DNA of 64,000 nt, taken from Owenia fusiformis (Eukaryota > Annelida > Polychaeta > Sabellida > Oweniidae). The stretch is taken from positions 12,174,196 to 12,238,195 of the forward strand of contig CAIIXF020000004.1 in the NCBI GenBank assembly GCA_903813345.2. Reading direction: 5' to 3'. The notes under the pieces are model-generated. The model saw nothing but the letters and a program-made list of their open reading frames with translations, made no database searches and had not been told where the DNA came from. Of the stretch, positions 1 to 64,000 are shown in pieces (positions within the stretch are counted from its first letter, which is position 1; the number at the start of each line of letters is the position of its first letter). The position numbers and the translations under genes were made by a program.

Positions 1-405
1 ATACATTGTCATCCTCAACAACTTGTTCATTCCAAGTGCTTTGGAGATTACAATCTTTTAAAATATTATGAACCTTACTTGACCAAGTATTTTTAAATCC
101 TAAACTGTACATTTCATAGTCATAAGAAGGAGGTTATCTGGACAAAGTTGTATAAGCCATATCCAATATTTAATAAGATGAATATCAAAGCACAAACTAA
201 GGGGAAAACGACCCAGCTCTCCATAGACTGCTAGGGTTGCAGTTGATGTTTTCACACCAAGAATGCTTTTTAAAAAGGACAGGTGAATAGTTTCAAGTGA
301 CTTGATATGTTTTTTACTTGACCATATTTCTGAACCATACATCAAAATTGGTTGGACAATTAAGTGAATCAAATAAATGTAAGGCACCTGATATGGGAAT
401 GTCAT
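1..405 (-). mobile_element. LINE (non-LTR retrotransposon) C-terminal fragment
   Basis: On the minus strand the translation carries a run typical of the region just after the reverse-transcriptase palm in several LINE clades: a 'PILMYGSEIW' motif, then 'FLKSILGVK', then 'AVYGELGRFPL'. The open frame covers 100-405 and the fragment probably continues past the left edge of the window. No catalytic YxDD box is visible in the part present. This is a 5'- or edge-truncated copy, not a host gene. The clade cannot be assigned from so short a piece. Confidence 0.8.
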
Positions 406-1479
406 TAAACTTATTGTTTGTTATATTGTTGCTTTATTTTGAATAAAGCTTTTCTAGATTGTTCTTTAAGATAGCATATTTGTTTATCGAAATTATTTAT
501 AGTACTTGATAAAAACAAAATATTTATATTGGGATAACATATGTCAGAATACCTAAAAACTAGATTTTCATTAGACAAGTCTCTAGCTGTTACAGATACT
601 GAAATAATTCAAATCAAAACTAAGGTGCTATTTCGCTTGCATATCAAACTCATAAAATAAAAATAAAAGTGTCTCAAATTCCAGGATTTTCAGCTAAATA
701 TCATAAATTAATAGATTACTTAATACATTCAAAATGACAACATCAACTGAATTTGTGAAATGAAGATTTAATAAATATTTTATGAGAAGTGTAAGGTAAG
801 TACAGTGAAAATGCATTTCATTTTTTGAATAAACTTCTGCTCTTTTTATGAAGGATGATTTCTTATATTATTTTAAAATATTCAACAATCAGATGCACTA
901 GTATGATAAATGATAGCCTCAAAATTAATTGTAATTTATTCAGGTAAATGTTAAATTAAAACAAGGATATTATCTCTTTGTGACATAACATTACCTAGGT
1001 AACTTGCTTATCAATCAAATGACCACAGTGAAATATTATAGGGAATAATATATTCGTTTTTAGATGCAAAATATTTGTTTATTTTTGATTGCTTGTTGTT
1101 TGGCCAACAACTGTGCAGTCTCTGACATGTTATTTTTGATTTAAATATCCCTCCCTATACTTTAAACTTAAATTTTTTTGAAAATAAAATGCATGGGTAC
1201 TATATCTAAAATATTATATATTTTTCATATGATATAATATTGCACTGTGGTTCTTTGATCGCTTATAATAAGGATTAATAGATTTCACTTGATCTTTTTA
1301 TTTATCTGTATCTTTAATTTTCTATGTGATACAATTTATATCTTATAAATAATTCAAAATGGTGTATGATATATTGAAATAAACATTGCAATATGAAAAG
1401 ATGACCATCAGCTGACTTAACAAGTAATTAGTATGTTAAAATAGACTGCCTACTGTGTCTAAACAGGGCCAACATAGTA
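406..1479. other. AT-rich intergenic stretch, nothing recognised
   Basis: No coding similarity, tRNA or tandem array was seen. A good splice donor (AAG followed by GTAAGTAC) lies near 812 on the plus strand. It could end a 5' untranslated exon of the GIY-YIG-like gene that starts coding at 1867, but nothing else supports this. Confidence 0.4.
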
Positions 1480-2633
1480 CAGCAGATCGTTTTAGTTCAT
1501 GTATTTTAATATAATATTCATAGTTACTAATAGTAGGGTAAGTAATCAACACAAGCTTGGCAAGTGAACCGTTTACAGTGTTGCATATACTCATGACTTA
1601 ATGAAACAGCAGAATAGATGTTTAAAATTCACATTCACACTTCAGGAGTTCCATATTTTTGTATTGTATCAGGATTATTGCAAGGATCTAAATATATGAG
1701 AGGCAAACTTTGAAATACAGGTGAGGCAAAACTTTGGTGAGCCAAACAGGATATAAACATTAAATGTTGGCGAGGCAATCACTGAAAATGTAAAGATCCA
1801 ATCAAAAATCAATAAAAAACAAGTTTTTCTATATTTCAGATTGAATTCTGTGCAGCTTTACCATAGATGTCAAAAATGTCTGTTTATGTCATATACGACC
1901 TTGACAATAACTGTTTCAAAATAGGAAAGAGCGATGATGTTGAAGGACGTTTAAGTGAGATCCGTGAGCAACACCCGAGAGCAGTCGAAGTGATGAGACA
2001 AACAGTTAGAACTGAGCATGCCTCCGCTGCCGAATCTGCGGCTCATTCAAGGTCAGGGAAATAAATATTAGGAAGGAAGCTACGTGTTTTAAAATAAATC
2101 CAATGGCCCTACACAAGAAAGGAAATCTTATACTATACAAGTTAAGATCCAGATATTCTGATAAAAATGCTCTCATTTCTTTATTTTTGGAAGTTATTGC
2201 TTGTAATTTGGACAGACAAAAGATAATTTATTTTGGCAAAAGATATAAAAAATATAAATTTTATTCCTTCATAACTCTCCTCACGGGAGAACTTTTTTTT
2301 CTTTGCCATGGTAACGGCACCTGTATAAAGCCAAATTTTTACCATCAGAAATTCAGAGCTCCCTCAAAATATTTAGATTTGAATACTTGAAGGAGGGAAC
2401 ATTTGTATGGGTTTTATAGAACTTGTTCATGTGAAAATACTCTTGACAGAGTTTGTTTACTTGACCGATTACAATAATACAACTAAATCAAAAGTGTTTT
2501 TGATAACTTTGGAAAATAATGTTTCGATGATATTGTTACAGCAGATCGTTTTAGTTCATGTATTTTAATTCAATATTCATATTTACTATTAATAGGGTAA
2601 GTCATCAACACAAGCTTGGCTAGTGAACCGTTT
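1480..2633. repeat. Pair of about 95-bp direct repeats flanking the first exon of the GIY-YIG-like gene
   Basis: Segments 1480-1574 and 2538-2633 are near-identical direct repeats that share 'AGCAGATCGTTTTAGTTCAT' and end with 'AGTGAACCGTTT'. They are offset by 1059 bp and differ by a few substitutions and small indels. Between them lies the first coding exon (1867-2051). They may be remnants of a small mobile element or the product of a local duplication. Confidence 0.7.
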
Positions 2634-4091
2634 TGTGAAGTTTTTAGTTGCTTAGTTAAGAAATTTAAGGCTTTGATTTTACCTTTATATTTCTTTACAT
2701 CTATTTTGTTCCTTGCATAAACCAGGAAGCAGGAGCATTCTACAGAAGTATTTGAGCAGCTTCTTTGTGACTGTTAACTTAACCAGAACAACGGCAACGC
2801 CAAAGCGTAGCGAATCCCATCGAACAGAAATGGCTGGCATTTTTACAAACGAAGCGCAAATATCATAAAACAACACACCAGAAAGGCCACCATTTTCAAA
2901 ATGGTTGCTCACTAGCCAAGTTGTCATCAGAAGAAATAATATGCTTTTAAGTAGCCACCTCTAAAATTTTTGAAAAATCGCACACATGCTTGTAAAATAA
3001 CACACATAAAAATGGTGGCCATTTTTCAAAATGGCCGACTACTCCCTAAAGTTTTATTAGACAATGTGCCCTGCTTAAAGTATTCACATATCAAATATGA
3101 ACAAAATCGCTCCACTACTTTTCGAGTTATAGTAAAATACGTTAAAATGGCGGCCATTTTTCAAAATTGTTTTCAAAATGGCCGCCTTCTACCAAAAGTG
3201 TCATAGGACAGTGTGCCATGCTTATAGTATTCACATACCAAATATGAACAAAATCGCTCCACTACTTTTCGAGTTATAGTAAAATACGTTAAAATGGCGG
3301 CCATTTTGAAAAATGGCCACCTTCTACCAAAAGTGTCTTTAGACAGTGTGCAATGCTTATAGTATCCACATACCAAATATAAACAAAATCGCTCCACTAC
3401 TTTTTGAGTTACAGCAAAAATCGTAAAATAAAGAGTAAAGGCCGCCATTTTTCAAGATGGCTGCCATGTGCTTCTTTAATATCTACATTTGTAGCATTAT
3501 TAACGTCCTTTATAATTTTTTTACATTTAAAACATATTGCTATTACAGTTTACATATTGCACCTAAATTACTGTAAAATCGTCACTAAAATGGCCGCCAT
3601 TTTGAAATGAGCGGCCATTTTGAAAATCGGCTTTCGAGCAGAACTTCTTACCCTATAGGGTATATGTGTACAAAATATGAACAAAATCTGGCCAACCGTA
3701 TTTGAGTTATTGCCCGGACGGACGGACGGACGGACAGACGGACGGACGGACGGACGGACGGACGGACGTACAGACGTACGTACGGACGGACGGACGGACG
3801 GACGGACGGAGGCGTTCCCTATATCCCTCCGAACTTCGTTCGATGGGATAAAAATCAAGTTTGTTTTAATGACTATTTCACTCCAACTTTAAACCTTAAC
3901 ATTTTCTAAGAAAGTCTTTAAAAATCAAAGTTTTTATTTTCAAATTATTTTTCAGGGTCCAGACACGTCTCAATATGGTGCCAATATGTATCGATCCTAA
4001 TGACTCTGATTGGTTTAAACCATCAATTAGAGGAATAACAAAAAGGACAATAGAACAGACAATAAAAGAAGCTATCATACAGTACACATAG
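1867..4091 (+). CDS. Stand-alone GIY-YIG nuclease-like protein (T5orf172/MUG113 style), copy 1, two exons
   Basis: Exon 1 is 1867-2051 and exon 2 is 3956-4091, joined in phase 2, giving 106 residues. The donor (AAG then GTCAGG) is weak; the acceptor TTTTTCAG is good. Seen: 'YVIYDLDNNCFKIGKS' at residues 7-22, which fits the Y...KIG strand pair of T5orf172-type GIY-YIG domains; R28 in the following helix; E56 in 'AAESAAHSR', fitting the metal-binding Glu; and a 'DSDWFK' C-terminal motif at 78-83. Family knowledge: these domains are small nucleases of phages, giant viruses, bacteria and some eukaryotes, usually fused to other domains; here the domain is the whole protein. No signal peptide or membrane segment is visible. 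The intron holds an ATGGCGGCC satellite element. The paralogue at 7960 supports the exon model. Nuclease activity is inferred. A short uncharacterised domain with a KIG motif is the alternative. Confidence 0.72.
2885..3850. repeat. Satellite element with ATGGCGGCC palindromes, CGGA array and terminal hairpin (copy A)
   Basis: From about 2885 to 3625 a unit of roughly 120-130 bp repeats. It contains 'AATATGAACAAAATCGCTCC', a run 'GAGTTATAGTAAAA' and the palindrome 'AAAATGGCGGCCATTTT'. It is followed by a (CGGA)n microsatellite (about 3716-3810) and ends in a hairpin at 3822-3850 (TATCCC, CGAAC, loop TTC, GTTCG, GGGATA). The same order of parts, with a Penelope-like open frame in the middle, is seen at 12240-15513 on the opposite reading sense, so this looks like a short non-autonomous copy lying in the intron of the GIY-YIG-like gene. 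Confidence 0.75.
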
Positions 4092-4431
4092 ATGGCGCTT
4101 TGGTTAGTAAACTTATCAGGTCCTGTGATGAATCATGTAACAAAAAATAATATGATGGTTTATATTATAATTTCAATTAGGGACAATATTCCCCACTCAA
4201 CAGCTAGTAAAATATCATATTTTCTATTAGTGGGTTAAAGCTTATCATTATCAATTATTTCTAAGAAAGGTTTTTGGCTACCTTTGTCAATTGCAGTACT
4301 TTGTCAATATGCAGTAAGTTAAAGTGTGTTGGAACTACGCTAATGTGAAAAAAATTGTATTGATCATTTGTTAAGGATCTTAACTTAGGCATTTTATGAT
4401 TGAAATCATTTTTGACTTATCAGACTAATAT

Positions 4432-4685
4432 AGGAGGATTGGCTCCCAGAGTGCAACATCGATATTTTTGCCATATATGGGCATGTCGTGATTACAAAAT
4501 TTGAATTCAAACAGCCGCCATTTTGTTCGCTTCAGCATTTGGATCATGAATTTTGGTCTTATTTTCAAAAAAATCCCAAAACTCATAAGAAATGATCGAG
4601 AAATTGGTTCAGTTATAATTTCAGAAATTTACGAAATATTGACGAAAATATAGTTGAATTTCGATCCTGGAAGCCAATCCTTCTC
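4432..4685. mobile_element. MITE with AGGAGGATTGGCTCCCAG ends, copy 1
   Basis: About 254 bp bounded by inverted ends: left 'AGGAGGATTGGCTCCCAG', right 'CTGGAAGCCAATCCTTCT'. It is flanked by CAGACTAATAT and CAGACTGATAT, an imperfect target duplication. A younger copy of the family lies at 63440-63744 in the opposite orientation and shares internal words such as 'TTTTGGTCTTATTT' in reverse complement. No coding capacity. Confidence 0.75.
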
Positions 4686-5810
4686 GCAGACTGATATAAG
4701 ATGCTAACATGTGTAGAACATGATGTAAATATCACTAGACAGAGGTCAACATTAGATAAACAGGATCATGGCCTGAGGGACAAAGTTATTTCAAAATAAA
4801 AAAATAGAGGTGGAGGAAATTTGGATGGGGAGTGTAACATGGATGGCAATATCCATATTTCTTTTACGCCATCATATTCTAAATTTCTAATTTTTCTTAT
4901 TTATAAGATTTTCAGTAAGCAAAAGACAAATAAAAAGGGCATTTCAATTTTCATGTTCCATTGCCATCTTAAAAGAAAATAATGTTATCGACTCTTAAAT
5001 TGCATATATAATATATATAGAGAGATATTCAGTCTTGTACAAATGTAAAGTATTTATAGCTTGTATTGTATTTAGAGCTTATGTATAGATAAATAGCAAA
5101 GACAGTGTTCTCCTAGGATTTTATCGGCTGAGCTCAAAATTATATCCATTCCATTTTGAATGTCAAAAATTGGTCAAAATCTCCTAAATTTTTCACAATT
5201 TTCTGAGTTTTCTATTTTCTCAACTTCAGGGTTTCAATTTCAACTAAAAATGGCAATTTCATTTTCTCAAGTATAGCAACCTATTGTCTTGATACTTGGG
5301 GGTTCACTGTACAATAAATATATGCCTTAATGTATACAATAAAGTTCTCTCTATGGGTATACTTGGAACTCAGTCAATATATTGCTAGATGTCCACAATA
5401 TGTTTGGAAGAAGTTAAAAAAAAGGTCAATTTAACTTTGTGGAAAAGCTAATTTAAGGAAATTACTCATAATACTCACAGTTTGAAAGATATCTATGAGG
5501 GAAGGTGACTTATTATCAACAGTTATGTGAGTACAAAGTTGATTCTTTCATAATTTAAAGACTTGATTTTTCACTTTTCACAATTCAAGAGAAAATCAAA
5601 TAAACATTTTAAAAGTGTGTGATTTTGGGGAGAGGGCAGCCTTTATGGTGACCATACTAAAATTAATTTTGTTTTTCTACAACTGCTGATAACTTGACAC
5701 CATCCCCAGGTATTTACTTTTTGGGTGTAGGGGAGAGGGGGGATCACTGTTAAACATACATTGTGATTCAGTATGCCTTTGTACGGAAAACATTACCACA
5801 CTGACAATGC
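4686..5810. other. Intergenic, nothing recognised
   Basis: AT-rich single-copy-looking sequence. No open frame with recognisable similarity, no tandem repeat and no RNA gene was seen. Confidence 0.4.
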
Positions 5811-5995
5811 GGTAAAACCTGTATATTGTGAACACCTATGGAGCCACAAAAAAGTGTTCAATGTGGGTAGGTGTTCACTACAGAGAAGGGATTTTATGCA
5901 GGAGTCAATGTAAAATGTGTCTTGAAGTGGTGTTCATAATACAAAGCACAGGTGTTCACAAAACAGAGGTGTTCACTATGACAGGTTTTACTGTG
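5811..5995. mobile_element. MITE with GTAAAACCTGT ends and GTGTTCA words, copy 1
   Basis: About 185 bp with inverted ends 'GGTAAAACCTGTAT' and 'GACAGGTTTTACTG'. It is full of GTGTTCA or TGTGAACA words, which make subterminal repeats. Other copies are at 8228-8340, 19875-20017 and 20146-20327. It has no coding capacity; the open frame across it is chance. Confidence 0.75.
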
Positions 5996-6010
5996 GTCCC
6001 TTACTGTACA

Positions 6011-7340
6011 GTATGAATGTTAGTGTTAAATTTGGGACAAGTGCCAGACTATTATATCATTTCATAAATCATGACCTATCATTTGAGGTATAGCCAGGCA
6101 TAATGTAGCAATAGGTGAGGCAATCAAGGCAGGTGAGGCAAACGGGGCACCACTATTTTACCATCAAAGTAATATTCAGACCACTTTTTACTGAAACAGT
6201 TTAATGATCTACAAAAGCAGCTATTTATCTTTTATGTTATATTTGCCTCACCTATTTAAATTTGCCTCACCTGTTTTCAGGCTTAGCTATGCCTCTGATC
6301 ATGATTAATAAGCCATGGATAACCAAGAGATATACATAATATGTAGAAAAAACAGGACATAATGTATAATAATATTTTAGAAATAAGAAATGTAATACTA
6401 CACTGTTGTTGTCTACAAGTTTTGAGTTTTTATAAATAATTTGAAAATCATTTATTCTAACTTTCTAAAACACTTTTTCATACAAGGCATTAATGTGACA
6501 AAATATCACAACTTTGATAGTTATTGGAAACTGTTACAGACGCCAACATCCAAACATCGAATGCTGACTGCCCAACGCTATCCACAAAAAGTTGGTGATG
6601 ACATAACAAGTTATCATTTAATGAACAATATAATCTCGTATATTCATGAATGCATTTTCGTAAGTAAAACATGAAAGTTGAGAGGAAATTAACCTCCTCA
6701 ATCCCTGGCTCTACAATTGGTTGAAACTAGAGAATCTTTCATTTTTGCCACCTTTTGACATTTTACTACATATCAATACAACTTGAGATGTTCAACTTAG
6801 TAAAATTGGACGGCAGAGATAATTTCTACTCATTTTAAAACAATTTTTGTGTAAATTGTATGAACATTTTTCAAATAAGAGCAATTTTAGTGAACATATT
6901 TGTGACGAATTTTCTCATCACTCTGGGTTTCAAGGTCATTTCAGAGGTGACGAGAATTCTCGTCACTCCAGGTAGTCAAGAGGTTAAATATATTTTGGGG
7001 CAAACAGTACAGACCTACTAGGGTTCACTTACAGCAACCTTTAACAAGCATTGTCATAATGACATAACCCTATTAAGAATAAGTGGTATCGATTTCTAAG
7101 AACTGAAGGTATGCCAACTAATCAAAACATTGTTCGATTTGGATTTATTAACCAATCAAAACAAAAGCTCTTATCTCAATCGATTAACTAAAGTAAAAAA
7201 TTCAAGTGGTCGCATATCTTAGTTATAACATGATTATGTAGGGGTGCAATTTTTTCAATAAATTGATTGGTTGTATTTTATTTATATCTATCGACATACA
7301 TTATAAAATTAAATATCAGTCATTGTTTAAGATACAATTG
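6011..7340. other. Intergenic, with one orphan candidate exon
   Basis: Mostly featureless AT-rich DNA. Positions 6487-6659 form an open segment between a possible acceptor (CATACAAG) and a perfect donor (GTAAGT at 6660). Its translation ('HNFDSYWKLLQ', 'KHRMLTAQRYPQKVGDD') looks protein-like, but I do not recognise it. Its phase does not join the coding exon at 7960, so if real it is either untranslated there or belongs to another gene. Confidence 0.3.
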
Positions 7341-7959
7341 ACATAAAGAACAGGGAAAGTCGGGACAAGGGAGGACCAAGACTAGGTTCTAAGAAGTACC
7401 ATTACTACATATCTGAAAAGTAAGTATTTAATTTATGACTTACATATAATATTTAAGGTGGGTTGATTTTTGGAATGTTCAAAATGTTATTTTATTTGCA
7501 CTGAAAAACCATTTCGATAAAATATCAAATTGAATTTGCTTTCATCCTAAGTCCTCCAAAATTGATGTAACATTAATTGTAAGCTGAGGATGAAAGCAGT
7601 CCCCCCCCCCTCTGCAGGCATTATTGGTTCCTTTTTGAATTGGTCCTCATTTAGTTCTTGTAATGTATGCAATCCTACACATCAAGCCCTACATTGTTTT
7701 ATTACAATTAGAGACAACATGCAAAATGAATGAAAATTGCTAAAAACAATTTAGGTAGATGAAATAAAATTGATCTATTCTGCTCCTAGGAAATGATGTA
7801 CATATTCCCTCTGATTTTATCTTAACCAAACCCTGAATGAGATATGTATATTTCATGTGATATGGGAAATACATCATAGAAAGCAACCAATCAAATCACT
7901 AGATTTCTACATAGTATGTGATAGTATATACAGTAATATCAATATCTTATAGAGAAACT

Positions 7960-8703
7960 ATGGTGGCATCTATATATGTGTTTTACGATGAAGCCAATGG
8001 GTACTTCAAGATTGGCCAAAGCGTTGATGTAGGACGGAGACTACATGAAGTACGATCGCGGCATCCACATACTGTTGAAGTCATGAGATGCCCGGTGGGA
8101 CCTGGCATGGAGTTAATTGCGGAGAATTCTGCACATTCACAGTATGGAATTTTATCGATATTATAATGTATAGATAAATATCAAATATCATTTTTTGTCA
8201 TTTTTTTAACAAGAATCAAGTTATCACTAGATATAAGGTTTTTATACAGAATTCAAGTAAGGATGCTCAGAGGAAAGGTGTTTATAAGGGACAGGTGTTA
8301 ACTAGAGAAAGGTGTTCATGTCTATAGGTTTTACTGTACATACATATAGTATACTATTCTCCCACACTTTTCCTCAAGGTGCAAAATTCTGATGGAGTTG
8401 GTCAAAATATGCACATTTTAAATGATTTATTTCATTTTTAACTAAGTGTAATAGATAGGTTTTCAGGTGAATGCTAGCCCATTTTCATATTCCTCACTTG
8501 GTTCAATGTGGTGAGAACATTATATATACTATTACTTGTATATTTATAAAATCTCAGACAAATATAATTTTTCCAGAGTGCAGATCCGGCTGGGAATGCA
8601 GAAAGTTCAATACGATCAGAATGATTCTGATTGGTTCAAAAACCCACAGGGCTATTCTGCGGCCCAAGTGGTGGCAGTAGTGACATCAGCCATTGGTCAG
8701 TAG
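7960..8703 (+). CDS. Stand-alone GIY-YIG nuclease-like protein (T5orf172/MUG113 style), copy 2, two exons
   Basis: Exon 1 is 7960-8141 and exon 2 is 8577-8703, joined in phase 2, giving 102 residues. Seen: 'YVFYDEANGYFKIGQS' at 6-21, RR at 26-27, 'AENSAHSQ' with E55, and 'DQNDSDWFK' at 74-82. All align one to one with the copy at 1867, and the intron interrupts the same place after 'AHS'. I chose the ATG at 7960 because it matches the start of copy 1 and sits just behind a possible acceptor (TTATAG at 7951). An earlier in-frame ATG at 7918 is less likely. A possible 5' untranslated exon ends at a GTAAGTAT donor at 7420. The C-terminal tail differs most between the paralogues. A MITE half lies in the intron. 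Function as a nuclease is inferred from the motif set only. Confidence 0.72.
8228..8340. mobile_element. Partial GTAAAACCTGT-type MITE
   Basis: The right end 'TATAGGTTTTACTGTA' and two GTGTTCA-type words identify a truncated or decayed copy of the family seen at 5811. It lies in the intron of the second GIY-YIG-like gene. Confidence 0.55.
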
Positions 8704-10613
8704 AGAATGAACAACAAAGAACTGACTTGTAATTTTTCATGATTAAATGATTTCAGAGGGATAAAAGTTTGACTCTTTTGACCTGTAATTAGCAAATTTG
8801 CTACATTGCTAGGATCGGTAATTAATTTCCTGAAAATTGACTAATTTTGATCGATTATATTCAAACAGTCATAACTTTTTAACTAGTGATCAGATGTTCT
8901 ATGAAATTTTTAGGACATGCTGTCAATATATAGTTCTACCATTTCAAACCATCAAAACATAAATATTCCAGCAAAATAAAACAATAAAATAAAATAATAT
9001 TCTATATAATAATAAAAATAAAATAATACCATTCAAAAATCCAAATTAAATTATCTTTTTCACCTCGTTTCATCAAGTATCACTGTCCGAATCATTGCAT
9101 ATTTGATCAAAATTATCCTCAGTAGCCCAAATACATATGAGAGTTCGAGTTCTAGCAGTAGCTATTTTAAATTCCTTTTTCTTTATTTCAAATAATATTG
9201 GAAAAAAACATTGGTTTATTTTATGAAAAAGTCACGAAATATCATTAATTTCCTGTTTATGTTTTTGTTTCATCCCGTACAAACATAATCCACAAGGTTA
9301 GACATAGCCTGACATCTATGAATACAACGAAAAACTTATCAGCATAGCTCGTGTATAAAAGTTGACTATAGTCGACATGCCGCAGTTACCGATAGGATTA
9401 ATTAGTCGACGTGCCAGTCAAAAGAGTTAAACTGAATTATTATTTTCCAACATAAACAGCTAGATTTATGATGTGTGATGCTTTGCAGGTAATTAACAGC
9501 AATACTTGTAAAGAGGTTCACGACAATTTCAAAAATAATATAACTTTTACAGTCAGATGATATCAGTTGGATGTCAAGTAAATACATGTATAAAACTTAA
9601 GTGCAATATTTTATAATTTGAATGACAAGTTCACTTGAAAACTTAAGAGGTAAAGGATTGGAAAAAAGATTGAAAGCATATGCAAGAAATCATAGCCTAA
9701 GGTTGATAGAAATAATTTTAAAATAAAGATGGCATGGTAATCAATCTGTGTTTATTTATAAATATTCTCTTTGAAAAGATAATACTGGATTCTGTTGGTG
9801 CTGCCATCTTTATATATCGTCCCAGAACCTATGCAAGAAATAAATATTGAACTTCAAGTAATTTCTGGTGATATTTGATTTTTGTAAATTATGTATTTAC
9901 TACATGTATGTCTTTTTTCGCAATAAAAACTGTCAAGTAGGGCAGCCATCTCTGTAATATCATTACTTATTGGTAAATTATTCTAGCTTTATATTTTATA
10001 TCAAAGCTGTAAATGCCACTCTTACTGGTATAATCATGTGATAATAACAATATGTAACATGTGAGGCCCCTACACGATGCCGAAACGGCGCCGAATTATA
10101 TTGGCTGTGTAGGCAGCTTTTGCCAAGGGGTTTCTCATTTTTTTAAAATTCCAAAGTCACTTGACAAGTGCTCAGAATAATGAAAAATTGTATGATTTTG
10201 AAAGAACCTGTGGTCAACGTGGTTCACTCACACCCCCATACCCCCCCTGCCCCTTCACCCTTCTGGCCTGGTTTTGTGCTACTATTTTGAGTCTTTAGTC
10301 TCTAACTCTACTTGGGTTCTTGGCAAACAAATTCTCTGCAAGACAAAGGATGGAAGCAAAGCTAAAAGAACATTCAATACATGCTGCATCTTATTCCTGT
10401 CTATTAGATGTGGATTGAGTCACTAGACTGGTAACCATGGTAACTTCCTCCAGTGTTCAGATCAATGATTATGTTTCATTTGTAATTCCACCATTCCTCA
10501 ATCATTAATGCATTACAACGTGGAATTTGAAACAAATTGAGCCTAAAGCATATAGCACCAAATGCTGCTATAGAAACCAGGATAGAAGTGTTGCATAAAA
10601 ATTCAATCCCTAC
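8704..10613. other. No gene recognised; possible last intron of the PIX gene
   Basis: No exon encoding the GIT-binding domain or coiled coil expected at the C-terminus of a PIX protein could be found on the minus strand here. A short open run near 9070-9190 (-) ends in an acidic 'NDSDSDT' tail but has no clear acceptor. An AAAATAAAATAATA-rich patch lies at 8960-9030. Confidence 0.35.
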
Positions 10614-13600
10614 CTTGTTTCCTCCTACTGGTTGACCTCCTAGTTCCCCTTGGGCTTTTATTTCCTTCTTCTTTGACAAACTGCGAGGGCCTCAGTGGTG
10701 GACATGGTCTAAGACATGACATGCTCCAAGTCTTGTTCAATTTAAGCGACAGTGGACTCATGATTTGGGCCATTTTTGCTGGTGTGAGAACACTGATGCT
10801 CGGATGTGAGCTTGAGATCTGAAATGAAATTATTGAAAAAGTGTAAACATTATGCCATTAACTATCTATACGATGTCCAGCATTGTAATATTTAACTGTT
10901 TGACCAAAATGTAATACTGCAGAAATAGTTTTGAAGAAAGACATTGAAGGTTAAAACTCAATTTCTTGGAAAGATTAGGTCATAAGTTCCAGGAATTGAG
11001 ATGTGTGATTGGACAACGCTGTGTCTATGCTTACTGATATAAATTGGCCATTTTGTTAACCTTAAAATGAAAATACCCAGAATTGATTGAAGGGCTAAGC
11101 TTAATGAGGCCCGATCTGAAATGGATGAATATGTTTTAAGACATTCATTTAATACAGAGGAGGTACATTGTTCCCATCACTTACCTGTATTGTTTGGGGT
11201 TTGCTGGGTATTGGAGGAAGGGTGCTTTGTTGTGTTATTGCATCATACCATCTTTTCTGATCATTCATTGTGTTACAATAAACTGAAATCTTTTCTATCA
11301 TACTGCCTGAAAATATAAATCACAAAGATTGTATTTTTTCAAAGATTTTACAAAATTTTTCCAATTTTTTTTAAAAAATTAACACAGCAATTACAACATT
11401 TTTTTATACAAGTTTGTGGAAACTACACATTTTTTGTATCAAAAACTATTTATCTTTACTGACATCCATCATTTTCAATGTTTTTGTCATATGTGTTTTT
11501 ATCCTGAAATACCCATTCTTTTGGAATATCTCTGGTTTATTTATTTAGATTCCACTCCGTGCAAGCCAATATTTTGATCAAATAAGATATACCTATTCCT
11601 ACAAGTCTATTCAGTAAAAGTACAATTATTTCAGATAAATTAATAATTGCTAAAGAATATATATATAATAGGATTTATTTGTACTGATGCCCTTTTAGGG
11701 CCAAACGTACATCCAACATACAATTTACAAAATTATATATATGTATATAAAAATATATGTCAATAAAATTTTGCCTAAAAAAACCTAGTCATTTATTTCT
11801 AACTGTGACCCCTCTTCCCATATCAAATTTTCCAGTTAATTACCTGTGAGTTCCAGTATATAGGACAGATTCTCTGGGTCTTCGACTCTGGTGACCCGTA
11901 CGCTTGTAACTGGTAGCTTACCCTGTAATAAAAATATATAAATGTACGCCAGGCACTGTGAGCTAACCCTGTAATGTAATTCATACATGTACACAAGAAA
12001 ACTTACATGAATACCAGTAACTGTGAGTTAACCCTGTAATTTAAAAAAATATATGTAAAGAGGGGAATATTGAAGGTTTGCATTCCATGCCTTTTTGGTC
12101 TTTCCCCTTATGACACGAGTACTTGCCTATCTATTTGTATCTACAGTCCTTGAAGTATCGATTGTTGTAGAAACAATATGACCAACTGGAACATTTCTAA
12201 TTAGACCTCATCCAACCCTTTTCAACAATATATCACATATAAAATTTTAAAAAAATGGCACATACATACATGTAAATGCTGGCCATTTTTTAAAATGGCC
12301 GCCTACTACCCAAAATGTCATAAGACAGTATGCAATCCTTACAAATATTCACATATCAAATATGAACAAAATCACTCTATTACTTTTTGAATTATAATAA
12401 AAAATGTAAAATAACACACATAAAAATGATGGCCATTTTTCAAAATGGCCTACTACTCCCCAAAGTTTTATTAGACAATGTGCCATGTTTAAAGTATTCA
12501 CATATCAAATATGAACAAAATCGCTCAAATACTTTTCGAGTTATAGTAAAAAATTTAAAAATGACAGCCATTTTTTAAAGTGGCCACCTACTACGCGAAG
12601 TATCATGAGACAGTGTGCAAGGCTCATAAGTATTCACATATCAAATATGAACACAATCGCTCCACTACTTTTCAAGTTCAAGTAAAAAACTACCCAAAGC
12701 GTCATTAGACAGTGTGCCATGCTTATAGTATTCACATATAAAATATAAACAAAATCACTATACTACTTTTTGAGTTATAGTAAAAATAGTAGAATAACAC
12801 ACGTAAAAATGGTGGCCATTTTTCAAAATGGCCGTCTACTATCCAAAATGTCATTAGACATTGGGCCATGCTTAAAGTATTCACATACCAAATATGAACA
12901 AAATCGCTCCACTACTTTTTGACTTACAGTAAATAATGTTAAATAACACACATAAAAATGGCGGCCATTTTGAAAAATGGCCGCCTACTACCAAAAATGA
13001 TATTTGACATTGCGCCATGCTTAAAGTATTCACATACCAAATATGAACAAAATCGCTCAACTACTTTTCATTTCCTTATTAGTCTTAGAACTCTGACCAT
13101 ATCTTTAATATTTGATTTTTTGGCTTTTTGTATTTTATCTGTATCCATTTATTTTTAGCAATTGTCTTTTTGATATACAGGGTGATCCAGAAGTAACGTC
13201 AAAGATGTTGTAATTTCAAAAGTATTCATCAGATCTTCATGAAATTTGGTATACATGTACCCACAACATTTCTGATAGAAATTTGCCTATTGTCCATAAC
13301 ATCAGCTTCAATTGCTTTGATGGTTTGATCATCGAATGACGACACTGGCCTGCCTCCTCGCTGCTTGTCTACCACTTCATCATATCCACTGGAATACTTG
13401 TTAAACCACCTGTAAATGTTTCTCTCAGCAATGGCAGCTTTACCATATGCCTTCTTTATCTGTCTTATAGTCTCTTTTACACCTTTCCCCAACTTTACAC
13501 AGAACTTAATGTTTGTTCTTTGCTCTATTTTACTCTGACTTGGCGCCATCTTGAATTGGGTGGGTTAGTGTCCTTGGTCATGTTAGTATTTGTCATGGAT

Positions 13601-16600
13601 GATGGAAGCAATTCAAAGAAATTGAAAGCTTTTTATGAATGCCTATTGTGACATCACAACTATTACATATTTGTTACCATGGCAACAAATATAAAAATCA
13701 TAGAAAACAAACAATGAACATTTTCAAATGTTACTGACTTTTTAAATTAGAGAAATTCACAAAAACGTTATGGTTTCTCTTCAATTTGCCCCGGGTTACG
13801 CGATATGGGGTTACTATAGCAACCATAATTTCAACCAATGAAATGATTGAATTCCAATCTTTGAGATGGTAACTCAGAAATGTTGTGGGTACATGTATAC
13901 CAAATTTCATGAAGATCTGATGAATACTTTTGAAATTACAATGTCTTTGACGTTACTTCTGGATCACCCTGTATGCTGACAGTGTTTCTTTCTTATATCC
14001 TTGAGATACTAATTTTTTCCCCAAGTACTTGATTCTTTTGGAAGCAATTTTTTCATCACTGCAGACTCTTGATATTCTTATTATCTGTGACACATAAACT
14101 CCATATGACTGTTTTCTTGAAATGTTTCCCGAAAGGTCTGGATAGGAAACTATATTGAAATCAAAATCCTCTCTCTTATCATATATTTGTGTAGTAATTT
14201 TCTTGTGTTCTATTGTGAGTTTCATGTCGAGAAATGTTGCTTCATCGTTATTTGCATTTTCCTTGTTCAGTCTTAGTTCAGGAGGGTATATATTTTCCCT
14301 TTCAATTTCTAATTTTCCACCATTATTTATACTGCATAAGTCATCTATGAATCGAGCTGTTTTGTTATATTTCATTGCTCCTCTGTAGTCTTCTTTAAAC
14401 ATTTTTTCCATTGCTGTATACTCATATGCATAAAGATATAAATTTGCCATATATGGTGCTGGATCTATTCCCATCGGTATTCCAATTTTTTGTCGCATTA
14501 TTTTGTTTCCAGCTTTAAAGTATGCATTATCTACTATGAAGTCTACTAGTTCAAAACAGTCTTCTTTATTAAAGGTAGTCCTTTTGGTTCCAGTTCCTCC
14601 CCATTTTGCATCTTCACCATTTACACTAATCTTCTGATTTCTTCTACCTTTAAATGCTTTTCCTATGGTCCATTTTAGTTTTTCTTTCAGATCTTGTAGG
14701 TTTATATTTGTATATAGGGTCGAAAAGTCAAATGTCACAATATTCCTTGCTCCTTTTCTCATATTTACTTCTTTGACAAATTCTAGCACATCATTGTTAT
14801 TTTGGCAAATCCACATCCTGTTTGTTCCAGTTAGGTTTTTATTCCTATCAAATATTTTTCATTACATTTTTGCACTAATTTAAGAATTTTCGTTAGTTTT
14901 CTTGCTGCTGTTTTTATTGAACTTTTCTTTGATCCTATGATGTACCTAAATTTGATCGGGTTTTTGTGCATCTTTAACGTAAGGTGTATGTTTGGAAGTA
15001 CGTTTTTTCCATCTTCTGGTGTGATGTTGAATTTATCTTGAATGATCCTCTTCATTTCATCTACAATAGATTTTGCGTCTCGTACTTCAATTTGTTCATA
15101 TGTATCAGTTCGTATTTCTTCTTTAATTTTCTTGATGTAGTATTTTTTGCATATGAATCCAATGTTGTTAGCCGCCTTTGTCTATAGGAACTATAACGTA
15201 CTCTTCTTTTAGTCTGTTTAATTCATGTATAGCTTCTGGATCTCGAAGCACTTGTTTTGGATTTCTTATATGCTTGAATTTTCCCCTTTTGAGTCTATCA
15301 ATTTTCTCTTTCACTTTAGACATTACTTTAATTGTCCATTCATTTAATGCTGATTCTGCTATTTTTTCCTTTTTACTCCATTTCTTTGCACATTCTTTTA
15401 TCCCTTTCTTTATTTCTCGGTAAGTGTTGTCAAAATTTATATTTCTTTTCTCCCTGTAATTAGGACGGACGGAGGCGTTCCCTATATCCCTTCGAACTTC
15501 GTTCGATGGGATAATGAGAGACAAAACCAAGCTATCCAACCTGATTAGGTATCATTGATTTCTTTGCTTCATAAAGCCTCAGTCACCTTTACTCTATGGT
15601 GGTTGTACCAAAGCCATAACTTCACAAAATCGATATAGAAAATGTACATCGCACTACTTATCCCTATATTTTGCTACATATTTCTCTGATTTTGGGAAAC
15701 TTCACCAGCCATGCAGTGGCCATGAGTTGCTGTAATTTAATTCATGTTAAAACTCCTAAAAAGCCCCAAATGATCCATTTTGGGCCATTAAGATCTAATC
15801 AACATCAAACTGCAGCATTGTCTATCTCAGTCAGAGGATTGTTATTCCTATCAACCCCTAGGCTCCAAAGGGTTAAAACAAACCTTACCTCATAAGTAAA
15901 TGTGCTCATATCTGCACTAGTCGATAACATCACAAGGACCCCTTGAAACAGCATAAACAGTCGATCCAGTTTTTCTTTACATGGAGGCTTTTGTATCCTC
16001 ACATGTGACAGCAGTAACACATCTCCAAGTTTTGTAATTTCCTGAAATTGAAAAAAGTAACATTTCCAATTTCTTGAAATTAAAAACAATTTTTACCGAT
16101 TAAGAAAAAACTTTTTATTAAACTAAGTATTGCAGAATCAATTTTTGTCATTACACTAATTTTTCCGAAAGATATATACTTTGATCAATCCAAATGGCAT
16201 CGCTTCTTAGTTGCCACTATTTATTGCCATGAAACATTCGTACATACAAATACCACATAACAATTTTACAGCAAACAAATTAATTTTTAACCAACTTTTT
16301 GGAAAAGTGTATATGTTTAAAAAGAGTTCAATTGAATTTCTAAAAACATGTATTTAAAGTGACATTAAGAAAAATGGATGTTTTGCAAAAAGGTGGTATT
16401 TTGAAAATAATAATTTAATATGCTCTCACCTCCCCCTCCCATCCTCTTATAGAACTAGAAATGATATCAAACTCCAACTCCTTCATCTTCCTAAGTTCAA
16501 CACATCCCACTGTGATGTCTTTATAAACCGCTATAGCTCTTTGTGTGTCCCCTCTGTCAATGTGACTTTCCTGAAAAAATGTGTATTTTAACTAATATTG

Positions 16601-19600
16601 CCTTAATTCAACACATCCCACTGTGATGTCTTTATAAACTGCTATAGCTCTTTGTGTGTCCCCTCTGTCAATGTGACTTTCCTGAAAAAATGTGTATTTT
16701 AACTAATATTGCCTTAATTCAACACATCCTATTGTGATGTCTTTATAAACCGCTATAGCTCTTTGTGTGTCCCCTCTGTCAATGTGACTTTCCTGAAAAA
16801 ATGTGTATTTTAACTAATATTGCCTCAATTCAACACATCCCATCGTGATGTCTTTATAAACTGCTATAGCTCTTTGTGTGTCCCCTCTGTCAATGTGACT
16901 TTCCTGAAAAAATGTGTATTTTAACTAATATTGCCTCAATTCAACACATCCCATCGTGATGTCTTTATAAACTGCTATAGCTCTTTGTGTGTCCCCTCTG
17001 TCAATGTGACTTTCCTGAAATATATTTTATATTTTTACTATTACAAGGGTTGTCCAAAAAGTCTTGAAATTTTTGCCCTCTGTCATCAATTTTTATTCTC
17101 TTGGCCCCATATTTTACATGGATGAGCTTTGAACATTTGTTGTTCACTTTGTAAAGTTTGAAGGAATGACAGTGCATAGTTTTATTTTGATGAGCATTGC
17201 AAGAGTATGAGTTTTGCCCCACATGGGCACTTGTAACTTCCATGCATTCAACCTACCATATTGTTTTAAAAATAATCTACAAAATCTTAAAAACATTAAT
17301 TTTTTATAAATCAAACTTGTTAACATGTTTAAGACCACATACTTCTAGACAAATGAGTACTCACTTCAATATGCCGTTCTAGTTCTTTTAAAAGTTGGGG
17401 GTATTTATCTAATCTGGTGAAAGTCTTTGACAGGTTTGTTGTCAAGGTCATTGATCCAGGAGGTGCTGCCCCCTGGCTTTCAGTGAATGTATTAAGTTCT
17501 TCCCTGAAAAAAAGAAAATCGTGAATTGAAAACCAAATGAAAAAAAACAAAGATAAGAGAGGGAAATATATAGAGATGAAACAAATCTAAGCAAAATGGG
17601 ATGTTATACTACTATTTTCACAGTTTATGTTTAAAAAATGTAGAAAACTATTTTTTCTGTAAAGTTCTGATAATAAAATTGCCTTATAATTTGTTAAATT
17701 ACATTTTGCATTTTTTCAATACAATACAATAAAAATAATTTCTCTTTTTCAAATATGAGAGAATCAATTTTGGATGGCTATTCTAAGGCACAAATCTGAT
17801 ATGACAGACTCTAAATACAACCAAAATTGAAATAGATTTACCTTTTTAAGGTGAGCACGGCTACAGCATGTGGGTGATTGGAACTGTATTGTTCATAGAC
17901 TTCCTTCATTCTGGGTGCTGTGGACATAAACAAACCTCCTACTCTTTGTTGCGGAATGGGCAACCTTAAGATTCAAAAAATAGATTACTTTAATTAAAGT
18001 GGTACTTATAGTGTCTGCCTTTTTTGGAGCAAAGAAAATATATTTCTTGCATGGTTTAGGGGTGATGTAGAATTTTTCAGAAATTTCAGAAAAATCGATG
18101 ATTTCATTTAAATATCTGAGACAACTAGAATGAGATAACATGAGTAGATGTAGGTACTCTTCATCTAATATCTCTCAATCGGCAAAGAATAAAGAAAACA
18201 GGCATGTAGTTAACACTCTACAAAATTGTACAAGTGTACAAAATTGTCAGAAATCAGACGCTTCATTCAAATTGAGTAAAATAACGACAACAAATCAATA
18301 TATATTACTTTGCACATTCCTCTATTGTGTTGAGAAAGTCTTGCTGGAAGTTGATCAGTTCCTCAAGGTTGCCACACAGCTGACTGTATTCTCCTGGACT
18401 GAGGCTGTAAACATATGATTAATACAGGTTCATATGTGGGTCTCATCCCAAAAATTTAAAATTCAATATATTAGGTTCAAATATGAATTCAAAATTAAAT
18501 ATATTAGGTTCAAATATGAATTCAACTTTCAATATAGGTTCAAATGTGAATTCAAAATTAAATATAGGTTCAAATATGAATTCAACATTCAATGTATTGT
18601 AGGTTCAACATTAATTCAACATTCAATCTTTAGGTTCAAATATGAATTCAAAATTCAATATGGGTTCAAATATGAATTCAAAATTAAATATAGGTTCAAA
18701 TATGAATTAAAAATTCAATATAGATTCAAGTATGAATTCAAAATTCAATATAGGTTCAAATATGAATTCAAAATTCAATATATTAGGTTCAAATATGAAT
18801 TCAACTTTCAATATAGGTTCAAATATGAATTCAAAATTAAATATAGGTTCAAATATGAATTCAACATTCAATGTATTGTAGGTTCAACATTAATTCAACA
18901 TTCAATCTTAAGGTTCAAATATGAATTCAAAATTCAATTTAGGTTCAAATATAAAATCAACTTTCAATATAGGTTCAAATATGAATTCAAAATTCAATAT
19001 AGGTTCACATATGAAATCAACAGGGGTGAAACGGGTTGAAAATTTTCTAGGATGGGTTCCATTCGGGTTTGGGAATCAAATCAAATATGACTGAATACAT
19101 GTTCAACGCAATTCAATTCAATGATAATGTGATCGATCTCTTTTTCCGCTTGATTTTTTTTTTCTCCAAAGGCGTGTGTGTGTTGTGTTAGACCCCTCCA
19201 TGTGAGAAGGGGTGGGGATTTTGACAAAAAATTGGGCAACCTTATGAGTCAATCCCTCCCACCCTGGCAGAAATAATAGCTGGTAAAATTTCAAAAATCC
19301 CACCACCTGAAACAATACTGCATGTGAAATTCTCTATTTTCCTTACGGGGGGGGGGGGGGTCTCACAGAATCATTTGAAAGGTACGTAAATGTTGATTTA
19401 ATGGGATTTATTGATTTCTTTAGTTAATCAGACATGATTTGTTATAATCAAGCTTTACTGTCAGTTTAATCATATGACGTAATTACAATGTTATTACATA
19501 GTAATTGTAATAATAAACCCTTCCTTTATTTTATTTAATTTAGAAATATACATAACATGTACATTTGCTAGTCACACTCACTGATTAGTATTGCAATAAT

Positions 19601-22222
19601 TACATTTCATTTAATTGCCCCATTAGTTACTGTAATTACGTTATGATTGTAATCACAGAGTTATTGAATTATTCCGATGACATCATGTCCAGAACAAGAC
19701 TAAAATATCTAGACATCGAATAATTGATGGTTACACAAGAAAGTTACTACAAACTGCAAAATTCTTTCTTGGTTCTATTTTATTGATAATTATTTTCATA
19801 GACATGTTTATTCACTAATAATACACTAACTAATTCTCTTACTTATTGATATCCAAATATAAACGTTTCATTTACAGGAAAACCTGTCTAATCTGAACAC
19901 TATTTGGAAAAGGCAAAATTGTTCGGATGAGGAGGTGTTCACATTTCAAGGTTTAATTAACAAGGAAATCAAAGGGAGATAACATGGGGACCAAGAAAAA
20001 GTGTTCACATTGAGAGGTGTTCAACGCAATTCAATTCAATGATTATGTGATCGATCTCTTTTTCCAGAGGAATATTTATTAATAATACATTTACTTACTC
20101 ACTTACTACTAATTGGTATCCCAATTATTACATTTCATTATGATTTAAAGTAAAACCTGTCTCATTTGAACACTACTTGGATAGGCCAAAAGTGTTCAGA
20201 TAAGCAGGTGTTCACATTCTAACAAGGGAACCAAGAAAAGATGACAAAATTGGGACTGAATGAAAGTGTTCATATTGAGTGGTGTTCAGATTAGAGAGGT
20301 GTTCAGATATACATGTTTCACTGTAATAAACTCACATATTTGCCTTCTGCAATGGTAGTAAATACTTCTGTAGCAGAGTTTGTAGTTCTTTCACATAGAC
20401 CTGCTCAGTTTCTAGAATGTTCTGTAAGACCTGGAACAGATGAGAACAGTTTTTTGGTAAAATATAATGTGAAATTTATACCTTATTCAATATTGTAGGC
20501 AGTCCTGGTGTGATATTGATAGAGCTAATCCTATATACATTTACATTAAGCAAAGTTCATTCATCATTTTAAAAACTGGATATTTGTTGTGCCTATGATA
20601 CATCCTCTTACATTTTGTCATGTTATACGTATTTTATAGTTACAATTGTAGTTTTTAAATCCAGTTTTAAGTCCAGTTTTAGTTTAAATATATGAATTAT
20701 ACACTGAAGTGATCAATAATTTATGAAACATATCATTAGTATCTTCAAATATTATAAACAAATGTATGGTAAGATAGAAAAAGACTTTCGACCAAAGGAT
20801 GTCCAGTGATTCAAAAAAGAACAATAAAAAATCGTAAATATTAACATTATTCAAATAAAAGCAATTCTCAATTTGCCACCAGTCACATTGTATCACTATG
20901 GGTTCGTATAAAGGATAAAGACGTCACTTACAACATTGTGATAAAACATCATGCTTTCCTTCTTGTTTTGTACGACATCCCCACCTGGGACACCCGTAGG
21001 ACTAGACACCCCTGGTCTCCCATCTGAAATACAAATGGAACAACCCTAGATGGCAAGTTGCTACTACAAAGATATCCTATCGTATGTTACCTGAGGGAAT
21101 GGTCTTTTTTTAAAGTAGGGATGGTGTTTGTAAATAAGGACTTAACATAAGGGAATCGTCTTTTAAAGTAGGGATGGTGTTGGTGTAACAACCCAAGATG
21201 GCAAGTTGCTAATACACATAGCTAACCTAGCTAAAGTTAAGGTCACTCAGCCGACACAGCATCAGTCTAATTGGATCTGTGGGTCTTAGGTTCAATTCCC
21301 ACACAAGGGATTAACATGTATGTACATTTTCTTTCACATACACTATACTCAATTCTGTCATTTGCTGGTGCCCTCAGGTCATCACACAAAGATTATTGGG
21401 TAAGCTTACAAAGAGATCATGTTTTGGACTTCAAATAATGAAAAAAGACAAACAGAGTATATTATGAGATTTTACTCTTAGCATTTGTACATGTAGTTAA
21501 TAACTTACCAATCTTTATTTCTTTGACATAGTTGCTAGGAAACCAACCAGTGAGGCCTCCCAAGGTGCCTTCCCACCAACCACCATCCACAATCTGGGTA
21601 ATTGTGATGATATCATTCTTCGAAAAATTCAACTAAAAAATAAAAATAAATTTTAACATACGTACAACACAAAGTAGCCTTCAAATCCAGTAACTTCTAT
21701 TCTAAATTGAAAGTAGCACATACATTTGATATCCCCCCCCCCCCTGGCCAAAATTTCTTTCAAAATCATGCAGTTTTTCACCATTTAGACTACTTTTGAG
21801 TGATTTTTGGCCAATTTTGCCAAAGTGAACCCCCCTAGAATTTTTTGAAAAAGTGAAATCCCCCTTGGAAATTTCTGGCTACAGGTCATATATCCCTCCC
21901 CCCTCCCCCCCCCCCCCCCGTCTTAAGAGTTTGGGACAGAAAATAGGTAGGACAGAAAATATAAAATGTCAACAAGGGATAACCTTCAAAGACAACACGC
22001 CTCACTCTTAAGTTGCACATAAAGCCATACATTAAAGTCACTTATGTCACATTTAAGAAAGTAACAGTATGAAAGAGTGAAGTACAATACCTCATCATTG
22101 TACTATTAATTGTATTATAATATTAATTATTACTATTAATTGTACTATACCTCATCATTATTTGTAGCTTTGTAGTTGTAAACAGCCTTGACTAGCCTTG
22201 GTTGGCCTGCATCTGACATCAT
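10614..22222 (-). CDS. ARHGEF7: PIX-family Rho guanine nucleotide exchange factor (ARHGEF7/6-like), 12 coding exons, C-terminus not found
   Basis: Coding exons in order (minus strand, plus coordinates): 22151-22222, 21509-21632, 20932-21023, 20336-20430, 18309-18404, 17842-17964, 17365-17503, 16430-16570, 15889-16041, 11844-11922, 11185-11306, 10614-10818. All phases join and give 480 residues. SH3 (about 8-66) has '[20 protein letters not shown]', the surface that binds PAK in this family. DH (about 93-270) has '[17 protein letters not shown]' and '[16 protein letters not shown]'. PH is about 295-400. '[15 protein letters not shown]' near 430-445 is a PIX signature. The start [11 protein letters not shown] lacks an N-terminal CH domain, like short beta-PIX. 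A 5' untranslated exon ends at 23046 and splices to 22236. Known role: Rac/Cdc42 exchange at focal adhesions with GIT and PAK. The GIT-binding and coiled-coil exons were not seen; past 10614 the frame stops after three codons. ARHGEF6 versus ARHGEF7 is not separable. Confidence 0.93.
11923..12040 (-). repeat. Duplicated 3' splice junction of PIX exon 10 (two extra copies)
   Basis: The true acceptor reads ATTACAG then 'GGTAAGCTACCAGTTACAAG', boundary at 11922. Upstream in the intron the junction recurs at 11968 (ATTACAG then 'GGTTAGCTCACAGTGCCTGG') and at 12033 (ATTACAG then 'GGTTAACTCACAGTTACTGG'). The copies are diverged and lack the rest of the exon. They are decoy acceptors made by local tandem duplication. 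Confidence 0.7.
12240..13075. repeat. ATGGCGGCC satellite, second array
   Basis: About six to seven diverged units of 120-140 bp with 'CACATATCAAATATGAACAA', a GAGTTATAGTAAAA-like stretch and the palindromic 'AAAATGGCGGCCATTTT' word. This is the same family as 2885-3625. In both places the array sits at one end of an element whose other end is the TATCCC hairpin. Confidence 0.8.
13178..13971 (-). mobile_element. Internally deleted mariner (Tc1/mariner) with long inverted ends
   Basis: Terminal inverted repeats begin 'CAGGGTGATCCAGAAGTAAC' on both ends and extend almost perfectly for nearly 100 bp, down to a shared 'CCCACAACATTTCTGA'. The element is flanked by TA (13176-13177 and 13972-13973), the Tc1/mariner target. 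On the minus strand from 13549 an ATG starts a mariner transposase N-terminal helix-turn-helix ('[17 protein letters not shown]', 'NIYRWFNKY', 'RGGRPVSS'). After about 95 residues the frame runs straight into the inverted repeat. The DD34D catalytic core is gone, so this is a non-autonomous deletion derivative nested in the Penelope-like element. Confidence 0.9.
16571..17014 (-). repeat. Four extra tandem copies (111-bp period) of the PIX exon 8 acceptor and 5' exon half
   Basis: The functional DH exon (16430-16570) starts after TTTTTTCAG. Its first ~80 nt together with ~30 nt of intron recur four more times upstream, with acceptor boundaries at 16681, 16792, 16903 and 17014, exactly 111 bp apart. 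Each partial copy encodes '[20 protein letters not shown]' with mostly silent differences, then diverges after 'VELR' into a TAG stop. None has the exon's donor, so only the last acceptor gives a full exon. Confidence 0.9.
18464..19020 (+). repeat. 30-bp minisatellite in a PIX intron
   Basis: About 18 units based on ATAGGTTCAAATATGAATTC plus AAAATTCAAT, with occasional unit variants ('GTAGGTTCAACATTAATTCA'). A higher-order block (18530-18640) recurs at 18800-18920. The unit is 30 bp, so one frame stays open for 201 codons ([10 protein letters not shown] repeats). This is a repeat artefact, not a gene. Confidence 0.9.
19100..20065. repeat. Pair of 48-bp direct repeats
   Basis: Segments 19100-19147 and 20018-20065 are identical except for one base. 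They share 'TGTTCAACGCAATTCAATTC' and end in 'GTGATCGATCTCTTTTTCC'. The second copy begins exactly where the GTAAAACCTGT-type MITE at 19875 loses its expected right end, so it marks a rearrangement or insertion breakpoint. Confidence 0.75.
19875..20017. mobile_element. GTAAAACCTGT-type MITE, right end missing
   Basis: Left end 'GGAAAACCTGTCTAATCTGA' followed by GTTCGGA and GTGTTCA words as in the copies at 5811 and 20146. The expected AGGTTTTACTG right end is replaced by the 48-bp repeat that starts at 20018. Confidence 0.6.
20146..20327. mobile_element. GTAAAACCTGT-type MITE abutting a PIX splice donor
   Basis: Left end 'AAAGTAAAACCTGTCTCATT', right end 'ATACATGTTTCACTGTAAT', with GTGTTCA words between. 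Its right end lies only about 8 bp from the donor of the PIX exon 20336-20430 (minus strand), so the start of that intron is made of MITE sequence. Confidence 0.7.
21094..21190. repeat. Short tandem duplication in a PIX intron
   Basis: A segment with 'AAAGTAGGGATGGTGTTTGT' near 21113 recurs at about 21166 ('AAAGTAGGGATGGTGTTGGT'), each preceded by GGGAAT-GTCTTTT. The words 'AGATGGCAAGTTGCTA' at 21049 and 21199 bracket them. A local duplication without splice sites, useful as a comparison for the junction duplications. Confidence 0.6.
21235..21345 (+). mobile_element. Possible tRNA-derived SINE head
   Basis: Contains a good RNA polymerase III box B (GGTTCAATTCC at about 21290) with a weaker box A-like 'CAGTCTAATTGG' about 35 bp upstream. 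The T-arm can pair (GTGGG with CCCAC) but the rest does not fold into a full tRNA. A decayed SINE is more likely than a tRNA gene. Confidence 0.35.
21735..21890. mobile_element. Partial GTAGCC-type MITE
   Basis: Shares 'AAAATCATGCAGTTTTTCAC' and a C-run followed by 'TGGCCAAAA' with the copies at 49944 and 53688, and ends in 'TTCTGGCTACAGGTC'. It lies in a PIX intron. A second C-run (21895-21920) follows. Confidence 0.65.
22086..22110 (-). repeat. Duplicated 5' splice junction of PIX exon 2
   Basis: The true donor reads AATGATGAG then GTATAGTAC, with boundary at 22151. Sixty bases further into the intron (boundary at 22091) the same junction recurs as AATGATGAG then GTATTGTAC. The intervening DNA is a small AT-rich tandem duplication. 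Confidence 0.65.
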
Positions 22223-22435
22223 ACTATGGCTTGCTTCTGTAGCGTAAATAAAAAAAACATTTAGCAAAACATATGCAAAATGTCACCACCTGCCATTTGT
22301 TACAGATACAAATGGCAGTTACATGAACCAGACATGGACCATCAAACACAAACTGCCGTTGGAGACCATAACAATATGTCACTACTTTTGGTGGTGACAT
22401 AATAAGGTGTTAATATGACAAAATGTCCCCATTTG

Positions 22436-22505
22436 TACTATGGGTTGCTTCTGTAAAGCATTAACATGCAAAATGTCACTACCTGCTATTTTTTACAGAT
22501 ACCAA
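22436..22505 (-). repeat. Duplicated 3' splice junction of PIX exon 2
   Basis: The true acceptor is at 22236 (CTACAG then AAGCAAGCC). About 214 bp upstream the junction recurs with boundary at 22450 (TTTACAG then AAGCAACCC). The copies also share the intron words 'ATGCAAAATGTCA' and 'TTTACAGATAC' further out (22275-22310 versus 22470-22500). Confidence 0.65.
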
Positions 22506-23046
22506 ATTACACATGTGTAACCAACGTCACAGATACTGATGCCAACATTGCCAAACAGAGAAAATTCACCAGATAACGTCCTGGTTGCTGAATTGAGGGA
22601 ATTCACACTCAATTATTGGAGCTGCTGGATATATTTGCTTGTGACTGACTAGGTTTTCTGCCTGGTGACATGCGAACCTTTTCTCAAATAGACACATACA
22701 GGGACATGTTATCTACATCACAAACTGGTGAAATCTTATATCTGAAATCAGGAAGTAGACTAGATGTCTAAAGATTGGCTAATTTGTACACATTACATCA
22801 AGACTAAACAAGTACAACAAGGAAAAACAATACTATATTTCAAATGTAATTCTGATGAATTTCATGATATTTTCTCGTTACTTATCTGATCTCACAACCC
22901 GACTTGTCATTGACAGTCAATCATCAAAATAGATAACAATTCTTTGCAGAAATTGGAAAATGGGAACCTCAATTATAAAAGGAAATTGCAGTCGTTATAG
23001 CACGTTTTGGCGAGTGCAAAGATTAATCAAACAATTTATACATACC

Positions 23047-23558
23047 TTAATAACAGTTATTCCATAGCTATTTCGGTTTTCTTGCTTGATCCACGGAGTA
23101 AACGCTCAAAATATATAGACACAAACTGTAGATTCTCTGATTCCAATATGGAGTGGAAGTAGGTCAAATGATGTAACCGGAAGTAAAAGTCTAAACATAT
23201 TTTTCAGACAACCGTACTATTTTTCAGCACTCAAATTTTCCTGAGAGTACCTATGTACTATTTGACAACATTTTTTCTGTATAACATCAGGTATCTGGTA
23301 CAATTAAAGGTAAGAAAGTACTTTAAATATATTGGGAAAAGATAGCTGTTACTCGTTAGAATCATGATAGAGCAATTGCTTAAAATTTTATGGATACATT
23401 ATTTTGCTTTTTTACAAAGTTATGCCTTTCAAAAAAATGTAAATAGTATAACAAGGATAAATGAATATAGACTTTTGAATTTGATTAGAGATGTAAAGCT
23501 GATTCATTGAATTTCAGAGGTGTAGTATTTTATGTTTAGTGCTTTCCTAGTTTCCAAA
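23047..23558. promoter_or_regulatory. Shared head-to-head promoter region of PIX and TAF9
   Basis: The PIX 5' untranslated exon ends at a minus-strand donor at 23046 (ATTAAG then GTATG). On the plus strand a likely TAF9 untranslated exon ends near 23310 (AATTAAAG then GTAAGAAAGT) and splices to an acceptor at about 23516 (GAATTTCAG). Between them lies CCGGAAGT (23177-23184), an ETS-family consensus common in bidirectional housekeeping promoters, plus a weaker GGAAGT at 23155. No TATA box is obvious. Transcription start sites are inferred. Confidence 0.6.
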
Positions 23559-26500
23559 ATGGCTTCCCCAACAAAAAGTCATCCGAAAGATTCTCAAGTG
23601 ATGAGCTCAATATTGAAGGATATGGGCGTTGTAGACTATGAACCCCGTGTGATAACACAAATGCTTGAGTTTACGTATAGTAAGTCATGTATTTTTGTTG
23701 AATTTATAAGGTTTTCATAGGAAAATTAGTCTTCTGGGTTCAATTTTAGAACTGAATAAGTGAATTTGATTTTGAACTTCAAATTCAAAATAATTCAAAT
23801 TTTCTCCCAACCCAAGCTCAGTACGACTTACTTAGGTCGTAATCCTAATATATTTATCACCTGGATTTTCAATACAGAAAATAATCCATGGACACCTAAG
23901 AAAATTTAAAATGACAATTGTGCCATTGTGGCCATTTCAGAAAAATATGAGACAAACCATACCTCGTATGAAGTGTGTTGTAATTTTTTACCTTTTCTTA
24001 TCACTAAGGAATGGTATTCAAGCAATCCTGCCTTGATAAGAGGCCAAATTAGTGGCATTTTATCGACAGGGCGGCTCGTGTCTGTCCAAATGTGAATGGT
24101 GGTCCGGTGATTCCAGAAAAGGAATGTCATCATTGCATAGATATTTGGACACACTAGAGCCCGGAACAACTGAACATTTTTTGCTGTATTTAAAGTTAAT
24201 TTACTGAATCCGTAGCTTATTTACACGAACCAAACAAGTAGAAATAGAAAGATGAAGATCTCATCTATAAATTAAGTGCAAGATCTGTCATGAGGAAGTA
24301 GGTACCACTTTGTATAAGGACCATTTTGAAGGGTGATCACTTTTTTTAAATATTCCATTTAGGTGTCATATCTTCCGAATTATTCTTTGAGCAGTATGAA
24401 GTCCTATTACAAAATAATCTGGCCAATATCTGTGCTTAGGTCCAAAGCCTTCTCTATATTCTGGCTTCGATTGCAAGTAACAACAGCCGTGGTAAATCTC
24501 ACAGGAGACAGGTTTAAAAAGATAAATATATCGTGAAGTATACATATGTATAGGCTAATTCACTAAATAATTTAACAATTTTTTTTCAGTAACCTGTCTT
24601 CTGTGGTAAATCATGGTGAAACACATGCAGTTGTTTCAGTAAAGTTCTTACCATGAGCGCAGAGTGTAAATTTAAACTATCATCTGAATAGTTTCGAAAA
24701 GTCTTCAGTTCAGCAGCTTGACCTCTAGTTTTCATTCTGTTTTAAAAAATCTATAAAAATACTGTGTGCCCAATGTGTTGATCTCTAGCCAAGTTGTTGA
24801 CTCAAGTAAAGTTTGCACATTCACAAATCCTGATTCGGGACTATGTGTTTTCAAGCATGTCTGTTTAGTTATTTTCTATTGCTTTTGTTCTCATAAGAAT
24901 TCTGTGCATTTTGCTGATATTGTCATTTTGATCATGTTCTTACTCTTAACTATGCTTGATATATATTTCCAGAGTATGTAAGAATGTTTTGAACGAAAGG
25001 CTTACCCTGTTTTTATTGCTTCATTCTTCTCATAACAGTTCTGTGTATTTTGCTGAAATAGTCACTTTTGATCATGTTCTTACTGTTAACGATGCTTGAT
25101 ATATATTTCCAGAGTATGTAACAGATGTACTTGAAGATGCAAAGGTTTACTCTAACCATGCTAATAAGAAACTGATAGACATGGAGGATGTTAAACTAGC
25201 ACTGCAATGTAAATTGGATAACTCATTTACAACGCCTCCACCTAGAGACGTAAGTTTTTACAAAGCTTTTGAACTTTCCGAGTAATATCAAATGTCTCAT
25301 CAAATATGTCATACATGTTGTTTTATATTAACAGCTATTTCACTCTACTATACCTTGCATTTGGTGTTCATGAGCAACCCATTTGGCTTATTTGTAATGA
25401 TTATGTTATTTGTTTTTATATGTCTGTTCCTTATGAATGGTTTATCGGATGACTGTTAGATGTTAAAGGGTTCCGATTAGCATTCCGTATAAAAACAATA
25501 TGGCGGCTCCAGGCGAATCAACTGGATCAGTTTTATACTAAAAAATACAATTAGACAAACAGAGTATCTTATGCATTCATAGTAGTGTTGTCGCGATGTG
25601 CCATAATCGTACATCGATGCATCGGCAATTTTCAGTAGTAAACATCGATGCACATCGCGATGTACATCGAGAAAAAGTTCGAGAAAAGTGCACTGAAATA
25701 CCGAACACTAATGCACTAACAGTGGTTTCGGTAACTTTTTTTACAAGAGGCAGATGAGAAAAACAAGGGGCGGCATTCGAAATAACCAATCTTACACTCC
25801 CGGCAATGCAAATATTTGTTATAATAGCGTCTGCGCACCGAAAGTGGACAAATGGACAAATGCCTGGAAAGGGAATGCCTAAAATAAATTCACATTCTGA
25901 TTTGCATTATGCTATTGCGTATGATCACTGATCAGATGAGTTCGGTGTAATCCACTTATTATAGTTCTTGTAAAAAATCTACTACATGTCACAAAAGTGC
26001 AAGTATGAACACTTCACCTATCGATAGATTTCAGACAATGTATCTCAAATACAAGAGTATTGTACATTCATTCAAAGTTTTGAACATTGAATCATAATGA
26101 GAGGTGATTTAAAAAATTTACTTATTGCAGGTTTTCCAAAGTCATTTCCATGTGTGATATTGTCAATTTAATTGACCACAAGACATGGGCTACACAAAAT
26201 AACACCTGGAACTGTGAAATGACTAGGGCAACTCATATAGACTGCTATTTTTACCTTTAATATTGTTATAAAAATATATTATGATTTACCCTTGGGTATA
26301 CAATGTGCAGGGCGCTCAATAAGTACTGATAGAAATGATGTGACTTTTTTAATTTTTTATATTCTGACTAGTTTTTCTACTGCACACTGTTGAGTATTGT
26401 ACTGATGTGCAGTGAGAGTTACAAGAATGTGCTCTAACCTAACAGGAAGATTGTACTGACTTGAGCCCAAGTTGGTGCATGGTGGTTCGGGTCTGAACAA

Positions 26501-29273
26501 AAATATCAAAATGACTAACTTAAAAATGTGAACATTTTCATGGCATAATTTTATTCTTGAACCCATTTCGACAGTTGGTAAATTAATACTGGTACTTAGA
26601 TACCTTGGCAACACCTATTTATGGCATCAATGAGCAAATTTTAAGGGTGAATTGACATCATTGCATATTCAATCACGGCAGATTGGGCAGCAGATGAAAC
26701 AGATTTTTATAATAGTCTCAAAGCAGAATTGTTGTCCCCGGAAAAGCGGAATTTTCAAATCGGCCAATCAGAATTAGGCCTAGCTGCTGTATTGCAATTA
26801 ACTCGCAGAGGGGTCAAACAATTGCGAACTCCACGCAGTGTATCAAATAGTAGATAGTATGCAACATTTGAAATCTGCACACGGAGTATGTGGAGGTACA
26901 AATCATCACAGATAAGAAAGTGAAAAATGAGATCCCGGGAATAAAATGAGGACTCTCATGAGACTGTAGAAGACTTTTAATCTCCCCCCCAAAAAAAACC
27001 TTAACACAATATTTGGCTTCTGACAAGCGGCGAATTAAAGAAAACAAACGGCGATTTTGGACTCTCGCCCCCTGCTATTGAAAGCCCAGACTAAAATATC
27101 GAACAGAACGAATTAATAAGAGTACGCTGGTACATCCGGGAACATAGTAACGGTGAAATGAAAGTAAAGTGATTTTTTAGATTAATGGTTCATTTCGACT
27201 AGCTAAAACAGTTTTAAAGCGAAAGAATATCAGAAAACATTTGAAAATGAAATAAGACATGAAAAAAGGTAAGCAATTTGCGTCAAAATAAGATAAGAAA
27301 GGGCGATTTTTAGCAATTTTTAAAAACATCGATGTTTTGTTTCAGACATCGATGCATCGCCAGAACCAGCTTTGGCGATGTATATCGCGATGTATTGATT
27401 AATCGCGACAACACTAACTCATAGGGGTTAGGATAATAGTAGAGTGCATTCATGGACATTGCAAGGACCAGAGATTTAATCTCTATTACACCACTTTTCC
27501 TCTCATAAAGCCATGTGTGTGTAAAAATCCTAAATAATTTCATATTACTGCTACTTATGGAGGTTTTAAAGCACAGAAATTATACACTTTCCTCTCATAA
27601 AGGCCAGCGCAGGTAAAGATCCAATGCAATGATACGTGGTATTTTATATTCCAGCTACTTATGGAGGTTGCAAGGCACAGAAATAATACCACTTTACCTC
27701 TCATAAAACCCTACACAGGTCCTAGACTTCCCCCAGATAGATACTGCCTCGCTGCGACAAATTATAAATTAAAATCTGTAAAAAAGGTAAGAAAAACTTC
27801 TTCTGCATGATTTTTTGAAAAAGATTGAGCCAGAGGGCAAATGAAAGCAATAATCATTCACTGGATGTACTTCGAAAAGAAATTCATTTTTGCATACATT
27901 ATATTAATGCTATATGTACTTATTGCTCTATAAAGTTGAAAAATAAACCACTTTAATTGTATTCATGAATATCTTTACTGTTTTAGCCCAGAATGCAGGT
28001 TCAGTTACAGAGCATGTCAACAGGTGGCGCTCTTCCCTCACCTCGACTAACATTTAATACAAGTTTGGGGCAAGGTAAGCAAGTCAGCTATTATAGAGAC
28101 ATAAGGGCTTGCATGTAAGCCATTTGCATCTTGGTTTTAATTTTATGATCTGTTTTTACAGCATATCATAACTGGTCCAAATTTTTGGCAACTTGTCTGT
28201 ATTTTTGTTAAGTTCATGGTACTGGAATCAAGCTCAGCACATTTTACCAAATTATTCCAAATTCAAGAACATTCCTAAGTGTGTTTTGTTGTAAGACATT
28301 TGTTAATTTCTTTTGTTTAACATAGGTTAGTTCATTATTCCCTGGATTTCAATGGGCACTTCTGAGTATCAATAATGACTTGAGAATAAATATACATGTT
28401 CAAATACTATGTTCATTTAAATGGGATTATACTCACACTATTTAATGTCAAAGTACATATAAAAGTACAAGGGAACACCTGTTTTCAGTGATTTTCCTTT
28501 GAAAATCTGAGTGGTTCCAATTTTGGGATTTAGGGGCCCAAATTTATTTTCTGATTTGAAACCAACCAACCCCCCCCCCCCCCCCCCCCCCCTTTGTTTG
28601 TACCTTCTGGATCCACCAGTGGATTTAAATGAATAGGAATGTTTAAAATAGACCTATGATGTTAGTGTACAGTTTTGATAGCAATATAATTATACGAATA
28701 AACTGTTAACCTCCGCATGGGTCAATAATTGTATGTCATTTATTTTACTTGCAGTTCAAAGTGGCTCAATGTCCCTTGTCTCCAGACCTACTGTTTCATA
28801 TGTATCTAAACCTGTCAATACATCTAGTACTCCAACATCTGGACCAAGGCCTGTCTTCAGAATGACTATGGGTAAGTCTCAACAGTACCAAATCATGTAC
28901 CTGTGTACTACACTCTGTCCAGTAATATCTGAATATCTGTTTTACCATGCAAATTGTACCAGATGGCAATGGATTGAACATTTTTGATATATTTGGCATT
29001 ATGGTCATTAGTAGCTAGTATATTATATTCGCTTAGCAGCTTCTTCATTTAACCCTAGTGTAACATTTTATTTATGTACTCATTATTGCATTTCATCAAT
29101 TAAGATAGGGAAATAGAGAAGCCCTTCATCTGCCTGTCTGACAAAATATTATAAATGTAATTTTAGGAGGGACTCCCCCTGTACAGTCCCAACTAACACC
29201 AAGTCAGCAGTCTGGGGCAATCACAAGTTTACTGAAACGGAAACGCGAAGATGACGATTATGATAATCCTTGA
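23559..29273 (+). CDS. TAF9: TAF9, TFIID/SAGA histone-fold subunit, six exons, complete
   Basis: Exons: 23559-23679, 25113-25249, 27655-27786, 27987-28074, 28755-28871 and 29167-29273 (TGA). All have GT-AG borders and compatible phases and give 233 residues. The N-terminal histone fold (about 10-85) reads '[15 protein letters not shown]', '[15 protein letters not shown]', then '[19 protein letters not shown]', 'DVKLALQC' and 'SFTTPPPRD'. A conserved '[19 protein letters not shown]' follows (about 108-129), then a Ser/Thr/Pro-rich linker and the acidic end '[14 protein letters not shown]', matching animal TAF9. Known role: pairs with TAF6 in TFIID and SAGA-type complexes in the nucleus. An in-frame ATG at 23532 could add nine residues; I prefer 23559, which matches the family start. 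The Phe usually seen after 'PPPRD' is absent at the exon 2/3 join. Introns hold a hAT-like element and duplicated junctions. Confidence 0.95.
24893..24985 (+). repeat. Duplicated 3' splice junction of TAF9 exon 2
   Basis: The segment ending in 'GATATATATTTCCAGAGTATG' parts (acceptor TTTCCAG then AGTATGTAA) occurs twice: near 24957-24982 and at the true junction 25113. The copies share about 90 bp including 'TTTGATCATGTTCTTACT' and 'GCTTGATATATATTTCC'. The upstream copy keeps the polypyrimidine tract, AG and the first ~10 exon bases, then diverges into a stop (AGAATGTTTTGA). Confidence 0.85.
25583..27416. mobile_element. hAT-like DNA transposon, non-autonomous or decayed, in TAF9 intron 2
   Basis: Inverted ends begin TAGTGTTGTCGCGAT on both sides (25583 and 27416). 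The flanking 8-bp direct repeat has one mismatch (ATTCATAG at 25575-25582, ACTCATAG at 27417-27424), the hAT signature. The ends are rich in CATCGATG/CATCGCGATG subterminal repeats. At 1834 bp the element is too short for a full hAT, and I see no transposase domain or BED finger in any frame. It must be spliced out with the intron. Confidence 0.85.
27448..27654 (+). repeat. Two decayed duplicates of the TAF9 exon 3 junction
   Basis: The start of exon 3 ('CTACTTATGGAGGTTGCAAG' at 27655) recurs upstream as 'CTACTTATGGAGGTTTTAAA' at about 27550 and, more decayed, as a CATGGACATTGCAAGGACCAG-like run at about 27452. The word CCTCTCATAAA marks the three copies at 27499, 27591 and 27707. Both upstream copies have single-base indels that break the frame, and both lack the second half of the exon. 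Confidence 0.8.
28566..28593. repeat. Poly-C tract in TAF9 intron 4
   Basis: A run of more than 20 C flanked by AACCAACC and TTTGTTTG. Runs of C or G adjacent to MITE ends are frequent in this window (also 19347, 21895, 53724 and 53861), but no MITE end is recognised here. Confidence 0.6.
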
Positions 29274-29758
29274 CAACAGCCAATTTGAGATCCTAGACAA
29301 TTACCAATAAGAAAGAGACCTTTGACAACTGTCACTTAGACAACAGACAATTATATTTCCTCGACAATGGCCTCTGAGAGCCCCTTGGCAACAACCAATC
29401 AAAATCTCTTAGGAAAGAATACGGGAAAATTTCAGTTTGTCAAAGATCACGTCAGATGTCTTCAGAAACTTACTGTAAAACATGGAAAACTCATTAAATG
29501 TGATTTACGAATTTCAATATTCACTTACATGTTAAATTCTCTTATCTTGTGGAACTGCTATCAAAATTCGATCTTTAATATTTTTGTAAAATGATCAATC
29601 TTTGATTCCTTCAGATGGTGGGCCCCTTTCTGCCTATTACCAATACGGTAACTGTGTAAGAACAATGAGTTCTTTGTTTATATCATGAACAAGTATTAAA
29701 AGATGTCACTACTGTGTAAAGACAAAATGGAAATCAATAATGACATAAATACCAGAAA

Positions 29759-29764
29759 AATAAA
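29759..29764 (+). terminator. Candidate TAF9 polyadenylation signal
   Basis: AATAAA about 490 bp after the TAF9 stop, followed by T-rich DNA. An ATTAAA near 29697 is an alternative. Confidence 0.45.
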
Positions 29765-30568
29765 ACAAATCGATTTTTATTATATTTTATTGTTTTCTTT
29801 AGGCCAGATAATTGATTTACATAAACAAAAAAACAATTCTTCAATATTTTCTTTGTGCTCAAAAATAATTTATTAATGTGGAGATCAAAGAGCGTTCTGC
29901 TAAAACACAAATATCAATCATGACTGTGTGCGGAAACTCAATATAACCTTACAAAGGAAAACAAGAACTAATCGAGCATTGACGAATAAGACACAAAATA
30001 ATACAATAAGCACAAACGGATAAATTAATTAACAATTTTTATGTGTTCAATTAGATTGTAGCTTTTATAGTGGATTAATCAATAAAAGGTAAATGAGAAG
30101 CAATAGTAATGATATTTTCTAAGACAATACTTCTTATTGTATAAAATCCATACTGATCCTGTTACCAATTTGCTCTTATTGTAATGTTATAGAAAACCAG
30201 GTTATGAAAGGCCAGTAAGGTAATATTGTGAGTGTTGTGTTTAAAAAGAACATGATATTGCCAGTGTGTTTAAAGGAACTCGGTCTCTAACTGGTATCTC
30301 ATGTAGGAAAAATAATTTGCAGTTCTCACCATTGAATAAAGTAGATGCTAACCTTTTTCTGTAATAAATTATGTGGCACAACACACCTTATAACACTTTG
30401 AAATTTTCACTTTTAATGTGAACTGCAAAATCTATGGAAAAGAAAGTCTATTGAGGATGTAATGCATAGCATATCTAAGTTATATTTCTGAAGCACCAGG
30501 TCATTGAGGTTGATGTAGTTTGTAGATGTTGCCATAGCAACCATGTCATCTGTCATGTTTTGTTTTTA
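29765..30568. other. Convergent intergenic space between TAF9 and the kinase gene
   Basis: AT-rich; presumably the 3' untranslated sequence of both convergent genes. The word 'GATGTAGTTTGTAGATGTTG' at about 30512 resembles coding sequence at 30630-30650 ('GTTGCAGCTTGTAGAAGTTG'), which suggests a small duplication of the kinase 3' end. Confidence 0.4.
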
Positions 30569-31587
30569 TTAAATGCCCAGTTCAAATTTAAGTTGCATTT
30601 CCTTAGCTCCTTGGCCAAGTTTCTGAGGTTGTTGCAGCTTGTAGAAGTTGCCAATAGCAACCGCGTCATCTGATAGCGTCATCCAATGACAATGCTTCAT
30701 TCTGTTGAGGCTGTATCTATCTGTATCTTTCAATTGAAGTGTTCCTTTAATACACTCCTTTAGACTTGGGTGTAATGGTAAAATTTTGTCATCCGGGAAC
30801 TGAACTCCGTGATCCATACGGTGAAGGGTGATTTCATTGTCGTCTGCTTGATCTGTCACCTTATAAGGTAATCTCCCAGTTGTCATGTAACATAGAGTGA
30901 CACCTATTGCCCAAATATCTGTTAATTTCGGGTTATAACATCCCACATCGTAGGACTCCATTGCGTTTTCGAAATTTGATCCGATGTAGACTAATTCCGG
31001 GGCACTATATGACGACAGCGGAAGTTTTTCGCAGAGCAATGCGTCCAAATCGCGGAACTTTAGCGCCATTGTGAATCCGCTAAGTTTGATATTATTGCGA
31101 CTATCAAGCAGAAAGCTGCTGCATTTGAGATCACGATGTGCTATATCTTGATGGTGCATATAATTCACTGCTTCCAAAATCTGTCGAAAGTACCTCCGAG
31201 CGACCACCTCCGTCAGGAAATCCGATTTATGATTCAGGTTCGCGTTAATTACGGTCTCCAAAGTCCCGTTATTACAGAATTCCATGATCATTAGTACTCT
31301 CCCGCGTATGCAAAGGTCATTGTAAAGTTCAACTATATTAGGATGTTTCAATTCTTTCAAGAACTTCACCTCATCTGGAATGTCAACTGTAAACATATTT
31401 GAAATGCCACCTCCCTTTCTGGCCTTCCGTTTGAGGTTTTTGATTAGGAATTTGATTGCGACGTTGTTCTGCCGGTATATGGAATACGCAAGAAGGACGC
31501 TACAGCCGCGGCTTTTATGGAGGCGCATAGTGCGGTTGTAACCAAACGTGTCCAATTCATCAAGAACGCCATCGTAATAAGGATCCC
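30569..31587 (-). CDS. TSSK-like Ser/Thr protein kinase, predicted pseudokinase, main exon
   Basis: One 1019-nt exon, acceptor TATTTTCAG at 31588, stop at 30569; 339 residues of a kinase fold. The first coding exon and start codon were not identified: the exon begins two bases into a codon. Counting from the exon start: the VAIK lysine at 46, a helix-C-like 'EVKFLKELKHPNIVELY', 'HRDLKCSSFLL' at about 151, 'SAPELV' near 195, 'DIWAIGVTLCYMTTGRLPY' near 224. 'HRDLKC' and the overall pattern point to the testis-specific serine kinase group. The glycine loop lacks GxGxxG, the metal-binding Asn of HRDLKxxN is Ser, and DFG is replaced by SGF, so both Mg ligands are missing while K and HRD remain. 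Catalysis is therefore doubtful, though a scaffold role is possible. A divergent active kinase cannot be excluded without relatives. Confidence 0.85.
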
Positions 31588-33280
31588 CTGAAAATATAAA
31601 AACAGGCTGTTGTAAAATCAAAATGTAATTGTATAATGAATGATATTGTATATTTGGAGTCATATAGGCCTAATTAAAACAAGGAACATCTACGTAAAGT
31701 TCACTACTACACCAGTCTGGAAGGAATGACTAGTGTTTTCATTTTTTCGATCCATTTGTTCATACATTGCACCAAGTTCAACACTAAGTTTCTTTAGTTT
31801 ACTTATAAACAATAAGGGCCTGTTTAGGCCACTCCCAGAAGGATAGTTCAGATTTCGTTGCACACCGGTGATAACTGTCACCTTTATCTAATTAAGGACC
31901 TAACTGGCCGTTATGAAGCAAAAATGAGCAGGATAAAGTGCTGTCATAGGCCCACTATATAACGAATGAATATGAGGGAGACAATACGCATCAAAGTAAC
32001 CGAAATGATTGCTCACTAGGGATAATGTTGCATTTTGGCTGAGTGCTTTTACCTATCAATTTGACTCCGTAGTTTCCTCTTTTGAGACCCTTGATTGGCA
32101 ATTTTGCAAAGAAACTAAGCTTATGATTAATCAACATTAAAATATTGAAAAGCCATTGTTATACCATTTCAAATAGTGTTTGAGGAACGTACATGGTTAT
32201 GGTCTTGCCTCAAAACTGTATCCCTGTGTAGTTCACATTTCCAAACAAATGTGTTGGCTTGGGCCGAATTTGAAGAACTACACAGGTCAGGGGGTACACA
32301 GTCTTTAGGCAAGTCTAACATGATTATTACACGTAAATATAGGGAGGTTAAACTACACGTTTTAAGAGAATGTGTGACATTATGACCATCAGGCATTACT
32401 GTCCCCGTAACAGTTGGTTTTTCAAGGGACCTTATGAGCTACGACTTTTGTCTTATTGCTTTCATGCCTTTAGACTCAAATGGACGAGTTCATACCAAAA
32501 GGGAGAACTAAAACTCCCTGGATGGCCATCATTCAAGTGTACACGTTTACGTTTAAGTTATCTTAAAAACGGGTAGCTCAACCTCCTACCTATAATTGAC
32601 AATGGCTGATTTGACAACGTCTGTTTGTAAATATCAAGTCGCGTCCCGGGAATATGAAGTAGAGGCAGAGAGAAGGGGCGATTTATGATCGCACAAAACG
32701 AATCGCTTGGTGATTGAGTTGAGTCGAGATAGATTAGATATATTACCTTACTGTTATTACGTAATTCTGAAATCAGAAACTAGTGATGGGTTCTGGCTGT
32801 TGCTTAGTAATAAATACACTTAATACAGGCTTTTGAAATGTCCGTTCACTTCAAGCAATTTCTAATCACGCTGAACAGTGTTCTCCGTTGCCTTGGTGAT
32901 AAATAATACCGTGACAAAATTCTTGTTTTTCTCTTCCGATAGTTGGGAGGAGATACGGATGGAGGATATTTGGAGGCAGAAATTGTATGGCTTAAAAGCA
33001 TCCGCATCTCATCATTTTATTGCCATCTTTAATGGTATGTTATAAGGTATAATATTCGAAAAGTGTTACAAATTGGCTTTGTTGAGGCACATCGGCAATG
33101 CAGACTTTGAGGAGTTGTCCTATCATATTTGTATCAAATTAATTTAGAGCTCGCTGCAAATATAGCGATTTGAGATTTACGACGTATGATTCTTGAAAAT
33201 AAGTGCTTCTTTACGGCATTGGTCTAATTGCATTGATGGGGTTGCGGCATCCATACACGCCTCGTATTTTTATGTTCTGT
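31588..33280. other. Upstream region of the kinase gene, no exon firmly identified
   Basis: Open frames at 31690-31881 (-) and 32169-32396 (both strands) show no recognisable similarity. A possible minus-strand donor (TTGATAG then GTAAAAGC) lies near 32050. The missing kinase first exon probably lies in or beyond this stretch. Confidence 0.35.
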
Positions 33281-33363
33281 AATTGATCATCTTCGTTCAC
33301 TCGGCTCCCATCGGTCGCCGATGAACGCAGTGAAGACCGAGCGTGCGAAGATGGTAATTGATT
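33281..33363. mobile_element. Foldback element, about 83 bp
   Basis: Arms TAATTGATCATCTTCG plus TTCACTCGGC and, in reverse complement, TCAATTACCATCTTCG plus CACGCTCGGT enclose a GC-rich centre. It looks like a solo miniature hairpin. Confidence 0.6.
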
Positions 33364-33389
33364 CTATATTCCTAACTTATTGAGTTACA

Positions 33390-34275
33390 TATTTCATGGT
33401 TCGAACTATTCACTAAGCGCATATATTGCATGGTCTGAAGGGAACCTAAATTACTAAGCGGACATATTTCATGGTATGAAGGGGACCTATACCCGGGGAC
33501 CTAAATTACTAGGCGCACATATTTCATGGCTTGAAGGGGACCTATACCCGGGGACCTAAATTACTAAGCGCACATATTTCATGGCTTGAAGGGGACCTAT
33601 ACCCGGGGACTTTAATTACTAAGCGCACATGTCATGGTTTGAAGGGGACCTTTATTACTAAGCGCACATATTTAATAGTTTGAAGGGGACCTATACCCGG
33701 GGACCTTAATTACTAAGCACACATATTTCATGGTTTGAAGAGGACCTATATTACTAAGCGCATATATTTCATAGTCCGAAGGGAACCTTTATTACTAAGC
33801 GCACATATTTCATGGTTTGAAGGGGACCTATACCCGGGGACCTTAATTACTAAGCACACATATTTCATGGTTTGAAGAGGACCTATATTACTAAGCGCAT
33901 ATATTTCATAGTCCGAAGGGAACCTTTATTACTAAGCGCACATATTTCATGGTTTTAAGGGGACTTATACCCGGGGACTTTAATTACTAAGCGCACATAT
34001 TTCATGGTTTGAAGGGGACCTATACCCGGGGACCTTAATTACTAAGCACACATATTTCATGGATTAAAGAGGACCTATATTACTAAGCGCATATATTTCA
34101 TGGTCTGAAGGGAACCTAAATTACTAAGCGCACATATTTCATGGTATGAAGGGGACCTATACCCGGGGACCTTAATTACTAAGCGCACATATTTAATGGT
34201 TTGAAGGGGACCTATACCCGGGGACCTTAATTACTAAGCGCACATATTTCATGGTTTGAAGGGGACCTATATTAC
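33390..34275. repeat. 55-bp VNTR with a higher-order 137-bp unit
   Basis: The basic unit (55 bp, spacing measured between CCCGGGGAC words at 33491, 33546 and 33601) contains 'ACTAAGCGCACATATTTCAT', GGTTTGAAGGGGACC and TATACCCGGGGACC. Some units lack the CCCGGG part. A composite of two to three units repeats at 137 bp (ATAGTCCGAA at 33771 and 33908). About 16 units in all. Confidence 0.9.
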
Positions 34276-36175
34276 TTTGGTTTTTCTCACGATATTCATA
34301 TTCCATGTGCATGTATGTCCCTCATATCACATACTTGACAGCCCCCCCCCCTTCTAGTCTAAGAGTATAAAGACATGAGCTTCAAAATGCCTCACTGCGT
34401 TTCCACATTGACTTATTTGAAGGTATTAGATGGAATATAATCTTTCTTTGCGGATTATTGGATTATGGACATAATAGGTTTTAGACTCCCTCGCTATATC
34501 ATTATTGTTCATAACATAGAATCCTCGGAAAAACTACAAGGTGGTCAAATTTTTGATTGGAAAATACAACTGAAAAGAGCAAAATGAGCAAGGAATAAAG
34601 TAAACAGACATGTAATCAACATCCTAAATTGTAAAAAAATGCCAAAAACCAGGCAGTTTATTCAAATTTTTGAGAGAAAACACGTATTTTGCACGATTGG
34701 AGAAATTGTTTTTGGCATGGATGTTCGTGCGATTTATCACGATAGCAGAACGCTCGAGATCGGCTGTTAACTTTTCATTTCCATATGTTAAACCAATTTG
34801 ACATGGATCGTAAATCAATAGTTAACAATATAAATAGTAGGAAGTTCAAGTTGAAAAAATGAGCATGCGCTGATTTATAGTAAGGTCCTAATTCATGATA
34901 GCCTTATGATGAACATTTTGAAATTGTACACCCCTCACAAAGTTTTGAAATATAGCAGGAAGTTCAATTTGAAAAATAGAAATGCCAACGATCATGAAGT
35001 TCGTCAGAGTTTTTTTTAGAAAAAACACGGTATTTGCACGATTGAAGAAATTGTTTTTTTCTTGGATTCATAATGCTCATAAATAGAGAGTTCAATTTGA
35101 AGAAAACATAATGTACATAAGGAGTTAGAGCTTCCTTTTAACTGTTAAAGGTTGTACAAAATACATTTTAGAATCCAGTAACTAACTCTTGAAATAACTT
35201 CAGATAAAGATGATTTAAAATGTGCTGATGATTTAGAATGTGCATTTGATGATTTTTGAAAAATCGCCATTCGTAAACAGGCTTTAATACGTCAAATAAA
35301 GGAGTTGATGCTGCTAAACGTTTGAATGGGAGTGTACTTTGATGTAGAAGAGGAGAATTCTGTTACGACGCTATTTGTTGACGCCCAATTAGTGCCAAAT
35401 TAGCACTTTTTCAACACAGACAATTGGCACCAAATGGAAGGTGTAAAAGAGATTGTTTATTTCGTATTGACTATTGTAGCCCCTGAATGGTTGCTAATAA
35501 GTTACGCTTGTAGACGTACGAGTAAGCCAACACATGGTGATTAATATCGGACTTGAAATTCAAATATCCCGCCTTGTAGATGATCCAGCATGTCCAAAAT
35601 CTATATCAATATTGACACTATTTTTGGCTTTATCTTGCATCTGTAAAGGTTTCTCGGATAGTTTTCTCATCCTTCATTTAAAGGGCTACATTTATTTCTC
35701 AATCCATAGAATGGAGTAAAATACACTTGGATCAAGCATGGGCTCTACCACCAGGATGTATTTTTGCTTAGTTGTTTTGTGTCGTCCACCTGCCCGATTT
35801 CACGCCCATCAATACAATACGACGACAACATTATTGATGAACATAGCACTTTTTGAAATAAAAACAAACTATCCACCGTATAGTAGTTCTGTTATTCTTG
35901 AATCACTAACAGTTGGAAATTGTGGCGAAATTGCAAATTACACTTATAAGGTAATAATTATTATAAGGTTGGACGTCCATTTCCAGAAGGTTTAATTTTC
36001 CCAACCAGAATTTCAACACACAGTGGCCTAAACAAACAATTTTCATCTCAGTAAAAGCTCAATAATATTGGATAAGGAACAGTGAGGGCAGGCAATATAC
36101 GTAATGCGATGAGAAAAATCTTTACACGTCACGTACGCATTTGGTGTAACAAATCACATGGCGGGGTGACTGGTA
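34276..36175. other. Intergenic, nothing recognised
   Basis: AT-rich. The word 'AGGAAGTTCAA' with a following TTGAAAAA-type run recurs near 34839, 34969 and 35088, and 'GCACGATTGGAGAAATTGTT' at 34693 recurs with one change at 35036. This suggests an old approximately 350-bp tandem duplication. No coding similarity. Confidence 0.4.
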
Positions 36176-36260
36176 GCCTTGCCCAAGTCGGTATTTTTTA
36201 CTAATCTGATCTTGAATAATAAAAATCAAGATAAGTAAAAGAGACCGACTTGGGCAAGGC
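36176..36260. mobile_element. 85-bp hairpin element
   Basis: Outer arms GCCTTGCCCAAGTCGGT and ACCGACTTGGGCAAGGC are a perfect inverted repeat. An inner imperfect palindrome is built on CTTGAATAATAAAAATCAAG. TGACTGG occurs just outside both ends (36168-36174 and 36261-36267), a plausible target duplication. Confidence 0.7.
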
Positions 36261-36661
36261 TGACTGGAAGCATGAGTCCATTCTTATAGTTTTGGGAACC
36301 AACGCAATGTACTTATGAATTAACACAGAGGCTTACAGATATTTAGGATGTTTGGGTAACCTATTGCAAGATTTGAATCCATATTGTCGAGACTCGCCGA
36401 AATTACGTTAATTCTTGACAAACAGAATAAGATGGGAAATCATGATCCGCCACTCTTCCCGTCCGGATGACGAATTTTTTATGTTTTTATCACGTCCGTC
36501 GGACATCCCCTATAATTAACCAGATTTCTTTCTCTGTCACGTATTGTATGTATGTATATATTTATTGCCCTTTATATAAAGGAGATACATGTATACAAAT
36601 TATGTAAATGTTAAATTGAAACTAATCACTATTTACAAACAAACAATATTGCTGTTGTTTT

Positions 36662-37286
36662 GACTGACGACGACGCCTAGCTACCGCGTAGACGCACGCC
36701 GCCGACCAAGATTGGCCTAGCACCATATTGTAACGCAATTATAAAAAAATGACTATATTTTACAAACATTCATTGTTTTGTTGTTGTTTTTTGTACTGAC
36801 GACGACGCCTAGCTACCGCGTAGACGCACGCCGTAGGCCTAGATAGACCTGTTACCTAACACTCTTAAGATTAATAAAAAAAAATGACATTATGGATCTG
36901 CGTTTTCTATAAAAATTAAAAGGAAGACATAGCGTATCATCGTACCTTCCCCAAGGTCGGTACTGCAGTACTGTATGAAAGTATGAGATGCTTTCAATAT
37001 CTTGTAAGCTAGTAAAAGAAATATACAATTTTTGTAAATTGAAGAAAGGTGGTGTTGCCCTATGGTGTAATTCTAAATTAGTGTGTATAATAAATGTACA
37101 TAAATATAAATACAAATATGCGAGTAAAACTAAAATGTATAGGCTGGTTAAGAGATATAATCGTTTGTTGCAAATACGTCAGGCTGCCGCGTTGACGTTG
37201 CAACTACCAATCAAGGAAAAAACAGGAAAAAACAAAAAAAAACATAAAGCATTGCTTATTATTGTACCTTCCCCAAGGTCGGTACA
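36662..37286. repeat. Direct repeats with palindromic cores
   Basis: A 39-bp word containing 'GACGACGACGCCTAGCTACC' and GCGTAGACGCACGCCG occurs at 36662 and 36796 (period 134). The near-palindrome GTACCTTCCCCAAGGTCGGT occurs at 36943 and 37265. The latter pair brackets about 320 bp with no recognised coding sequence. Confidence 0.65.
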
Positions 37287-37390
37287 CTCAGAATAAATAC
37301 ATATTGCATATTACCGTTAATCAAGGGAAATTCCCTGGTCGGCCCATGTTCGTCCCTTGAGGGCCACCCTTTCACGCTGATAAAGTTACA

Positions 37391-37690
37391 TTAAGTTTGT
37401 AAACTTGTCAAGTGACGTTGACGACACAAATATTGTTGCATAACTATATGTGCCATATCTTTTAAAAATACAAGTAGTTGTTCGTTTGCAAAGTGCAACT
37501 CTTCAATTCCTATGCCAAGAATGTTTTTAGTGTTCATTTGGATACCCCATTCGCAGCAATGTTTACTAAGTTGTTCTCTATAAATAATATATATATTTGC
37601 TGGGCATTTAAGTAAGAAATGCTCTACGTCTTCTTTTTCATAAGTGCAATTACCCGTCCAATAGTTTGATTTTGCAACTCTAATTAAAAG
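37391..37690 (-). mobile_element. LINE C-terminal fragment with zinc-knuckle-like motif
   Basis: The minus-strand frame ends at 37391 and carries 'NCTYEKEDVEHFLLKCP', the Cys...His...Cys pattern found near the C-terminus of several LINE ORF2 proteins, followed by a helical tail ending 'RHLTSLQT'. No palm motifs are present. Together with the fragment at 1-405 it shows that at least one LINE group has been active here. Confidence 0.6.
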
Positions 37691-38689
37691 GATAATCCTT
37701 CAAAGCCCATTGCTTTCTATTCTTGATAGAATTGCTTAATAATTTCCTACTGTCCGTGCACTTACACGAAAAGGTTTTAGTATGGCCAAAGGTCCATGTG
37801 CAGTATGGCAAGTGATTTTAAACAGCCATATCTTTCACCATGAGTACTTTCTGGATATAAATACAGTGGTTTTTATTAAAACAATATTTTTTCCTTAAAG
37901 TGAAGTCCCCATGATAGTAAAATATCAATTCAACTCTCTGAAAAATTATGGATTAGGACCCAACCTTGTCACTTTTTTGAAAATGTAAGGCTTATTTTCT
38001 AAAAAGAGGATGTTGTTTTTCTCAATTTAAATATATAAAAGTTTCTTCAACACTATATTAATATTAATAACTTCTTAAAAGGGGACGGTTATGAAATGCG
38101 ATAAAGTTAAAAACCACATTTCCCATGTTAATTTCCCAGAGGGAAAACTCATGCTATCCATTGTTTTCAGCATGCTTTTGGTCATCGAAAACTGATATCT
38201 ACAAAACTAGACTTTCAATACCATTCTACTTTTGATGATGTTTTAGACCCCTTGTTGAATAATCTTTTCGTACAATAAAAATCAGAAAAAGAAGATCCTC
38301 TTTTGAGCAAATAAGTTCAACATTTTGAAAAAAAAATCAAATTGTTCGAATGATATTTTCATCATCATGGGGGCTGAACTTGAAAGAAAACATATTGTTT
38401 TAATGAAAACCATTATACTTACGCCCAGAAATTACTCATGGTGAAAGATATGACCGTCTAAAATCACTTAACATACTACACGTGGTCCTTTGATAATTTA
38501 AAATTTGCTGTTTCTCAAGTGTGCCTCACGCAGCATCAGTAACCCCCTCAAAAAGGAAAAGGCTGTTATGTAAAATTTATTGAAAAAAACACTGACAAAT
38601 TATAGCTTGAAATGCTTAGGATGCACCATATACAATGTAAATTTCAAAACATTTCTGGGAGTGTACCCCTCGCTTCGCTCACACTGATG
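37691..38689. other. Intergenic with a large imperfect inverted repeat
   Basis: Sequence around 37800-38000 ('TATCTTTCACCATGAGTA', TTTTTATTAAAACAATAT) reappears in reverse complement at about 38390-38470 ('TACTCATGGTGAAAGATATG', ATATTGTTTTAATGAAAA). The arms are about 150-200 bp around a 400-bp centre. No coding similarity. Confidence 0.6.
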
Positions 38690-38740
38690 CAAACCCATAA
38701 ACCCCCCCCCCCTTGACAATTGCTGGCTACGCCCCTGCAT
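38690..38740. mobile_element. Fragment of a GTAGCC-type MITE
   Basis: A C-run followed by TTGACAATTGCTGGCTACGC and CCCTGCA matches the right end of the family at 48382, 49944 and 53688. Confidence 0.45.
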
Positions 38741-38935
38741 AGTAAGTAATGTCATCGACTATCAAGTTTGCAAATTCCATTAGGTGAGGAGATTGCAAGA
38801 AGCACCAAACCGGCCAAATATTAATTTTCAATATTGTGTCCGTAATTTGATTCTTTTACTTTATTGCACAGAAAGTAAAGGTCAATTGTATAGACGTGAC
38901 TTGAGCTTCATCTAACTGATTTTGGGTCGCAATCG

Positions 38936-40440
38936 AAGATTGCCGAAGATCTAACCCTAACCCTTCAAAAAATTTGCATCTTCGGCCATCTTCGTGATAT
39001 AAACATCTTCAGTTGTGGCGCATAGGTGCTCCCCCATTCTACTTTCCGAAGATTGCCGAAGATATAACCCTAACCCTTCAGAGAATTTGCATCTTCGGCC
39101 ATCTCCGTGATATAAACATCTTCAGTTGTGGCGCATAGGTGCTCCCCCATTCTACTTTCCGAAGATTGCCGAAGATATAACCCTAACCCTTCAGAGAATT
39201 TGCATCTTCGGCCATCTCCGTGATATAAACATCTTCAGTTGTGGCGCATAGGTGCTCCCCCATTCTACTTTCCGAAGATTGCCGAAGATATAACCCTAAC
39301 CCTTCAGAGAATTTGCATCTTCGGCCATCTTCGTGATATAAACATCTTCAGTTGTGGCGCATAGGTGCTCCCCCATTCTACTTTCCGAAGATTGCCGAAG
39401 ATATAACCCTAACCCTTCAGAGAATTTGCATCTTCGGCCATCTCCGTGATATAAACATCTTCAGTTGTGGCGCATAGGTGCTCCCCCATTCTACTTTGCC
39501 GAAGATTGCCGAAGATATAACCCTAACCCTTCAAAGAATTTGCATCTTCGGCCATCTTCGTGATATTAACATCTTCGGTTGGGGCGCATAGGTGCTCCCC
39601 CATTCTACTTTCCGAAGATTGCCGAAGATATAACCCTAACCCTTCAGAGAATTTGCATCTTCGGCCATCTTCGTGATATTAACATCTTCAGTTGTGGCGC
39701 ATAGGTGCTCCCCCATTCTACTTTCCGAAGATTGCCGAAGATATAACCCTAACCCTTCAGAGAATTTGCATCTTCGGCCATCTCCGTGATATAAACATCT
39801 TCAGTTGTGGCGCATAGGTGCTCCCCCATTCTACTTTGCCGAAGATTGCCGAAGATATAACCCTAACCCTTCAAAGAATTTGCATCTTCGGCCATCTTCG
39901 TGATATTAACATCTTCGGTTGTGGCGCATAGGTGCTCCCCCATTCTACTTTCCGAAGATTGCCGAAGATATAACCCTAACCCTTCAGAGAATTTGCATCT
40001 TCGGCCATCTTCGTGATATTAACATCTTCGGTTGTTGTGGCGCATAGGTGCTCTCCGATTCTACTTTGCCGAAGATTGCCGAAGATATAACCCTAACCCT
40101 TCAGAGAATTTGCATCTTCGGCCATCTCCGTGATATAAACATCTTCAGTTGTGGCGCATAGGTGCTCTCCGATTCTACTTTGCCGAAGATGGCCGAAGAT
40201 ATAACCCTAACCCATCAAAGAATTTGCATCTTCGGCCATCTCCGTGATATAAACATCTTCAGTTGTGGCGCATAGGTGCTCCCCCATTCTACTTTCCGAA
40301 GATTGCCGAAGATATAACCCTAACCCATCAGAGAATTTGCATCTTCGGCCATCTTCGTGATATAAACATCTTCAGTTGTGGCGCATAGGTGCTCTCCGAT
40401 TCTACTTTCCGAAGATCTAACCCTACCCATTCAAGGAATT
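38936..40440. repeat. 113-bp satellite with telomere-like CCCTAA words
   Basis: About 13 highly similar units (spacing 113 bp, for example CGAAGATTG at 39047 and 39160). Each has 'CCGAAGATTGCCGAAGATAT', 'AACCCTAACCC', 'TTTGCATCTTCGGCCATCT' and GTGGCGCATAGGTGCTC. CGAAGAT and ATCTTCGG words make the unit partly palindromic. First and last units are diverged, as expected for array edges. Confidence 0.93.
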
Positions 40441-41717
40441 TGATCATCTTCGATTATAGTACATCGGTGCTCTCAAACATCATCTTATTACTCTGTCTCT
40501 AATGACTAGGCTCTCATAACCCATACTAAAGGCTAGTTATTTATCACACTTTCATAATTATACATTGTTATTATTTACTAGCGATCGTCTGCGAAAAATG
40601 AGTTGTAATTAGTTTCAGAGCTAGCGTTTTACATGGTTTTATGGTCCATGACGATAGCCACTGATAATTGAAAAAGTCTCGTAAATATTGATGATCCAAT
40701 TTTAGTTTCCCAACGCATAGATTTGGAATCTTACGGTGTATAAATCCCTATACTTCTTTAGTTCGTTTAATTTAAGTTTTAGCAAGAGGTGTACGTCAAT
40801 AGACACATAGGATGATTTCTCCATCTTTGAGTTACACGCAATAACCCAGATGCGAGTAGAAATAATCTTGATTTACGTCATTAAAAATTGAAAATTCAGT
40901 CAAAGTAATGTCATATTTGAAATCTACATGTAAAATTACATCTAGAAATGTGGTTTTAAAAAGTGTTTATCAACTTTGAAAAATTAATTTTCTTTGAAAA
41001 TGTGACTTCTAGCTCTTTTAGTAACCAGATAATATTTTGCTTTACTTGACATATTTTCATTAGTATAAGTATCAGACACATAAGGGTTATATGAAAATTG
41101 AGCCACTTAAATTGATAATATTCAAGTTTAAGGGAACTTTCTTATATACCTGCCATGTTAATTGACCCGAATCAGCCACCTGGTGGTGAAACTGGTAACT
41201 ACCTACTCGCATTTGGGTAATTGGGATAGAATGAACGTGAATTGGTAATGTCATATAATGGCTGCCCTACAGGGATTATATTCCCCTCTCAAATGGTTCG
41301 TACGACTGACTTAACTCAATTACAAGTCATCTATTTTCTTTATAAAATACTTATTCGGGAATAAGGCGCTTCGGAGGGCAGAGGCCTATAATATTTTAAA
41401 CAATCTACGTAATCCAATTATCACTAGCCTAACATCCCCATTTTGTTTTTCAAATTGTACGCCAACGGAATGCTTGGCCAATTAAAAATTGCTTCAAACG
41501 ACCGATATCAGAGGTCCATTACACGTTTCACGAACATGTCCTTCAATCATTGCCAGTTTAACGTCCATTTTGCCTTTTAACGATCGCTAGTCGTTACACA
41601 TTTAACGGCCCTCCCCGGGAATACGAGGATAATTGCACTAACTGGCCCCTATGGAGCACAACGTAATGTTATAATTTTCACGTCTTCCTGCCTTGAAACG
41701 ATTCAGAATGAAAGATG
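40441..41717. other. Intergenic, nothing recognised
   Basis: No recognisable coding sequence, RNA gene or array. Confidence 0.4.
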
Positions 41718-41999
41718 TCATTCCTTATCATAATTAGCATCATAAACTAAGGATGATAACTGTAATTCAGCCACTTTATTGACGTAATGGTCTACTATCG
41801 AAATGGGAACGACAAATTTAAGAGATATTCCCGGAGTCATGCATCTCCTCTTTACATCAGTTTGCGCAGTGCGCATACTCGGAACTGCGCTAAACACTCG
41901 GGAGCGCAGATTTTTAACTTTGTCCCGTGCTAAATCAAATTGCTTTGCATTAATTGTAGTTCCTAAAACGCAATTTTGTTGACTGAAATTTGAAGCCAA
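41718..41999 (-). CDS. Unrecognised 93-codon open frame, doubtful
   Basis: Minus-strand frame from an ATG at 41999 to a stop at 41718 encoding 'MASNFSQQNCVLG' ... 'VDHYVNKVAELQLSSLVYDA'. The composition is protein-like, but I recognise no domain, signal peptide or membrane segment. Its first 60 bases are the start of the 1609-bp repeat unit, and in the other three repeat copies this beginning is joined to different sequence. It could be a small exon or chance. Confidence 0.2.
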   Translation of the reverse strand: MASNFSQQNCVLGTTINAKQFDLARDKVKNLRSRVFSAVPSMRTAQTDVKRRCMTPGISLKFVVPISIVDHYVNKVAELQLSSLVYDANYDKE

Positions 42000-44900
42000 T
42001 GAACGTCAAATAAGTTTCCAATAAACGTACCATGCTGATGATTTAGAATGCGATTCTATTAGAAATTAGTAAATGAACAAGTTCATTTAGAAATTAGAGA
42101 CTTGTTAGCCTATGGGTAATCTCATTTCAAGCCCACTCATTCTGAATCCAAATCAACGGGAATGTAACAACAAACGAAACAAAACTATAAATTACATTCT
42201 GATTTACAAGACCCCCTGTTATCTATCGTCTGCGAGAGAAGATAAAGAGGGCGCTGTTATCGCGATGATGATATTACATGTATTCTCAGAACATTAACAA
42301 CAAGCTGTGCATTTAAACTATCTGATTTTCCACAACTCTGATCGACTTAAATAAAATGCCAAACGTCCTCCTATCACGGACGAAAATAATACGATTCTTG
42401 TTTATCAGTGATGGGTGTCACTGTGACTATGACGTCAACCCTTTCAGATAGTTTGATTTAATAGTTTCATCCGCACTCTGAGAAAACAGGGATACTTCCT
42501 TTAATTTGAACTCGCCTTATCTCAATAGAATATGGGCGATCAAAATGGTTGTTTTGAGTTTGAAGCTTTCATTAAGTGCATGGTATATATTTGTCATTGA
42601 AACTCTTTGGCGGTTATTTTTAGAGTAATTCGATGTAATTATCGATATCAGCAGTACTACATATTTATTTAGTTAGAGCCTAACTGCTGGACTTTGGCAC
42701 TCAGGGTAATGATGTGTTTCTGATAACGTCTGTAGGTGAAATTATCTGATATTGGAGACGATTCTAATCATCAAAATACGCTTATATCTTACAATTATGA
42801 AGAAATATGCTGTAAAGGAAAATATTGTCCTAATTTGTAATTATACCTACTCCACCCCAAGGCCCAGTAAAAGGCCAAGGCCCAGTAATGCCCAAAAAGG
42901 GCCACCAATTGCCCTTCAAAGTAGGCCCTGCACCCAAAAAGTTTCTAGGGCCTCAAAAATGGGCCGTTTGGACATAATTTGACCCTTTTAGACCTTTTCT
43001 CAGGCCAAATTAACAAAAAAATTGGCCTTAATTTTTCAAAATTTGGCCTCAATTTTTGGTTCCTGGGCCCAAAAAAAATTCCTGACTCAAAATGACTCCT
43101 TGGACCCGCGCATAGAACCTTGGAAGGTATGGAATACAACTAGTTGTTAGTAGTTTCAAGTCTCCAAACTCCCATGCAGTGTCTCGGAATATGTTGAAGA
43201 CTAGCACTGCACGGGAGTATCGTCTCATCATTTATCACGGCCAATATAGTCAATACATGTTCTTAGTCATCAGAGAGAATTCATTTTGAACTAATTATCC
43301 CATTTTAATTAATTACCTCATTTGGACATGTCCTACAATCTTAATAAATGACCATTTGTCTTAACAAAGGAAGCCGACTGGTAGTTGAAGTTATTAATCG
43401 ATGGAGTATTTCTCGAAATATTCATAAAACAATTCCTAAGTCCAATAATATTTTCGAATCATGATACTTACTTACTTACATGATATCCATGTTACAACAA
43501 CGGAGAAAATTCCCCAGAATTCATAGCGGAACCTATCACATGGTAAAGTTGCTTTGCATTAATTGTAGTTCCTAAAACGCAATTTTGTTGACTGAAATTT
43601 GAAGCCAATGAACGTCAAATAAGTTTCCAATAAACGTACCATGCTGATGATTTAGAATGCGATTCTATTAGAAATTAGTAAATGAACAAGTTCATTTAGA
43701 AATTAGAGACTTGTTAGCCTATGGGTAATCTCATTTCAAGCCCACTCATTCTGAATCCAAATCAACGGGAATGTAACAACAAACGAAACAAAACTATAAA
43801 TTACATTCTGATTTACAAGACCCCCTGTTATCTATCGTCTGCGAGAGAAGATAAAGAGGGCGCTGTTATCGCGATGATGATATTACATGTATTCTCAGAA
43901 CATTAACAACAAGCTGTGCATTTAAACTATCTGATTTTCCACAACTCTGATCGACTTAAATAAAATGCCAAACGTCCTCCTATCACGGACGAAAATAATA
44001 CGATTCTTGTTTATCAGTGATGGGTGTCACTGTGACTATGACGTCAACCCTTTCAGATAGTTTGATTTAATAGTTTCATCCGCACTCTGAGAAAACAGGG
44101 ATACTTCCTTTAATTTGAACTCGCCTTATCTCAATAGAATATGGGCGATCAAAATGGTTGTTTTGAGTTTGAAGCTTTCATTAAGTGCATGGTATATATT
44201 TGTCATTGAAACTCTTTGGCGGTTATTTTTAGAGTAATTCGATGTAATTATCGATATCAGCAGTACTACATATTTATTTAGTTAGAGCCTAACTGCTGGA
44301 CTTTGGCACTCAGGGTAATGATGTGTTTCTGATAACGTCTGTAGGTGAAATTATCTGATATTGGAGACGATTCTAATCATCAAAATACGCTTATATCTTA
44401 CAATTATGAAGAAATATGCTGTAAAGGAAAATATTGTCCTAATTTGTAATTATACCTACTCCACCCCAAGGCCCAGTAAAAGGCCAAGGCCCAGTAATGC
44501 CCAAAAAGGGCCACCAATTGCCCTTCAAAGTAGGCCCTGCACCCAAAAAGTTTCTAGGGCCTCAAAAATGGGCCGTTTGGACATAATTTGACCCTTTTAG
44601 ACCTTTTCTCAGGCCAAATTAACAAAAAAATTGGCCTTAATTTTTCAAAATTTGGCCTCAATTTTTGGTTCCTGGGCCCAAAAAAAATTCCTGACTCAAA
44701 ATGACTCCTTGGACCCGCGCATAGAACCTTGGAAGGTATGGAATACAACTAGTTGTTAGTAGTTTCAAGTCTCCAAACTCCCATGCAGTGTCTCGGAATA
44801 TGTTGAAGACTAGCACTGCACGGGAGTATCGTCTCATCATTTATCACGGCCAATATAGTCAATACATGTTCTTAGTCATCAGAGAGAATTCATTTTGAAC

Positions 44901-47900
44901 TAATTATCCCATTTTAATTAATTACCTCATTTGGACATGTCCTACAATCTTAATAAATGACCATTTGTCTTAACAAAGGAAGCCGACTGGTAGTTGAAGT
45001 TATTAATCGATGGAGTATTTCTCGAAATATTCATAAAACAATTCCTAAGTCCAATAATATTTTCGAATCATGATACTTACTTACTTACATGATATCCATG
45101 TTACAACAACGGAGAAAATTCCCCAGAATTCATAGCGGAACCTATCACATGGTAAAGTTGCTTTGCATTAATTGTAGTTCCTAAAACGCAATTTTGTTGA
45201 CTGAAATTTGAAGCCAATGAACGTCAAATAAGTTTCCAATAAACGTACCATGCTGATGATTTAGAATGCGATTCTATTAGAAATTAGTAAATGAACAAGT
45301 TCATTTAGAAATTAGAGACTTGTTAGCCTATGGGTAATCTCATTTCAAGCCCACTCATTCTGAATCCAAATCAACGGGAATGTAACAACAAACGAAACAA
45401 AACTATAAATTACATTCTGATTTACAAGACCCCCTGTTATCTATCGTCTGCGAGAGAAGATAAAGAGGGCGCTGTTATCGCGATGATGATATTACATGTA
45501 TTCTCAGAACATTAACAACAAGCTGTGCATTTAAACTATCTGATTTTCCACAACTCTGATCGACTTAAATAAAATGCCAAACGTCCTCCTATCACGGACG
45601 AAAATAATACGATTCTTGTTTATCAGTGATGGGTGTCACTGTGACTATGACGTCAACCCTTTCAGATAGTTTGATTTAATAGTTTCATCCGCACTCTGAG
45701 AAAACAGGGATACTTCCTTTAATTTGAACTCGCCTTATCTCAATAGAATATGGGCGATCAAAATGGTTGTTTTGAGTTTGAAGCTTTCATTAAGTGCATG
45801 GTATATATTTGTCATTGAAACTCTTTGGCGGTTATTTTTAGAGTAATTCGATGTAATTATCGATATCAGCAGTACTACATATTTATTTAGTTAGAGCCTA
45901 ACTGCTGGACTTTGGCACTCAGGGTAATGATGTGTTTCTGATAACGTCTGTAGGTGAAATTATCTGATATTGGAGACGATTCTAATCATCAAAATACGCT
46001 TATATCTTACAATTATGAAGAAATATGCTGTAAAGGAAAATATTGTCCTAATTTGTAATTATACCTACTCCACCCCAAGGCCCAGTAAAAGGCCAAGGCC
46101 CAGTAATGCCCAAAAAGGGCCACCAATTGCCCTTCAAAGTAGGCCCTGCACCCAAAAAGTTTCTAGGGCCTCAAAAATGGGCCGTTTGGACATAATTTGA
46201 CCCTTTTAGACCTTTTCTCAGGCCAAATTAACAAAAAAATTGGCCTTAATTTTTCAAAATTTGGCCTCAATTTTTGGTTCCTGGGCCCAAAAAAAATTCC
46301 TGACTCAAAATGACTCCTTGGACCCGCGCATAGAACCTTGGAAGGTATGGAATACAACTAGTTGTTAGTAGTTTCAAGTCTCCAAACTCCCATGCAGTGT
46401 CTCGGAATATGTTGAAGACTAGCACTGCACGGGAGTATCGTCTCATCATTTATCACGGCCAATATAGTCAATACATGTTCTTAGTCATCAGAGAGAATTC
46501 ATTTTGAACTAATTATCCCATTTTAATTAATTACCTCATTTGGACATGTCCTACAATCTTAATAAATGACCATTTGTCTTAACAAAGGAAGCCGACTGGT
46601 AGTTGAAGTTATTAATCGATGGAGTATTTCTCGAAATATTCATAAAACAATTCCTAAGTCCAATAATATTTTCGAATCATGATACTTACTTACTTACATG
46701 ATATCCATGTTACAACAACGGAGAAAATTCCCCAGAATTCATAGCGGAACCTATCACATGGTAAAGTTGCTTTGCATTAATTGTAGTTCCTAAAACGCAA
46801 TTTTGTTGACTGAAATTTGAAGCCAATGAACGTCAAATAAGTTTCCAATAAACGTACCATGCTGATGATTTAGAATGCGATTCTATTAGAAATTAGTAAA
46901 TGAACAAGTTCATTTAGAAATTAGAGACTTGTTAGCCTATGGGTAATCTCATTTCAAGCCCACTCATTCTGAATCCAAATCAACGGGAATGTAACAACAA
47001 ACGAAACAAAACTATAAATTACATTCTGATTTACAAGACCCCCTGTTATCTATCGTCTGCGAGAGAAGATAAAGAGGGCGCTGTTATCGCGATGATGATA
47101 TTACATGTATTCTCAGAACATTAACAACAAGCTGTGCATTTAAACTATCTGATTTTCCACAACTCTGATCGACTTAAATAAAATGCCAAACGTCCTCCTA
47201 TCACGGACGAAAATAATACGATTCTTGTTTATCAGTGATGGGTGTCACTGTGACTATGACGTCAACCCTTTCAGATAGTTTGATTTAATAGTTTCATCCG
47301 CACTCTGAGAAAACAGGGATACTTCCTTTAATTTGAACTCGCCTTATCTCAATAGAATATGGGCGATCAAAATGGTTGTTTTGAGTTTGAAGCTTTCATT
47401 AAGTGCATGGTATATATTTGTCATTGAAACTCTTTGGCGGTTATTTTTAGAGTAATTCGATGTAATTATCGATATCAGCAGTACTACATATTTATTTAGT
47501 TAGAGCCTAACTGCTGGACTTTGGCACTCAGGGTAATGATGTGTTTCTGATAACGTCTGTAGGTGAAATTATCTGATATTGGAGACGATTCTAATCATCA
47601 AAATACGCTTATATCTTACAATTATGAAGAAATATGCTGTAAAGGAAAATATTGTCCTAATTTGTAATTATACCTACTCCACCCCAAGGCCCAGTAAAAG
47701 GCCAAGGCCCAGTAATGCCCAAAAAGGGCCACCAATTGCCCTTCAAAGTAGGCCCTGCACCCAAAAAGTTTCTAGGGCCTCAAAAATGGGCCGTTTGGAC
47801 ATAATTTGACCCTTTTAGACCTTTTCTCAGGCCAAATTAACAAAAAAATTGGCCTTAATTTTTCAAAATTTGGCCTCAATTTTTGGTTCCTGGGCCCAAA

Positions 47901-48378
47901 AAAAATTCCTGACTCAAAATGACTCCTTGGACCCGCGCATAGAACCTTGGAAGGTATGGAATACAACTAGTTGTTAGTAGTTTCAAGTCTCCAAACTCCC
48001 ATGCAGTGTCTCGGAATATGTTGAAGACTAGCACTGCACGGGAGTATCGTCTCATCATTTATCACGGCCAATATAGTCAATACATGTTCTTAGTCATCAG
48101 AGAGAATTCATTTTGAACTAATTATCCCATTTTAATTAATTACCTCATTTGGACATGTCCTACAATCTTAATAAATGACCATTTGTCTTAACAAAGGAAG
48201 CCGACTGGTAGTTGAAGTTATTAATCGATGGAGTATTTCTCGAAATATTCATAAAACAATTCCTAAGTCCAATAATATTTTCGAATCATGATACTTACTT
48301 ACTTACATGATATCCATGTTACAACAACGGAGAAAATTCCCCAGAATTCATAGCGGAACCTATCACATGGTAAAGTTG
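41940..48378. repeat. Exactly four tandem copies of a 1609-bp unit
   Basis: Copies start at 41940, 43549, 45158 and 46767 and end at 48375, with the 3-bp word TTG at every junction including the final outer edge (48376-48378). All stretches I compared are identical between copies, including four open frames per unit with identical translations. The unit contains no recognised gene. It has a patch rich in GGCC words (around 42855-43075 in copy 1) and a 51-bp miniature hairpin (43168-43218). Identity this high means a very recent amplification, or an assembly artefact. Confidence 0.95.
43168..43218. mobile_element. 51-bp hairpin related to the 62907 MITE, present once per 1609-bp unit
   Basis: ACTCCCATGCAGTGTCTCGG and GCACTGCACGGGAGT form inverted ends that match the ends of the 424-bp element at 62907-63330 (ACTCCCGTGCAGTG, and GCAGTGTCTCGG in reverse complement). 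The same hairpin occurs at +1609, +3218 and +4827. Confidence 0.6.
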
Positions 48379-48381
48379 AAC

Positions 48382-48690
48382 CAGGGGCGTAGTCAGCTTT
48401 CAGTCACGGGGTGCGATCGCCAATTTTTTCTCGGTTTTCAGTCAAGGAGGGTGAGATCGCCCAATTATTTTTGGGTTTCAGTCAGGGAGGGGGAGCGATC
48501 GTGGCATAAGCAAGGCAAACATTTGTTTTGAACGTTTCAAAAATTGATGCAATTTCCTTCAAAATTGAGCAAGAAGCTTCAAATAAAAAGCATTTTGAGC
48601 TATTTTCTTTTTCTATTCAGTGGTCCCATATTTTTTATTGATTGTGAGGGGGTGCACCCATCCCCCCACCCCTGGCTACGCCTATATGAA
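48382..48690. mobile_element. Divergent GTAGCC-type MITE
   Basis: Begins 'AGGGGCGTAGTCAGC' and ends 'CCCCTGGCTACGCCTATATG'. Inside is a triplicated 'TTTTCAGTCA...GGGAG' word with GCGATCG/GAGATCG. It starts right at the right border of the 1609-bp array. Confidence 0.55.
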
Positions 48691-48978
48691 CCTCTAATAG
48701 TTCACCCTTACCTTTACATTAAACTTAAAACATGAGTTGTGGTATTCCCCTCCCTTATAACAACATTCTAATGAAGTGAGTCTGTAAGGAGGAAATATCA
48801 ATTATGTACTTTTTAGCTAATCTACTGGGTAAATGTCAAAACGTGAAATCAGAAGTCTGGTGACTGTCCTCGTCTAGACTAGTCTTTCTAATAAATTCAT
48901 TTTGTTGTTTCGTCAAAAGTAAGCTTCGTCTACGCACTTAGGGTATCATCTGTTTTCATTTTAAGAATACCTAGTCCA

Positions 48979-49065
48979 TACCCTGCGTGCAGAGTCTAGT
49001 TATAAACTATAAACTGAAGACGAAGATCTCTTTTAAGAAGTGAACTCGAACGAATGCAAAGGGTA
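48979..49065. mobile_element. 87-bp mini-MITE with perfect 9-bp target duplication
   Basis: Ends TACCCTGCGTGCAGAGTCTA and GAATGCAAAGGGTA. The flanks CCTAGTCCA (48970-48978) and CCTAGTCCA (49066-49074) are a perfect 9-bp direct repeat. A second copy at 50887-50969 has its own 9-bp duplication, which fixes the borders independently. Confidence 0.85.
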
Positions 49066-49549
49066 CCTAGTCCAAATAGCCGCGCCATATAGATAACACA
49101 CCCAAACAAATGGTACATAACTGATAAAACAGAAATACTATGATATTATATGTATTGTACGTATTACATCTGTCTGCACCTTGATTATTGGAGCCTAGTT
49201 ACACTGTGTCTGTCAAAACACAAATATTGTAAAGGGTTATCATGATTTTTTTGTAGCCACAATATGCTTTGATTTAATATTTTAATGCTAGGTTATTGAT
49301 CGAATGAGAGAGTTTCTAATTGTCACAAAGTACGATTGCTTTCATAGGTTTATTACTGTTAATATAAAACATAGACACAGGTGATATTATACCCCGAGGA
49401 TTTTATGATATTTGAGATGTAATAGATTTCTATATTCTGAGCTCTAATCAGATTGTAAAGTATCATGGTATTTCACAGCTCATAGAGACGGACACGGTGG
49501 TTTATCATGATGAGGCACTGAATTGTATTGAGCATAATGTATTGAAGAA

Positions 49550-49860
49550 ATGTGTTGAAAAAATATATTGCTGACACGTATTGAATAAAATGTAATGCAG
49601 AAATGTATTGGAGAAAATGTGTTGTAAAAATGTGTAAAAGAAAATGTACTGTAGAAATGTATTTTAATGTATCAAGGAAAATGTATTGTAGAAATGTATT
49701 GAGGAAAATGTGTTATAAAAATGTATCGAGAATAAAAATTATTGTAGAAATGTATTGAAGAAAATGTATTTTAGAAAAGTATCGAAGAAAATGTATTGTA
49801 GAAATGTACTGAGGAAAATATATTTAAGAAAGGTAATGAAGAAAACGTATTGAAAAAGAT
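49550..49860. repeat. Degenerate minisatellite, about 20-22 bp
   Basis: Repeated words AATGTATTGAAGAAAATGTA and TTGTAGAAATGTATTG with many substitutions over about 300 bp. Confidence 0.8.
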
Positions 49861-49943
49861 GGTGCCAAAGCAACGTTTGCCATTAATTAAAACCCTGGCA
49901 ACAAAATTGCTAGGATGACATACATGTATACCTATGGTACAGG

Positions 49944-50139
49944 CAGGCCCGTAGCCCGTAGGAGCGGCGGGGGTTCGACACTCCCCCCCCCCCGGCCAAA
50001 AAATCGTTCAAAATCATGCAGTTTTTCACCATTTTGAGTGAGCACCTTTTAAGTGATTTTGGCCATTTTTGGACCAAATCGTCACCCTGGAATTTTTCAA
50101 AAAGTGAACCCCCCTTGGCAAATCCTGGCTACGGGCCTG
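49944..50139. mobile_element. GTAGCC-type MITE, full length
   Basis: About 196 bp with ends CAGGCCCGTAGCCCG and CCTGGCTACGGGCCTG. It has a C-run after the left end and 'AAAATCATGCAGTTTTTCAC' inside. Related copies: 53688, 59969 (reverse), 21735 (partial), 38690 (fragment), 48382 (divergent). Open frames across it are chance. Confidence 0.8.
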
Positions 50140-50886
50140 ACAAACATAGTTATTTACTGCATAGGAAATTGGATTGTCAACAGGGATTTCAATTTTTCTC
50201 GCATGGAGTCTCCCATCGGAAAACAGTTATTCTCAAATCTAGTTTGTACATCAATCTAAATACTCGATTTTTGATGAGCATACGATAATCCAGAGCATGC
50301 GTTTCATTTCTTTTTCAAGACGTGGTACATTAAAATTCAAATGGGACAAAATAAAAATCCAATATCGTGCCATAGTGGTGAAACTCCTTTGGTATCCCAA
50401 GCGATCGTTAATATTAATCAGTTTGATGGGTCTATTATATTTTATCCTTGTTTATCGTTTATGATGCCTCTGAAGAAAGTGTCGTTTCATTACCCATCAC
50501 GGCTCATTAGAATAAGTAATACATTGTCAAAGTCAACCCTCGCCTATAATTCATACTGCTTTCCCCCGGCCCTTTACCATCTTCTGAATGGATTTCAGAT
50601 GTATCTATTGGATATAGAGGGGATCGGAGGAATGAGTATGGGATGTGAATGTGATATGATGGAAAATAAGATGGGAGAGGGGAGATAAGGGGACGGAAGG
50701 GGGGGGGGCGGAAGCCATAAAAAGAAATTGTGAAAAGATTATACTGAAGACTGATGGGAGATCGTCGAGAATCGATTTGGGATGACATGTGATTGAAAAA
50801 CGGAGGGATTCCTTACCTAGGGGCCATACGCGTACCTTGGTAAGGCTTCTTATTAGGGAAACAATTGAACAATACATGACCTCACC
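50140..50886. other. Intergenic with a purine-rich stretch
   Basis: Overlapping open frames on both strands (50341-50688, 50507-50788, 50605-50877) arise in a G/A-rich tract at 50620-50720 and show no recognisable domain. Nothing else is seen. Confidence 0.4.
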
Positions 50887-50969
50887 TATCCTGCACGCAG
50901 AGTCTAGTTACAAACTATCGAAGACGAAGCTCTCTTTTGAGAAGCAAAGTCGAACGAATGCAAAGGGTA
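50887..50969. mobile_element. 83-bp mini-MITE, second copy, with perfect 9-bp target duplication
   Basis: Same family as 48979-49065: TATCCTGCACGCAGAGTCTA at the left, CGAATGCAAAGGGTA at the right. The flanks are GACCTCACC (50878-50886) and GACCTCACC (50970-50978), a perfect 9-bp direct repeat. Confidence 0.85.
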
Positions 50970-50978
50970 GACCTCACC

Positions 50979-52360
50979 TAATCAAACCAACCAAGGTATT
51001 TTATATCAAAATGTTTCACATCTTATATTCAATTTATTTTTAATCAAGCAGTATATACACCAATCTAGGGTGTCCAACTGAATGAGATTCTGTCTGTTAT
51101 GATTGATATTCGTCACATGGAAATCTCGGCCATATATTATACACATAAATTTCTCGCTTTATTATAAGAATGTTTAAAATGTTAACTCACCACTGCAAAT
51201 AATTTGTATTGATGTAATGTCATATATATGAAGGAAATAAGAAATAAATTTAAAAAAAATACTTAGTGTAGTTTTAAGAGTTCTTGGCTGTTAACTTCAT
51301 ATTCATAGCAGACGGATTTCATTATTTTCAAATTTATTTTGCCATCAAATTATCGTCTCATAAGAGATTATACACAAAGTCAATATTTCGTTCATCTACC
51401 CCAAATCAATCTAGCTGGGCTGGGATGTAGAAATACTCCCGTTAGATATTCATTAAGATAGACGCCCTTAACCGACGTGGTGTATTCTGATTTATAGAGT
51501 CTCTCTTTATCTAAATCCCCAGGGTAAGTAGGAACTGTGTATCCCACAATAAACGTGGCTTATTTTTTTTAAAAAAAGAAGAAATTAAAAGATTACGAGA
51601 CTCTGGGCTGCATAGATACTCACACATTTTGAGCACTTTGTATTTTAATGGTATCCAAAACATGGAGTCCGTATACAATGTAATAAATTTATCCAATGAA
51701 TATTTTACAAGAAAACGACAAAGGAACGTATACTCAACATGGTCATCGATTAGCGCATGTCAATGATACAATGCATAATTCAGAGGAATTTGGTTGCATG
51801 ATGGCATGACATGAGGAAATTTTTTTTACGATAATGCATTCGTGCGTCTACATGTATAAATATGGTCACATTTTTATTATTTGGGAGACTTTAAACATTT
51901 TCCCCTCATTTTACACTTTGAAACTTAAACAACTTTACCGATTGATACATCGATAGTTTGGGAGATATTGAATTTGAGATTGTAGGGGACTTATTGGTAA
52001 GTCAATGGCATATGATGCTTGCAATTTTGTCACCCCCTATACCAGGGCCCCTGTACATCTGACTCTGCCAAATAAAATTAACACCTCTTACATTGGTTTT
52101 AAAATCTGACATTTGGTAGAATGATGACGAGAACAGGATCGTAACCGTAAGTCATTTCAATGTTCAAGATACATCGATGGTACCGAACTTGACTCCGCTT
52201 GCAGCCAATGCCTCATTAAGATAGGTTATTGGCAACAAAGATAAAATTCTAATTCACTAAAGGTTTCCTGATCAAAAGTAATTGCATACTGTAGCTTCAA
52301 GTTGTTATTTCATTTAATTCTTGAATAGCATGTATGATTTTCTAAACATCGTCGAGAAGA
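50979..52360. other. Intergenic, nothing recognised
   Basis: AT-rich, no gene, RNA or tandem array seen. Confidence 0.4.
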
Positions 52361-52551
52361 CTAAGCTTGTATTCGCGAATGCAACTAACGCCTGTCGGCT
52401 ACCGGATTAACTTACTATTTTATGGGCAACTCATTTAAATATGAATAGCACCTACCACTATTAAATTCATATTTAAATGAGTTGGTCATAAATGGTAGGT
52501 TAATCCAGTAGCCGCGAGTCGTTAGTTGCATTCGCGAATATACAAGCTAAG
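52361..52551. mobile_element. Foldback element with about 85-bp arms
   Basis: The left arm begins CTAAGCTTGTATTCGCGAAT and the right arm, in reverse complement, CTTAGCTTGTATATTCGCGA. Both continue through GCAACTAACG, a GGCTAC word, and ACTCATTTAAATATGAAT at the centre. Nearly the whole 191 bp can fold into one imperfect hairpin. No coding capacity and no clear target duplication. Confidence 0.8.
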
Positions 52552-52994
52552 AGCGTTGGCCAGGAAGACATGCGCGGAGCTAGGATCGAGGCACACTCAT
52601 TGACATTGTTTTGTTAAACAAACAAAAACTAATTTATTGAAATCGTGAAAATGTGCCCTTGCACTTTTAAAGACTAAACCCTGCGCTCAGGCTAGTGAAA
52701 ATGAAATGTTATGATTGTATAAATTTGAGATCTTGGCTACGCCCCTGTGAGAGATTATTGTTAACTGAGAAATCGAGCAATCACGAATTATCGCATAATT
52801 AAATACGTGACGGCAATTCCTGATGAAGGCATGTTGATACAATCATGGATTTCAAATGTCACGAACTGTGTCTAATGAAGCACGTTGACTTCAGGCTCAT
52901 TTGAGGAGGATTAACTCCCTTGCCGATCATCCAATGAACCTTGCGTTTTGATTGGACTCGTCTCTAAACAAAATCAGCTTGGGATAGGTTCCCA

Positions 52995-53059
52995 ATGTCG
53001 CGCCGCGTGCTTGGTATCTCACGTGACAGTCGTGAGATAGCAAGCACGCAGCGCGACAT
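52995..53059. other. Strong 29-bp-stem, 7-nt-loop hairpin
   Basis: Left arm 52995-53023 (ATGTCGCGCCGCGTGCTTGG and TATCTCACG), loop TGACAGT, right arm 53031-53059; 27 of 29 positions pair. It is GC-rich compared with its surroundings. It could be a miniature foldback transposon or, less likely, a microRNA-like precursor. Confidence 0.7.
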
Positions 53060-53687
53060 TTTTTTAGATTCAGTTCTCATTTCACTACATGTCTCTTGGA
53101 ATCTGATTAGAGAACGGTACAATTTATAAAAAGATATTAAAATCTATGACATTGTTCGTGGGTACGTGCGTCGGTGCACTCCCCTTAAAAGGTTTGGCAA
53201 CACATTGTTATTCAAGAAATGAATTGAGTGCAGTATAATTATTATTCAAGAGAGATTTAACAAAGGGTTAAATACTCAAGATCGAAGGAAATTATATTTA
53301 TTCTTAAAAAAATTGTACTTACTGTAGAAAAAAATTGAACTTATTCTAGAGAGAAAAATATATTAATGTACTTATTCTAGAAAGAAATTGTATAGAAGGA
53401 ATTATTAATCTAGAAAGAAACCGAGTGGAATAAGCACTGATTGATAAACAGACGTATTTCAGGCACGATCGGGAGATCATGAATTAGATACAATCCTTGA
53501 CAGCGTTGTTGCTGTACCATTATCACCTCATTACGTTTTCGCACAATAGATGTTATCTGAATGTAGACGTGTGACATTCAACCCGAGATGTCTATTAGTA
53601 ACAATATACAATTACGCATGTAAGACAATTACAACGAACGTCAGTATTGCATCAAAGCATGCTTGTTAATTTACTCTGTGACGTCCG

Positions 53688-53898
53688 CAGGCCCGTAGCC
53701 AGGGGGGTTCGCAGGGTTCGGGCGAACCCCCCCCCCCCCTTGCCAAAAATTCTTTCAAAATCATGCAGTTTTTCACCATCTTGAGCACTCAAGTGATTTT
53801 AGTCATATTTGGGCCAAAATTGTTTAAAGTAACCCCATGGAAATTTTTGAAAACTGACCCCCCCCCCCCCCCCCTTGGCGAATCCTGGCTACGGGCCC
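53688..53898. mobile_element. GTAGCC-type MITE, full length
   Basis: Ends CAGGCCCGTAGCCAGG and CCTGGCTACGGGCCCG, two C-runs and the internal 'AAAATCATGCAGTTTTTCAC'. It is the copy closest to 49944-50139. Confidence 0.8.
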
Positions 53899-54125
53899 GG
53901 TGCGGTTTAACGAACCATAATTCTTTGTTACAAAAGATAGGTTTTTAAACCACATCCTTTTCCATGTGTCTAATTTGATCTTATCAGGCATTGTGGTTGA
54001 ATGAAACTGGTAATTGATACTTTTATTTTTTCATTAGGCACAAGAATTCAAGTACAAAGGTGCAATTAAAGGGGCAACAAGGACTATAGAGAAAAAATTC
54101 GCAATTTCTTAGTTTTTCTGAGCTA

Positions 54126-54650
54126 TCAGGTCAATATTTGGCTTAACATCTTCTTTGACATACCTATTTTCTTAAAATGTATAGATAAACTATCAATTTC
54201 AGCATTAAGATGTATAAATTCAGTTAAGGTTCTATAAAGGGAGTCCCACTTATAGATTTTTAAGATCCACCGCGTTTCAAGAGGAATATCAGGTGAAATG
54301 ATATTCATCCAGGGGGTTTCTTTGTAGATAATAAAAATATATGTTAGCCTTGATGAAATATCCAAACTTAAATATATTTTGACACTGGTCGATGATCGTT
54401 GAATGACCCCCTTGCACTAATTGTTGTATCTTTAAGGTCTCAGTCTAAATGAGGCGAATGAATCTTACAGATGTAGTGTTTCACCAAATTCATAGCTAGT
54501 TCAAATTTCACCATTTCATTCGTAATTACATTTTTCATTAACTCAAATCCAATTTCGTAGTTGAACTGTGCCCCACATTCACACGATTCATTGCTCTCAT
54601 TGTTACCAATATCTGACAGTACACTTAGTCGATATAAACAACAACAATTT
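54126..54650 (-). pseudogene. Unidentified decayed coding-like segment
   Basis: Two neighbouring minus-strand open runs look protein-like: 54440-54650 (contains 'CECGAQFNYEIGFELMKNVI' and ends 'HYICKIHSPHLD' before a stop) and 54126-54365 (contains 'MNIISPDIPLETRWILKIYK'). I recognise no family. They may be remnants of a mobile-element protein, or downstream exons of the gene whose first exon is at 54899-55157. Neither has convincing splice sites. Confidence 0.25.
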
Positions 54651-54898
54651 TTTTATCAAACTCAATGTTGCAACTAAAATGACAAAACTATTTCCTCAAT
54701 TATTATTAGGTCGGGAATCGATGACACATCGATTGATTTAGGGAGAAATGATGGGTCCAGGAAAAAGTTAGATTCCAGAATATTAAGACAAATTGCATGA
54801 ATGGTGATTTAAAGTTAGTCAAAGAATTGAATTTCGGCTAGCTCTGAAACCATCATTCATACAAAAATACACTGACATACAATGTCCATACCTCGTAC

Positions 54899-55157
54899 CT
54901 GTAACCGCCGATGCTCCCTTAGGTAAGTCCGTGTATTTGTTTGTCCAGCTATCCCCGAAATCACATCCAACTTTTAGGAGTGACGTGTGTCCGTTATCAT
55001 AAATATATGCCCAAAAATGGTGGTCCCCCTTCCCGAAGTCTCCTTTTAGGTTTTTTGCAGGATGTTTTGCCTTTACTTGGTCGTTTAGTTCTGAGCTTGA
55101 GGCATCACCCTTACTTTCCAGGGGCACCATCTTCCGCTTGCGGGAGAAGAAATTCAT
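54899..55157 (-). CDS. Likely first coding exon of an unrecognised gene
   Basis: ATG at 55157 opens 86 codons plus one base up to a good donor (GTTACAG then GTACGAGG) at 54899. The translation has a basic start 'MNFFSRKRKMV', a Lys/Ser-rich stretch, then a conserved-looking block 'DHHFWAYIYDNGHTSLLKVG' and 'SWTNKYTDLPKGASAV'. The 5' half of the frame resists stops, and codon use differs from the random frames around it. There is no signal peptide. I do not recognise the domain and could not find the next exon with confidence. Confidence 0.45.
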
Positions 55158-55476
55158 CGTGAATCGGATCGCTAGTCATGTCGCCCATGTTATCATAAAC
55201 ATTGTAACGATGACCATTCCTTGATTTATAGATAATTTGTTTGTTTTAAGGACTCGCGATATTGTTCATCCGGGTCCTGTTGCCAAGGTGTTTTAAACTT
55301 GACGTCATAAATTCTAGAAAACATGTATGTCATGTGATGTAAAGTGATGTGACGTCATCAGAGAATAACTTATCAACGAAAATGTTAGTCGAAAACTTTC
55401 AAACTTTCCACTTATCGCTTTTTGAAATGCTGATCAACCTGAAAAGGGGGTACCTCTATTAAGGCCATTCTAGATT

Positions 55477-56907
55477 TTAGAAAAGCGTCGTGACTTTCAT
55501 TTCTTCGGGTGGCTTAGAAGGACACTTTTCATACAGAACAAGATCTGAATAATGGTGCTTATATTTTCCATTACAACGAATTTTCGGAGTGATAGTATTC
55601 TCTGGAATGGAGAAATCTAAAACACTGACAGAGTCAAGGTTATCGTAGTCACTAGCAATTATTGTCACACCGGTAGAATTGATTACTTTGTTCTTGAGTT
55701 CCTTTTTTAGTCTTTTCTTGTGTCGGTATTTGTAAAAACGTCTTTTTAAAGAGTCGTACAATAAGCACAATAGAAATAGTAAAAGCATCCCACTCAAGAC
55801 ACAAGCTGTGCCTATTCCCATCATCGGATTATATTCAGGGCTCGTGATTTCATCAGAATAGTGGAAATTAGTATTTGAAAAGGAACTGACTGCTTTAGTA
55901 TTTGAATTCGAGTCATTTCGACCTTGTATCTTTGGCATTGTAATTAACGTTCGTCTTTTATGTGTATTATTATTGGATATCGTTCTATACATGTTTTCAG
56001 CCATACGTTTCCAGCTGTTGCATATTACTTCAAAGCCAATGTTTTCACTTGAGAAACTGCCACAGCCAGTTGTCTTTTGAGCAATTGGAATCATATCTTC
56101 AGAACTATTTTTAAGATTTATTCCCTTTGGATAATTCGTATTATCAAACTGCCATTGCTTTTCTGTTGATAGGCAGTTACAATTTATATAGTTCCCGGTA
56201 ATATACAATCTTTCTAGCGATAATAACAGGCTTAAATGTCTCCAGATTATCGGCGGCAATTCATTATACGACAAATCTAGAGTGGAAATACTGGAACTTC
56301 TGGAAAATACCTTATCCGTTAGTTGATTTATGATATTATTACTTGCGTTTAAGACTGACATATTTACCAAGCTATCAAAGACGCCCGTTTCTATTCTTTC
56401 CAAATTGTTCCTGCTGATATCCAGAAAAGTTAATTGGTGCAGACCCCTAAATGTCATGTCCGTTAAAACGTCTATATTATTCCCACTTAGGTTCAATTTC
56501 CTAAGATTATATAATCCTCTAAAGGCACGGTCGTTGATAATGCTTATCTTATTTTCTGATAAATCCAGCTCAAACAGGCCGGGAAAATTATGAAAATCAC
56601 CCAAGCGTATCTCAGGTAAACCTAGCGCAGATACTTTTAGTACGCGGACGTCAGAGAAAACCACATCTCTCGAAGCGCAGACTTCTAAGAACGATACATT
56701 TAAAGGCACATAATTCGGTAATGACGTAGCATTTATATCGCCTTGACGACAAATCATGGTTGCGTCTTTAAGGAAGCATCTTTGTTCCTGTTTTCCGGCA
56801 GAAAAGACTTCGTTGATAAGCAGCATGAGTAATGAGACAGAGATTAACCGAAATGACACGGACAATGTGTTATCAGTCAAGCAGAGCGAAAAACAACCTC
56901 CGCGCAT
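55477..56907 (-). CDS. Leucine-rich-repeat type I membrane protein, single exon, intact
   Basis: 476 residues. A hydrophobic segment at about 14-36 followed by 'VFSAGKQ' is a likely signal peptide. Cysteines at 44, 53 and 77 may form an N-terminal cap. Leucine-rich repeats span about 109-243 ('FPGLFELDLSENKISIINDR', 'LYNLRKLNLSGNNIDVLTD', 'LHQLTFLDISRNNLERIETG', 'SISTLDLSYNELPP', 'SLERLYITGNYINCNC'), followed by a C-terminal cap with Cys 243, 245, 282 and 296. Several N-x-S/T sites are present. A transmembrane helix lies at about 362-384, then a basic KRRFYKYRHKKRLKKELKNK stop-transfer region and a cytoplasmic tail of about 90 residues with tyrosines (SDYDNL, HHYSDLVLYEK) but no TIR domain. 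Known families of this shape act as cell-surface recognition or adhesion proteins. The ligand is unknown and I cannot name an orthologue. Confidence 0.85.
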   Translation of the reverse strand: MRGGCFSLCLTDNTLSVSFRLISVSLLMLLINEVFSAGKQEQRCFLKDATMICRQGDINATSLPNYVPLNVSFLEVCASRDVVFSDVRVLKVSALGLPEIRLGDFHNFPGLFELDLSENKISIINDRAFRGLYNLRKLNLSGNNIDVLTDMTFRGLHQLTFLDISRNNLERIETGVFDSLVNMSVLNASNNIINQLTDKVFSRSSSISTLDLSYNELPPIIWRHLSLLLSLERLYITGNYINCNCLSTEKQWQFDNTNYPKGINLKNSSEDMIPIAQKTTGCGSFSSENIGFEVICNSWKRMAENMYRTISNNNTHKRRTLITMPKIQGRNDSNSNTKAVSSFSNTNFHYSDEITSPEYNPMMGIGTACVLSGMLLLFLLCLLYDSLKRRFYKYRHKKRLKKELKNKVINSTGVTIIASDYDNLDSVSVLDFSIPENTITPKIRCNGKYKHHYSDLVLYEKCPSKPPEEMKVTTLF

Positions 56908-58275
56908 CGTGGAGCCCGAGGGACTTTATGGAATGTCTTAATGATAAGCTCCTGTAGTCTCTTAATCCATAAACATTTTTCAAATTCTCTATTGATCAGT
57001 AAATGTCGAGTTTTCCTTTGGGCTTTTCATGTCACTTGATGGTGGATAAGTATAATTTTCTCTCATTATGAAGACGATGCTCCAATGTCGTCAAGTGATA
57101 CATGCGTTGTTCCAGTTTGACTGATACGGTGCTGATGACTCCATTGTTTTGGCATAAACAACCGATTAAAGATACGTCCCTTGAATGACAATATATTTTC
57201 CTATAAACGATTCTGACGTCTTTCGTGTGTCAGAACTTGGGATTTACGGTGCGGTATATTGGTCGTAGACGCGAATTTATCGCCAATACGACGTTTTTAT
57301 AATGGCGTGCATGTCAACCAAGGCAGCCTCGCCAATTTCACATGTTTAAATCTATTCCGGAAACAACGTTCCAAAGGTGATTGACTCCGATTTATTGTCC
57401 TATATTCAGTCTCTATATAATATGGTCTTCATAAATAAACTGTGGATCACAACTTCATCCTTCTTACGAACGACGATGTGTCTTCGCCTAATGACTTAGA
57501 TTACGGTTGTCATATTGCTATATTACATCCAGAAGGAGTTTAAATCGCATACTGTTTCAATCTCCACATTCCCAGTACTCATGTGGTACTAAACCCGATA
57601 CCTCTTTAGTTAATTTTATATTACCATAAACATTGTAGCATATTGATAAAACAAAACTACCCTCGCGGCGTTGTACGTTTTATAGATTCCGCGTTGTATA
57701 CTTCCTTCTTTTGAATGACATGGTATCAAGCAATTCTCCGTGAGTCATTCGAATGCTTATTAATTTTTTACAGCTAAATACAAATAGTTGAAGGTAAATC
57801 GCTGCTTGTAAATGAACCATTGTAGATCATCAACGATAACGAATCATGAACAACGGTAAGTCACTCATTGTTCTCGATACAAATAATGGTCAGTCATTAC
57901 ATTCTATGGTAAATCATGGTAGATCATTTTAAAGAATGAAGGAATCGATCTGAGCAGAAATGTCGTCGTTAATCCAGATAATCGCTATCACGAACTATTG
58001 TTATTTAAGTACTATTGGAATCAAACACTATTGTAAATCAGGAACTATTGTGAATCATGAATTGTAAATCAAAAACTTTTGTAAATTAGGAACTTTTGCT
58101 CTAGCAACACTGCCTCGAAAGTCTGTCATTCATAACGAATGTACGATGTAACTTAATACTTTTAAGATTATTTTCTTCAAACTGTTTGAGTAAGATCCAT
58201 CGCTTAGGCTGTTGGGCATTTGTTTTTACTTTCCAACCCCTTGTTAAGAAGACACAATTTCTATGCTACGATGTT
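56908..58275. other. Upstream region of the LRR gene, nothing firm recognised
   Basis: Contains degenerate repeats of AACTATTGTAAATCA-like words at about 57830-58110. No coding similarity seen. Confidence 0.4.
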
Positions 58276-58339
58276 GTCGTGTTCCTCCTACCTGTAACAC
58301 TGTCATTGTCGTGTTCCTCCTACCTGTAACACTGTCATT
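58276..58339. repeat. Perfect 32-bp tandem duplication
   Basis: GTCGTGTTCCTCCTACCTGT plus AACACTGTCATT occurs twice in a row without a difference, so it is recent. Confidence 0.9.
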
Positions 58340-58403
58340 TCACTGACTTATTGACAAGCTCCGTACAAGTACTGAGTGAGCGTTAATTTCGTATCCTATG
58401 TCG

Positions 58404-58571
58404 TATATATATACAATTGAATTCCCGAGCTGCACCGCCCTTCGACGTTCGCTTGACAGACTGCGTAACAATAATTGGCTGTCAGTTGGAGATAATACAA
58501 TCACGGTTTCTCAGTATAATATGATACATATTCTCCTGCCTTGCCTGATTTAGTTTGAATACAAAATTAAG
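58404..58571 (+). promoter_or_regulatory. Possible TATA promoter and untranslated first exon
   Basis: TATATATATA at 58404-58413 is followed about 160 bp later by a strong donor (AATTAAG then GTAAGTTGATC at 58572). The stretch between is less AT-rich than its surroundings (for example CCCGAGCTGCACCGCCC). This is the layout of a first exon whose gene would continue to the right, but no coding exon was found in the window. Confidence 0.3.
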
Positions 58572-59968
58572 GTAAGTTGATCACAAAGGTTGTCTTTTTA
58601 TGCTCTGTTTAATATGCGACTAACAACCTCGTCCATGTATCAAAATGCAATTTATCAACCGAATTCTGTTCTATTGCAGTTAACCAATTACAATAGCAAA
58701 CTCGATTGCATCAAAATTACGAAAGAAAAGTCAGAGAAGTCAAAGTCAGCTTGAGCTGTCATTCGCAGACTGAGCTAATGCTACCCTGACGCACAGTCCT
58801 GGTCTTGCTTTGCTAATGTTGATTACAATATTAATAGCCGGCAATCTCGAAACATCAAGATACTTGGATATTTAATACCATGTATCGGAATATTAATTAA
58901 ACGCAACTGTTTTACCGTAAGACTAAGTCTATGCGTGATAATCTTGTTAGTTCTTTAGATACAGTAGAGAAAAGATAACTTAAAGTAATGTGGAATGGAT
59001 GAAATGTTAGTTCAACCTACATATGAATAAGAAAAACTGAATCCCAAAGCACATTGGTACATATAAACATCGTTTTTACTGACCTTGGTTGTGTTTTGAC
59101 TTCAGAATTCAGCGTTTTCAACAGAAATAAATTTGCTCACACTTGCACATTGTTTGGGATTCCCTAGTCAAAGGTCAGGTGACTAATAATCAGAACGAGG
59201 CTATGACCTGTGAGCTATTCCAATTGAGAGGTTAGGAGAATTTTTTCATATTCTAGGTTCCACTTATTTCTGACGGTTTTCTATACAATCACTGAATCTC
59301 TTTCTTGCAAAAGAATAACTATTATATCAGGAACACATAATTAATAAAACATTATGTAATCACTATGTACAGAACACGAAAATTACTCTTTTCAAAAGTA
59401 GGTCACATTTTCTCCCAAGTTTTATATGCAATATTGCTCTGAACGAAATGCAAGAAAATGTGTAAACAAACATACTTTGGTGACGTCATCAACTTGAGTG
59501 CAAAATTCGAAGTGGACGATGTGAAATCAAATTCAATGTACCCACTTCAATATGAGAAATCTCCGCTATCCTTGAGTAATATGAGCTGAAGTTACCCCAG
59601 TAGCAAGGTAAGACATTGCTCTTCGTGTGATATTCAATAGATTTTGCTAAAAATGCCTTAAACGAAGGCCATATCACTTTAAGGTAAGACATATGTTTCT
59701 CATATAGCACCTGAGAACCAAACGAAAATGTACGTTTTTGTTTCAAGCTTCCATTTTCAAATTTTGTCCTCCGTGGGAAAGTAGTCTTATATGGGAGCGC
59801 TTTTCCGAAATAAGAACATACCATTATTTTTTGTATATTAAGCCTGAAAAATTGTCGCCTCACCATAGCGAGCAAAATTTCCCGTTGACATCACAGAAGT
59901 GACAACTCTGTGTTTATTCGCCCACAAGGATGATATTCTCAAGGTAAACTGAAACAAGGAATTGCGTG
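58572..59968. other. Intergenic or intronic, one doubtful open frame
   Basis: A 128-codon frame at 59489-59875 (-) has no recognisable domain and a low-complexity, random-looking composition; I do not call it a gene. Nothing else is seen. Confidence 0.35.
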
Positions 59969-60130
59969 AGGCCCGTAGCTAGCTAATGTCATGCAGGGGT
60001 TCAGTTTCCAAGAAATCCCAGGGGGGGGGGGTCAAATTTGACAATTTGACAATTCTAAAAGTGCTCAAAATGGTGAAAATTGATTGATTCTCGAACCCCC
60101 TGAACCCAGAAACCCTGGCTACAGAGCTGA
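59969..60130. mobile_element. GTAGCC-type MITE, diverged
   Basis: Begins AGGCCCGTAGCTAGC, has a G-run and 'GTGCTCAAAATGGTGAAAAT' (the family's ATTTTGAG/TTCACC core in reverse orientation), and ends CCCTGGCTACAGAGC. Confidence 0.7.
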
Positions 60131-61191
60131 TTACTTGGTTGTTTATTGAGGCCAACGTTTACGTATTCATCTCGGATGCGATTCGGGAAATTAACCGTGA
60201 ATGAAATCTGCCATAGCAGTCCCTTTCAGCAACTTCCTCTGCGCTTATCACCATGACATAAAGAGCTCTCGATATCTGATCATGGCATATTACGCATGGG
60301 CATGATGGGGAACGGTTTGACGCATACACAATCGAATGGAGTCAGTATTCGTTACATTGTCTGAAGTTTCCGTTACATTTAATTTACCATGATGGCGGCG
60401 AAAACTACGCATTCCATTTTATTCTCTGTCGCTTGGTCAAATAAAATATATTATAATTCATTTATTTATTATTTATTTATTATTCATTCATTTCCTTAAA
60501 GAATATTACAAATTACATTACATGAAGTGGAAGGCCCCCTTTTGGGGATATTATCCACTATTGAATTTCACTTTACCAAGTCCCCTCCTATCCAACGCTT
60601 ACTTTGGAGAGTTCAAGACAAAAAGGGGCACAAATATCGTATCGATGACGATTCCATTTTCATTAGTCAACACTATTCAAGCCGATTATAGTTATTCCAA
60701 CATATTTGAAGGATCATACAAATAAGGACAATACTAAGAGATGTCGACTTAATATTCTGACATTTCCTAATCTCTACGTTAACTAATTAATGATAGCTTG
60801 GTTTTTGTGCTTGACTTTATTTTTAATCGGCATTAACCTAAACAGGCTTTTACATGTGCTCTAACTGGGATTTTTATTTCAAATGTTGTAAAAATAGCAT
60901 CCATTGAAATGTAGTATGATTGCAGCTCGAGGGGCCGTAGCTTCTTGCTCCTTATAAGGTACCCCCATATTAGTATGGTCGCATGTCAAAACGTTCTCTT
61001 TAATTTCCTGACTTTATGTTAGATAGCAAAGTGAATCCATCAACGTCATCCAAATGTGTATTCAATTCTAACCACTCTACGAGCTGTCTCTTAGTGTTAT
61101 GATCCAAATACTTGAATCAAGGGCGTTACAATACCCGGGAATTTATCGGTTCGTGCAGTACTTGTTTGTGATAGCGCCCTCTGTAGGTCAC
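60131..61191. other. Intergenic, nothing recognised
   Basis: Contains an ATTTATT microsatellite at 60440-60500. No gene seen. Confidence 0.4.
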
Positions 61192-61684
61192 TGTGCTTAT
61201 AGCTATTGGCAAAACTGCCCTAATTCACGTCACCATACTAGTCAATGGGCAAAAGGGCAAACGCCTGACTTTTTATCTCGAGTTATGGATTTATGTGGCC
61301 TCACTGGCCTATCTGAGGTTCTAAAGCTATGTCTAAGCTACATCTTGACACTAAACTCAATAGGGGCCAATCATCTACTTTTTGAAATAATTGGTCAATT
61401 GTGACACTACCCCCTCTCTCTGCAGACACAAATTTAAATTCACAAAAATGAAGGCAAAATTAATACGCCACTTGACTCGAAATTTTCCTTCAGATAACCC
61501 AAATAAACGCATTTTCAGAAGAAATGGCATGTTGTCATTGCAAAAAGATGACAACTGTGCCTACATACTAGCTTACTGACTCGTCATGATCACAATTGTG
61601 TTGGGACTACATTTATTTTTGAATACTACTTTTTTCTATTCAGCGGAAGTGACGTATTAGGGCATTTTGGCCTAATAGCCACAT
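61192..61684. mobile_element. MITE with GCCCTAAT inverted ends, uninterrupted copy
   Basis: About 490 bp. The left end GCTATTGGCAAAACTGCCCT and the right end in reverse complement GGCTATTAGGCCAAAATGCC both continue into CTAAT and ACGTCAC. The element repeats at 62522-63766 with about 98 percent identity over the shared part but with two later insertions there. Both copies have the same orientation, about 1.33 kb apart. Open frames inside are not genes. Confidence 0.75.
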
Positions 61685-62521
61685 GGTTGGATGATTTCTT
61701 GCTTTAAATTGCGTTTTTCCAATTTACTAGAGTTTTTCAAGTAGTTTTGTGCAGTTTAAGAATATTCTGACAGCAATTATGAAAATATGGCTACTTCATT
61801 ACCCCTGGGGTCATTTTTCCAAGAACCCAATGGTTTTCCTTTAAATTTGACTAGTTTTTCATTTACATCATGAAATCCACTGCCTGATGGTGACATTTTT
61901 CAGTATTGTGTCAAGAAATTGAGTATTTTATTGCATATTGCAACTTTTAGCCAAAATCACTGAACCATGAACCAGAAAATTGGACAAATTTGGCCCACTT
62001 TTTGGCAAAATCTTACTAAAATCATCACTTTTTCATACTTTATTCCATTCAACAACCTCCTGATTTGAAAAATGATGACAAATTTGATCAGTTTTGACTC
62101 TGGCCTAGAGAATTGGGACTTTTGAGATATTTTTTAGCTCGAATGTAGTCATTCAGAGTGAACAAATACATCAAAAATTGACACTTAACTCACCAATTTC
62201 TGACTGCACCCCCGATATGTACCTTCTTTCTATACTGGAAACCATAAGATGGAAAATTCAATCTTTATTATGAATAGCAACTCGTTGGCTTCCCCATTTA
62301 CGACAAAAAATGACATTTATGGGTCACTAAGGACAAAATTGTAGCCAAATATCGTCAAAATCAGTGGTTTTTGGGGTAAAAAGCGAAACTTGCTGATTCA
62401 GCAAAAACATTAAATTTGTTCATGAAAATTCCCCTTTTTGCCTCCGTCCAAAATATGTTTCACACTAATAAACTTCAATTCTGGGCGATTCTGAGTAGTT
62501 TTAAAAAATTTCGGTCACTTT
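61685..62521. other. Spacer between the two GCCCTAAT elements
   Basis: About 840 bp of AT-rich sequence rich in TTTTGGC, CACTTTTT and AATTTGA words with no recognisable coding content. Because it is bracketed by two direct copies of one element, it could be the inside of a composite unit. Confidence 0.4.
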
Positions 62522-62906
62522 CACATGTGACTAATAGGCAAAACTGCCCTAATTCACGTCACCATACTAGTCAATGGGCAAAAGGGCAAACGCCTGACTT
62601 TTTATCTCGAGTTATTGATTTATGTTGCCTCATTGGCCTATCTGAGGTTCTAAAGCTATGTCTAAGCTACATCTTGACACTAAACTCAATAGGGGCCAAT
62701 CATCTACTTTTTGAAATAATTGGTCAATTGTGACACTACCCCCTCTCTCTGCAGACACAAATTTAAATTCACAAAAATGAAGGCAAAATTAATACGCCAC
62801 TTGACTCGAAATTTTCCTTCAGATAACCCAAATAAACGCATTTTCAGAAGAAATGGCATGTTGTCATTGCAAAAAGATGACAACTGTGCCTACATACTAG
62901 CTTACT

Positions 62907-63330
62907 CGAACTCCCGTGCAGTGATATATCACTGCGGCGGGCAGGTATCTCACCGTAAGCATGGTAACATCGTAATAAACAACTGACGTGATTGGTTCTA
63001 GTCCCATGCTCAGGTCGCGTGATTGTAAAATTTAGACAATTTCATTGGTTGAATTGCGCGTATTAACTAATAAACAACACGTGCGGTAAACTTTTATCAA
63101 CACAACTTTTACTCATAATTCTTTCCGCGGGGATTTCCTCTTATATTTCATTGATTTTGGAATATTTTGACAAAATAGTTATTGGTGAACATGAAAGAAC
63201 ATATATTTTATAAGTTCTGTGAAAAACAAGTACATCTGTGACAAAAAAGGGGGACTATCTTCCCCAAATTTTGGGGATTCCATAATCTGCCCGCCGCAGT
63301 GTCTATACCGAGACACTGCATAGGAGTTCG
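62907..63330. mobile_element. 424-bp MITE with hairpin ends and perfect 9-bp target duplication
   Basis: Ends CGAACTCCCGTGCAGTG and CACTGCATAGGAGTTCG, with GCCCGCC/GGCGGGC just inside. Each terminus can fold on itself (GCAGTGATATATCACTGC at the left, GCAGTGTC/GACACTGC at the right). It is flanked by TAGCTTACT (62898-62906 and 63331-63339). The empty site exists at about 61570 in the sister copy, which has TAGCTTACT once. Confidence 0.92.
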
Positions 63331-63439
63331 TAGCTTACTGACTCGTCATGATCACAATTGTGTTGGGACTACATTTATTTTTGAATACTACTTTTTTCTA
63401 TTCAGCGGAAGTGACGTATTAGGGCATTTTGGCCATTGG

Positions 63440-63744
63440 CAAGGAGGATTGGCTCCCAGGATCGAAACTCGATATTTTCCAACAATGAAAACGTCGAAAT
63501 GTCGTTATTTTCTGAAATTAAAACCGACTATAAATTCAAAATAAACAGTTCAAAAGATTCGAACCAATATCTCGATCGTTTCTTGTGAGTTTTGGAATTT
63601 TTCGTTTGGAAATAAGACCAAAATTCACGATTTAAATGTTGAAGTGAACAAAATGGCGGCTGTTTGAATTCGAATTTTGTATTACGACATACCCATATAT
63701 GGGACAGAATATCGGTGGTGCACTCTGGGAGCCAATCCTCCTTG
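63440..63744. mobile_element. MITE with CAAGGAGGATTGGCTCCCAG ends, copy 2, perfect 9-bp target duplication
   Basis: 305 bp. The right end is CTGGGAGCCAATCCTCCTTG, the exact inverse of the left end. It is flanked by GGCCATTGG at 63431-63439 and 63745-63753. An older copy lies at 4432-4685 in the opposite orientation. The minus-strand open frame across it is chance. Confidence 0.92.
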
Positions 63745-63766
63745 GGCCATTGGATAATCACATTTA

Positions 63767-64000
63767 TGCGTGCGCGCGCAGCTCATCCACTGAACGAAAC
63801 GCCACTACCCGCTGAAATCACTGGGTATTGATCTTTCCCTTGCTTGAATCAATCAAATACTCATTTTTGACCTCCTAGACGAGTGTTTAAACATTGTAGT
63901 GAAAAAAATGAGAACCGATTAAAGGGGTGTCACTTGCGGGTCCAGGGGGGGGGGCTTGGATAGGCCCAGAGAAGGAAATGGGCCCAAACATTTTGTAGGG
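63767..64000. other. Window edge, nothing recognised
   Basis: A GCGTGCGCGCGC run at 63767 and a G-run at 63945. No coding similarity. Confidence 0.4.

What the first reader, a model, noticed from the sequence alone, without database searches (positions are those of the whole stretch)
1867..8703. Two tandem, intron-bearing genes for stand-alone T5orf172-style GIY-YIG proteins in an animal genome
Both genes encode only about 105 residues: a Y...FKIG strand pair, a conserved Arg, an AE...AHS motif (candidate metal Glu) and a DSDWFK C-terminal motif. The intron is at the same codon in both, so the pair arose by duplication of an already intron-bearing gene. Established knowledge: T5orf172/MUG113 GIY-YIG domains are known mostly from phages, large DNA viruses, bacteria and fungi, usually as parts of larger proteins. 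A minimal animal family of one domain could be an acquired gene put to host use (repair, defence or RNA processing). Conservation of the putative active-site residues in both copies, while the C-terminal tails diverge, suggests selection.
Basis: partly seen in the sequence, partly recalled or inferred. Interest (0 to 1): 0.78.

Follow-up and report, generated by a model that had tools for sequence, protein, structure and literature searches.

The report
Tandem small animal nuclease-like genes
A protostome animal carries a small cluster of short, intron-containing genes that look like stripped-down DNA-cutting enzymes of a kind best known from phages and fungi; the genes are real and conserved, but what they do is untested.

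Summary
Both pass Pfam's cut-off for T5orf172 (39 and 22.8 bits against 20). A third copy lies 4.3 kb upstream of the window (100 aa, 35.7 bits), with the same intron. Searches of the 498-Mb genome found no fourth, though they can miss diverged copies. The animal is a protostome (mir-2 cluster).

The conserved Glu matches the catalytic Glu180 of phage nuclease Odn in most, not all, alignments tried (13 of 20). Exon 1 alone is predicted as strand-strand-helix-strand-helix, consistent with GIY-YIG but tied with unrelated folds. The paralogues share 44-47% of residues with B, nothing outside the exons, and dN well below a saturated dS. No relative with the nuclease core came from phage, plasmid, viral or prokaryote collections. 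Best reading: old, host-kept minimal nucleases; activity and role are inferred. A sponge T5orf172 gene is already in print.

The parts
1867..2051 (+). Gene B coding exon 1 (61 codons + 2 bases): first strand with Tyr7, FKIG, Arg28, Glu56 of AESAAH
   Evidence: PF10544 six-frame genome match 27.6 bits; exon-1 model pLDDT 88.4
2052..3955 (+). Gene B phase-2 intron, 1904 nt (GT..AG), holding a ~147-bp-unit repeat array and a CGGA microsatellite
3956..4091 (+). Gene B coding exon 2 with stop: VQTRLNM..NDSDWFK and C-terminal tail
7960..8141 (+). Gene C coding exon 1 (60 codons + 2 bases)
8142..8576 (+). Gene C phase-2 intron, 435 nt (GT..AG), same codon position as in B and A
8577..8703 (+). Gene C coding exon 2 with stop: VQIRLGM..NDSDWFK and tail
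1840..1866 (+). Candidate 5'-UTR start of gene B's first coding exon, after an acceptor-like site (ctatatttcag); an in-frame TAG sits directly before the ATG
   Evidence: read by eye; no transcript evidence
7953..7959 (+). Candidate acceptor-to-ATG stretch of gene C (after cttatag); copy A has a similar site 14 nt before its ATG
   Evidence: read by eye; no transcript evidence

Best explanation
The region holds two of three tandem, same-strand paralogues of a minimal, single-domain T5orf172-type (GIY-YIG superfamily) protein in a protostome animal. They arose by old local duplication of a gene that already had its phase-2 intron, and are kept by selection on the protein. The most likely biochemistry is metal-dependent cutting or nicking of DNA: the invariant Arg and Glu (Arg28 and Glu56 of gene B), the first-strand Tyr and the K-I-G strand would form the active site, as in phage Odn. 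With no DNA-binding module on the same chain, targeting would come from DNA structure or from a partner protein, as Slx1 works with Slx4. Shown: gene structure, family membership, third copy, residue conservation, dN below dS. Inferred: expression, nuclease activity, partner-dependence, cellular role. Between repair and defence against foreign DNA I lean slightly to defence, because small tandem paralogues with diverging tails fit it, but this is weak.
Confidence: 0.58

Rival explanations
1. A catalytically idle T5orf172 domain kept as a nucleic-acid- or protein-binding module.
For: The canonical second Tyr is Lys; the His after Glu is lost in copy A; the Glu's match to Odn E180 depends on the alignment; some database names read 'T5 Orf172 DNA-binding domain-containing protein'.
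Against: Arg and Glu are invariant in 3 of 3 copies, and Odn, which also has Lys in place of the second Tyr, cuts DNA and needs that Glu.
Confidence: 0.22
2. A selfish stand-alone homing endonuclease, or cargo of a virus-like element, still mobile or recently so.
For: T5orf172 genes are described as homing endonucleases in phages (PMC10448857, passages) and GIY-YIG genes including T5orf172 are mostly stand-alone in polinton-like viruses and virophages (PMC12220804, passages).
Against: All three copies sit in one 13.6-kb cluster on one strand; no dispersed copy found; shared spliceosomal intron; none of the 61 neighbouring frames scanned (of 99 listed) matched a viral or transposon family at E<=0.001, though a Mos1-type HTH and reverse-transcriptase remnants lie about 4.5 kb or more beyond gene C; no DNA-binding module on the proteins.
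Confidence: 0.06
3. Domesticated endonuclease domain of a Penelope-like retroelement of the same genome.
For: The genome has many PF01541 matches (68 at E<=1), and a reverse-transcriptase remnant lies at 13956-15551 (the Penelope label is recall).
Against: PF10544 matches in the genome are only exons of B and A (2 of 2 candidates), so the PF01541-type elements were not picked up by it; B scores 39 bits to PF10544 but 16.9, below cut-off, to PF01541.
Confidence: 0.04
4. On origin, and compatible with the best explanation: a broadly conserved but unstudied animal or opisthokont gene family, vertically inherited, so that nothing was acquired by this lineage.
For: T5orf172 is listed as a mesocyte marker gene in the sponge Spongilla, origin 'unknown' (PMC10176882, passages); MUG113/YPL034W exist in yeasts. 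No close prokaryotic or viral relative was found here.
Against: No eukaryote collection could be searched, so presence in other animals, beyond that table entry, is untested; the searches for prokaryotic and viral relatives were insensitive.
Confidence: 0.5

Closest known systems
Odn (gp88) of Vibrio phage ICP1, a T5orf172 origin-directed nuclease
   Same: PF10544 domain; Lys in K-[IV]-G, Arg, and a Glu that most alignments match to Glu56 of B; an NDSDW stretch near the C-terminal end, matched in the profile alignment but not in MAFFT
   Different: 226 aa by the start that makes the Glu residue 180, with an N-terminal RepA_N-like part; intronless phage gene; targets replication origins
MUG113 / YPL034W (Yfs1) of fission and budding yeast
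   Same: Eukaryotic nuclear genes of the related MUG113 family; PF13455 and PF10544 are 'highly related' profiles (PMC10448857, passages)
   Different: The nuclease-like domain is central in the protein (PMC12719033, passages); sequences not compared here
T5orf172 mesocyte marker gene of the sponge Spongilla lacustris
   Same: An animal gene annotated with the same domain
   Different: Only a table entry seen (PMC10176882, passages); sequence, length and copy number not seen
Stand-alone GIY-YIG/T5orf172 genes of polinton-like viruses and virophages
   Same: Stand-alone architecture
   Different: Virus-borne genes in protists (PMC12220804, passages); sequences not compared here
Slx1 (GIY-YIG subunit of Slx1-Slx4)
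   Different: PF01541-type family (recall); the genome has a separate Slx1-like exon on C12 (name from recall of the motif)

Membership tests
T5orf172 domain family (PF10544) | HMM score above the curated cut-off | tested here: met
   39, 22.8 and 35.7 bits against 20, in 3 of 3 copies
T5orf172 domain family (PF10544) | Tyr strand, K-[IV]-G strand, conserved Arg, conserved Glu | tested here: met
   Invariant in 3 of 3 animal copies; Glu matched to the phage Glu in 3 of 3 by a phage-only profile and in 13 of 20 MAFFT set-ups. That these define the family is partly recall, partly PMC8263062
T5orf172 domain family (PF10544) | GIY-YIG fold | tested here: inconclusive
T5orf172 domain family (PF10544) | Glu-dependent nuclease activity (I saw it shown for Odn) | not testable with these tools
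   needs protein and assay
MUG113 (PF13455) | HMM score above the curated cut-off | tested here: inconclusive
   Above for B (30.7) and A (26.6), below for C (17) against 22.3
GIY-YIG catalytic domain, canonical (PF01541) | HMM score above the curated cut-off | tested here: not met
   B 16.9 against 22.6; C not listed at E<=10; A not listed at E<=0.01
Phage-type T5orf172 homing endonuclease | Attached DNA-binding module (CapR/DUF723/DUF4397 or similar) | tested here: not met
   The domain spans most of the 100-106 aa; the only other Pfam families over cut-off are the related MUG113
Phage-type T5orf172 homing endonuclease | Mobility: dispersed copies or insertion polymorphism | tested here: inconclusive
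   One cluster only found in the assembly; polymorphism not testable here
Penelope-like element endonuclease | PF01541-type endonuclease fused to reverse transcriptase | tested here: not met
   Two-exon stand-alone genes, PF01541 below cut-off

The most novel reading that the evidence does not exclude
A protostome lineage maintains a locally duplicated family of minimal, partner-guided T5orf172 nucleases that act as host effectors against foreign or damaged DNA, the tails having diverged to suit different partners or targets.
Probability: 0.25. Interest if true: 0.68.

Novelty: new member of a known kind. Interest (0 to 1): 0.42.

Why it matters
In the papers I found, T5orf172 is studied mainly in phages and bacteria. 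A single-domain animal version of about 100 residues would be an easy protein to purify and would show whether animals use this phage-type chemistry, and for what. It would also give the sponge report a bilaterian counterpart.

Tried and rejected
Close relatives. The search for related loci with the three-protein alignment: viral contigs 52 pattern stretches, genome contigs 155, none confirmed. With single proteins: B, viral, 24 stretches, 2 confirmed; A, viral, 13, none; B, genomes, 452, none; C, viral, 13, none. The 2 confirmed (L041, L042) are 77- and 83-aa frames that share only the DPNDSDWF stretch and what follows it, and show no GIY-YIG core by eye; I treat them as chance. These scans need short peptide matches, so absence is weak. 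tblastn of B alone in phages and plasmids: no match up to E 1. NCBIfam: none; PADLOC: one weak match (PDC-S57, E 0.005 and 0.008) for 2 of 3, not used. PHROGs for B and C: best phrog_8130, E 3.1e-6 and 6.6e-4, unknown function. PDB by sequence: nothing that I judge relevant.

More paralogues. A degenerate pattern for N-x-[ST/C]-D-W-F-K hit 16 places (control, pattern read backwards: 0). I read all 16; only the 3 of the cluster have exon-2 context, the other 13 are short or repeated frames. PF13455 gave 4 places: B, A, an Slx1-like exon on C12 (22.4 bits, over cut-off) and one on C2 (16.9 bits, E 4.2) inside a tandemly repeated stretch. The PF10544 genome search found B and A but missed C, so a copy as diverged as C could escape it.

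Organism. COX1 was searched; no match. The 498 Mb and at least 12 large contigs (C1-C12, lengths seen for 10) resemble the annelid Owenia fusiformis (505.8 Mb, 12 chromosome-scale scaffolds; PMC9977687, passages), a guess only.

Literature searches: T5orf172 (22 papers), GIY-YIG + bivalve (8), MUG113 (8), T5 Orf172 (2), GIY-YIG + metazoa + horizontal gene transfer (51, 20 listed), Owenia (8, 5 listed), GIY-YIG + annelid (7), GIY-YIG + innate immunity + invertebrate (4), PF10544 (6), 'Meiotically up-regulated gene 113' (1). In those listings and the passages I read of 12 papers, the only animal T5orf172 gene I met is the sponge one. [quoted passage not shown] I read no whole paper.

Full report
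What is there. The window begins at position 12,174,196 of contig C4 of a 498-Mb, 525-contig assembly. On the plus strand, gene B has exons 1867-2051 and 3956-4091 and gene C exons 7960-8141 and 8577-8703; the joined frames give 106 and 102 aa without stops, and both introns are GT..AG and split a codon after its second base, just after AHS. Searching the whole genome with the B and C proteins turned up a third copy, A, 4.3 kb upstream of the window edge (C4:12169267-12169436 and 12169739-12169871, 100 aa), again with a GT..AG phase-2 intron at the same place. The cluster spans 13.6 kb on one strand.

How many copies. The three proteins, the PF10544 and PF13455 models and a degenerate DNA pattern for the exon-2 motif were run over the genome. 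The only places with T5orf172 exon context are those of A, B and C. The tool calls its counts lower bounds, and PF10544 itself missed C, so a diverged fourth copy is not excluded. As a check that such domains can be found, PF01541 gave 68 places at E<=1, among them an exon on C12 that reads like Slx1 (the name is recall).

What family. All three pass the PF10544 cut-off of 20 bits: 39, 22.8 and 35.7. That is within the range of the nine places over cut-off (of ten listed) in phages T5 and ICP1, 20.3-49 bits. PF13455 is passed by two of three; PF01541 by B not, and it is not listed for C at E<=10 or for A at E<=0.01. A and C are 44% and 47% identical to B.

Active site. In the ICP1 frame at 47.9 kb, the start that gives a 226-aa protein makes the Glu of DTEQRIH residue 180, the residue mutated in Odn/gp88 (PMC8263062, passages); that this frame is gp88 rests on this numbering. 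Is it the Glu of AESAAH (B), AENSAH (C) and AESAAQ (A)? A profile of the ten phage domains aligns the two in 3 of 3 animal proteins. MAFFT agrees in 13 of 20 set-ups: 12 of 12 with 3, 7 or all 10 phage domains of ICP1 or ICP1 plus T5, but 0 of 4 with Odn alone and 1 of 4 with two T5 domains plus Odn, where it is off by 3-6 columns. A profile of the three animal proteins aligned to Odn puts the animal Glu at a gap. I take the match as likely, not proven. Odn also has Lys where classical GIY-YIG enzymes have the second Tyr. The His after the Glu is Gln in A and is missing in several phage domains too.

Selection and age. Between the three coding sequences dN is 0.44-0.55 and ML dS 2.5-5.0; ratios are about 0.10-0.22 by ML, 0.27 by NG86 for A-B, and 0.42 and 0.36 by LWL85 for the two pairs where it ran; the other estimates failed. 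Four-fold sites match at 9 of 18, 9 of 22 and 3 of 18. Introns and flanks 1 kb either side share no plus-strand similarity at E<=0.01, save the acceptor end of the A and C introns. The duplications are therefore old, and the proteins were kept while the DNA round them drifted. No within-species or sister-species data were available.

Organism. A cluster of mir-2 hairpins on C3 (3 over the gathering score, 9 matches at E<=1 in all) marks a protostome (the lineage restriction is recall). The assembly resembles Owenia fusiformis in size and number of large contigs, unproven.

Origin and mobility. No pairwise relative with the nuclease core came from phages, plasmids, viral contigs or the prokaryote genome collection, with the caveat that the last two scans need short peptide matches. 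Of 99 open frames listed from 10 kb upstream to 20 kb into the window, 61 were scanned in one set; three families matched one member each, DUF468 and two RhoGEF-type models. Nine further window frames gave a Mos1-type HTH at 13232-13564, a reverse transcriptase below cut-off at 13956-14858, a kinase and an LRR protein. One cluster, one strand and a shared spliceosomal intron speak for a resident gene. Whether it was once acquired cannot be told without eukaryote data.

What it does. I commit to a minimal, metal-dependent DNA nuclease guided by DNA shape or a partner, at 0.58 (lowered from 0.60 after the alignment check; the idle-domain rival rose from 0.20 to 0.22). The chemistry rests on homology to Odn; the guidance rests on the absence of a second domain; a role in defence or repair is a guess. 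In yeast the related YPL034W shows genetic interactions like those of the resolvase gene YEN1 (PMC12719033, passages), which would favour repair; bacterial YeeC homologues lie in defence islands but had no antiphage effect in B. subtilis (PMC9973331, passages); tandem paralogues with diverging tails would favour defence.

Novelty. The domain is known, animal presence is in print at least once (sponge; PMC10176882), stand-alone forms are known in virus-like elements (PMC12220804), and scattered T5orf172 proteins in large DNA viruses (PMC3493329, one passage). What is new, as far as my searches go, is a three-gene, intron-bearing, single-domain cluster in a protostome with the predicted active-site residues kept. 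I file it as a new member of a known kind, of moderate interest.

Noticed in passing
L012:5072-5676 (G000:C4:12169267-12169871), outside the window: Third paralogue (copy A), with the shortest intron of the three (302 nt) and the His of AHS replaced by Gln.
   Followed up: yes
41940-48378: Tandem array of four copies of a 1609-bp unit; from 42101 on, successive 1609-bp blocks are 100%, 100% and 93% identical, the last block running past the array's end.
   Followed up: partly
38934-40416: 113-bp satellite, 13 copies, 96% match; also 41/55-bp compound arrays at 33412-34276 and a 111-bp array at 16496-17020.
   Followed up: no
2991-3461 and 12264-13069: The ~147-bp repeat array in the intron of gene B is 78-80% identical to an array at 12.3-13.1 kb; a further 52-bp piece of the intron (3800-3851) is 98% identical to 15463-15514 beside the reverse-transcriptase remnant.
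   Followed up: partly
1478-1574 and 2537-2633: 97-bp direct repeat, 93% identical, on either side of exon 1 of gene B.
   Followed up: no
13956-15551 (-): Broken reverse-transcriptase-like frames with a FSTLYTNI motif, like Penelope-type elements by recall; RVT_1 22.6 bits, below cut-off, in the first frame only.
   Followed up: partly
G000, e.g. C7:12801150-12802365, C10:35569474-35570982, C8:505481-506442: Eleven divergent pairs (minus then plus) of PF01541 matches, 0.4-2.4 kb apart, in the list; some too close for a reverse transcriptase between them, so perhaps elements with an N-terminal GIY-YIG.
   Followed up: no
30572-31669 (-) and 55480-56925 (-): Single-frame protein kinase (PF00069, 135 bits) and a leucine-rich-repeat protein (LRR_8, 94.6 bits).
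   Followed up: no
L014, window coordinates about -27056 to -25099: Open frames that read by eye like a RING/B-box/NHL (TRIM-type) protein; not scanned.
   Followed up: no
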